A DNA stretch of 64,000 bases from contig JAMCCL010000055.1 of the NCBI GenBank assembly GCA_024516035.1, forward strand, positions 1 to 64,000, read 5' to 3'. The stretch comes from Bactericera cockerelli (taxonomy: Eukaryota > Arthropoda > Insecta > Hemiptera > Triozidae). Each line of letters opens with the position of its first letter. Position 1 is the stretch's first letter. The notes under the pieces are model-generated. The model was not told the DNA's origin, ran no database searches, and saw nothing but the letters and a program-made list of their open reading frames with translations. The position numbers and the translations under genes are program-made. Of this stretch, positions 1 to 64,000 are shown piece after piece.

Positions 1-2419
1 AAATGTGTAGGTAACATTTTTTTTTAAATAGTTTTTTTTTTTTTTTTAAAAAAATTAAAGTCAAATTTTAAAGTTGGTTTTTCCCCAGAGAGATTTTTGG
101 AGGAAATCAAAACCTCGCCTCAATCTCAGTACCCCGGGTTTTTTTCGTTGATTCCATAAAACGTGGGTCTGTATTTGCAAAAAAGTAAACTTCAAAAAAC
201 ATTTTAACCTAGGCTACCTGTTTAAAAACGTTAAAACCCATGAAATTTTTAAAAATTAAAATGGGGGCTGACTTTTAAATCACTCCTTCATTTTCCCCGT
301 GGCTTATAAGATTAAAAATTATGGATCCTTAGTATATAGTCGGCGTTGTTTTTCAACCAAAAAATTTTTGCCTTTTTTCCCCAAGGTGTCCGCTTGGCAC
401 TGGGGCATTCAAAGTCCCCATAAAAATATTTTATCGAGGCTGGCGAACCCCTTTGCCTTCCCCGACGTGACATTTTGGGGGAAATACCTCTTCAATAGCC
501 TCAGAGGGGGGGGGGAAACCCTAATTTTTTTTCAAAAAGGAAAAACCCCCGAAAACCCCCCCCCAAAAACCAAATGGAATACCACTTAGAATGGGGGAAA
601 AATCTTTAAGAAAAAACGGAATTAATATTGAAACTTGGACTTACCCCCCCCCCCCCATTCCACCCTGGACAATTTTTCCCCTTGTTCACTATGATAAAAG
701 AAAATGACAAAAATATTTTTCCCTAAGAAGTATTCCCGTTACAATCAGATAAAAAATTATCTGTTATCATTTTTTTTTTCCCCGTGCTTAAAAAATAAAA
801 ATTGGGTCCCCCGCTTTTTGTATGAAAAACCCCAAATTTAGTGAAACAACCCCCCTTGTTGTTTAGCACCCCAATTAAGATATTATAAAATAACTTTATT
901 TTTCTTTTCCAAACAAAAATTTAAAAAATTCCCCTAATTTTTCCCCGACTCATTGAGTGCCCTTCGTCGTTGCAAAATTTTCCCCCTAAAACTCCATAGA
1001 AGGAAATTATATTCCCCTTCAGTAATAAAAAAACCCATCTGAATTCTTAGGCCCCTCTCACATGGGTTACCTGGAACGAAAAGCAACCAACTCCAAAAGA
1101 AGCTTTAAAATAGAAACATCCTTTGATAAATAGAAAACCCCGATCAAGATAAAGAATGTTGTGAAAAAAAAAAATTGTTCCAAAGGGCAGGACGTGGACA
1201 CACTTAAGGAAAAAATTACGAGAAATAAAGGGGAAAAAACTTGGCACCCCCCTTCAAAGGCCCCAGGAGGAAGGTTTCTCACATTTTCCCGATTGTAACA
1301 TAATCCCCACTGTATCTAATAAAAAGGCCCCCCCCCTTTCTGCGAAGTTTGTTCGGTGATTAAAAAAAAAAAACCCCTAAGAGATTTTTTAAAAGTACCA
1401 ACGTTAGAGACCCAAACGATTATTATTGTTAACTAAAAAAAAAGAGCAATTTATTTTCTGCCAAAAGGGGTTGATTATGTTTTTTTTTATTTTTTTATGT
1501 ATAAAACTTCACAATTAAAATTTAGCCCCTTTAAAAAAAATTTTTCAAAAAAAAAAAAAAAACCCCTCGCTCGTGGGTGAACCCCGTCCTATAAAAAAGA
1601 GACAGGGGGAAAAAGGGGTTACGAAAATAGGTACGTCCTTCTCTAGATTATGAAAGAATAAATGGTAAAGAAGGTTTAGCTTTCATTATTGCTTTCCAAG
1701 AATTTATGTTTCATTTTTACCTGTTATGACGTTTTAAATTCGTGGTAAGACATCATAAAAGAGGCCCCGAAATAAATAAAATTGGTTTGGTTTTTTGAGT
1801 TTTTTAAAAACCCCCTTTCCCCAAAAGGGCAAGGGAATTTTTAAACCAAAATTGTTAATCCCCTCCCATGTATAAAAAATTTAAAAACCCAATAAAACCC
1901 CGGAATAAAATATATAGAAATAGTAACCCTTTTTTTAAATTTAAATTTTTTTAATCATTCTTTTTCCCCTTTCCCCAAAAATGCAAGGGAACTAAACCCC
2001 AAATTTGTTAGATAAACCCCCCATGATATCAACTCTAAGGGCGGAATTAATAGAAAAATCAAAATTAAAACCTTGGGGAAAAAGTGGGGTTTCCCCACTT
2101 ACAAGTACCAAACCGTGTTAGCGAAAGGTATTAAAAAACGCTATAATTTCGCCTAAGATCCAAAAAAAATTTGGAATAAAATAAAATGAAGAAGTTTTTG
2201 AACTTTTTCCTTTTTTTTTCACTTCTTTATTTTTTCTTCTTTTAAAAAGGGGCGACACCCGTTCCGTCCCGGGGTTTTTTTTCTCCCGGTAGTCGATATC
2301 TTTCCCCCCCAACCCCCTCAGATCAATCATGAATTCCCCCCGTCACCCCCTCATTTTCTTATGCACCTATGTCTATGACATAATAATGATTATATGTATT
2401 GGCTATGTAAAAGTTCGGT
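1..2419. other. Low-quality or degenerate AT-rich sequence, no gene seen
   Basis: No coding region with family resemblance is visible on either strand. The text is dominated by runs of A, T, C and G of 5-15 bases in nearly every line, a texture that fades after about 3.1 kb. Phrases such as 'catgatatcaactctaag' (near 2022) recur more cleanly at 3337-3355, so part of this is a noisy copy of a tandem block that is better resolved further on. I infer an unpolished contig end rather than biology. Short open frames here have no recognisable composition. Confidence 0.6.
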
Positions 2420-3085
2420 GCGACATGGCCTATATTGTTTTTACTAACCCTACTTAAAACCAAGGGGATGGCCTTCATTGTATTTTACCAACCCCATTAA
2501 AAACCCAAAGGTGGCCGTATTGTATTTTCCCCAACCCTGTATAAACCAAAAGGGATGGCCGTCATTGTATTTTACTCCCCCGCTATAAACTCAAGGCAGG
2601 GCCCCTTTATTTTATTTTCCCCAACCCTATTAAAAATCAAGGGGCCTTATTGTATTTTAAAACCCCACTAAAACCCAAGGCATGGCCTTCATTTTTTTTA
2701 AAACCTGCTTAAATAAGGAGGCCGTCATTGTTTTTTCCCCAACCCCCGTTAAAAAACGGCAGGCCCCCATTTTTTTTACCTAACCTACTTAAACCCCAAG
2801 CATGGCCCTTTATTGTATTTTCCAAAACCCCACTTTAAACCGGATGGCCGTATTGTATTTTACTAACCCTGCTAAAAACTCGGGCATGGCCTTCATTTTA
2901 TTTTACCTAAACCCTATATAACCCAAGGCATGGCCTTCATTGTATTTACCTAACCCTACTATAAACCCAAGGCATGGCCGTCATTGTATTTTACCTAACC
3001 TACTATAAACTCAAGGCATGGCCTTCATTGTATTTTACCTAACCATACTATGAACCCTAGGCATGCCTTAATTTTTTTTATTTTA
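2420..3085. repeat. Minisatellite, about 43-bp unit, roughly 16 copies
   Basis: The phrase 'catggccttcattgtatttt' followed by 'acctaaccctactataaac' recurs every 41-46 bases. Copies at the right end (2890-3060) agree closely. Those to the left carry homopolymer indels, again suggesting uneven sequence accuracy. No coding potential. Confidence 0.85.
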
Positions 3086-3922
3086 CGTGATTGAAAATAA
3101 ACTGATGAAAAATGTTGAATTTATAATTTATGTATTTATTTATGTATATAGGACGGAACATATGGGACGGAATCGGGTATTGAACCCTTACGATGACCGA
3201 TGGAATCAGGTGTTAAAATTATTGACGGGACGGAATCGACGGGACGGAAAAGGTGAAAAAAAGGTAATGGGACGGAAAACGGTGCCTCCCCTTCAAATGA
3301 CAAAGGGAATGAAACCAATTCTTAGATACCACCTCCCATGATATCAACTCTAAGATCTCCAGTTAAAATCATGGAATAAAATAATATAAATGAACCTTTT
3401 TTTGACTTTTCCATTTTCTTTAATCACTTCTTTACTTCCATTCGCCCCAAAGTCATCAGATACTGCCATGACACTAACTCTATTCCTGCTACAAGGAAGT
3501 CACTACTAGGGGAGACAAAGCATTGGGTTTAAAGTGCAGCTCACAAGCACGTTATTACACGGATGTTACAAAGAGCAGATGATTTAAAAACACAATAAAA
3601 GCACGGTCGATGGCTCCATAATGATGCAAATCTCAATGGTATATTCACAAAGACATCTTCACAATATGTACCTATGTACTATATTTATTAGTGCGCTGTG
3701 CGATATTATCAAGATGATTCACATAGACTGTGGACTTATTAATGGAATTTTGATGGATATGATCAATAAACATTAGGTTCGATATTAAATGAGAAGAAGA
3801 AACAATGGATCAACTTTCAACTCTACAGGTTGAAAGTAATGAACTTAGAACACATCGTGATTTCCGGTGTTCTAGAATACCCACGTCTTTGCGAGAATTA
3901 GATACTCTAGGTGGTTATTTTA
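3086..3922. other. Unassigned intergenic sequence with short GGGACGGAA repeats
   Basis: Five to six copies of 'gggacggaa' or near variants lie between 3150 and 3275. A noisy reverse copy sits near 2255-2275. The remainder is AT-rich with no recognisable gene, RNA or known repeat. Confidence 0.4.
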
Positions 3923-4130
3923 TAATAATAATACCCTTGAGATAACCACCAGGCGAGGTTAATGCTCAAAGCATTTTTTACTACCTAACCCAGAGTCTTT
4001 TTATTATGTGGTCACAAACTCAATTAATGAGGAAAATTCATGCAATGGATGGGATTCGAAACCAACGGATCCCTACGCTACCTGTATTACCAGACTAGCG
4101 CGTTAAAACTACTAGACATACCAGTGCACG
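3923..4130 (-). mobile_element. tRNA-derived SINE, GCACTGG-head family (family C)
   Basis: On the minus strand it reads: tRNA-like head with acceptor strand GCACTGG, 'agtggttaacgcgctagtc', B-box 'ggttcgaat', acceptor 3' strand CCAGTGC, then a body with 'tttgtgaccacataat', 'ggtggtagaaaatgctttga', 'cctcgcctggtggttacctt' and a (TTA)n tail. This is the most abundant SINE here (14 recognisable copies). The acceptor-stem halves match each other, which shows tRNA ancestry. Confidence 0.85.
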
Positions 4131-4184
4131 TTATTTGATTTTTTTGGGGAGAATGTATGATGAAGAGTCAGAAAAACTGGGCCA

Positions 4185-4395
4185 TGCGTCGGAAAAAAAA
4201 AAAAAAATTGGTGTAAACACACACGACTTTCCTTATCCACCAAAAAGGAGTCGAATTCCGCCACTGGTGACTCAACGGTAACAGATAACTAAAAACCAAT
4301 GCCAATTTCGTAATCAGCACTTCAAAATCATTGAATTTGATATGTCACAAACCCCCATGTAGGATGAATATAATAAAAAAGTTAGTCAAAGCGGG
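4185..4395 (+). repeat. Dispersed repeat R1, copy 1
   Basis: Shares 'ggtgtaaacacacacgact', 'ccgccactggtgactcaa', 'aatcagcacttcaaaat' and 'gatatgtcaca' in the same order with 44888-45080, and in reverse with 60785-60950. No terminal repeats or coding capacity are evident. It is directly followed by the 'cagacagac' repeat at 4541, and the copy at 60.8 kb also adjoins such a repeat, so the two may form one composite element. Confidence 0.65.
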
Positions 4396-4540
4396 TCCCC
4401 CCCAAATACCGGTAATTGGGCCGGAGTTCCAAAAAGTTCAAAGATATCAAAAAATGATCAGAATAGACCCTATTATTTTTTTTAATCTAAGAAAATTGTT
4501 GTTCTCTAAAAAATTTTTGTATCTTTAACCAATTTAAAGA

Positions 4541-4760
4541 AGCGGCGCTTGCGGCTAGCATTTGCGGCCTGTGGCCGCAGAATGCGGCCGATTTCAACCA
4601 AAAGTTTCGTGGTTCGTCTGGTGTATAAAATTAATTTGTGTACCAAATTTCAAGACTTAGCTTTTACGTTCTTTGAGATATCTTGTTCACACACACACAG
4701 ACAGACAGACAGCAGACAGACAGACGCACGGACCAATGGCTGAAAACAACTTTTTTGGTA
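4541..4760 (+). repeat. 'caaatttcaagac ... cagacagac' dispersed repeat
   Basis: A GC-rich start (4542-4590, 'gcggcctgtggccgcag' palindrome) leads into 'accaaatttcaagac...ttgagatatcttg' and a CAGACAGA run. The logic 'aaatttcatcaaa ... gagatat ... cagacagac' recurs in unrelated repeats at 55.9, 56.9, 57.3, 60.1 and 60.5 kb. Confidence 0.5.
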
Positions 4761-5072
4761 TCCTGAGGCCATGATTCGTCCAGAAATGTGAAAAACTGGG
4801 TAGGTCAAATTTTCGACGAATACAATACTTTCCTTATTATAAGATAAGGGGGAAAGTAAAAAAAAAAATCCACTGGTTGAGTTTTTAACTGAGACAATTA
4901 TAACTACAATGTGAGTTATTCATATTTTTGTTTAATTAATTATGCAAAAATCATAGTTATTCAAAAAAGTAACGATTTCACGATATCAAACAAAAAAATG
5001 TTTCTACCATGATATGATACCCGGTGATATAAAAATCTTATGCTCTACTGAATCAAATTTGTACTGATCAGG

Positions 5073-5230
5073 CGACCTCAGAAGCTTGATTGATAGGGCG
5101 GTGGACTTGTAACTGGAGGTCGGTGATCCTAGTCCAGGTCAGCTAAGATTTAGTAAAGCGGAGTTCGAGAAGTTATGATATCACTAAAGTAATTAGGTTA
5201 ACACAAATATGAAACTTGAAAGAAAAAAAA
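5073..5230 (+). mobile_element. tRNA-Thr-like SINE (family T)
   Basis: Head 'gacctcagtagcttgatcgat ... gcggacttgtaacc ... ggttcaagtcc' corresponds to a tRNA whose anticodon loop CTTGTAA carries TGT (threonine). The body reads 'tttagtaaagcgagtttgag' and 'gtgatatcac...gtgattaacacaaat', ending in a poly-A-like tail. This copy is diverged. Full-length reference copy: 50185-50347. Confidence 0.8.
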
Positions 5231-5572
5231 ATCCCCCTTTGTACTGATTGAAAACTTCATGGTGTATTAATAGGTTTTTGAGCCACGTAGCTTGTAAACT
5301 TTCAGTGTCACGAATTCAAAGACCACCATTTGTTTCTACATAAATGACGTTGTTGAACTTGCACGGATAAGAATTCTAGAATGAATCAAACAATGGTAGA
5401 GATTAGCGGGGTTACCTGGTGACATGTTTCACAATAAATCTCTGGTGAGAGGTTGATACATGCAGTCGTGTACTACTAATCTACACATGAAAACTGTTGT
5501 TTCTGTTGAATGGTGATGCTGTTCTTGGGTTATCGATTATATAAAATCGGAACACGTGCTGAAAGTGGTCTT

Positions 5573-5780
5573 ATTAATAATAATACTTTTTGGAAGGTAA
5601 CTACAGGCGAAATTAATGCTCAAAGCTTTTTCTATTACCTAACCCTCGGAGGTCCTATTATTAGGTGGTCAAAACTCAAATTAACGAGGAAAATTCATGC
5701 ACTGGGTGGGATTCGAAACAACGGATCCCTACGCTACCTGGATCACCAGACTGGCGTGTTAAACACTTGACTACCATGGT
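5573..5780 (-). mobile_element. Family C tRNA-derived SINE
   Basis: Reverse orientation. 'ggtaactacaggcgaaattaatgctcaaagc' body and a head ending 'cttgactaccat'. The 3' (TTA)n tail is at the left end. Confidence 0.8.
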
Positions 5781-8582
5781 CTTGAGAAAACAAGAGACAG
5801 AACAAACATAACATTTCTGGTTCGCTGAGAAGTATTAGATTGTAATCCATATGTTTTGGCAATGGAAATTTTAGTTTTTGGGGTTATTATATCACCCATT
5901 AATTGGAAAAGAGAAGAATATAAGTGAGAAAAACGGCATAAGTCCACATAAGATTAAATTGAGAAAAAATATCGCATACATATAGTATGCTTTATTTTAT
6001 TTGTGTACAAAAGGTACACATAAGATATTAGGTAGAATAATAAAATTAAAAATTGATTGTTTTGATTATCTTTAAATTATTAATAAGTAATGGTTTCAAA
6101 GTTTTAAACACATTCTTGCCATTTTTTTAGACACCAGCATTTTTGGGGACTTGTTAACAAAAACTATTCCAAGCTGTTCCGGACCCAAAGTCCCAAACTA
6201 GGTATAATACATTATAAAATACCCGGAACTGATAATTGTTTCCTACAATGACTGATTTTAAAACAGCATCCTTATTATTTACCGGAACATTTGTCTTCTT
6301 ACACCAGGAAGAAAATCTCCCTCGAGCTTATCAAGTCGAGATTAACACGTTCGTTACCAAGCCAATTTTTTCAAGTTTTCGTAGGGACCAGGCGGTAAAA
6401 ATTGCTGTTGCATCCTGGGGACCAAATCTTGGTCCCCAGTTTTTTTTTTGTATATTTGGCATCATATTTGTACAAGAATCGATCCTAAATCTGTTCTAAT
6501 ACTAACAACCACTCCAAAGGCCATATATGGATGTCGGGTCCCTCGTTTAAAATTTTGATAACAGCCACATGTGTGTTTTCAGGTCCCAAAAGAAAAACAC
6601 AAAAACATCCACATATGGCCGTTCGGGTAAACAAACGTTGTTAAAGACCACTACCGGCTGAATGATGAGGCTAAAATCTTTTAGTTAGACAGCCTCAAAA
6701 CTATTTCAATAGATAAATAATATATTATATATTTATAAATTTCATAATATACAAAGTATTTTATTGTTTCAAATATTACCAAGTGTTCCATTTTTATTGG
6801 TTGTATATGCTTTAGCTTGGTTCATGAAATACTTTGGTTAGGTCATACAAATCATGTAATTCTACTGTATAGTGAACTATAGTGTGATGTTTGGTAGTTT
6901 CATAAATATGCTCTTGCTATTTTGAGTGTTGAAATGCTCCCTGTGATGTTTCTCTCTCTCTATCTACATAGTACCATAGTTCCTGGTTTGGGTGTCATTG
7001 GACCTCATCTAGAATTCGATTATTTTGAACTTGATGAAGTTATTGTCTTCTACACTGCAAATATTTTTCCAAGTGATTACGTGATTGAGTGGATGGGATT
7101 CATCATCAAAATATTCATCATCTTTTGTCCTCAGATCTTATCATATCTAAATTTTATGATGGCATTGTTTTTTACTTGCAAAATAATTTTCCAAATGATC
7201 TTTATTGAAAAAAATTATCATCTCGGTTCTCATTTTTCTTAGTCAATAGATCTTTTCCTCAATAATTTTATTCGCTTTATTGTTTTTTTTTTTTTTTTTT
7301 TTTTTAATATAAATTCAATAATGGAATGTGGCATAATCAGTACAGTACAATAGTTATATTTTTCGTCACATAAAAATATGTATTCAAAATTTGGTTACAG
7401 TCGTTTTGTAAGGGATACCTTCCGGTGCTCTCTTGTTGACCTGCACTTAAATGGGAAGTATTGTGTCACTTCTCGGCTATCAGAGGGAAGGCATACTACG
7501 GGATGGGCAGGCTACATAACAACAACAGACCACAAGCGTCTACAGTAGCTCCTGTTAGATGGCTACGGAATAAGAAGGCTGTGAATCACACATTTCTATT
7601 TTTTTTTTTTAATAGATAGATTTTACATAGATAGATATAGTCATAGAACCACATTCGCCATGATAAGACCATGCACTAAGACGTTAAACTCAATTAAAGA
7701 AAATACAAATTTTCTTCGTGTTCTAACTCTAGCAACATGGATTAAAATTCAAAGAATCAAAATACGTTACTCAAACTGATTCGTCTTAATTTTGGCTGCT
7801 GTGAATCTTCATCGTGTTACCTATTCTTTAGTGCTGGAAAAAGTGTTCTGCTTTCAATTACATATCACACGTGGTTCAGTCAACCGGAAATGCTCAAAAT
7901 AGTCGAAAAAGCGAACCATCCGATTTAATCCGGTTTAATACGGGGCTTGGCACTTATTCTACTAGTGAAAATTTTTCAATCAATTCTGCGAATTCTGTAC
8001 CCGTCCAACTATTTAGAAAATGCATTAGCGCACTGAAATAATCCTAATTACTCGTACCTCGCTAGATTTGATGGCTTCCATAGGAAAAATCGCCGTATAT
8101 TTTCCGCTGATATTGGCAATTGGGGAATTAGTCTTCCCTCGTTTTATTTTTATCTACGGCAGCTGTGTCGGTTAGTAATGTTTAATTGTTATTGTTTCGG
8201 TCAGTCCTGAAAAATGGGTCAGTGGTTCAATACATAAAAGGTAATAATTATTTAGTTTTGGATGCTGTTTTTTTTTTATTTATTATAATGATTTTACAAC
8301 TGTTCTTACAAAATTTATTATTTTTGCACAGAATAATATAATCTTTCGCAATCTATCCGAAATTAGAAGATTGTTGAGTTTTCTTATGGCATTGGAAGAA
8401 ACTGAGTCCATTCGAAAGAGTAGAAAACGTTTTCCGTTTGTTTTGAACGCAACAGTGTCAACAGCTCTATATTAAATTAATTTTTCTCGAAGAAAATATT
8501 TCAATTGAACGTTTTTAAGAAGTTATTCGATTATGAGATGAAAAAAAAAAAATCTTAAAAAAATCCACTTCCTTTGTTTCAG
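5781..8582. other. Upstream region of the transporter gene, no exon recognised
   Basis: AT-rich, with poly-T runs (7283-7305, 7600-7610) and a repeat at 7415-7520 that reappears in reverse at 18240-18330 and 16650-16740 ('gggaagtattgtgtcactt'). Exon 1 of the transporter opens at a 3' splice site, so at least one upstream exon with the start codon must exist, either here or outside the window. I could not identify it. Confidence 0.5.
6415..6439. repeat. Perfect 11-bp hairpin
   Basis: CTGGGGACCAA and TTGGTCCCCAG are exact reverse complements separated by three bases, followed by nine T residues. It looks like a terminator or MITE core but stands alone. Function unknown. Confidence 0.7.
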
Positions 8583-9075
8583 TGAACGGATTACCACATC
8601 CTAAACTGACTCCACCTCCATCTTACAAAGCGTCCAACGAGCTTTTTACCTGTGACTTGAACCACCTTGGAGTAAGCCCAGTCAGGTCTCCTACGGTAAT
8701 TTGAGCCACCTCGGTGCCGGCATGGCCAAGTCCTCTTACGGTAATCTGAGCCACTCGGTGGCGGCACAGCCAAGTCCCTCCTACAGTGACTTGAACTACT
8801 CCGAAACGGGGCACGGCCGATCCTCCTACTCCCGATTTGGAACTACTCGAAAACGGCATGGGCAAGCCTCAACCCGTCTCGATCTCAAAAACTTCTCAAG
8901 GACAAAGCGGCAGTGTTTTCACCGGAAGACCCTGTACAAGAAGGTGCCTATTTGCCAGTGGCTGCCCGAGTATACTCTAGTACGGCCGTTTCTGATCTAG
9001 TGGCGGAGTGACCGTCGGCCTGACTGTGATCCCACAAGCCATTGCGTACAGTAATGTGCCGGCCTACCCCCTCAG
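8583..9075 (+). CDS. SLC26A11: SLC26A11 exon 1 seen (N-terminal region to TM1), frameshifted
   Basis: Begins after a good acceptor (poly-pyrimidine then CAG at 8580-8582) and encodes a Ser/Tyr-rich cytoplasmic N-terminus with a repeated SYGNLSH-like motif (8690-8800), then KTLYKKVPICQWLPEY, VSDLVA and GLTVIPQAIAY. These blocks lie in different frames: breaks occur near 8690, 8970, 9003 and 9058. 'gcggagtg' (for gcgggagtg) and 'gtgccggc' (for gtggccggc) each look like one lost G. The expected donor GGTAAGAG reads GGAAGAG, one T short. Because all later exons are intact, single-base deletion errors in the assembly are likelier than a dead gene. The junction to exon 2 (LPPQ then VGLYSSF) fits the family. 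Confidence 0.8.
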
Positions 9076-12000
9076 GAAGAGAATTTTTTTATTACCTGTA
9101 TTAAATTAATAAACACATTACTTATCAACAGTACCTTATCTTACATTCATTCATACGTATTTCTACTTATTTGATTTTACGATAGGTAAGCTAAGTAAAA
9201 GAGAACCACAGGTACTTTAAGAGATATTTAATGATAAAGTTGTTGACATTATAATTTGTGAAATGATAAACACATCCTGAATGATCAAAAATATGACAAA
9301 AAATAATACGATTCATCACACTTTTAAATGCTTTTCTTACCAAACAAACATACAACCAAGGCCGGGGAAAGTTTCAGTTTTTTTTTCCTTAAACAAACAA
9401 ACAAATTAACTTGGCCAAAATTGAACCTCACCTTGCGGTATTTTCCATATTTATTGATATATTAGGCACAGCTCGTATTTTTTGTCCCATTATTTCTCGA
9501 CAAAACAATTTTTTTTGTCTTATAAATTCGGACTGTTATATTGACCACTTTATTGGTGGGGTTTCCTTTATTTATCTGTGACCCGTTTCCGTTACAAGCT
9601 GTCTATAGGCGGATTAAAAACTGCAAAAAAGTGGTTTTTTTTAAATTTCCAGGTCTTGTTTTTGTAGAATAGATAACAGATTTTCTTCTCTCTGTCGGTC
9701 AACCACTGTTACAACTTGGATTATTTAGGTAGCACTCGTAACTTCTAGTTTATCGATTTGATTCCTTTGGTATACTTGTGGTAATAAATTGTTGATCATT
9801 TACATTTTGTTTTTAGATTAGTTTATCAGACTGGTTCTTGCTCTAACGTCTTGACACTTCTGACGAAATTTTGTTTGCTGTTTTTTTTTAAGATTACAGT
9901 ACAGTGGTTTGAGGAATTTCCCAGATTTTCTTTGACATTTTGGTAGACTTTTTTTAAACTAACCTATTCATTTTTGACATTAATAGTTCACGGTGAAGCA
10001 TTGCAAATTTCCACTAAATGGTATAATAAATAAAAATTTAAAATTCCAAACAACAGACTAAAAACCAAACCCTGCCCTTCTTTTTGAGACACCAGAATTC
10101 AATTCTCAATCGCCAAGCGCACAGCATGGGCCATGGTATTTTACAAGAAAAAATAATAAAAAAAGAGAAACACTCTCTATTTCTGTAAAATTTGATGTTT
10201 CATAAAATCCACAGGTTTCAGTAATTGCATACCAAATGAAGTTTCATTTGGTATGTCTAAACAGTGTAAATCTGTAGACAGTACTTTAAAAAAAAAAAAC
10301 ATTTTTAATATTTTAATTTATGACCCAGCCCTGATTCTCAGCAGAGCACGAGGGAAATCGAATATTATACCACAACAGAATTTGCACATCAAATCTCCTC
10401 CCCCCTATTAACCCAGATACATGGCAAATATTATGACAATGCAAAAATGTTATTAACACGGGATCAGTTATGTTCTTCACACAAGGAACAAGCGGTGTGT
10501 TTTTTATTTCATAAAAAATGTCTATTTTGCATATTTTTTGCATTTCTTTTTTATCGTTATGCAAAATCTCATCAATTCCAATTTGGTGGAAACCCAGATG
10601 GCGATTGTGTGAGCGGAACATGTGGAACAAGAAGCATTGGGTCACCTCAGACACATTACAGTGGTTGTACTGTACCGGATTATTCACTATAGGGTTGGGG
10701 TGGAAAGATTGCCTAAGGCAATAACCCCCCCTTTAGTTAGGACATATATTATGTATATATTTTATTTATTTCTTCTTTTCTTTTTTTTCTATTATATTGT
10801 ATTTTAATTTGTAATTATTTGTATTGTATATAATATGTCCTATCAATAAAGTGTAAATAATTAATAAATTCACAGGAATTTTATGGAGACAAAATAACAT
10901 GTAATCCACGATATTATTTTGGGTACCGACCTCTGTAGTTTGATCGATACGGCGGCGGACTTGTAACCTGGAGGAGTTTGAGTACTTGTGTGTTAACACG
11001 AATGTGATTAACACAAATATGAAAACTTTATTATTTTTGTGGGGTTCAACCCCGCGTCGCTTTCAACAGTTCAATTGCGAGCATAAATTATTGTGGATAC
11101 CTAATTAATAAGGTACTTTTAGTATTTAGTACTATTATTATTACTAAAAAAATAAAAAAAAACTTCACCCAGCCCAATCCAGGCAATGTGAGTAGCTGGG
11201 TATCGATTACCAGTGAATGGAGGGTAACACCCCCGTCCCGAATCAGGACGTTTTAAAAAACAATGTTTGCCGTTAGGAAGGGCATCAGGCCGTAAAGACG
11301 TGCTCCACACAACCATGAGGTTGAACAATGCCGACCCCAATAGACACATAAGCTAGTATGCGATAAATGCAAGGGGAATATGTACTTTTAGGTCTTTAAT
11401 TTTGTTAAAAAAAAAAAATAAAAATAAACTGTTGAATAAATGGACTTCATGTCTCGAGCCAACAGTATTAATAAAACAATAAATTTAATTACCTACTATG
11501 TAAATTGTAAAGAAATTTACTTTTTCATTAATTCCCAATAAATATAGTACTCAGGCTACCCTAGACCCTAGCACGTTGAGCGCCGCATGATTTTGAGGTA
11601 AACTTTGGTCTGTTCCAAAGCAAAAATTGGTCAATTTTTAAATCACCTATCTCAGCTAATAGATTGCTCAGAACCAAGACCATCATGTTATAGCTCTGTT
11701 CCACGGCAATAATTCCTTCATAAGAAATACATTGATACAACACCCCCATAGGGGCTTAGTGTACATAAACTGAAGTCATATTTAAAGCCCCCCATGTGGG
11801 TTTAGGTACCGTTGATAGTATAGAAAAAGCTCCCATGGGGTCCTGCGGCGCTCAACTGCTAGGGTACCCTGAGTACCGAAATTATTGTGAAATATAGACC
11901 CTAGGATTACTAGGATAGCGTGGTACCGGTACCCTAGGGCCCTAGGGTAGCTTGAGTATTACGCCGAATAATATAACCATGTTAGCAAATGTAAGCAGCT

Positions 12001-15000
12001 TCAACGGAGTCCCGAAATTGTCTATACAAGCGTAGGTACAGGGGTCTGGGTCGAGGGTTAAGGTATAGTTCAAAGGTCAGGGTCCTCGTTGTGACCGCCT
12101 ACTAAATAACTAACACTTTTCAGGGGTAACGTTAACGTTACGGTATTAGTTTTACACAACAAATAGTTCGTTTTGTTGTGTGAAAAGAGATGGACTCCTA
12201 TGAATTTATATGGGTTTGATGGCAGAGATTGCCTCAGGCAATAATCACGCCTTTGTCAGTATTATTTTAGCCAATAAATAGTTATTTTTATCGTTATTAT
12301 ATATAAATCTTTTACTTTTTGGTCCACCAAGTAACGCATTAACGACATCGCATTTTTGGGTCCTTTTTTGCGACGATCTTTCTGCCATCTTTATCTGGTC
12401 CTTCGTTTTCTTTCCATCTTGTTTATTTTCATCATTCGTTTCAACTGTGTTTGTGCCATCGTCATGCCTATTTCATCAGTCGTGTCATCGGTTCCTGTTG
12501 CGTTTGTCATCCTTTCCACAACATTTCAGATCTTCCAACTTCCTCGAGCTTTGCAATCACCATCTGTTCTAACTTGGCCAGGTTCATCATTTTCACGTTT
12601 TCCTCGTCTATCTTGCAAAAGTACCTGGAGAAAAGACATTGATAGTCAAGTGGTAATCGAGGTTAGCTTCTAGGGGTCCGTGGTTCGAATCCCACAAGGC
12701 ATGAATTTTTCTCATTAATTTGAGTTTGAGAGTAGGTGGTAGAAAATTCTTTGATATTAACCTCGCCTAGTGGTTACCTTTTAATAAAGAGTATTATTAT
12801 ATTTTATTATTATTATTATTATTATTACTAGACGACTTCTGATCGCTACGACCGACGCGACGGTACTGATCAATGATTCCCATTCCGATATGGAAACTTA
12901 GCTGTTAAAAGGATGTTAACTCCAAAACATTAACACCACTAAGGCCCAAATAACAAAACTAGATATATAATCCTGTTTCACACAATTCGGCCCTTAGTAT
13001 TCGAGTCAAATCCATGACATAACTGCCACCTCTGTAGTATGAGTTTCGCTCCTTGATTCAGGGATATTATAGAAGTAATCACTCTTCAATTATCATCACA
13101 TCAGTATCAGTATAAACAGTATAAAAAGAAAAGTGAGAAGTTGTACTAGTTATGGTACATGGAGAAGTTGTACATAATAATAATATCGCTTTTATTTATA
13201 CTGCCCGATTAGACTATTAGGTCCCATATTTCGCAGTAAGCCGTGACGTATTATTATGTGGTAAAATGGGAGGATTAAACTTGTCTTGTCCGGCTGGGTT
13301 CTTAAGATTCACAGAGTGCCGCCTCTACCTGAGCTTACCGGAACATTTACCGAACATTCAGGGCGAATTAATAGACAAACATCAATAACTTAGTCGTTGG
13401 TAAGTGTCGTTTTTCCCTTATCTTACACAGTTAGCAATCCGTGACTTAACGCACAGAGGTATTACAAAAAAACGTCTATTAATTCCGCCCTCAGTTATGG
13501 TTCCTCTGGAAGACAGAGTTCACCTACCTGGTCGTAATCTTCGACTCGCACCGATCCTCGTTGATGAAGTCGACCAGTTTGCTCCACCAGAGGGGAGCTG
13601 AGTTGGGGCGGCCCGACTTGTTCCGCTATGTTACCAGATTGGCGAATGCTGAGTATGCGATGTCCACGCCCCCCCTTTGTGTATGAATTCGAGCGTCTGA
13701 GTCGCTTCGGCTCGGGAATGTCGAACGATTGGGCCAGTTGCACATCCTTTGAGTGGGTTCATTTGCAGCCTTCTCTGCAGAACAAGGGCGGCCATATTTT
13801 GAAAATTGTAAAAAAATAAAATAAACAGAAATAGGTTGGTAATACAATACTGAAATTTTTTTGTACAGGTAGACAATTGAAAAAATATTTCATGTAATAG
13901 AATAGAATTTTTTCTGAGTAATGCCTTGATGCAGTGGTATTTTTTTTTTTTTTAATTTTTTGTTTATATAGTAACAGGACAACATATACAAAGGTATTTT
14001 TCCTAAGCCAAAGCTTCTAAGAAAATAGTATAAACTGGTTGGGGTCCCACAAGAGAAGCCCAATCCTCACACCGACTCTTTTATATCTATTGTAGTGGCT
14101 ATCTCTTAAGTAAAACAATGGGATCAAAAACCCAAATGAGAGGATAACTTGTACTGTCTGGGTTTCGAAACCGCTATCTCTGGATTACCTGCCAGACCAA
14201 CGACGCGACGCCTTGAGCACAGATTTTTTCAATAACCTGTTTATGGCAGCCTTCGACAGCGTGTTGAAAACATTAGTTCTTTGTCAAGTTTAGCAACGTC
14301 CCAGCGATGTTCGGATTTTGATGAGAGACCATTCATATCGAAACCCTCTTTGTTTGGTTATCCCGGACCAACCCAGCAGGGTGAGGTTATTGTGGCTGCT
14401 TTGTGAGTTCCAGCGAAAGGCGCGTGTAGCAAAGGCCCATCTCAATTGATCTAGACGTTACAGAGCGTTGAAAAAAAAAAACTGTTAGTTGACAAAAAAG
14501 TCTTAATAATAATACACTCTTTAGTGGAAGGTAACCACCAGGCGAGGTAAATGCTCAAAGCATTTTCTTATTATTATGTGGTCACAAACCTGGATTACTA
14601 GACTAGCACGTAATCTCTCGACTATCAGTGCACGGTCTTCTTTCTCTCATTGTCTCTCACTAGTCTTCTTTTCTCTCGTTGACTTCGGAAGTAAATTAGC
14701 AGTGTTGAAACTGAATCTTACTAGTTTTTATCTCTTTGCTTTTTATGTTTCCTGTTAATTTTTTCAAACTAGTTATCAAGTTATAATCTTGTGCAAATTC
14801 TCAGAACACTCCATGGCTTCTTTGCTAATCTCGAAGAAACTTATCTGTCGCATTTGTTCATGAATTCAGCAACATTACTAGCTAGAGGATATTGTTTCTG
14901 AAGAAGTACAATGTATACATGTTAATTTTTTAATACAACTGGAAAGTAAAAAACGAAAGAGATTAGTACTAAAGGGTTGGGTGGAAGAGATTGCCAAAGG

Positions 15001-16910
15001 CAATAACCCCGCCCTTTAGTTAGGACATATATTATGAAAATATTTTTTTTTTTCTTCTTCTTCTCTTATATTGTATATTAATTTGTAATTATCTGTGTTG
15101 TATACAATAATTATGTCTAAATAAAGTGTAAATAAATAAAGTTTTTTAACGCACAGAAATAATAACTTTTGTTGTTAACTGACCCCAGCCAGTAGCATGA
15201 ACGATCATTTGGAGGACTTGTATTCTGGAGGTCGGTTGTTCAAGTCCTATTTCAGCGTAGATTTAGTAAAGCGAGTTTAGGTAGTTGTGATATCACTAAA
15301 GTGATAACTTTTTTTTTCAACTTAATAACTTTTGTTTCTGTCGGAAAAGACAGGATTAGGTATATTTAAGATAAGACCAAACAGTCAGGAAGTTGCTATT
15401 TCATTTAGAATTACCTAGGTTCACTAAATTTAGAATTCGTATAGAATAATTCTAAATTTAGAATTCATTTTTACAAAATTCATTCAGAATTACCTAGGCT
15501 GAACTGAACATCACTCGATTCATTCTTCAGGAATTGTCATTAATTCTTCATCTTTATTCTTTCTTTCTTTTTCAATTGTTATTTTAACTATTTGCGTACG
15601 TACTTCTGTATATATCGCACATTAAAACATTCACAATCTTTTTTCTTTCTTTATTTTCAATTGTTATTTTAACTCTTTGTGTAGGTACAGACTTCTGTAC
15701 ATATCGCACATTTCAAACACATCTTCATTAATCATTCGTCCTATGGAGACAATTCCTGTGAGCACCGTTCACAACGTGGAAAAGTGGCGGCTGAGAACAT
15801 TGCCAAACCCCAAAGGTGTTTTCCCATCAGAATCGTGATGGGACACCAAGGGGAATATGACCACGGGAGAGAATACGTTGGTCAATCATGTCCACCGACT
15901 ATTTTTATTTTTAGAAACCCTAGCTATAAGTTTCATTATGTAACTTATGTATAATGTATTGTAAAATATGACATAAATAAACAATTAATTTAAATTAAAC
16001 TAATATCCTCCCCCCCCCCCCCTTGGTGAACAGAACAACACCAGGAGACTTGATCATAGATCCGCTCCTGGTGTAATACCCTCTCGGGGGTGCCTCACGC
16101 CCCCGAGAGGAGATACCTGAGAGAAGCAACTGTCTCTAAGGAAAAATAACCTCTTTATAAAAGAAAAAATGGGGATAAGAGAAAAAAATTCCGGTCTCTT
16201 AAGTCCAAGTTCGACTGTAAAGCAAAAAAAGGGGATATCCTTTTTTTCTGTTCTAATGATCTCTTCAACGACCATTTTTTTTTTTATATATATTTTTTTT
16301 AGACCACATTAGGTCCCCTCAAACATGGCCCTGCCTCGTTCGTATCCGCCGAGAGGCATCATAATGGTCCTATCTGCATGCAAGCATTCTAGTCTGGAAT
16401 TCTCATTTGCGAGACATATTCTGATCATTGCCCTCCCCCCCCAATGATCAGATAGCCAGACGAAGGTATATAAAAAAAAACCTTGTTGTTAATCTATAGA
16501 CTATAGTACATAATAAATATTAAGTTTTTTTTTAACACAACTTTTTTTTTTAAAGCATAAAAATATTAACATGAGACTTGAACCACTGACCTCCAGTTTT
16601 CAATGTCACAAAAGATCTGTTTAAGGTCGCAGTGACAAAGAGCTTTCGTAGCCGACAGCCCTACTTATGTCAATACCAATCGGTGGTATACCTCCTCTCT
16701 GATGAGTGAGCAGTGACACAATAGTTCCTCATGTACATATGTAGGTGTTGGGTCAAATTTGAATACAATATTTGGTTTTTGGTTCTGGTGTTCGAACAGG
16801 GGACCTTCTGCTTGGCAAGCGAATATCTTGGCAAGCGAATAGCTAATCGTGCACTCATATTGGTTGAAGTTCTAGGGTTGCAATGCGATCGTAAATATCA
16901 GACCTTGATA

Positions 16911-16942
<32 letters not shown>

Positions 16943-19900
16943 CATTCAATTAACTGATATTGATTTATTAAACAGTAATACACATCTTCCATAGTAGAAC
17001 AAACTGGAAGTGTGCCCAGCACACTAGCCGCATTATTATCTCAATATCTTATTTTAAATGATATCATTATTGTGTTAATCACGAAGTGATAGGTATCACA
17101 ACTTCTCAAACTCACTTTCCTAATTATTTGCTCGACTTGGGACTTGAACCACCAATCTCCAGAATACTACAAATCCGCCCCTTAAGCGATCAAGCTATAT
17201 TGAGGTGTGTCATTATTTCTATCAATCCCTGCTTTAGCCACACTTCACCGTCCAACATTTTTAATTTTTGTTTCAATTACAATGTTTATCAAAAAAATCA
17301 TCTCAAAAGACACGCCCTTTTGGTTGCTCAAACAAAGGCTTGGCAAAATGTGAAAAAGTCCAATGATCAGTAGCCTGTTTTATTGTGATGGCGAAAATGA
17401 TAAAATGAATGATAAAATGTACGAATTACATGATGGGGTTAATGCCTTTTTTTATCATCATTGCTAATTTTCTTTTTAATGGAATGTCTTTTTTTACAAA
17501 CATTACCAAAGAAACAATGTTTTATGGTTTTTTTTTTATCAATAACTACATTATTTGTCATCATAATACCTATTTTTTTTCTTCTTTTTTTCAAATAACC
17601 ATTATGTAAGAATAATAATTATGTCCATTATGATTATTAATTAGTTTGTAATTGGTGATGAGTCATTAATTTTAAGTGTCCTTTGCTTTTTAGTCTGTTT
17701 TTTATTGAATTTTTTACTGTTGCCCGACGATTTTTTTTTGTTGACAAAATTATCATTGCCAACGAAGGTGATAAGAAATAAAATAAATAGCACTAAGTTA
17801 ATAATATCATATGATATAAAAGTCACCACCGACCTTAGTAGCTTGATCGATAGGGCGGTGGACTTGTAACCTGGAGGTCGGTGGTTCAAGTCCCGGTTCA
17901 TCATCATCGTAGGGTGGCGTCATCGTGAACGATGGTAGCCAGACAGTGGAGGAATGACTCAGCACTTCTACCACAGTCTTTACAAGGAGGCTAATAATTG
18001 ACAAGGGCCCCCAGAACCAAGCCAATGCTGGTCTACTCCCTGTTTATAGTCCCCCAGTCTATATAAAGTCCCGGTTACAGTTTAAATTTAGTAAAGCAAG
18101 TTTGAGTAGTTGTGACATCGCGAAAGTGATTAACACAAATTTGATAACTTAAAAAAAAAAAATGTCATCGTGACCACGTGGAGTAACCAGGGTTCGATCT
18201 CTGACAGTGTAGTAGATTTCTATCCTTTACTTGGACCATTCTGTGTTGTAGCTTATATCCATGCCGTAGTATGCCTCATCCCCCCTGATGGGCGAGAAGT
18301 GACACAATACTTCCCATTAGTTAACACGAGCGCACAATCCCTTACAAACAACACTGTCGCCGAAAATTCAATATTTATTCATATTAAACCAACAAAATGA
18401 GACTTTTTTTTAACTAAAGTAAAGTTATCATATTTCTGTTAATCACCTCCGTGATATCACAACTAATCAAATTCGCTTTACTAAATCAACACTGAAACCG
18501 GGACTTGAACCACCGACCTCCAGGTTACAAATCTGCCGCCTTATCGATCAAGCTACTGAGGTCGGTTTTTAACTGCTAGCAAATAAGACTCTTCAGTTCT
18601 GCTCCGGCAGTATGAATAAAGTATTTGTAATATAAATTTTTGTTGGCACTAGGATTCGTGATTATCTTCTCGGACCTTCCGCATGGCAAGCGGTTTTGAC
18701 ATCGATATATCGATTAAATGAATATTTTTGAATCGATATATCGATATCGATATTTTTGGCAGTAAGTGGTTAACGCGCTAGACTAGTAATCCAGGTAGCT
18801 CGATATATCGGTAATGTGAATCTTTTTGAACCGATATATCGGTAATATGAATGTTTTTGAAACGATATATCGGTACCGATATTTTTGGCAAGTGGTTAAC
18901 GCGCTAGACTAGTAAGCCAGGTAGCTCGATATATCGGTAAAATGAATATTTTTGAATCGATATATCGGTAATATGAATATTTTTGGCATTAAGTGGTTAA
19001 CGCGCTAGTCTGATAATCCAGGTAGGTTGGTGATCCGTTGGTTCGAATACCACCCAATAATGCGCATGAATTTTTACTCATTTATTTGAGTTTGTAACCA
19101 CATAGTATGAAGACTTTTGGGGTTAAGTGGTAGAAAATGCTTTGAGCATTAACCTCGCCTGGTGGTTATCTTCCCTTATATTGCGTGCGGCGTCACTCCC
19201 TAGCGGATGACGGCAACTTTTCCGCATCAGGGCCGGTGGCAATCACTAGCGGGTGACACTGAAATGTTTGAAAATACACTGTCAACCTCTCACAGTTGCC
19301 ACTACTGTGTTATTTTAAATGTGATCTAAAACTTCAGGCTCTGACGATCCTTTCGGTATTTGTAGGACTTGCGTACCGTAAAGTCTAATCCTGTGGTGAG
19401 TGATATTAATGTATAAAGAAAAAAAAAAGTTATATCGCCGGTCCTGGGTAACAATCTTGAAATTACTATCCACACGCAATGTGTTAAGAGTATTTAAATA
19501 TGTAGAATCATTTTTTTCCTTTTATATTGTTTACCCACTATGAGTAAGAGATCAAAGAAAACTATTTTAAGAAATGAAACTAGCCCACAAAACAAGAGAA
19601 CTGTATCCCCTTAGTGTGGGCTAGTCGCGCTAAATATATGTCACCGTTTATACCTATTATGTACAATAGTTAATGCAAAATTACAAAAATTAAAAAGTGT
19701 TATTATTATAGGCGATTTAATATATCGGCGATACCGATACATCGAAGTAGTAAAGAAATGGAAGTAAAGAAAGAAATTCAAAATTCTGCCTTACGGAAAA
19801 ATCACCATCCATTTCTTTACTATCATCATAGGGTGGCGTCATCGTGAACGCTGAACGATGGTAGCCAAACAGTGGAGGAATGACTCTGCACTGCACTTCT

Positions 19901-22900
19901 ACCCCTGTCTTTACAAGGAGGCTAATAATTGGCAAGGGCCCCCAGAACCAAGCCAATGCTGGTCTGCTCTCTGTTTATAGTCCCCCCACCCTGTTTATAG
20001 TTTACTATACTCTTCGATATTTTCAGGTCGATAGCTATCTCTCTAATCGTGCGCTCTCCTGATTTCCATTCCAGGTGGGTCTCTACTCCTCATTCTTCGA
20101 TATTTTCAGGTCGATAGCTATCTAATCGTGCGCTCTCCTGATTTCCATTCCAGGTGGGTCTCTACTCCTCATTCTTCGATATTTTCAGGTCGATAGCTAT
20201 CTAATCGTGCGCTCTCCTGATTTCCATTCCAGGTGGGTCTCTACTCCTCATTCTTCGATATTTTCAGGTCGATAGCTATCTAATCGTGCGCTCTCCTGAT
20301 TTCCATTCCAGGTGGGTCTCTACTCCTCATTCTTCGATATTTTCAGGTCGATAGCTATCTAATCGTGCGCTCTCCCGATTTCCATTCCAGGTGGGTCTCT
20401 ACTCCTCTTTCGTGGCCTGTTTCGTGTACACCATCCTGGGGTCCTGCAAAGACTGCCCCATCGGCCCGACGGCCATCATGTCCATTTTGACTCGGGAGAA
20501 CTCGCACGGGTTCGGGCCGCAGTTCGCCATCTTCCTCGCTTTCATGTCCGGAATCGTTCAGCTCCTCATGGGTGTCCTACAGTTGGGTAAGTCTGCCCTA
20601 ATAAACAGAAATGTACATGGGTGTCCTACAGTTGGGTAAGTCTGCCCTAATAAACAAAAATGTACATGGGTGTCCTACAGTTGGGTAAGTCTGCCCTAAT
20701 AAACAGAAATGTACTAGATGTAATGGTAATGGTGCTCAAAGGCACTTTTATTAACGGAAAGAATCCAATATAAACATTTAACAAAAATTTAACAAATAGT
20801 TAAAGAATAAAAAATAATAAAATAAAATACATTCCTACAATATTCGGATATAATACGTCCGCAAAGTAAAATGTAGTTAACAGGGGGAAAACAAAAGAAA
20901 TTACAAATAAGTTACAGAGCAAAACTAGGTAAATACATTAGAAAATTCAAAATGACGTAGATAAATTATGACAAGTAATAATTTAGAATAATAAGTACAT
21001 GTACATGGGTGTCTTAGAGTTGGGTAAGTCTGCCCTAATAAACAGAAATGTACTAGATGTACATGGGTGTCCTACAGTTGGGTAAGTCTGCCCTAATAAA
21101 CAGAAATGTATACTAGATGTACATGGGTGTCCTACAGTTGGGTAAGTCTGCCCTAATAAACAGAATTGTACTAGATGTACATTGTACATGCTGGTGTCTT
21201 ACAGTTGGGTAAGTCTGCCCTAATAAACAGAAATGTACTACATAGATGTACATGGGTGTCCTACAGTTGGGTAAGTCTGCCCTAATAAACAGAAATGTAC
21301 TAGATGTACATGGGTGTCCTACAGTTGGGTAAGTCTGCCCTAATAAACAGAAATGTACATGGGTGTCCTACAGTTGGGTAAGTCTGCCCTAATAAACAGA
21401 AATGTACTAGATGTACATGGGTGTCCTACAGTTGGGTAAGTCTGCCCTAATAAACAGAAATGTACATGGGTGTCCTACAGTTGGGTAAGTCTGCCCTAAT
21501 AAACAGAAATGTACTAGATGTACATGGGTGTCCTACAGTTGGGTAAGTCTGCCCTAATAAACAGAAATGTACTAGATGTACATGGGTGTCCTACAGTTGG
21601 GTAAGTCTGCCCTAATAAACAGAAATGTACATGGGTGTCCTACAGTTGGGTAAGTCTGCCCTAACAAACACAAATGTACTAGATGTACATGGGTGTCCTA
21701 CAGTTGGGTAAGTCTGCCCTAATAAACAGAAATGTACTAGATGTACATGGGTGTCCTACAGTTGGGTAAGTCTGCCCTAATAAACAGAAATGTACATGGG
21801 TGTCCTACAGTTGGGTAAGTCTGCCCTAACAAACACAAATGTACTAGATGTACATGGGTGTCCTACAGTTGGGTAAGTCTGCCCTAATAAACAGAAATGT
21901 ACTAGATGTACATTGTACATTGTACATGCGGGTGTCCTACAGTTGGGTAAGTCTGCCCTAATACACAGAAAAAGATGTATTAGATGTACAGTGCGCTGGT
22001 AGTCAAGTGGTTAACGCGCTAGTCTGGTAATCCAGATAGCGTAGGGTTCCATTGGTTCGAATACCACCCAGTGCATCAATTTTTCCTCATTAATTTGAGT
22101 TTGTGACCACATATCAATAGGACTCTGAAGGTTAGGTGGTAGAAAATGCTTTGAGGACTAACCTCGCCTGGTTACCTTCCACTAAAGAGTAGGTATTATT
22201 ATTATTATTTATATTACTGTGTACACTAGCCGAAGGGCCAAAATTTAAAACAGTTCTAGTATAATAATACTAATAATAATAATGAATAATGATATTAAAT
22301 ATCTCCTTATTTATTAATACTGCCCGATGAGGACCAATGAGTCCCATTATTCCAGCAGTAAGCCAAAGATGTATTATTATGTGGTCAAATCCCCAAATGG
22401 GACCCTGGGCACAACAAGGACCCTGGGCCTATACCCTAGACCTGAGACCCTGGTACCTACAGCTTGATATAGACCATATTTTCGGGACTCCGTTATGACC
22501 GCTTACATTCAACATGGTTTGATTATTATCATTTTTAGTGCACGAACACAACACAACTTAGGCCTATATCCTGGACCCTGGGGTAGAGCCAGTACCTCTT
22601 AAAATAATCTAACCATGCTATTAAATAATAATAACTAGTAGAAGGTAACCACCAGGCGAGGTTCATGCTCAAAGCATTTTCTACCACCTAACCCTCAGAG
22701 TCTTATTATTATGTGGTTACAAACTCAAATTAATGAGGAAAAATTCGTGCACTGGGTGGAATTCAAACCAACGGATCCCTACGCTACCTGGATTACCAGA
22801 CTAGAATTCCATGTAAGCGGTCTCAACGGAGTCCCGAAAATCGTCTATATCAAGCTGCAGGTTCCAGGGTCTGGGGTCTAGGGTCTAGGGTGCTCCTTTG

Positions 22901-25900
22901 TGGCCACCTACCAGGACTCGAACCAGCGACCTCGAGATCACAAGACCACAAGACCCGGGGTTAAGTGGCAGAGAATGTCTTAGGCATTAACTTCGCCCCG
23001 GATTACAAAACAATTGTAATTAAAAATTATTATTGATCTCTATTATTTTTTTTTTTTTTGCACATACTCCTAAGTTCTTTTTTAAATTTATTGTTGTGAA
23101 TTCTTTGTTGATGATTGTTTTGTAAAAATAAATAAAGTGTAAATAAATAAATAAAACTGCCTTAAGAATGTATCTACTGTGTCAAGTTCCATACCGCTAG
23201 CTAAATACTCGTAATACGTAAGGAGAAAGCTCGGTGTGGATTTTGTTGCATCTTTGCCTCAAGCACGATTCGAACCTATGACCTCCGGGTCACAAGGTCT
23301 TGACTGATCAGGCCGATAAATTATAACGGGGATCTGCATAATAATTTATTCACTATGACGTAAGCCATGCAACTTCTCCAGTTAGTGTTTTTTTTATATT
23401 ATTTAACACTTTATTAGATTTAAAAAAAAAAACATAATTATGTAAAATACAAATAATTATTTTAACAATTCCATTATTTTCCATTTAATTTTTTTTTCCA
23501 TTATTTTAATAATGGACAAAAATATATACAATAACAAGAAGAGAGAATAGAAAAATATATAAACACATAATATGTCCTAACTAAATTGCGGGGTTATTGC
23601 CTATGGCAATCTCTTCCACCCAACCCTTTATTTAACCGCCGGAGTAGAACTAAAGAGTCCCTTTTTCTTAGCAGTACAAAGTCCAGTTTATTAGTTTAAT
23701 ATTATGTAACCGTTCTGATATGACCATGCAGTCGGATGAAAATGACATTAACCAAAAAAAAAAAAAAAAAAAACACTATGGAACACACGTCTGCCCCGGT
23801 AGCTCAGTGGTAAAGGCGGCACTCTGTGATTCCAGAGAATCCAGATGTCGTTGGTTCGAAACCCAGCCGGGACATGACAAGTTATCCTCCCATTTGGGAT
23901 TTTTACCACAAAAAAATATGTCTTGGGCTTGCTGCTGGAATAATGGGACTTTCATAGTCGAAATCGGGTAGTATCAATAAGGCGATATTATTTTATGGAA
24001 CATACAAATCTAAGTACAATAACTTTTAATAAATTGGTTCATTCATACATTATAAACCGTCAAAAAAAAAAAACGTAAATTTAGAAGAGAAAAGAAAAAA
24101 AATACACATGTCCCCTGCTCTATTTGCTGTCCGTCAAGGGAAAAGTGTGAGTAGTAGCTAAGGAATTAGAAGTTTATTACAAAAATGAGCAGTACAGTAG
24201 AACCCTGTTATTATGAACTAATTGGGACCAGGGGTAGTTCATAATAGCGGGGTTCAATGTAAAAGTTCATAATATCGGGGTTCCATATAATCATAGGTAA
24301 AAGAAAGGGCAATTAGGCAAATTTTAGGCATATATGAATGGACGTACATGTATTTGAATGTTAATTTAAGTACAGATTAGGTATATAAATACAAAATATG
24401 TAGGTCAAGGGGGGTATTTACGAACAGGGGGTAATTACGAACAGTGGTCATTGTACCTAACCAGGATAAGATATTTCGAATCTGGTGGTTGAATACTATT
24501 ATTTTGAATTGTTTTTACAGGTTGAACACGAGTTTTCGATAGTATTTATTTTCAGTTGTAGTAGTAAGCTAGTGAAAATAGATCTATCAAAAAAATTGAT
24601 TTTTGAAGTTTTTGATTTTTTTAAAACAATTTTTTATTTAAGTGTTACTTGAATTTTTATCATTATTTTTTTTTAATTATTGATAAGCATGTTTTTGGTT
24701 ATTATTTTACAAAAGTAATTGTTTTAACCATTTTTTAAGTTATAGTTTTTGGGTGTTCTTAATTACCCCCGCTTTTTTTTGCTATGGGGTAATTACGAAC
24801 ACATATTTTGGGTGTTTGTTTTACCCTTTAACTTTTTTTTATTTATCAAAACACTCAGAATGCCCCGGAACTACAAGATGAAGAAACCACCTCCTTTGTA
24901 TACAGAAGCACAAATGATATCTGCTATCGTATTAGATGTTTTTAATGGCAACCTGGCTGTCAGAAGAGCAACGGCAGTGTTTTGAGATTCCGCAAACCAA
25001 AGTAGAATTTTCCAAACGTAAGGCTCAAAATTCTGAAATACTGTGAGGTTGTAAGAAGTACCAAGATATTAGTACCCTAATGTATTGGACCCAATGAAGG
25101 TATTTGTGTACTTGAACATAGCAAAAGAAAGGGAGAAAAATGAAAGTGTAGAAAACGAAAAGAAATATGGGGGGAACAGTTTCAAAAAAGAAGAAAAAAA
25201 ATGAAGGTAGAAGAAGACAAATCTGAGATTGACAATGACCTAGAAACTATTGATAAGACCAAAATCTGTAAAAAAAAAAAATTAAAAAAATATATAAAAC
25301 ACCTTTCAAAAGCTCTCATAATTAACTACATATTACTATTATTATGCTTTTATTACCAGCCTCCGTGGCGTAACGGTTGTGACTACTGCCCGTAGTCCAG
25401 AGATCCTTAGTTCGATTCCCGGTTCGAGCAGACTTTTCGCACAGAAAATTCTGTCCCCTCCGAACATGTGAGGCTGGCGATTCCGGCCCCACCCAGGCTG
25501 GGTGAGGTCAATGTGGGTACCTGGTACGATTCCCAGCGAATGGAGGGTGAAACCCCCGTCCTGTCTACCTCAAGTCAGGATGTTAAAACCAAATAGAATC
25601 AATGGACATGAAAGGAGCCTAGACATTGGATCTGGGCGTCCATATAATCCTCTCACCACCGTGATTTAGGTATCTATACCTATCTCACGGACACGAAATT
25701 ATTATTATTACTATTATTTGCAAGATAGAGATACCCTATTTGATAAGAGCTGACTAACTTCGTGGTTAGGATTCAAACCACTATCCTATGTGTCCATAAA
25801 CTTTGCATATTGTCATACAGGTGGCTAAAGACACAAAGTACAATTTTGGTGTATTATTTGTACATAAGAAGCACATATTGCCATTAAAAAGTTCGTTTTT

Positions 25901-28900
25901 AATATTGTATAATGTGTTCGCATTTACCCCCGTCAGGCGGGGGTAAATAAGAACACCACTAAACAGATACTACAGTATGCGCAAAACTATTTATAATGCA
26001 CCATTAGAATGCTAAATAAGTCTGTATACCAAAAAAATCACAAGACATGGATTTTACGAAAGCAACTCAGGGTTACAGATATGTTTATAAAATGTAGCTC
26101 AAAATCGTTCGTAATTATCCCCCTTGACCCTATGTACATTGTACATAGACCTATTGTGAGGATCTAAAGAAGTCAGTAATTCTTGAGAAATTAGAGAAAA
26201 TTTCCAATTCAAAAAAAAAAGTTTATTTTATCCGAAGTTCATAATATCGGGGTTCATAATAACGAGGTTCTACTGTATATGTGAGAGAGACAAAAATAAA
26301 ATATATTTCAAGAAAATAATAAAAAATTGAAGTTATCATAATTTGTGTTTATCAAAATAGCTCAAATTTGCTTTAGGCACCAATTTTTTGCCAAACCTGG
26401 GACTCGAACCATCAACCTCCAGATTATCATGTCTTCCACTTTATTCATCAAGCCACCGGATACTCTTTTTTTAATGATGTTTCGTAAAAATAATATATAT
26501 TGTCATGTAAAAAAAATATTTTTTGTTACTAATTATATATCATACATATATTATGTGTTAATCACAAATGTTATATCACAACTACTCAAACTCGGTTAGT
26601 AAATATTTGCTTAACTTGGGACTTGAACCACCGACCAGGTTACGAGTCTACCGCCTTATCAATCAAGCTACTGAGGTCGGTCTATTACTCCTATTTATGT
26701 TATTAGACCAATCTTTTTATTATTACTAATATTTTCTGGGATTGCTGGGGAAAATCCCATCTTTATAAAATGATAAAAAAAGTTATGTTGGTGAACCATA
26801 AGATAATGTTTTCGTGCCAATTGAATCAGAGTCTCTGTCATTGATCGTTTTTCCAAGAAAAGAAAGATCTCTAGATTGCTGGATGGGTGTTTTTTTATTT
26901 TAATATAACTATTATTTTCTGGGATTGCTGGGGAAAATCCCATCTTTATAAAATGATACAAAACGTTGGTGAACCATAATATAATGTTTTCGTGCCAATT
27001 GAATCAGTCTCTGTCATTGATCGTTTTTCCAAGAAAAGAAAGATCTCTAGATAAAAACGTGCGAATACGTAAAAGCCCACAGTAGGATATTTTTTTTTAT
27101 TTTTTTGCGTCTCTTTCAACTGTGTGGTCATAACCCAGACAGCACGGAAGTTGACTTCCAGTCTGGATTTAAGGTGGAAATATCCAGGTGTATAAAGTCA
27201 ACTGGACCTCCAACTGTCCCGACAGCTGGATTTTTCCATCATGGATTAAATCAGTTGACCAGCCACCTGGATATTTCCAACAAAAATCCATCTAGACTCA
27301 GTCACCTGGGCAGTCAGCTGGAAATATAACGACTCTCTCCAGCTAGGACATAACTAGAATTTAGTCAGTTGACCAGTCAGCTGGAAATGCTCCACATTTT
27401 TCCAGTTCAGTTAAAACGCGTTCTCGGATAGATTCGGGTTTCACACGAACTTTACCGAGAGTGTTCTTGTTGAATTCGCCATCTTTAATCTTTGAATAAT
27501 TTTTTAGAGAAATTTCGTTTTTGTGATTCTCGATTATTGTGAGTTGTTTTAATTCTTTTTATAATTGGTACCTATTTCAATTAGTTTTTGAACATTTTTA
27601 TAACTACTGTGGATGCACCTTGTTCATAATATTGTGGACGCACCTTGAGCGGCAAAATTTTTGAATTTGAATTTTTTAAAAAATCGTTTCTTACAAATTC
27701 TGATAATTTTTACCAAATAGAACCAATTTTTGCTATGTAATTTTCTTCTTTTTTAACTGAAGATGCCTTCACAGGCGAAACATGTCTTATTTCCTTAAAT
27801 AAACCAATAAATTATTACAAAAGTGAAGTTAGTAAAAATTACTTGAATTGTTCTCATTTACTACTGCAAGTGTTAATTCTAACTGAACTTCAAATTTGAT
27901 TTCGAGAAAGTGTTAATTCTTACTGAACTCCATATTTGATTTTGAGATGTCACAGAAGGAGTTCTTTGGTTTGTCTAAAATTCTAAATCGTGAATCGTGA
28001 CAGAAGAAAAGGAAAGGACAACAAAAAGTTAAAAATGGATAACATTCTTCAATGGACAGTACTCCATGCACTTGGACAATAATGAACTTTCTGCACTCTA
28101 CTGTTCCTGGACACTGGACAGTCAAACTAGCACAGGGGTTCAACACCATCAATTCACTTGGAATTGTACCTTAAAAAATTGTACCTTACTTTTTTACATG
28201 CTTCCTGATTATTTGACTCAAAATTAATTAGCCAATCTTCTGTGCACTGTCTCTAATAATAATATTAACTATTCAGCTTTCTAAACCACCTTATTACTAT
28301 GAAGCCCCTCAAATTTTGTGTTCATTTTATATCTATTAAAAAAAAGTGTTCCACACTATTGTGTTTTATAATTTCACTAGTCTTAACAATTAAGTCAATT
28401 TTGTTTTAATTTAAGTATAACAATGCTTTTTTGGTAATAATTCTCAAATCAAACAACCCAGCAATTCAAATTAGCCACAGAAGTATGTAAATTGTCATGA
28501 AGGATTACAAATACATAATAACATTCACTAATCCATGTTCCACCACGTTAGACATTGCTTAACTTTGGCTATTTCATAAAAACTGGTGTATTCAATGCCT
28601 CATCATCATTTTCTGCTGGCTATTAGTTTATTTCTTTGTTATTTTTGGTTTCACTGAAGAAATATATTTTCATTTACATAGTATTATTATTTTATTGTGA
28701 TTATGTACATGGTATGAGCATATTTTATAATTGGATATCATTATTTTATTTCTATACTAGCTAAAACCTGGCATTTTGTCACCATTAAGGTTTTTTCTCA
28801 TGGCCGGTGTCCTAATGAAAATAATAATAACATTTTTAATTGGAAGGTAACCACCAGGTCAGGTTATGCTCAAAGCATTTTCTACCACCTAACCCTCAGA

Positions 28901-31900
28901 GTCTTATTATTATGTGGTCACAACCATAATGAGGAAAAAATTGAAACAACGGAACCCTACGCTAAGTGGATTATCTGACTAGCACGTTAACCACTTGATT
29001 ACCAGTGCACTTGAAAATTGTATTACATATTTTTATTTTGATAATTTTCTAGTATGTTGAAGGTGGCTTAGGGGGGGTGAACTCTCAGTGAAAGTACCGT
29101 TTCGTATTGTAACCCCAAGAGGACATAGTCAGCCAGACATGCACGACTTTGAGTATTATATATAGAGATTATACCTACTTAGGAAGTACTTGTGATACAT
29201 TGGTACAAGGTCTTGTGACATGGTGGAAATTTAATAGTGCATTTTACACTTTTGTGACAATTTTTTTATTAATAATAAACACTCTTATTGTAAAATATAA
29301 TCATGTTAAAGAGTCTTATTTGAATTGTGTTGTTTAAAACAGATTAGTTATTTTCTTTTTCTTTCCAAATTTCTATATAAAAAAAATTATACCCAAATTT
29401 GTGTGTGTGTATGTGTTAAAAAAACCTATTTAAAATTTATTACTTTATTTTTATACAAAAAAAATATTCTTCATGAGATTTGAATGTATGGCCTCTAAAT
29501 TAAATAACTGAAATTGAATTTATGCCTAATATACATTTGTTTCTAGATTTTTATTACTATTATTATTATTATTATTTGCAAAAAAATGCATATAATGGGA
29601 TTCGAACCCACGACCTCAAAACCAAGAGCGTAGCATTTGATTATTATGTAGTATAATGTACAGTATAGGTAAATAGGTATGTCAACATTGTGGTAGTGAG
29701 TTACTACCCATCCACTAGAGAGCGCTATAAGTAGCTGGAAATAAGTGGAACAAATCCAGTTGACTTTGGGCAACTGACTTCCAGTTAAAAGTTGGGTTAC
29801 TTTCCAGTTCATTTCCAGTTGATTTCCAGGTGGAGGTCAGGTGGAAGGTGGAAATCTCCAGCTGATTTCCAGGTGGGCAAGTAGACTTTTTCCACCTAAC
29901 AGTATGGTATACATCCAGTTGACTGTGCTGTCTGGGAATTATCACGACGAGGGGTTTTACCTTCATTCACTGGAAACTCACGAACCAGATACTCACATAA
30001 ACCTCACCAAGCCTGAGTGGTGCCGGCAATAGCCAGCATTACGAGGGTTTGATTTTAAATGGCCTCCCATCCTAGTCCTAACCCCGCTGGATGTTTCTTA
30101 AATTTGGCCATCGCATCTAAATACCACTGTGCGAATCCTAATTTATTTCTAAACAATAATAATAAAACTCTTTAGTGGAAAATAAGCACCAGGCGAGGTT
30201 AATTCTCAAAGAATTTTCTACCACCTAACCCTCAGTGTTTTAATATTATGTGGTCACGAACTCAAATTGAATACACCAGTTCTCAGTCAGTTACTGAAGT
30301 CAAGCAACGTCCAGCGAGGCTAGGACTTCGAATCCTCGTGATGCTAGCAATTCCCGGCCCCACCCAGGCTGGGTGAGTTTCATTTGAGTAGCTGATTTGT
30401 GAGTTTCTAGTGAATGGAGGGTAAAACCCGCGTCGTGATATGACCTTGTAGTTGAAAGCGATGTTAAACCCAAATTAAAGAGAGAGAGAGAGAGAAAAAA
30501 AAAGTCTGTCCCGGTAGCTCAGTGGTAAAGGCGGCACTCTGTGAATCCAGAGTTTCCAGAGGTCGTGGGTTCGAAACCCAACCGGTACATGACAAGTTAT
30601 CCTCCCATTTGGGATTTTTACCACATAATAATAATATGTCTTGGGCTTACTACTGGAATAATGGGACTTTAATAGTCTTTATCGGGCAGTATAAATAAAG
30701 CGATATTATTATTTCGAGGTCGATACATTTTTTTTTTGCTTCTAAGTTAATAGTGAGGAGACATTTCAGTCTATCTCACTAAAACAGCTAAAACTATAAC
30801 TAGTATGTTAAAATTAATTGTTTTAAAAATTTCCGCACAAGATATCAAAGAAAAATTTCGAAATATTTTCGGAGAGCAATCCGATTTGAAGGCACAGTTA
30901 GCTTTAGTAACCATATTATTATTCAATTCAACTATGGAATTTTTCAATTCTGAAGGACCATATAGTAGCAATGACGAATCAAATCAAATCTATATATTGA
31001 CATTTTCATGTCTTTGCTCTGGCACATAACCAAAATTATGTGACGAAATTATGTAACGAAATTATGTAACGTATGTAACGATATTATGTAACGAAATATT
31101 GAATTGTAAAGGGAGAGAAGAGGGAAAGTGTGTGTCATGCGCACAATGGAGAAGTATTGAATTGTAGAGGGAGAGAAGAGAGAAGGTATGTGTCATGCGC
31201 ACAATACGAAATTTGGTCAGTTGGGTTTTGGACCTTGAATAGTAAAGATGAAAATGTCCCAATGGTTGCAGACTCGTATGCAAGCGTTTTTTCAAACAAA
31301 AATTTAACATCGCTTTCAACTGCATGGTCATATCAGTAGTCACCGTGGCAGAGTGAGTTAGCGCGCTAGGCATTGTACGCATGGTGACCTGGGTTCGATT
31401 CCCAGCGGGGCAGGAATTTTTATCGAAATTTGACTTTTACCAAAACGACCACGTCCATAATAATTATGTATCCACATCTATATAATATATAATAATATTT
31501 CAATATATTGTCATACCCAAGTACGCAATAGCTTAGAAATCTATTTTTTTCGTTACATAATTTCGTCACATAATTTCGTTACATAATTTCGTTACTTAAT
31601 TTCGTTACATAATTTTGGTTATGTGCCAGAGCAAAGACATGAAAATGTCAAAAATAGAGCTAAAAAATTTCGTCCCCGCCAGGATTCGAACCCGTGCTGA
31701 CTGGGTGGCAGGTCGAGCTTCTACCAATAGACAAAGTTGTCTTCTGAAGAAACGAGGGCAGAAAATGAGCTAACTAAATTAATACTTGGAAACTTAAACA
31801 TTAAATTTTTTAGTACATTTAGCCCAATTTTCATCACTACAAAGTCTGCTTGGGGGTTGAATATCACATATATAAAATTGTAGTGATGAAAATTGGGCTA

Positions 31901-34900
31901 ATTGTACTAAAATATATAGATTTGATCATCTTCTTACTGTTCAGGTTTCCTCATCGATTTCATCTCCGGCCCCGTCTCGGTGGGCTTCACCTCGGCCGCG
32001 GCCATCATCATCGCCACCTCCCAGATCAAGGACTTGCTCGGCCTCTCCTACACCGCGTCCCGCTTTGTCGACGTGTGGGATCAGCTGTCCCACCACATCA
32101 GGGAGACGTCGCGAGGAGACGCCGTCCTGGGGATCTCCTGCATGGTCATCCTGCTTCTGCTGAGGGTGAGTGCGAGCTATGTCATCATTTTTTTTTTTTT
32201 TTTTTTTTTCCACTAGTCCTGAAAATATATCAATCACCTTTACCTTTGGCAACATTTGTAAACAAAATACAGGAGAACCAAAGGCACGAGCATACCTATT
32301 CCAAAAAATGTCACTTGTAATCCAGAGAGGTAATTGCTCAAGTATTCTGAGTACTTTGCCCTCTGGATTGCAAATGGCAGAGATATACTATCTGAAATAA
32401 AAATATAATATTTATTTCCTTTACTTTTATCTACCACCTGATTTAAGCAATGTAAATTTTATATCTTTTAACTCTCTCTTGATATATCATGTACCAGTGT
32501 ACCTTGTACCTAGCACACATACAAAAATGTATATTAAATGCTATAATATAAATAAAAAATAAAAAGTCAGTGAGTGAGTGAAACAAACATATGAGACAGG
32601 CATTTCTCTTTCCTTTTCTTCATAGAGGTAGGACAATAATAGAGAATAGAGGTAGATCAAGAATAGAGGTAGGTCAAGCATAGAGGTAGGTCAAGCATAG
32701 AGGCAGGTCAAGAATAGAGGTAGGTCAAGCATAGAGGCAGGTACATAATAGGTAGGTCAAGCATAGAGGCAGTTACATAATAGGTAGGTCAAGCATAGAG
32801 GCAGGTACATAATAGGTAGGTCAAGCATAGAGGCAGGTACATAATAGGTAGGTCAAGCATAGAGGTAGGTCAAGCATAGAGGCAGGTACATAATAGGTAG
32901 GTCAAGCATAGAGGTAGGTCAAGCATAGAGGCAGGTACATAATAGGTAGGTCAAGCATAGAGGTAGGTCAAGCATAGAGGCAGGTACATAATAGGTAGGT
33001 CAAGCATAGATGTAGGTCAAGCATAGAGGCAGGTACATAATAGGTAGGTCAAGCATAGAGGTAGGTCAAGCATAGAGGCAGGTACATAATAGGTAGGTCA
33101 AGCATAGAGGTAGGTCAAGCATAGAGGCAGGTACATAATAGGTAGGTCAAGCATAGAGGTAGGTCAAGCATAGAGGTAGGTCAAGCATAGAGGCAGGTAC
33201 ATAATAGGTATGTCAAGCATAGAGGTAGGTCAAGCATAGAGGCAGGTACAGAATAGAGGTAGGTCAAGCATAGAGGTAGGTCAAGCATAGAGGCAGGTAC
33301 ATAATAGGTATGTCAAGCATAGAGGTAGGTCAAGCATAGAGGCAGGTACAGAATAGAGGTAGGTCAAGCATAGAGGTAGGTCAAGCATAGAGGCAGGTAC
33401 ATAATAGGTATGTCAAGCATAGAGGCAGGTACAGAATAGAGGTAGGTCAAGCATAGAGGTAGGTCAAGCATAGAGGCAGGTCAAGAATAGAGGTAGGTCA
33501 AGCATAGAGGTAGGTCAAGCATAGAGGTAGGTCAAGAATAGGGGCAGGTACATAATAGGTAGGTCAAGTTGACGTGTGGGATCAGCTGTCCCACCACATC
33601 AGGGAGACGTCGCGAGGGGACGCCGTCCTGGGGATCTCCTGCATGGTCATCCTGCTTCTGCTGAGGGTGAGTGCGAGCTATGTCATCATTTTTTTTTTTT
33701 TTTTTTTTTTTTTTATCCACTAGTCCTGAAAATATATCAATTACCTTTACCTTTGGCAACATTTGTAAACAAAATACAGGAGAACCAAAGGCACGAGCAT
33801 ACCTATTCCAAAAAATGTCACTTGTAATCCAGAGAGGTAATTGCTCAAGTATTCAGAGTACTTTGCCCTCTGGATTGCAAATGGCAGAGATATACTATCT
33901 GTAATAAAGAAATAAAAATATCATATTTATTTCCTTTACTTTTATCTACCACCTGATTTTATCAATGTAAATTTTATATCTTTTAACTCTCTCTTGATAT
34001 ATCATGTACCTTGTACCTAGCACACATACAAAAATGTATATTAAATGCTATAATATAAATAAAAAATAAAAAGTCAGTGAGTGAGTGAAACAAACATAAT
34101 ATGAGACAGCCATTTCTCTTTCCTTTTCTTCATAGAGGTAGGTCAATAATAGAGAATAGAGGTAGATCAAGAATAGAGGTAGGTCAAGCATAGAGGCAGG
34201 TCAAGAATAGAGGTAGGTCAAGTTAGTGTGCACTGGTAGTCAAGTGATTAACACGCTGGACTGGTAATTCAGGTAACGTAGGGATCCGTTGGTTCCAATC
34301 CCACCCTGTGCATGCACTGAGAAAAAAAACTATCCTGGACATTCATCCTTGAATAAATGTTAAAATATAAGGATGATAGATACTTAAATTAGTATATTAT
34401 ACACTTCATTATTACAATGTAACAATGTAACTTGTATCGTTGTCTTAGTGTGCATGGACAAATAATCTTTTCTTAAAGTAATCCCGATTCCATCTTCGTT
34501 TAAGGATAACTTACTAGCTAACAAGGATGTCTTTTTTCTCAGGCACTGGTAGTGAAGTGATTAACGCGCTAGTCTGGTAATCCAGGTAGCGTAGGGATCC
34601 GTTGGTTCCAATCCCACCCTATAATAATAAATAATAAGACTCTGAGGGTTAGGTGGTAGAAAATGATTTGAGCATTAACCTCGCCTGGTCGTTACCTTCC
34701 ACTAAAGAGTGTTATTATTATTCAAATACCCAAATTGGCATTATTGTATGTGTTTTGAATCCCACCCAGTGCATGAATTTTTCCTCAATAATTTAAGTTT
34801 GTGACCACATAATAATAAGACTCTGAGGTAGGTGGTAGAAAATGCTTTGAGCCTTAGCCTCGCCTAGTGGTTACCTTCCTCTAATGAGTGTTCTTATTAT

Positions 34901-36315
34901 TATTATTTACATTCCCGAAATGACACTAGTGACAGGTTTAATTTCAAAAGCACAAAAGCTGCCCTGACTTTTCATGATGACACCTTCCCTTTTGACATGA
35001 AAAATGTCCAGAAAATTCCTAGTGTTCCCTCTTCCATTGACATTAAATTTATGAAGAAGAAATTTCTTTTGTCTCGAAGCTCGAAGTAAAAATATAAATT
35101 TTAGCAAGAGCTAAGAAAGTTTGGTAAGTTGGTATTTGATTTGATTTAGAAAAGTTTAGAAGAAACTTAAAAATAATTCTTCATAACTTGAACTGTGATT
35201 CATAATTGAATGTTTTATTGAAAGGTACTCAATTCATCAAAACGTCAATTATAACGTAGGTTTTGACGTGCATGTCAAAACTTTTTTATTTTAACTTTTC
35301 TAAACTTTGTGAAAAACTAATAACAAAAAATCGGTGGTAATAATTTAATAGTAATAATAAGAGACTCGAACTTTTATGCATTTTTATTTTTATAGCTCTC
35401 TCGTACCGATAATGATTCTTTAGAACAAAAAGAAAAAGAGCTAAAAAAAAGGTTGAATAATATACCGTCATGAATGAACTAGTAGATGTTAAAATGTTAA
35501 AGAAGCGTAATTTTTTTAAATTATGTACAATTGTACATAGGTCATTATGTACCTACGTACATTTAATACAACCCCTCACTTTTCCATTTACTTTGAAGGT
35601 CCATTAGAAGACTATTTATTTACAAAGTAAGATGTTATAGGTAAATAATAATAAAAAAAATATATTTTTCATATATTTTATACATTTTGTTTTTATTTTA
35701 ATTTTTCATTATATTAATACTTAGATTTAAGGAATTACCCAAAATTGTGAACGCTGTAAAAATTTATTATTATTATTATCATCATCAAGATTTTTCATAG
35801 GTACTAAATAGGTAGTAAAACGAGTTTGAGAAGTTGTGATATGAAGAAAGTTATTAACACAAATATAATAACTTGATTGGTAAATGTGGTTGCAGAAAGT
35901 GAAGGACATCCCCATCGGGCCTTCCGAGACGAAAGAGAAGACGACAGCCCAGAAGCTGGCGGAGAAAGTCCTCTGGTTCATTTCGACAGCCAGGAACATC
36001 CTGGTGGTGATATTCTGTGGCATGCTGGGGTACTACTACGACGAGAGCACTCATGGGAAGGTGCCGTTCAAACTATCTGGTGAGTCCAATATTACTTCCG
36101 AGAAATTTCTAATATTAGAAATCGGAAGTATTTTGTTTGTTTTTGTAAAAAAAAAATACTTTTTTGCTCCGATTTCAATTTTTTCATATTCCTGGACGTT
36201 TCATAACCTCCTGAGCAAATTTTGTTTTGTGTCCGTCTGTCGATGTCGTAATATAGTTTTGTGTCCGTCTGTCGTAATATGATCTTGCAAATGAAAAAGA
36301 AGTTAAACCAAGAAG

Positions 36316-36357
<42 letters not shown>

Positions 36358-39300
36358 AACAGGCCTCATTCTAGCAGACTCTCACTCTCATAATCCCTGA
36401 ATCTCCCTTTGGTTGCCTTCCACCAAAGAGTGTTTTTTTGGCCATACAGCCACACCAAAGAGTATAACACTCTTTATTGTTATACTCTTTCGTATTATTA
36501 TTGTTATAATATTTCGATTCTTTATAATGTCATTTTATAAAGAATCGAAATCTTCTAAAGGGTCATTTTTGTCATTAAGAGTCGGATGTCTTTCAATTTT
36601 CTTTCAACCTGTATTCAGTGGGAGGGGGCAGGGGCACTCTCGCAGTATCTACTCGAACCATCAATTAATCACTTGGTGCTCGACGCTGGAGGAGGTTAGA
36701 GGAGAATTCCGGAGAGCTTGCAGGGGAATTTTAATGCGGGTTGGGCAGGGGGGTTGGATGGAAAAGAAGGGAACAAGATCTACAGAGGTACTTGAAGAGG
36801 GTTTCGGGGCTATTTATTTTGAAACTAATTATCCAAACAGCCCCCCCCCCCCCCACTGCCCCCATGGCAGTCAGCAAGATATTAATCTTGTTCGAAAGAT
36901 AGACCAAGGGTGTCCCAAGATAAATGAGAGTTCAGTGTGAAATAGAGTTTGGTTAACGGGGAAAAAGAAATGGCATTTTGTTTCAATTATTCAATAATGA
37001 AATTAACGGCAGGTAACAATGGTAAATCATTCTAAGCATATTGAGGTTAGGTGGTAGAAAATGGTTTGAGCATTTACCTCGCCTGGTGGTTACCTACATT
37101 CCACTAAACAGTGTTATTATTATTTCGAGGTAGATTACAGTTATTTTTTTATTCTAAGTTAATAATGAGGAGATATTTCAGTCTATCTCACTAAAACTAT
37201 AATTAATTGTTTAAAAATTTCCGCACAAGATGACACGTTTGTAAGATCGCACTCTTCTGGATAGTTGTTTCTAAAGTTTCTATAGAGTGTCGCATATCCA
37301 ATAGCTTTAAATTTCCTTTAAATTCCGTTGTTATTATTATTATTCAACCATTGAGTAAGTAGTTTCTTGAAGATATTTCTCACTGTGAACTCTTAAAATG
37401 CTGTAACTATGAAAGTTCAAAAATTTGGGTTGTTAGCGATCCAAATTCATGATTCTCACCATTCCCGTATCCCAAACATACTTGCGGTTGGCATTGTTCA
37501 ACCTCTTCCTCACGGTTAAGGTTGTTTTTGGCACTATTCCACATTTTAAGGGCGGATGCACTTCCTAACGAAAAAAAACAAACAAGGGCGCAAAAGATTT
37601 TTGTGTTATTGTTTTCTGGCATGACAGAATACAATAACAAAGTGTTATTGTCCGTATCTGTTTAAAATAATTCTAGTAATAAGTCTTTCATAATTAGGAA
37701 ATAATTTTAATTATGAAATTAATTAATTAATACTTTGGGTAGCCCTGTTCTTTCTTATCTGTCTTCCAATGTCCCTTGTGACACGGGGAAATTTCTACCT
37801 AATTAATTTAGAAACAAACACTTAATATTTCCCTCTCCCTCTCCCTCTTCCTCTGTGTCTTTACCCTCTTTCTCTCCTCTCTCTCTCTCTCTCTTTTTCT
37901 GTCTCTTTCTCTACTCTCTCTCTCTCTTTTTCTGTCTCTTTCTCTCCTCTCTCTCTCTTTTTCTGTCTCTTTCTCTCCCCCTCTCTCTCTTTCTCTCCCC
38001 TCTCTCTCTCTTTTTCTCACTCCGCCCCCCCCCTCTCTCTCTTTCTCTATCCCCGCCCCTCTCTAGTTTCTCCCAACCCTCCTATATCTTTACTTTCCTC
38101 TTCTTCTCTCCCTTTATTCCTCTATATTTCTCTCTCTCTCTCTCTCCCCTTTTTTCCTTTTACCATTCTTTTCTCTCTATCTACTTCTCTCTCTCATTCT
38201 CTTTCCCAATCTACCAAACCTAATCCCATTGTTTCTATCTCTCTCTCCTCCCCTAGCCCTCCTTCCTTTCCTCTCTCTCTCTCTCCCTCCCTCTCTCCCC
38301 CCATTGATTCTATCTCTCTCTCCTTTCATACCTGCTTCCCTCCCCTCTCTCTCTCTCTCTCTCCTTCTCTCTCTCTCTCTCCTCTCTCATTCTCTCTCAT
38401 CCTTCCACCCCTCGCTTCCCAATCTTCTCCACCTCATCCCATTGTTTTCTCTCTCTCTCTCTTCCCTTTTCTCCCCCTCCTCTTCTCTCCCCCCAACGTC
38501 CCCACTCCGCTCCCTCCTCCCCCTTCTCCGCCCTCTCATCTTAATGTGTTTAACACAAAAGCCCGGTGTCGTTTTGATAAATCCGTTTGTTATTCAATAG
38601 ACGGGGAGACTGTAGAAGGAGACACGAGACACAAAGGCGCCCCCCTGTGATAAGGAGAAGGAGGCGTTTGATAAGCATCAGGGCTTGATGAAACAAAGAA
38701 AAACACGGGGGGGGGGGGGCTGGAACGATACAAGGGGATGAAAAGGGATAAGTGTCAAATTTACACGGATTTTGGAGGGGGGGGTCGTGTCGTGTCGTTT
38801 GGAGCGAAACGATCTTGCTTACGAATAAATAGACGGCTTTTTGCTTTCTAAATACATATTATTGTACATGCGTTAATTATTTGTTTAGAGAATGTAAATG
38901 TTTAAACAAACTAGCTATCTTCGTATCTTCCAAAGTTGTTGATAAGTTTAAGCCGTCCCTTATGAGTTATTTAAATGAAAATGTAGATAGGTATCTATTA
39001 TCTATGTGTTTTTGAGTCTTAAGACATTAATAAATGTTTACCTGGAGCAATACCAAGAAGAAGCATAAAATCATTTGCTGGAAACTCACAAAGCAGCTAG
39101 CAACCTCACCCAGCCTGGGATTGTTGAAAATCGCCAGCATCACAAGGGGTCGGGTGGTCATCAGGTCATTCATCCAAGTTTATTTTAGTCCTCAATTCTT
39201 CTTAAATGCTTACCCTAACCAATGTATTTCGTAGCTTTTACCGAAAAAAGGCATCATTGATACTTTAACTCTTTGTTCATTAACCCTTTTACTCCTTGTT

Positions 39301-42300
39301 CATTAACCCTTCAACTCCCCTGTTCCCAGAGGATGTCCAGGCTGGTCTACCCACATTCCAGCCTCCACCTTTCTCTCTAGAACAGAATGGCAAGAGCTAC
39401 AACTTCTTCGACATGACGTCAGAACTCGGATCCGCCATCATGGTTATTCCCCTCCTCTCCATATTGGAGAACATCTCACTGGCCAAAGTTTTCAGTAAGT
39501 ATCATGATTTGTTTTTTGGAAGAAGCATTAAAACGCACTAGGTAGGTATAAAGTACATATATATTATTTGCAAAGATAAATTTGTATGCACGCCTGGTAA
39601 TTATATTGTGTATGCAATGTGCATTACAGTCCAAGAACTCACTACACTTGATCCTAGATATAAGAGAACTCTAATAGGTACCTCATATTATTTTTTACAG
39701 GAGAAATTAGATGTCAACGTGGCTAAGTGTGTTAGCCCACTAGGCAGTTCTCTTATTGTGACCTGGGTTCTTTCCCCAGCGGTGTAGTCATTTTTCTGCT
39801 ACATACCTTGTGATGAAAAACGATTCCCACAAATCTTGTGTTGTAATAACACACATTTTATTCAGAATTAGTACCTGCTGATGAGAGCAAATAAGCTCGA
39901 AACAGCTGTCTAGGTATATTCTGATATTCATGTACATTTAGTACAACTTCTCACTTTTCTGTTTACCCTTTAAAAAAAAAGAAGATAATTTTACAGTCCT
40001 CCCGTCCATTTGAATTTTTTTATTGTTTCATTTGTACAATATACTTACATATACAATAAATTGTGTATAGAGAAAGTCATACATAAAAAAAATATATAAA
40101 TATTGGCAAAAGAAACTTAATTATTAAAAAAAAATTCCCTACTCGCGTCTATTTCTCAGGCGATGGCAAGAACATCGACGCTAACCAGGAAATGCTGGCG
40201 CTGGGTGCCTGTAACATAGTCTCCTCATTTGTGGGTTCCATGCCCGTGACGGGCGCACTTAGCAGGGGCGCCGTCAACAATGCCAGTGGGGTCAAGACCA
40301 CTTTCGGAGGAGTCTATACCGGTAAGTTTGAAAGATGGAATATCTAATCTAACCTGTTTACGTAATTGCATAATATATAATATGCGTGTAAACAGAGATA
40401 AAAAAAAAAGAAAAAAAAAATATATATAAAGTAAACAAAGAGGAGCCTCAGTACTGACCTCAGTAACTCGCTGGATAAGGCGGCGGACTTGTAAACTGCA
40501 GGTCGTTGGTTCAAGCCAGCCTAGATTTAGTAAAGCGAGTTTTAGTAGTGTGTGATATCATGATTCACACACAATACGATAAATTTAAATAAAAAACTTG
40601 AAAAAAAACTGTTAGCGTAATGGGACTCCCCGTCTCGAGCCGACAGCCCAATTAAAGCACTACCTACCGTACTATTGTTAACAAACACCTCCATAGCCTC
40701 CACAGGTATCATTGTCATCGTGTCCCTACATTTCTTCACCCCCTACTTCAATTACATACCCAAAGCGTCCCTGGCAGCTGTCATCATTGCAACTCTTGTG
40801 TATCAAGGGGGTGAATTTGACTAACCTACCTCCATTAACCACACCTCCATTGCCTCCATAGGTATCATAGTCATCGTGTCCCTCCAACTCTTCACCCCCT
40901 ACTTCAAGTACATACCCAAATCCTCTCTGGTGGCTGTCATCATTGCTACTCTTGTGTATCAAGGGGGTGAATTTTACTAACATACCTCCAATAACCACTA
41001 CTCCATTGCCTCCACAGGTATCATAGTCATCGTGTCCCTCCAATTCTTCACCCCCTACTTCAAATACATACCCAAATCCTCTCTGGCGACTGTCATCATT
41101 GCAATTCTTGTGTATCAAGGGGGTGAATTTTACTAACCTACCTCCATTAACCACACCTCCATTGCCTCCACAGGTATCCTAGTCATCGTGTCCCTCCAAC
41201 TCTTCACCCCCTACTTCAAGTACATACCCAAATCCTCTCTGGCGACTGTCATCATTGCAACTCTTGTGTATCAAGGGGGTGAATTTTACTAACCTACCTC
41301 CATTAACCACACCTCCATCGCCTACACAGTTATCATAGTCATCGTGTCCCTGCAATTCTTCACCCCCTACTTCAAGTTCATACACAAATCCCCTCTGGCG
41401 ACAGTCATCATTGCAACTCTTGTGTACCAAGGGGGTGAATAAATTTTACTAACCTACCTCCATTAACCACACCTCCATCGCCTCTACAGGTATCATAGTC
41501 ATCGTGTCCCTCCAATTCTTCACCCCCTACTTCAAGTACATACCCAAAGCGTCCCTGGCGGCTGTCATCATTGCAACTCTTGGGTATCGAGGGGGTGAAT
41601 TTGACTAACCTACCTCCATTAACCACACCCCCATTGCCTCCACAGGTATCATTGTCATCGTGTCCCTCCAACTCTTCACCCCCTACTTCAAGTACATACC
41701 CAAATCCTCTCTGGTGGCTGTCATCATTGCAACTCTTGTGTATCAAGGGTATGAATTTTACTAACCTACCTCCATTAACCACACCTCCATTACCTCCACA
41801 GGTATCATAGTCATCGTGTCCCTCAAACTCTTCACCCCCTACTTCAAGTACATACCCAAATCCTCTCTGGTGGCTGTCATCATTGCAACTCTTGTGTATC
41901 AAGGGGGTGAATTTTACTAACTTACCTTCATTAACCACACCTCCATTGCCTCCACAGGTATCATAGTGATCGTGTCCCTGCAATTCTTCACCCCCTACTT
42001 CAAGTACATACCCAAAGCGTCCCTGGCGGCTGTCATCATAGCGGCGGTGGTCTTCATGGTGGAGTTCCATGTGGTGAAACCGATGTGGAGGACAAAGAGT
42101 AAGTCGAAGTTTGTGTACATTCATGGGATACAGTCGAACCTGGATATAAGAGAAACCTGGATATAAGAGAAAGCTGGATATAAAAGAACTGGGTATAAGA
42201 GAAACCTAGTTATGAGAGAAACCTTAATATAAGAGAACTGGGTGTAAGAGAAAGCTGGGTATAAGAGAATCCTGGATATAAGAGAACTGGATATAAGAGA

Positions 42301-43208
42301 AAGCACGATATAAAATAACTGGGTATAAGAGAAACCTGGATATAAGAGAACTGGGTATAAGAGAACCCTGGATATAAGAGAAATTTGTATATAAAAGAAC
42401 TGGGTATAAGAGAAACCTAGTTATAAGAGAAACATGGATATAAGAGAACTGGGTTTAAGAGAACTGGGTATAAGAGAAAGCTGGATATAAGAGAATCCTG
42501 GATATAAGAGAACTGGATATAAGAGAACTGGATATAAGAGAAAGCACGATATAAAATAACTGGGTATAGGAGAAACCTGGATGTAAGAGAACTGGGTATA
42601 AGAGAAACCTGGATATAAGAGAACTGGGTATAAGAGAACCCTGGATATAAGAGAACTGGGTATAAGAGAAATCTGGATATAAGAGAACCCTGGATATAAG
42701 AGAACTGGGTATAAGAGAAACCTGTATATAGGAGAACTGGGTATAAGAGAACCCTGGACATAAGAGAACTGGGTATAAGAGAACCCTGGATATAAGAGAA
42801 CTGGGTATATGAGAAACCTGGATATAAGAGTCCTGGGTATAAGAGAAACCTGGATATAAGAGTCCTGGGTATAAGAGAACCCTGGCTAAAAGAGAAACCT
42901 ATATATGAGAGGACTGGCTATAAGAGAAACCCTGATATAAGAGAATCCTGGGTATAAGAGAAGAACTCCCAGGTCAAATTTACCTCTCTTTAAGGTAAAT
43001 AACCTCTTTATAAGAGAAACCTTAGATGTAAGAGAAAAAATTCCGGTTCCATGAATTCTCTTTTTTTTTAGGTTCGACTGTATACCTTCAGGTTTTTTCT
43101 TGATCTTTTCTTTTACCTGGTAAATTTTGGTCCTGAAATTTTTGGTTAAAAAATTGGATGACTACTAAATCAACTAGAAAGGTTTAATAATGTGTATATT
43201 TCAAAGAA

Positions 43209-43270
<62 letters not shown>

Positions 43271-46200
43271 GAGAGAGATGAGAGAGAGAGAGAGAGAAGA
43301 GAGAAGAGAAGAGAGAGAGAGAGAGAGAGAGAAGAGAGGAGAGAGAGTAGGAGTGAGAGAGTGAGAGAGTAAAGAGTGAGAGAGTGAGAGAGTAGAATGA
43401 GAGTGAGAGAGTGAAGAGTGAGAGAGTGAGAGAGTGAGAGAGAGAGAGAAACGCGGAAGGATAAAGAGACCCAATTGGAAAGAACTCCGGTTAAAAAAGT
43501 TTTAATGTTTTTCCTTAACTTTTTCTCAACTCTTTATGAATCCTTTGAGACAATCCTGTTTTTCTTTTTCATTTATATTTTTATCACCCTGTCTTCTATC
43601 ACTATTTTATTTTATTTGCATTTTTTTCCCTTCTCAGTTCTCTTATAGCTAACTTCTCTTTCTTTTGCTCCTTTTCTCTCTCTCTCGTGTCCTGAGAGTG
43701 TTTTGCCACCACTTGTTTATTCGTTCTGCTTTTTCTTTTATCTCTCTCTCTTTCTCTCTCTCTCTCTTTCTCTCTCTCTCTTTCTCTCTCTCTATATGTT
43801 ATTCTCCCTCTAGATATTTTTATTTATTCTTTTATTACCTTTTCTTCTTTCCCTCGCACCTTTTTAGGTATTATTTGTTTAAATTTTATTCTGTCAGTTC
43901 CTTTTTCTCTTTTTGATTTTTTTCTTGCTTTTCATTTTCCTATTTTTCTCATATCTCTATTTCTCGCGTCCTCAATTTTGCCCTATTTTTACTTTAATAT
44001 TATTAATTTTCATATATCTTTTTCTCTTTCTTTTTTTTCTTTCTCTTTCTCATTCTCTTTCTTTTTCTCTTTGTCTTTGTCTGTGTCTTTCTCTCTCTTT
44101 CATTCTCTCTCTTTTTCCGTTTCTCTCTCTCCTTCCCTCTCTATCACTCCTTCTCCTTTTTCTCTCTTCCTCTCTCTCCCTCCCTCTCTATCTCTCTTTC
44201 CCCTTTTCTCTTTTTCTTTCTCTTTCTCTCTATCCCTTCATCACTATCCCTTCCTCTCTATCTCTCTTTCACTGTCACTTTCTCTATCTCATTCTCTCTT
44301 TCTCTCTCTCCCTCCCTCTATATCTCTCTTTCCCCTTTTTCTCTCTATCCCTCCCTCTCTATCTATCTTTCCTCTTTTCTCCTCTTTCTCTCTCTCTTTC
44401 GCTCTCACTCTCTCTATCTCATTCTCTCTCTCTCTCTCTTTCACTCTCTCTATCTCATTATTTATTTCTTCTCCTCATATATCTCTCTTTTCCTCGTTCC
44501 ACTTGAATTCAATTTCAGAAACAAATTCAACGACTTCGATTTTATTCCCAGACTTCGTTGTGCTCCGGTGATCAGGACTTTCTGTCCCGCAGGATTTGTT
44601 CTGTTCCATCTACATAACTTTTTTGTACCTTTTTTTACATGCAGAAAAAAAGAACTTTTTTTATCCTTAACCCGTGAGAGAATTGAGGATCGAAGAAATC
44701 TCTCAAAAACTGTAAAGGAAATTGAGGTGTAAAAGCAAAATCCTGCACTCATTTTTTATCAATTTCTTTTAATTTTTACTTTCCATTACCTGGCACTGGA
44801 GAAAAATTTCTTTGTACAGATAAAAGCCTAAAATTGTATTTCTTAAATTACTTAAAACAATTGAGTACTGGTAACAGATAGTAAAATAAAAATCTGGTGT
44901 AAACATCACACGACTGTCCTTATCATATTAGGAATGGGAATTTTCCGTCGATTTCCGCCACTGGTAACTCAATGATAACAGTTAGCTAAAAATCAATGTC
45001 AAATCCATAATCAGCACCTCAAAATAAATTGGATTTAATATGTCACAACCTCCATCTAGGATAAAAAATTGAAAAAGGGTATTGAAAATTATTATGTAAC
45101 TTAAAATCATTTAAGTTACCTATTTAAAAAATCTTATAGGTCGTGGATCACAAAATAAACCTGCTCCGACAAACAGGTAAACAAAGACTTGACGAGTTCT
45201 AGGACGTCTACATGTATAGTTTGAGGAAAAAGTTCTACACTTGAGTCATCAAGGGTTAAAGAAAAAGAAAAGAATTTGTTTTTTTTTTTCATCCTCAAAG
45301 AAACAGAAAGAATATTTATTTCTATTTGCTACTCTTTTACCTTGAACCTAGCTCATACGAATAATTTAAATGCCGCGCATTGGTTATAGTGAAAAACTTC
45401 ATACGAGTATTTATTTGATATTTGGTATCTCTTTTGTTTTTTGATCTAAAGAAGAGAATATTATATAATACTTTGTCATCTATTTATCACCAAATCTTGC
45501 TTGCAGTTATAATAATAAAACTCTTTAGTGGTAACCACCAGGTGAGATGAAAGCTCAAAGCTTTTTCTACCACCTAGCCCTGAGAGTCTTAAAATTATGT
45601 GGTCACAAACTCAAATAAATGAGGAAAAAATCATGCAATGGGTGGAATTCGAACGGATCCCAACGCTACCTGAACTACCAGACTAACTCTTTGACCATTT
45701 CACTAGCAATGTTCCGTGTACTTTGTTTTTCTTGTTAGTTATTTTCTGCTATTTTCTTCTTCTTACAGAAATCGATCTCATCCCCGCTGCAGCCACGTTC
45801 CTCACCTGTCTTCTGGTCCGGCTGGAGATGGGAATGGTAATAGGCGTCTCGATCAACGTGCTCTTCCTTTTATACTCCTCCGCGAGGCCCCGAGTCGAGG
45901 TCGCGAAACTTCGTCACTCTTCGGCGGACTTCGAGTACCTGACGATCACGCCCGATCGCGCGCTCGTGTTCCCGAGCGTGGGATACGTGAGGAATGTCGT
46001 CAGTAAGGCGGGGCGCAAGGACGGTAATTCGAAAATGCCAGTGGTGATTGACAGCAGTCATATTCAGGGCGCGGACTTCACAGCCGCCAAGGTAAGTGTT
46101 TGTTTGGCACCTAAGAATTTATTTATTGAATTATTTTATTTTTGGAACCTTGAGATGTTCGAGTTCAACAGCTGAAGCAAAATACTCTAAAGAAAAAATT

Positions 46201-49200
46201 AATAGACATTATTGATAACTGAAGTCATTGCTTAGCGTCGTTTTGCCTCTTACACAGTACGCAATCCGTAACTTAGCGCCACAGAGGTATTACAAAAATG
46301 TCCATTATTTTGCCTCAAGAGTATTTATTTCCAAACGAAGTTAGGTACATCCAAAGTGAGTACGTACTTTTTATATTATTCTAGCAATCAAGCTCCGCGT
46401 TGCATTTGGTTGTGACTACTAATCCTGGTCCAGATAGGGGATATTGTGGTTATTTGATGTTAGGTAAATGTAATATTTTATATAGAACTAGGATTCTTTA
46501 AATAGTTTTATATAAAATGTTACATATACCTAGCATTGCTTTGGATTTCTAATATGAACTTAAAAATAAATAAGTGGTTATTTGAGGCTGGAGCTATTAC
46601 CATCAATTTACAAAAACATTAACAAGAATGTTTTTTTATACCTTCTGTCCCTGTGCACTGTGCAGTGTGCATCAGTGGTCAAAGCGTCGCTTCGGTCTGG
46701 TAGACCAAAGGTCGCAAGTTCGAAACCTCCCTTGGACATGGCAAGTTCTCTTCCCCTTAGAGATTTTGACAGTATTATTATACGTTTTTCTTCGTTTAGT
46801 GCTGGGATAATGGTACTCATTCGTCCTAATTACGAAGTGTAAACAAGGCAATATTATTATTTTTACCTTATGAATATTTTACATTTATTCAGAAAAACAA
46901 CCTCGTACGTTTATTCAATGTAAACTAAAATAGAAAAAGTTTTGTTAGGTAGCTTTGAAATATAAACAAAGTCTAAATAAAAACGAGGTCTAGTTTAGAC
47001 TGCTGCAGGGTACAGCACTTTGTTCTCTACCTTCGCATATTTTTCTTTATATTTCTGAAAAGTTCACTGTTTTATCTCATTAATTTTTAACGTGAATTTT
47101 TTGTATGGCACCCTTCAGACGAGTTTGCAAAGCTTCAGAAATTCCGAACAAAAGTGTAACCAAGTTTGAAAAAAAAAACCGCCAATAAAGAAAGCTCTGC
47201 ACTGTCTCGAGAGACGAAAAGAAAAACAAACATTGTTCTAAACGTGTGTTTAATTTTTCAGTCGAAAACGAAAAAGTTTGCGAAAAAAAAAGAACAAATC
47301 TTCAGTTTTTTGCTCATTCTGCTGTGAAAAGTTTTCGCAGAATCATCAGGTTTAATGTTGAGAGAAACTAGGGTGGGTTTGAAAAAGATAAATAAAAGAT
47401 AAAAATAGATAAATAAAAGATAAAAAGTTAAATAAAAGATGGTTGAAACAGATTACTTACTGTGGATCTTTGCAGACAAAGAAACTGCTGTTAGTGCAGA
47501 GTGTTGTTATCAAAGAATCGCTTTTGTAGAAGTTTCTACTGATGAAGTTTTGTAACACCGTTTTTTAGATGAAGTTTTGTAACACCGTTTTTAGAAGAAG
47601 TTTTGTAACACCGTTTTTTAGAAGACACCGTGCATTGTGTTTATTTTATTTCGGTATCTTTTAAAAATGCTGCATTAAATTTCTCACTATACGACAGTTT
47701 GGCAGTTATTTTTTTCAAACTTTACAATTATTATGTGTTACGTACAATGTAATAACTATAGTAATATTTTGCCTTATTCATAACGACTAGGACTAAGTCT
47801 GCTTATTCCACGAGTAAGTTCAAGACGTAATATTCTGTGTAATATTCTTTGGTCAAATTACAAAATGGCAGGATAACCTGTCTTGACCAGATTTGAAGAT
47901 GGCACCTAAGAAACTGCTAAGGGTCAAATTATGAAACAGGATTAAAGCTAGGTTAAACCAGATACGCCCTCAAGTCGGAGTTTCAACCAATCACAGTGCA
48001 CTATAAATTGGGTAAAGTTATAATTATAGTGTTATAGAAAAAGATAACTACCATATTTGTGTTTTTTATTTGTTTTCTTGAGTTTTACGATATTTCAACA
48101 GCTAGTTCATCTTGAGACGGGGGTTCACAGGAAACTCATAAACCTGCTACCCACATTGACCTCACCCAGCCTGGGTTGGGCCAGGCTATAGGTGAGGTCA
48201 ATGTCAAGGTGATGTCTAATATTTGTGTCAGTCAATTTTGTAGGATCACAACTGCTCAAACTCGTTTTACTAATTCTACGCTGAAACCGGGACTTGAACC
48301 ACCGACCTCCAGGTTACGAGTCCGCCGCCTTATCGATCAAACTACTGAGGTCCATAAATTTATAATGTCCACATGTATTCCAAGAAACAAAAATGAATTT
48401 TTTTTTTTAAATGTTAAAGTTTGTCAGTACTGTGTCTCACGGCAAGCATCACAGTGATGTCAGTCTGTAGTAAAATATATTTACTATTTCTCTCTATAAT
48501 CATGTTTTAACACGTTCATGCACACTTTGGACATGAATGATATAGCATTCATGTCCCAAAGGACATATACAAATCTATGTTCGGAACAAAAGGAGAAACA
48601 ATTCAAGCCTTGTCTTGAGACGCTGCTATAACATTCATGGGAGATACAAGCGCTTGTTTTTTTAATGGTATAGCAGTCATGTCCATTTATGAGTTGACTT
48701 GGCATTTCGAAAAATTATTATTATTAAACATATTGGATCAAGTTTTATTTACGATAAAGTAGGTTACATAGAATATTTACAAAGAAATTGAAATAAAACA
48801 AAACTTGATCAAGGGCGGTGCTAATGCCAACTAATCAAAAATGTGAATGCTATAGCAGTCATCACAAAAACAAGATACCCATACTAAACTGGGTCTCTTA
48901 GTGTGACAAGTCTGTGTAAAACATACAGTTTCACTTTAATATTTCTTTTCCTATGTGCTATATCTTATATGTAACTATGTAATGTAAAAGAAATGTACAA
49001 TAAAACACATTATTATTATTAGTCATGTCCATGAACGTGTTAATAATTTGGCCCTAAACGTTGCGCTCAGTAGGAACCTGGCCCTAAATTCCATGTACTT
49101 ATCTATGTGTTCCAGGGAATCAGCTCTCTGATAGAGGACTTCGTTAAGAGGAACCAGGATCTGATCTTCTACAACCTGAGGCCTAGTGTCGTGGAAATCT

Positions 49201-50532: not shown

Positions 50533-52213
50533 TGTGTTTACCCCACATCTGGGCCAGCACCGAGGACTCCCAAAGTGCAACACCAGCCATCCCCAAGAAA
50601 TCTCAGCAACTCTCCGCTTTCCGGCCTTTGACTTGATGCAAAGGCTTGGGACGACTAGGTCTGTAATTGATAGATTTTCTCAAGTATGAGTCTGCACTTG
50701 AATCATAATGTTTTATTTCAACATATCGTTAACGCTGATATTCCTCTAAAGTATCGTCATATTGAGTGGCAAATATTTTGAAATTAAAGATAAAATTATT
50801 TAAAATAAAAAAAATGTTATACTGGTTAGCTACTAGAATTTATTTCTGGTCCAAGCCATTAATAAAAAAAAAACCTTTCGTATTGCACGAAAAACTCATT
50901 TCAAATAAACAAGGTGTTTGATTTATTTTATGTTTGCTTAAAAAATCAAAATTTTATCAGTAATCATCAGATCACAGATTTTTCTAGGTTAAACCCAAAT
51001 TAAAAAAAAAGAAGAAAGTAAGTACACTCACACTTGAGAGATGTTAATTTCCGACCTAGGTATCGGAAAAAGCAAACTGTGTTATTTTCATTTCTATTTT
51101 AGTTTTAAGTTTGAATTGTGTAGTTGTAAGACTAGTAGTTTCTAAGATTTTAGACCCCACCCACATTGTTGGGAAAAGATAAAAGAAGAATTATTTAAAA
51201 TTCTTGAGAATTTCTTCTGGTGTCAACTTTTTGTAAAAAAATTAAACAGATGTAAATTTTTACTTTGATTTTATAATCTTGTAAAATTACACTAAATGTT
51301 TGAATCTTGACGATTTTTTATTACATTGCTTGCTCTTTTAAAGGATATCATGACTTTTTTCACCAAATTGACTATTATTCTATGAGTCTTGAAATGTTGT
51401 TCTACCCACTGAAGATGTGACATAGACACACGAAGAAACCTCATGCATGTAGTTATTTAGAAATATTCTCATCCTGAACTTTAAATGACTACTTCTGTGT
51501 AATCGTGTGAAATCGAAGGAGAGATAAAAAAATTGAAATCGGACTTTTTTTTACAAAACGAACACAATACCTACTTTCGATTTATAATACTTATTAGAAA
51601 TTTCGCGGAAGTATTATACATCATTATTATTTTTTATGAAATTATCTGTTGTACATACGTACGTCTACGAACATACTCTAATATATTTTACTTAATAAAA
51701 AAAATAGATAAGGTATGTTCTATGTGACTTGTTCCTCCGTGTGGAAAATTGCACGGGAAAAAGTTTTGCAATTTTAGTTTCAGAGGAAAAAAAGTATGTA
51801 GATGTATCTGTAAAGTTGTCTGAAATATGTTATGTACTCCTTATGTCCTGTAAGGAAAAATTTAACATTATATAGAAGATAACATTATATACAAAATAGC
51901 AACAAAAAAACAATAAACGATTTCGGAAGAATTTTGTGTTTCCATAATTTTTTTAATTAATTTAAAATTCTAAATATTTTTCTTTTGTGAATTGACCATG
52001 TTGGTGTGCATTATTGATAATTGAAGTGTTTATACATATAAAATAGGGTCCATGTTTTACAGCTTACAAATTCCTGACGTCCTTATAAAGCTCCCATTAT
52101 TTAAACTTTGTCTTATTTTATTCACGTTTTCATTACCCACACACTGATAAGGATTGAATTTCAAATCCACCATATTGTGTCCTATGTACTTAATCTATGT
52201 AGTTTTAGTCAAT
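50533..52213 (+). other. 3' UTR of the transporter and downstream sequence
   Basis: AT-rich with several candidate polyadenylation signals (AATAAA at about 50862 and 50905). 51515-51625 contains a diverged right-arm scrap of the 'acttccgag' foldback ('aaaattgaaatcgga', 'cgaacacaatac', 'tagaaatttcgcggaagta'). The transcript end cannot be fixed from sequence alone. Confidence 0.5.
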
Positions 52214-52400
52214 ATAGTCACCGTGGCCGAGTGAGTTAGCGCGCTAGGCATTGCACGCACGGTGACCTGGGTTCGATCCCCGGCTGGGCAGCATTTTTTC
52301 TGCTCTGACTTGGGTGTTCGGGGTCCACTCATACCTCGTGAGAAAAAATGAGTAGCAGTTTTATTGTGAGAAGTGACCAGTGGCGGAATTATAGGCAAAA
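52214..52400 (+). mobile_element. tRNA-derived SINE, 'gtcaccgtggc' family, complete
   Basis: 'gtcaccgtggccgagtgagt', 'tagcgcgctaggcattgcac', 'gggttcgatccccggctggg', body 'gggtgttcggggtccactca' and 'gaagtgaccagtggcggaat', shared with 49958-50115. Confidence 0.8.
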
Positions 52401-52951
52401 ACACATCTATTATTTATTTATAGTAAATAAAATAATACGAATCCCAGTTTATTATGAAATAATTGTATGAATCATTATGAAATTTGAAATTGTGTATGAA
52501 CAAAGAAAATTAGAATGTTTTCGAATTTGTAAATATATGATCGTGTCATTTTATATTGACATTGAATTAACTGAGTTTCATTTATTATATAGCCATATTA
52601 TTCACAGGTGGTTACTAGATGCGCAGTTATCTATGTCATGTATGTCGGAGTTTTAACTATATTTTAGCTAGAATGATCTCAATTGGATAGTGGTATTTCA
52701 ATTAGATCAAATAAAACATTCCTTCCTGTACTTCAACAGCTGGCAAGGTGCCCAAGACACTTGCCGCATTTCCTCTTAGAATAGCAATGAAAGTTCTTTG
52801 CTTCAGATAAAAGTACGACCTCTAGTCTCCAGACAGTGTGATAAGCCTTTTCCCAACCTCATCCATAGTACTTTTTGTTGTCTTGCACCACGGATCAAAG
52901 GTTTCTACAGCTAAAGGCTTGTATGTGTAGTTTGATTAGGTATTATACATA
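52401..52951. other. Intergenic, nothing firm
   Basis: 52740-52780 ('ggtgcccaagacacttgccg') resembles 17008-17035 ('tgtgcccagcacactagccg'), probably one more dispersed repeat. No gene. Confidence 0.35.
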
Positions 52952-53225
52952 TCTCTATATATAAAACAGAAAAAAGGACTACCTACCTCTACCTACCTAC
53001 CTACCTATGTTTGTTTGTTTGATTGTTTGTTTGTTTGTCCGGAGTTGTTTAGCCAAAACCGTAAGAGATAGCGAAAAATGTCTCGGAATTGACCCCCCCA
53101 AAACCATTATCGCTTTGTCCAGAAAAATTATAAAAAGTTCAAAAAGGCATTGCTGTCCAGCAGTACGGCCATGCCTTAGTAAATTTGAAATTTAGTCCCG
53201 TTGCAAAGCACGGGCAAACGGCTAG
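52952..53225 (+). mobile_element. Non-autonomous Helitron, 274 bp
   Basis: 5' end TCTCTATATATAAAACAG, 3' end ...CTAG, inserted between A (52951) and T (53226) with no target duplication. A hairpin (CCCGTTGC/GCACGGG, 53197-53214) lies 11 bases before the 3' end. TC start, hairpin, CTAG end and A/T insertion are the canonical Helitron features. (TTTG)n is inside; no Rep/Hel coding sequence. Confidence 0.88.
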
Positions 53226-53302
53226 TTATTTATATGCATTAACTTTCCAGGAAGGAATATTTAGGCGTATTTGTAGGTCGACGTCGGCCAGCGGCGATTT
53301 AT

Positions 53303-53560
53303 GTCCAGCGTCCGTGGCATGACAGTTGATACTACTGCCCGTAGTCCAAAGATCCCGAGTTCGATCCCCGGCTGGGGCAGACTTTTCGAAGGAAACTCTG
53401 TTCCTTCCAAACACGCGTGGCTAGAATTTTCGGCCCTACCTAGGCTGGGTGAGGTTAATGTGGGTAGCTGGTACGATTTCCAGCAAATGGAGTGTAAAAC
53501 CCCCATTCCTGACTATCTATCTCAATCAGGACGTTAAAACCAAATAGAATCAACTGGTCA
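53303..53560 (+). mobile_element. tRNA-headed SINE with 5S-SINE body, copy 2
   Basis: 'gcgtccgtggcatgacagtt', 'actgcccgtagtccaaagat', 'gttcgatccccggctgggg', body 'ctacctaggctgggtgaggt', 'ccagcaaatggagtgtaaaa', 'atcaggacgttaaaacc'. Confidence 0.82.
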
Positions 53561-53689
53561 CAATACTCGTAGATCTAATTAGGTCGCAGAGTTAATTTTA
53601 TTGTAAGGGTTTCACTGAAAACCCTGCAACCAGGTCAGATCAACATTGACTGTTTTAAATTCACGAGGCATAGCTGCGCCACCCTGCTG

Positions 53690-55335
53690 TATACAGGGTG
53701 TCCCACCAAAGTTGGACACCACAAATTACTCGGCCCCTGAAAGAGTTTTTGAAAAATAAAAAATCCTAGGCTACATGTCCTAATTATGCGGTTTCAGTCA
53801 TGAAATTTTTTTTATGCAGGGTGGTTCAAAAGTCAGAAATTGAAGTGTCAACTTTCGATTTTTAAATGAATCGACCTGAATTTTATTTGATAATTTTACT
53901 TTTAAATGGGTCCTAAGTACTTTTTTAAACAAAAATTTTACATACAGGGTGGTTTTTTTTCGACCAATTTTTTTTCTAAATCTCGAATAACTCGATTTTG
54001 TTTAATTTTTTCGATAACAAGAATAGAAAGTGTTTGTGTAATGAATACACGCACTTTCAATTGGCATCAAAAATTTTTATACAGGGTGGTTCACAAGTGA
54101 AATATTGACTTGATTTTTTTAAAAACCAGTTTTTTTTAATTTTTTAATTGGGATTAATAATTTTCGCCTAATTTTACACATTTTTTGTTAGTCATATCGA
54201 AAAACAAAACTAAAGTATCGTACAGGGTGAGACATAATTTTTTTGTAACACCCTGTATATGGGCAGTCAAAGAGACGTAAAATTAAATATAAAGACTAAA
54301 TTTGCAAGAAAAACTTCGATTTTTAATGACAATAAAAAGTTATGGTGTTTTAACTAATGTTGTCGCATGGACCACCCTGTAGATATTTTCTTAAATCATC
54401 ATATGGGTAGCCGAAATTGTCTAAAATTCAACCAGGAGTCCAAGTCTGAAAGAAAAAAATGAAATCAAAAAGCCATTTTCAATTTTGTGTAGTCTACGCC
54501 TACCTACTTTTTATTTCAAGTTTTAAAATCATTCAGTGTGGACACCAAATTGGCTTCTAAATTTAGAAAATGGCTTCTAAATTCGTGTTTTTTTACTTGT
54601 TTTCCCCCACGATTCGAAGTCTTTATTGAATTTTATACAACTTCGAGTACCCACATTATAGTTTAAAAGAATATCTACAGGGTGGTCGATGCGACAATAT
54701 TAGTTAAAACACCATAACTTTTTATTGTCATTATTTTTTCTTGCAAATTTAGTCTTTATATTTAATTTTACGTCTCTTTGACTGCCCATATACAGGGTGA
54801 TACAAAAAAATTATGTCTCACCATGTACGATACTTTAGTTTTGTTTTTCGATATGACTAACAAAAAATGTGTAAAATTAGGCGAAAATTATTAATCCCAA
54901 ATAAAAAATTAAAAAAACTCGGTTTTAAAAAAAATCAAGTCATTATTTCACTTGTGAATCACCCTGTATAAAATTTTTTGATGCCAATTGAAAGTGCGTG
55001 TATTCATTACACAAACACTATCGAAAAAATCAAACAAAATCGAGTTATTCGAGATTTAGAAAAAAATTGATCGAAAAAAAAAACCACCCTGTATGTAAAA
55101 TTTTTGTTTAAAAAAGTACTAAGGACCCATTTAAAAGTAAAATTATCAAATAAAATTCAGGTCGATCCATTTAAAAATCGAAAGTTGACACTTCAATTTC
55201 TGACTTTTGAACCACCCTGTATAAAAAAAATTTCATGACTGAATCCGCATAATTAGGACATGTAGCTTAGGTTTATTATTTTTCAAAAACTCTTTCAGGG
55301 GCCGAGTAATTTGTGGTGTCCAACTTTGGTGGGAT
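53690..55335. mobile_element. 1.65-kb foldback palindrome with internal 'tacagggtg' motifs
   Basis: Left arm (53693-54420) and right arm (54650-55335) are inverted copies over about 700 bp, with the centre near 54530. The ends read 'cagggtgtcccaccaaagtt' and 'aactttggtggga'. Within each arm, 'acagggtggt', 'acagggtgag' and 'caccctgtat' recur at 120-200 bp steps, dividing it into modules. No coding sequence. The arms are diverged at a few percent, so this is not a trivial assembly mirror. Confidence 0.9.
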
Positions 55336-55665
55336 CAATACAAACTAATGAATCAGACATAGATAAAAAAATGGGAACAGCTCAGAAACATACTACAAGA
55401 GAGTGCAAAAGAAATTTGCGATGAGAAAGTAAAAAAATAGAAAAAGCCATGGTTTGATCAAGACTGCAGTGAAATCATAGACAAAAGAAGAAAACTAAGA
55501 GAGAAGTAGCTTGAAACTAAACACGTCAACGACAAGAAAACTTACAATGATATAAACAAAGAAACAACCAAACTACTACGCAAGGAGAAAAGAAATTGGT
55601 TAAAAGGACTGATGACAAGAGCAGAAGAGGAGAGAACTGCAAACAACTCGAGAGACTTTTACCGA
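55336..55665 (+). pseudogene. Non-LTR retrotransposon ORF2 fragment
   Basis: Reads WEQLRNILQESAKEICDEKV, KKPWFDQDCSEIIDKRRKLR, then RKEKRNWLKGLMTRAEEE, with two in-frame stops (TAG near 55438 and 55507). The KPWFD..C...I..R...R pattern marks the endonuclease-to-RT linker of CR1/RTE/Jockey-type ORF2. Bounded on both sides by foldback elements. Inactive. Confidence 0.7.
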
Positions 55666-55756
55666 TTTTCTTCAAAATTGTTTTATATGGTAGAATATCG
55701 TTTTTTTCTACATTCTAAATTCCACAAAAATTCTGTATCGGCAAGTCGTGGTCCTT

Positions 55757-57091
55757 ATTACTTCCGAGAAATTTCTAATATTAGAAATCGGAAGTATTGT
55801 GTTCGTTTTTGTAAAAAAAAAATATTTTTTTGCTCCGATTTCAATTTTTTTCATATTTCTGGACGTTTCATAACCTCCTGAGCAAATTTGGTTTTGTGTC
55901 CGTCTGTCGGTCTGTCGGTCTGTCTGTCTGTCTGTCTGTTAAAACGATTCCTTGTAACGCGCAAATCTCGGAAACTACTCGACCGATTTTGATGAAATTT
56001 TGTAAAAATCTAGGAGACATTCTGTAGATCGTCCCATTTTAAATTCATCGAATTCGTACTAGCGGCTCTGGGTGAAAGAGACCATGCGCCTGACCACTAA
56101 CTTTTTACTTAAATGCTTATATCTCGTGAACGGTACACCCGATTTTAATGAAATTTTGTACGTATATGCATATTAATGTTCTACACAGGTTTTTTTATAT
56201 TTTCTTTTTAATTAATTATAATTTGACTCTGATATTTAAGAAAATCCGAAATTTTGGACAATAAAGTCAAAAAATAAGATCCATGACTTGCCGATACAGA
56301 ATTTTTTGTAGAATCTAGAATGTAGAAAAAACGGTTTTCTACCATATAAAACAAATTTGAAGATTTTGATGAAATTTTGTAAAAACAAGGTCCACCACTT
56401 GCCGATACAGAATTTTTTGTAGAATCTAGAATGACGTAGAAAAAACGGCATTCTACCATATAAAATTAATGTGAAGAAAATCATTTCAGTCGTTTTGGAG
56501 ATACAAGTAATTTAGTATAAAAACTCAAAATTCGCACGTGTACACAATGTGAAACAATCACGAGGAAGTATTGTGTCCATAATTGGCAGTGTTTTTTTTT
56601 ACTTTTTTGTCCCAAATTTCGGATTTTCTCAAATATCAGAGTCAAATTATAATTAATTTAAAAATAAATATGTAAAACAAAAATATGCATATTCTTACAA
56701 AATTTCATCGAAATCGGGTGTACTGTTCACGAGATATAAGCGTTTAAGTAAAAAGTTAGTGGTCAGGCGCATGGTCTCTTTCACCCAGAACCGCTAGTAT
56801 GAATTCGATGAATTTAAAATGGGACCATCTACAAAATGTTTCCTAGATGTGTGCAAAATTTCCTCAAAATCGGTCGAGTAGTTTCCGAGATTTGCGCGTT
56901 ACAAGGAATCGTTTTAACAGACCGACGGACCTACAGACTGACAGACGGACACAAAACCAAATTTACTCAGCAGGTTATGAAACGTTTAGAAATATGAAAA
57001 AAATTGAAATCGGAGCAAAAAAATATTTTTTTTTTTACAAAAACGAACACAATACTTCCGATTTCTAATATTAGAAATTTCTCGGAAGTAA
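55757..57091. mobile_element. 1.33-kb foldback element with 'acttccgagaaatttctaat' ends
   Basis: The left arm (55757-56250) contains 'ttgctccgatttcaattttt', 'gtgtccgtctgtcggtctgt', 'ctcggaaactactcgaccga', 'cttatatctcgtgaacggta'. The right arm (56620-57091) is its inverted copy. The middle holds a tandem of 'cttgccgatacagaattttt' units (56288, 56398). Truncated relatives: 36092-36285, 57100-57480, 51515-51625. Noncoding; the mechanism of spread is unknown. Confidence 0.88.
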
Positions 57092-57099
57092 TATATTGC

Positions 57100-57480
57100 C
57101 AATTATGGACAAAATACTTCCTCGTGAATGGATATCAAAATTTTCAGCTTTTAATATCGCTAGAATCAGAATTTGTTTACAGAATCACTTGTATTTACAA
57201 TAATTCTCAACCGATTCTGTTCAAATTTGTGAATTTGAAATGCGAGCATCTACCATACGTCTCCTATATGTGTACAAAAATTCGTCAAAATCCACTCCGT
57301 AGTTTCTGAAGTAATATTTTAAACCGATAGGCAGACAGACACAAAACCAAAGTTGCTCAGACGGTTATGAAACGTCGAGAAATATGAAAAAACATGAAGT
57401 CGGAGCAAAAAAATATTATTTTTACAAAAACAAACACTATACTTCCGATTTCAAATATTAGAAATTTAAAATTTGGTGAA
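57100..57480. mobile_element. Truncated right arm of a related foldback element
   Basis: 'gacagacacaaaaccaaagt', 'gctcagacggttatgaaacg', 'acttccgatttcaaatatta' + 'gaaattt', with a different inner part from the neighbouring copy, so it is a subfamily member. Confidence 0.75.
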
Positions 57481-57574
57481 AGTGGAAGCTAGGGCGCCGT
57501 ACTGTGGAGAAAAAGGGCTAATAAAAGGGACAGTCGATATTTTTTAATTAAAACCTATCAAGTGGGGTATTGAA

Positions 57575-58675
57575 TGGAAGTTCTACAGGGTGGGGAAAAA
57601 GTCTGGAAACCCCTGAATAACTTTCGAATGGCTTCTTCGGTAAAATTAAAATTTTGTACGGTAAACCGGGCTAATGAGACCTTCTTTTAGAGTCGGGTCG
57701 ATTTTTGTTACCGGCCCCCATGTCGGGGCCAGGGGGGCCAACTTCATTTTTTTAAATACGAACCGCCACCTTGCGATACATTTTTGAAAAGGTCTTTAAA
57801 TAAAAAATACATTAGTGCAAATTGTATTTTTTTTTTAATATTAACTGTTTGCAAATGGCGTCCAAGGAGACGTAAAATTAAATAAAAAAACTAAATGTGC
57901 AAGAAAAACTTCGATTTTTAATGAAATTAAAAAGTTATGGTGTTTTTACCAATATTGTCGCATGGACCACCCTGTAGATCTTCTCTTAAACTATCTTGTG
58001 GGTACTCGAAGTTGTATAAAACTCAACGAAGACTTCGAATCGTGGGGAAAAACAAGTAAAAAACACGAATTTTGAAGCCATTTTCAATTTGGTGTCCACA
58101 CTGAATGATTTTAAAACTTGAAATAAATAGTAGGTAGGTGTAGACACAAAATTGAAAATGGCTTTTTTGAATTCATTTTTATCTTTCAGATTTGGACTCC
58201 TCGTTGAATTTTAGACAATTTCGACTACCCATATGATGGTTCAAGAAAATATCTACATGGTGGTCCATGCGACAATATTAGTTAAAACACCATAACTCTT
58301 TAATTTCATTAAAAATCGAAGTTTTTCTTGCACATTTAGTTTTTCTTTTTATATTAACGTCTTTTTGACTGCCCATATACAGGGTGATACAAAAAAATTA
58401 TGTACAACACTTTAGTTTTGTTTTTCGATATGATTAACAAAAAATGTGTAAAATTAGGCGAGAATTATTATTCCCAAATAAAAAATTAAATAACTCAGTT
58501 TTAAAAAAAATCAAGTCATTATTTCACTTTTGAACCACCCTGTATAAAAAAAATTTCATTGCTGAAACTGCATAATTAGGAAATGTACCCTAGGATTTTT
58601 TATTTTTCAAAAACTCTTTCAGGGGCCGAGTAATTTGAGGTGTCCAACTTTGGTGGGACACCCTGTATGTCCTCA
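57575..58675. mobile_element. Second 'tacagggtg' foldback element, rearranged
   Basis: 57850-57980 and 58255-58375 are inverted copies (centre near 58110). The right end (58376-58675) equals the right arm of 53690-55335, ending 'ggtgggacaccctgtatg'. The left part carries different modules ('gtcggggccaggggggccaa'). It looks like a deletion or recombination derivative. Confidence 0.8.
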
Positions 58676-58679
58676 TGCT

Positions 58680-59491
58680 TGATTGAACATTTATAATGCG
58701 ATAGTTGAATCTGTGTCACTCAGGTCACTGTGACTCGGGGCCTTATGGAATTATGGATGCCGTTTTGGTGAAATTTAAAAATGATTTTTCTGAATTTATA
58801 TAAAGCAATGCCCTTAAAATTTTGTAGAGTTGTTGAAAAATTATATTTAATTTGAAATTTTGTGATCGTGAGAGCTAACTGTGATACAAAATGAAAAAGT
58901 GCCACAAAAGAGAGGCCGGTTGATATTTTCTTTTTTAAAACAGATCGAGTGGAGTATTAAATGAAACGGCTTAATGTACTCATACTTGATAAATGACATT
59001 TTTAATTCCATGAGAGAATATGTGTGAGGTTTACAGTTCGCAGAACTACTAGTGACCAAGTAATTACGTTTTTGCCAATAGGGTGAGAAAAATTCCCTAA
59101 TATAGACGACCACTCAGGGGTTAAACTGATAAGCTGCTAAGATAAGGTCTTCCGTTGTGTAGCGGCCATCCTTATCTAAGCAGGATGATTTATTTTAAAA
59201 GCTCAACCATTAAATTTGAATAAGAAATTAAATTATTATATGTGCTAATTAGCTTATAGAGCTTACACAGAGTCACATTGCCAGTTTTATGGCGAGGGTC
59301 TAGCGGTAGTGTAAATTTTTTTGTGAAAAAATAAAAATATGTATATTAAATTCTGACAAAAAACACTTGTATACAGGGTGTCCTGGAATTTATGATCTAC
59401 TTCCAGTTCGATTAAAGGTAAGTTTTAACTAGTGGTTCTGTGAACTTTAAACCGCACACAGATTCAAATATCGCATTATAAATGTTTAATC
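58680..59491. repeat. Dispersed repeat, 'tgatatttt...gtattaaatgaa' family
   Basis: 'gatcgagtggagtattaaat' (58945) and the reverse-like 'attcaataccccactcgata' (59781) plus similar text at 57555 show a family around this locus. 'atacagggtgtcctggaatt' (59372) marks another 'acagggtg' module. No gene. Confidence 0.45.
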
Positions 59492-59503
59492 AAGCATGAG
59501 GAC

Positions 59504-59761
59504 GCCAGCGTCGATGGCATGTTGAATACACCTGTTGCCTTCAGAACACCGAAGTTAAGCGACATCCAGCGAGGTTAAGACTTGGATGGGTGACCATTCA
59601 AATTCAAATTCTCGTGACGCTGGTTTTCCCGGCCCCACTCAGGCTGGGTGAGGTCAATGTGAGTAGCAGGTTTGTGAGTTTCCTGCGAATGGAGGGTAAA
59701 ACCCCCGTCTTGATATGACCATGGCAGTTGAAAGCGACGTTAAACCCCACTTAAAAAAAAA
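59504..59761 (+). mobile_element. 5S rRNA-derived SINE (SINE3-type), full length, 12-bp target duplication
   Basis: The head aligns over its length with 5S rRNA: 'gttgaatacacctgttgcct', 'caccgaagttaagcgacatc' and the C-box region 'gacttggatgggtgacc'. Then the shared body 'cccactcaggctgggtgagg', 'cctgcgaatggagggtaaaa', 'gttgaaagcgacgttaaacc' and poly-A. Flanked by AAGCATGAGGAC at 59492-59503 and 59762-59773. The 5S internal promoter would supply Pol III transcription. Confidence 0.93.
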
Positions 59762-60784
59762 AAGCATGAGGACACCTTTCATTCAATACCCCACTCGATA
59801 AGTTTTAATTAAAATATCAACCGGCCCTTTTATGGCCCTTTTTCGATTTTTTAACATAACTTAGCTTTTACGATCACCAAATTTTACTACTCATCTAAAA
59901 TGTATTTTTTCAAAGACTTTACAAAATTTCAAGAGCCTTGTTTGTTTCAAAAAAAAAAAAAATCTTTTTCAATTTTCAGCAAAACGGCCCCCATTTGGCC
60001 CCAAGTGGCCTAGTTTGGCCCAAAAACTATAGGTAAAATTTTCACCAAAACGGCCCCATTTGGCCCCGAGTGGCCTAATTTGGCCCAAAAACAATAGGTA
60101 AAATTTTTGGACTTCAATGAACATGTACACAAAATTTCATCAGTTTTAAAGAATCCGGTCGGCAGTTTTCGGAACAGACAGACATACATACAGACAGACA
60201 GACAAACGAAAGCCAAAAATCGTCCAGTATGCAAGTTAAAACAGAACCTCACTGTGTTTGGTCAAATATCAACCGGCCTTTTTTTACCCTTTTTCGATTT
60301 TGTATCACAGTGCGGCCCCCTTAGATTTCACGATCGCTAAATTTAATTACTGAACTCAAATATATTTTTTACCGACTCTACAAAATTTCAAGAGCCTTGC
60401 TTTGTTAAATAAAAATAGAAAAATCGTTTTCTATCGGCCCCTTTTTGGCCCCGAGTGGCCTAATTCGGCCCAAAATCTACAGGTAAAATTTTAGGTCCAC
60501 AAGGAACAAGTTTACTTAAATTTCAACAAATTTGAAGAATCCGGTCGAGAGTTAAACAGACAAACAGCCAAATTGTCCAGTGGCCAAGTTAAAACAGAAC
60601 CTCAATGTGTTCGGTTGGTTAGAAAAATCATTTTCAATGTTCACCAATACGAGCCCGTAAGTGGCTCAAAAGCAATAGGTAAAATTCTAGAAGCCCAGTC
60701 AACATGTAAACTAAATTTCATCAACTTTAAAGAAACCGGTCGGGAGTTATCGCGGATCAGACAGATCGCGGATGGGCAGTGTAT
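59762..60784. repeat. Tandem/dispersed 'cggccccatttggccccgag' repeats with cagacag runs
   Basis: 'aacggccccatttggcccc', 'gagtggcctaatttggccca', 'aaaacaataggtaaaatttt' recur at 59985, 60045, 60435 and 60640, each followed by 'aaatttcatca..tttaaagaatccggtcgg..gtt' and acagacag. At least three nested copies of one element. Noncoding. Confidence 0.65.
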
Positions 60785-60950
60785 TTTATTATTCATCTTA
60801 GGTGGGGGTTGTGATGAAATTCAAAGATTTTGAGGTGCTGCTTATGAAATTGTAATCATTTTTAGCTAACTGTTACCGTTGAGTCACCAGTTGCGGAATT
60901 TGACTTCATTCGAGTGATAAGAAAATTCTTGTGGTGTCACACCAGTTTTT
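60785..60950 (-). repeat. Dispersed repeat R1, copy 3 (reverse)
   Basis: 'ggggttgtgatgaaattcaa', 'ttgaggtgctgcttatgaaa', 'taactgttaccgttgagtca', 'ccagttgcggaatttgactt', 'gtggtgtcacacc' are the reverse of the 4185-4395 order. A second partial copy lies at 61045-61110. Confidence 0.65.
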
Positions 60951-61345
60951 TTAGGACATTAACTCCCTCGTCATTTTTTCTCTTCAACCTCAGATATCAA
61001 AATAAGGTTTAAAAAAGTCGGATATCTATTTGATATTCATTTTTTGTTATCTGTTACCGTACAGTTACCGGTGATGAACTCTGACTTCTTATCGGAGGAT
61101 TAGAAAAGTTGTGGATTGATCACTCTAGTTTACTACCTAGGAATTTTCAACAAGCACAGCGAACCATTGGCCAAATTTTGGAAAAGAGACGGTACTTTCC
61201 GGAAAAGTACCTTTCCGAAAATGGTACTTTTTCCGTCTTAATTCCAAATTTCGAAACACTCATAGGTTATAACACACACGTAAATACATTGTACCTAAAA
61301 GATTATTTAAATTGAAACATTTCAATTTTTTTTTTCTTTTTCTAG

Positions 61346-62581
61346 GTTCGTGATGCTTCATCTTACGAAGAAAACAATTGTTTTCCTTCTTCTACTCATA
61401 GTCTCAGACATCGGTGAAGCAAAGTATTGTTCGTGCTCTGTGTCAAACAGTGAAGTGACCTGGAAATGTGCCAATGATATTAAAAAATTGCTGATACTGA
61501 ATTGTAAAGACTGCAGTGACGTATCCATTTCTAATGCATCTATTTATGATTTTCTGCCTCAAATAAATTCATCAGTTGGTTTTTTTCAATTGCAATTCGA
61601 ATTCTGTCCTATGCCAAATGGACCATTGAAAGCTTTTTTAACCAAATTTAAAAGTACTCTTGTTTTAAATGCCTTGGTAATAAATAACTCCCCGAGCAAT
61701 TTAAGCACATTGAACTCGTCCTACTTTCAAGACCTCCCTCTTTTGAACCATCTTCGTATTGAAAATAATGCCAATCTGACCAAACTAAATGCTGATGTCT
61801 TCAGTGGAAGTCCTGATTTACTAGATATATATCTGAGAAACAATTTCATATCCGAGATTGATCCTAAATTATTTCAAAATCTTCCAAACCTACAGCAACT
61901 ATATCTGAGCGATAATCACATATCTGAGATTGATCCTAAATTATTTCAAAATCTTCCAAACCTACAAAAACTATATCTGAGCAATAATCACATCGCATAT
62001 TTAGACCCGGGTATTTTCAGAAATTTGTCATCATTGATGTTTCTTGCAATTGATAATAACCCAATAGTGAATCTCACACGTGCCTTGTTCAGTAATTTGC
62101 CTCATCTATATTTTTTGGATATTTCTGGATGCAACAATATCAGTGTCTTATCATCGGAGGTATTTGATGATCTCGGAAAACTAAATACATTCAGAGCGCA
62201 CGAAAACATATTTGTAACTTTTCCTCAGGATTTATTCTCAAAAACCAAAAGTTTAGAAACTATTGAAATCAAAAACAGCACATTGAAAGAATTACCATCA
62301 GGACTGTTTTCCAACCTTCCCGAACTCCATGAAGTAGTGCTTGATGGAAGTAGTATCCAAGAAGTGCCTGTCGACTTATTCTCGAATTCTCCCAAACTTG
62401 CAGAGCTTCAACTGAGGGGCCATAAGAAAATTAAGATTCCTAAAGATTTGTTTAAAGATAATCTTTTATACTACTTGGATCTCAGTGGTAACAATCTTCG
62501 AGATATACCAGAAGCACTGAATGGGCAGTATAAATTGAAAGCCCTTATATTGGAAAATAATCTAATCGAAAAAATTACCGA
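61346..62581 (+). CDS. Toll-type leucine-rich-repeat receptor, first coding exon
   Basis: Opens after acceptor TTTTTCTAG (to 61345); the first ATG is at 61353. Residues 1-23 form a signal peptide (TIVFLLLLIVSDIGEA core). A Cys-rich N-terminal segment follows (C26, C28, C39, C51, C54, C85), then about 12 LRRs of the LxxLxLxxN type, ending ALILENNLIEKITE. Cys cluster, low-complexity N-cap and 'ELPSGLFSNLPEL..V.L' style repeats resemble the ectodomain of Toll-1-like receptors (spaetzle/cytokine binding in innate immunity or patterning). Two LRRs at 61854-61996 are near-identical 72-bp copies. Donor GTGAGT at 62582, phase 2. TIR and transmembrane parts are outside the window, so another LRR receptor class is not excluded. 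Confidence 0.85.
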
Positions 62582-63314
62582 GTGAGTATAAAAGTAGAGG
62601 AGGAAACTAATTGTTAAAAAATTAAACATTAAAAAAATACGGAGGGGAGTGGAGGGGGGGGGGTCGAAGTGGTTCCAAAAAGGATCTCCCTTCCAAAAAG
62701 GAGGTTCTTAAACTTCTGTCTTTCTAAATATTCATTTCTCTTTCCGTGTTATCATTTTTTTAAAGAAGTGACACACAAAAAATATCTGCCCAAAAACAAA
62801 AACATCACTGATCTTTGATGAAGCTTCCATACCTCTAAAACTAGCGAGATTAGGACTTCAATGCAATGTTAATAAGAATGCTCGACTCATGTTGCTGGCT
62901 AATCCCGGCCCCACTGAAGCTGGGTGAGGTTAATTTTAGTAGTTAGTTTGTGAGTTTCGAGCGAATGGAGTGCAAAACCCATGTCGTAATATGATCGTGC
63001 AGTTGAAAGCGAGGCCAACGCAAAAGAACCTTTAAATATTACCAGAAGTCTGATAATTACGGGTATTTGTAGAACTTGATCAACTTCGTGGGGAAAACCT
63101 CGCGAAATGAGTCTTTCCGAAAAAAAATCTGTTCCTTCCAAACAAGTGAGGCTGGCATTTCCAGTCTTAAGGGTTTCATTGAAAATCCTGTAACCAGGTC
63201 AGATAATAGCGTAGTTTTAAAAGACACGATATTCCAAAAATAACAATTTCAGTCCGAATTGAAATAAAAGGCAATCTTTGAAGTATTAATTATATTTTAT
63301 TTTCTGCATTTCAG
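62582..63314 (+). other. Intron of the LRR gene with two SINE fragments
   Basis: 62838-63015 is a 5' truncated 5S SINE ('agcgagattaggacttcaat', 'cggccccactgaagctgggt', 'gttgaaagcgaggcc'). 63105-63240 shares 'cttccaaacaagtgaggctg' and 'aagggtttcattgaaaatcc' with 53400-53420 and 53605-53640, a fragment of the tRNA-headed SINE region. A G-run is at 62655-62663. Confidence 0.6.
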
Positions 63315-63594
63315 GTCTAACTTAAAAAATTTAGGAAGTCTTGAAATGTTGGTTCTACGATTCAACGGACTAAAACAAGTCGATAGTCTTGCTTTTGACT
63401 CGCTCACGTCTTTGAGAAAATTAGATCTTTCAAACAATCTCCTACAGCATTATCCTCCGTTTTCATCTTCCAAACTTTTGGATATAGATCTCTCTAACAA
63501 CTTCATTCATCGTTTCAAATTTGATAACTTAGAAGAGATGACGTTCCCAATTGTGAAAGAGAATGACGAGTTGTCCATATTTGAAGTAATTGAA
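63315..63594 (+). CDS. Toll-type LRR receptor, second coding exon
   Basis: Joins in phase 2 (ga + g gives Glu) and continues SNLKNLGSLEMLVLRFNGLK, FDSLTSLRKLDLSNNLLQHY, SSKLLDIDLSNNFIHRF, then EEMTFPIVKENDELSIFEVIE. Acceptor TTTCAG at 63309-63314, donor GTAAGT at 63595, phase 0. LRRs here end in a segment like the one preceding the cysteine cap in Toll proteins. The gene continues right of the window. Confidence 0.85.
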
Positions 63595-63661
63595 GTAAGT
63601 CTTTTAAATTTGGTATACATATATTTTCAAAAAGCTTCGTGGTAATTTTAGAAGATTTTAT

Positions 63662-64000
63662 ATACAGCGTGGACCAAAAAAAAGTTTACACCCGTTAAAG
63701 GTAGAATACTGACGATAATTCCAGGCGGGATCTGCAATCCGTTTTTTCGGATTCACCTTCGTAATCGCACAAAGAGATTTTTTGCAACTTTCCGAAAAAG
63801 TCTCATTCTTTGTCTTTGTCAGTGCTTTGTTCCTGTTTAAGATGAGTTAATTCTGAACTATTCTGCAGAAAGCCAACAAAATTTTCTAGCTAGGCCTCTT
63901 TGTTTTTACGGTTTGGTGTGTCGCCCTTTTTACACCTGACTGAACGGAGAAAAACAACCAATGTAAGTTTTTTACACCATAAAACACTACAAAAAAAAAA
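63662..64000 (+). mobile_element. Possible Tc1/mariner-type element, left end, cut by window edge
   Basis: 'tacagcgtggaccaaaaaaa' + 'agtttacaccc' has the layout of a Tc1-like terminal repeat (TA, CAG.GTGG.C.AAA.GTTTACACC). No transposase frame within the 340 bp seen and no right end in view. Confidence 0.4.

What the first reader, a model, noticed from the sequence alone, without database searches (positions are those of the whole stretch)
20011..42098. One gene with three independent tandem arrays built from its own splice junctions
In the SLC26A11-type gene, exon 2 acceptor (5 units), exon 2 donor (about 20 units), exon 3 3' half plus donor (2 copies plus a donor-like minisatellite) and exon 7 acceptor plus 5' half (9 units) are all tandemly amplified, with different unit lengths and sequences. 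One such event is a curiosity. Several in one gene suggest either a locus-specific instability or selection on decoy splice sites. Arrays of GTAAGT could titrate U1 snRNP, and serial acceptors could tune which exon copy is used. The arrays are seen directly; the functional idea is inference. I know of no described equivalent, but I cannot search.
Basis: partly seen in the sequence, partly recalled or inferred. Interest (0 to 1): 0.9.

Follow-up and report, generated by a model that had tools for sequence, protein, structure and literature searches.

The report
Splice-junction minisatellites in a psyllid gene
A sulfate-transporter gene of a plant-sap-sucking insect carries many tandem copies of its own exon edges, a kind of repeat already described in amphioxus as 'mirages'; it looks like a mutational habit shared by other genes of this genome and tolerated by splicing, not a special device of this gene.

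Summary
In an SLC26A11-type gene of a psyllid (perhaps Bactericera cockerelli, inferred), the window has 5 exon-2 acceptor units, 20 exon-2 donor units, 2 copies of the exon-3 3' half with donor, and 9 exon-7 acceptor units. Two related copies on contig C7 carry such arrays with other counts (exon-2 acceptor 5/2/2; exon-2 donor 20/5/36; exon-7 acceptor 9/5/not found) plus an exon-3 acceptor array (1/4/8), so assembly error is unlikely. The gene is alive: exons 2-9 differ from copy A by 23 synonymous and 1 nonsynonymous change.

It is not locus-specific. Three other SLC26 genes, an ABC-transporter gene and two myosin genes carry unrelated splice-edge arrays; 3 of 16 exon matches taken without regard to arrays had one. 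In the window alone, arrays on exon edges are not significantly above random placement (3 of 14, P=0.24). Each of 32 decoy sites, used alone, gives a premature stop; periods ignore the reading frame. Best reading: minisatellites born by local tandem duplication, tolerated because the complete exon is still spliced. This matches the 'mirages' of amphioxus. New here: many in one gene, in an insect, and in unrelated genes. No RNA was available.

The parts
8584..9075 (+). Exon counted here as exon 1 (a start exon should lie upstream); more than a dozen single-base indels against copies A and B, read as contig-end sequencing error
20011..20409 (+). Exon 2 acceptor array: 5 x 79 bp, each with CCATTCCAG|GTGGGTCTCTACTCCTC; copies A and B have 2 units each
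20391..20586 (+). Exon 2 (196 nt), intact; begins in the last acceptor unit, ends at the first donor unit
20567..20714 (+). Exon 2 donor array, first block: 3 x 49 bp, TTGG|GTAAGT
20999..21990 (+). Exon 2 donor array, second block: 17 units of 49/58 bp; copy A has 5 donor units in all, copy B 36; search of the genome found matches only here and at copies A and B
31945..32165 (+). Exon 3 (221 nt); single acceptor here, 4 in copy A, 8 in copy B (103-bp unit)
32646..33568 (+). 17-bp AGAG|GTAGGT donor-like minisatellite in intron 3, not found in copies A and B
33571..33666 (+). Second copy of exon 3's 3' half plus donor (no usable acceptor seen by eye), part of a 1501-bp-period duplication
35896..36079 (+). 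Exon 4
39330..39494 (+). Exon 5
40160..40321 (+). Exon 6
40685..42039 (+). Exon 7 acceptor plus 5' half array: 9 x 156 bp; copy A has 5 units
41958..42098 (+). Exon 7 (141 nt), begins in the last unit of the array
45769..46091 (+). Exon 8
49116..49269 (+). Exon 9; by comparison with P0003 a short last exon lies further on and was not located

Best explanation
These are splice-junction minisatellites of the kind called 'mirages' in amphioxus. A local tandem duplication happened to include an exon edge; the array then grew and shrank like any minisatellite. It persists because one complete exon with both proper sites remains, and the spliceosome pairs these (exon definition, reading of the full exon), so the extra edges are removed as intron. 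The same process works on other genes of this psyllid genome; the gene is notable for how many of its edges were hit, not for a special mechanism. Shown: the arrays, copy-number differences between assembled copies, a gene under strong purifying selection, unrelated arrays in other genes. Inferred: tandem-duplication origin, correct splicing, neutrality, genome-wide spread.
For: Arrays present with other unit numbers in two further assembled copies. Exons 2-9: 23 synonymous and 1 nonsynonymous difference between window and copy A, dN/dS about 0.014, no indel in 1546 nt; spliced ORF open for 515 codons. Decoy use alone gives premature stops in 4 of 4 exon-2 acceptor, 19 of 19 exon-2 donor, 1 of 1 exon-3 and 8 of 8 exon-7 decoys, so the conserved protein needs the right sites. 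Periods ignore the reading frame (5 of 18 listed are multiples of 3). The exon-2 donor unit was found only at this gene and its two copies (that search skips very common words and scores only the best candidates). Unrelated edge arrays in paralogues at 7.07, 10.42 and 24.37 Mb of C7, ABC gene L041, myosin genes L044 and L052. Published amphioxus mirages share the anatomy and vary between haplotypes.
Against: No RNA was available, so correct splicing is inferred. Over eight SLC26 regions arrays lie on exon edges about twice as often as random placement (17 against 8.9, P=0.003, but three regions are homologous), which pure random placement does not explain. Two of the eight regions had no array on an edge. 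In copy B the real exon-3 acceptor scores lower (4.5) than its seven decoys (9.9-11.1), so site strength does not explain how splicing picks the right one. Exon-7 decoys differ from the real exon mostly synonymously (dN/dS 0.20) and, against their own consensus, by 9 synonymous and 11 nonsynonymous distinct changes, more synonymous than neutral expectation, perhaps because units are re-copied from the real exon.
Confidence: 0.84

Rival explanations
1. The decoy sites are selected: unit number tunes the share of unproductive (premature-stop) splicing, or donor arrays hold U1 snRNP, and so set the gene's output.
For: Decoy sites score about as high as the real ones (exon-2 donors all 12.2 in the window, acceptors 14.8 against 15.8; copy B exon-3 decoys 9.9-11.1 against 4.5) and keep GT in 61 of 61 exon-2 donor units and AG in every acceptor unit listed; simple use of any of 32 decoys is unproductive, as a poison-splice dial would need.
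Against: Units are nearly identical copies, so kept sites need no selection. Unit numbers vary widely (5/2/2, 20/5/36, 1/4/8) while the protein does not. The exon-3 acceptor array is absent from the window's copy. Arrays of the same kind in unrelated genes.
Confidence: 0.1
2. Extra units are spliced out one by one as tiny GT-AG introns (the tandem-duplication model of intron gain), so that any site choice ends in the same mRNA.
For: In the window the arrayed acceptors of exons 2 and 7 are CAG|GT, so each unit is formally a GT...AG intron; also in L041 and exon 5 of the 10.42-Mb gene.
Against: Exon 3 of copy A and several decoys of A and B start GC; arrayed acceptors of exons 3 and 7 of the 10.42-Mb gene, exon 2 of the 24.37-Mb gene and myosin L044 do not start GT. 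One window exon-7 decoy starts TT. Donor-unit introns would be only about 45-54 nt (my reading).
Confidence: 0.05
3. Assembly artefact: long-read errors or collapsed/expanded repeats.
For: The window starts at a contig end whose first ~14 kb has about 1.5-3.6 single-base indels per 100 bp.
Against: The indel rate falls to about 0.2-0.5 per 100 bp before the arrays begin; arrays of the same units are in two other assembled copies on a 38-Mb contig. Exact unit numbers may still be off.
Confidence: 0.02
4. The window's copy is a dying duplicate, and the arrays are decay.
For: Exon 1 is shifted many times against copies A and B; copy B matches only exons 1-3 in the 100 kb read.
Against: Indels are as dense in flanking noncoding DNA of the contig end, so exon 1 damage is best read as error; exons 2-9 are intact with dN/dS 0.014.
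Confidence: 0.04

Closest known systems
'Mirages' of amphioxus (Adh3, globins BflGb6/BflGb9, troponin C, PGBD5); PMC3087553 and PMC3902484, passages read
   Same: Minisatellite-like tandem copies spanning an intron-exon boundary, at 5' or 3' exon edges; units 10-160 bp; numbers differ between haplotypes (6 against 3 in BflGb6); many repeats carry AG/GT sites; normal splicing reported for Adh3 and the globins.
   Different: Insect instead of lancelet; four edges of one gene in the window and a fifth in related copies; up to 36 units (41 extra in the ABC gene L041); one pair with a 1501-bp period; splicing not observed here; somatic instability not tested.
Variable internal tandem repeats in human genes of segmental duplications (PMC2812944, passages read)
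   Same: Minisatellite expansion in recent gene duplicates; some at exon-intron boundaries, with new introns proposed.
   Different: There about half lie in coding sequence and change the protein; here the protein is unchanged.
Intron gain by tandem duplication with AG|GT (Rogers 1989, seen only as cited in PMC3087553; potato RdRp case PMC4974935, search listing only)
   Same: Tandem units containing splice signals.
   Different: No new intron shown; AG|GT not consistently present at arrayed acceptors.

Membership tests
[quoted passage not shown]
mirages (amphioxus) | Both 5' and 3' exon boundaries affected | tested here: met
   Exon 2 and 7 acceptors and exon 2 and 3 donors in the window, exon 3 acceptor in copies A and B
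mirages (amphioxus) | Unit number differs between haplotypes | tested here: inconclusive
   Numbers differ between window, copy A and copy B; which are alleles and which paralogues is not settled
mirages (amphioxus) | Regular mRNA splicing not disturbed | not testable with these tools
   No RNA; indirect support from dN/dS 0.014 and premature stops on simple decoy use
mirages (amphioxus) | Somatic length instability (Adh3) | not testable with these tools
   Needs reads
intron gain by tandem duplication | AG|GT inside the unit at every arrayed acceptor | tested here: not met
   Met for window exon 2, 8 of 9 window exon-7 units, L041 and 10.42-Mb exon 5; not for copy A exon 3 (GC), 10.42-Mb exons 3 and 7, 24.37-Mb exon 2, L044
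intron gain by tandem duplication | A new intron is spliced from the units | not testable with these tools
   Needs RNA
SLC26A11-type sulfate/anion transporters | Pfam Sulfate_transp and best matches to SLC26A11 proteins | tested here: met
   PF00916 258.5 bits; best PDB match sodium-independent sulfate anion transporter 9iar, E 6.9e-108; Diaphorina citri 85%
SLC26A11-type sulfate/anion transporters | C-terminal STAS domain | tested here: inconclusive
   PF01740 19.7 bits, under its cut-off of 22.6; last exon not located

The most novel reading that the evidence does not exclude
This psyllid genome has a lineage-wide process that keeps duplicating exon-intron junctions, so that a sizeable share of its exons carry arrays of full-strength decoy splice sites; their fast-changing unit number acts as a widespread, heritable dial on productive splicing and a nursery for new introns.
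Probability: 0.13. Interest if true: 0.82.

Novelty: new member of a known kind. Interest (0 to 1): 0.55.

Why it matters
If the sampled rate (3 of 16 exon matches, a small and uneven sample) holds, this genome offers many natural experiments on how the spliceosome picks one of many near-identical sites, with a series of unit numbers already in the assembly. It also gives a second animal group for a phenomenon that, among the papers whose passages I read, is described for lancelets only (searches; open-licence PMC papers only), and a possible source of intron gain. Practical: gene models in such genomes can pick up false exons; one Diaphorina citri model with a doubled exon-2 end may be such a case.

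Tried and rejected
Rejected: locus-specific cause; assembly artefact; dead gene; units taken from a repeat that is common elsewhere, tested for the exon-2 donor array only (the other arrays were not searched because the service did not answer). My own idea that arrays survive only where the exon starts with GT looked good at first (exons 2, 3 and 7 are the three CAG|GT acceptors among the window's eight) but failed in copy A and in other genes.

Test of array placement, observed/expected arrays on an edge: window 3/1.69 (of 14 arrays), A 4/1.41 (16), B 3/0.60 (8), 7.07 Mb 1/0.48 (2), 0.13 Mb 0/0.33 (1), 10.42 Mb 5/2.49 (12), 24.24 Mb 0/0.79 (4), 24.37 Mb 1/1.12 (2). Its limits: TRF stops at period 500, so the 1501-bp exon-3 pair is not counted; the detached second donor block of the window and the exon-3 donor array at 24.37 Mb, which TRF starts 26 nt past the protein match, were not counted; outside the window exon ends are ends of protein matches, give or take 10 nt.

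Period test: 18 periods that I listed, counting the exon-2 donor array twice (49 and 58 bp); the mixed-period 24.37-Mb exon-3 donor array and the exon duplication L042 were left out. A first protein search with one exon found only two unnamed fragments. The splice score was trained on 26 donors and 21 acceptors, 8 of each being the window's own, so it is rough and partly circular. The Adh3 mirage paper PMC117041 is not held. A genome-wide count of triple GGTAAGT arrays against a reversed control motif could not be run.
Full report
WHAT THE WINDOW IS. The window is bases 1-64000 of contig C539 (126,510 bp) of a 565-Mb, 1032-contig genome. The spliced exons 2-9 encode an SLC26A11-type anion transporter (PF00916, 258.5 bits; best solved relative 9iar, sodium-independent sulfate anion transporter). 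The closest named proteins are from the psyllid Diaphorina citri (85%), with an unnamed one at 93% (best 120 of 1694 listed). B. cockerelli has a 567-Mb genome according to PMC12203342 (passages), so that species is a guess from size and kinship, not a result.

THE OBSERVATION. All four features exist: exon 2 acceptor x5 (79 bp), exon 2 donor x20 (49/58 bp), exon 3 3' half with donor x2 (period 1501 bp) plus a 17-bp donor-like minisatellite, exon 7 acceptor with about 85 nt of exon x9 (156 bp). The eight exons 2-9 are open in one frame with AG before and GT after each.

RELATED COPIES. C7:6865001-6965000 holds two copies on the minus strand: A, matched over exons 1-9, and B, matched over exons 1-3. 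Unit numbers in window/A/B: exon-2 acceptor 5/2/2, exon-2 donor 20/5/36, exon-3 acceptor 1/4/8 (103-bp unit), exon-3 donor 2/1/1, exon-7 acceptor 9/5/not found (one exon-2 acceptor unit of A is seen). The intron-3 AGGTAGGT minisatellite was found in the window only. Window and A are collinear over most of the window, mostly 0-5% substitution per 500-bp bin, more in arrays and in some downstream bins, up to 14%, so they may be haplotypes; near 34-35.5 kb the window is nearer to B (0.2-0.4%) than to A (0.7-4.2%). Whether A and B are alleles or paralogues of the window is left open.

QUALITY. Against A and B, bins up to about 14 kb have about 1.5-3.6 single-base indels per 100 bp, 14.5-17.5 kb about 0.7-1.3, and later bins mostly 0-0.9, with exceptions of 2.1 near 43 kb and 1.0 near 26.5 and 58 kb. 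Exon 1's frame damage lies in the poor part and is best read as sequencing error; the arrays start at 20 kb.

THE GENE IS ALIVE. Window against A over exons 2-9: 23 synonymous, 1 nonsynonymous difference, dS 0.062, dN 0.0009, no indels.

WHAT DECOYS WOULD DO. If a decoy were used alone, the frame meets a stop early in 32 of 32 cases (4 exon-2 acceptors, 19 exon-2 donors, 1 exon-3 donor, 8 exon-7 acceptors). The decoys are not weak: by a rough score the window's exon-2 donors all equal the real one (12.2) and its acceptor decoys are close (14.8 against 15.8); window exon-7 decoys range 9.5-17.2 against 16.9; in copy A the exon-3 decoys score 6.7-11.1 against 10.8, and in copy B 9.9-11.1 against only 4.5 for the real site. 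GT is kept in 61 of 61 exon-2 donor units of window, A and B, but units are near-identical, so this needs no selection. Exon-7 decoys, 11 used, one broken unit of copy A left out: dN/dS 0.20 against the real exon; 9 synonymous and 11 nonsynonymous distinct changes against their own consensus. That is more synonymous than expected of wholly free DNA; re-copying from the real exon would explain it, but weak constraint is not excluded. Of 18 edge-array periods, 5 are multiples of three, as for DNA that is not translated.

NOT SPECIAL TO THIS GENE. Five other SLC26 regions of C7 were read: 7.07 Mb has an exon-8 donor array (53 bp x16.7); 10.42 Mb has arrays or repeats at the exon-2 donor, exon-3 5' half, exon-4 end, exon-5 and exon-7 acceptors and an exon-7-donor-like 36-bp unit; 24.37 Mb has an exon-2 acceptor pair and a long exon-3 donor array that runs off the fetched stretch; 0.13 and 24.24 Mb have none on an edge. 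Unrelated genes: ABC-transporter L041 has 41 extra copies of an exon's acceptor and first bases (76-bp unit) ending 0.5 kb before the real exon, and six copies of another exon's end with donor, the real one included; myosin L052 has the last 15-16 nt of an exon plus GTAA at least 11.7 times, the fetched stretch ending inside the array. Genes were named by Pfam matches. Sample taken without regard to arrays: L040 (4 exon matches), L041 (2), L043 (1), L046-L051 (6), L052-L054 (3): 3 of 16 with such an array. Limits: the two L041 cases are one gene, flanks of the nine myosin matches are only about 90-300 bp, and a 33-bp repeat close to an exon match in L040 and L043 was not counted because I could not place the donor. 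Two more cases were picked because the match list looked duplicated: L042 (whole exon x2) and myosin L044 (exon 5' half with acceptor x3, single in L045). So the true frequency is uncertain, but the phenomenon is not confined to SLC26 genes.

CHANCE. Placing arrays at random in each region: window 3 of 14 on an edge, 1.69 expected, P=0.24; eight SLC26 regions together 17, 8.9 expected, P=0.003, with the caveat that window, A and B share ancestry. Enrichment at edges is therefore modest. My reading (inference): arrays arise anywhere in introns; inside exons they are removed unless in frame; at edges they are tolerated, and GC-richer exon edges may seed longer-lived units.

HOW SPLICING COPES (inferred). 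Decoys carry only about 17-96 nt of exon. Recalled, not looked up: classical duplicated-site experiments (Reed and Maniatis 1986) found that truncated exon sequence next to a site lets the full-exon site win. That would explain why the complete exon is used. In amphioxus, Adh3 and globin mirages are reported not to disturb normal mRNA (PMC3087553, passages; PMC3902484, passage).

KNOWN OR NEW. The anatomy is that of amphioxus mirages. In ten searches of the open-licence PMC library the papers whose passages I read describe it for lancelets, and boundary repeats in human segmental duplications (PMC2812944, passages); other listed papers were not opened and subscription papers were not searchable. 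New here: an insect, four edges of one gene, large unit numbers, and the same kind of array in unrelated genes.

Noticed in passing
window 1-14000: Contig-end stretch with about 1.5-3.6 single-base indels per 100 bp against two related copies; gene models here will look frameshifted.
   Followed up: yes
C7:6936914-6937636 (L016) and C7:6899357-6899667 (L012), minus strand: Exon 3 acceptor plus 31 nt of exon in 8 (copy B) and 4 (copy A) units of 103 bp, absent from the window.
   Followed up: yes
L041 2317-5235 (reverse-complement coordinates; C10:29384001-29390500): ABC-transporter gene with 41 extra copies of a 76-bp unit holding an exon's acceptor and first bases, 0.5 kb before the real exon.
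   Followed up: partly
P0007 (Diaphorina citri gene model, 718 aa): A 29-aa stretch at the end of exon 2 occurs twice, as if the exon-2 donor region were duplicated in that psyllid too.
   Followed up: no
C4:1257392-1258603 and C4:4916041-4917252 (L001, L002): An SLC26 gene open in one long frame, in two very similar copies in opposite orientation 3.7 Mb apart; about 25% identical to P0003.
   Followed up: partly
window 8688-8784: 45-bp in-frame coding repeat in exon 1; copy A has one unit fewer.
   Followed up: partly
window 61311-62585 and 61828-61993: Leucine-rich-repeat-like ORF (by eye) with a 72-bp, 2.3-copy repeat.
   Followed up: no
window 42137-42962: Intronic 16-17-bp minisatellite (CTGGATATAAGAGAAAC-like) just after exon 7, also present in copy A.
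   Followed up: no
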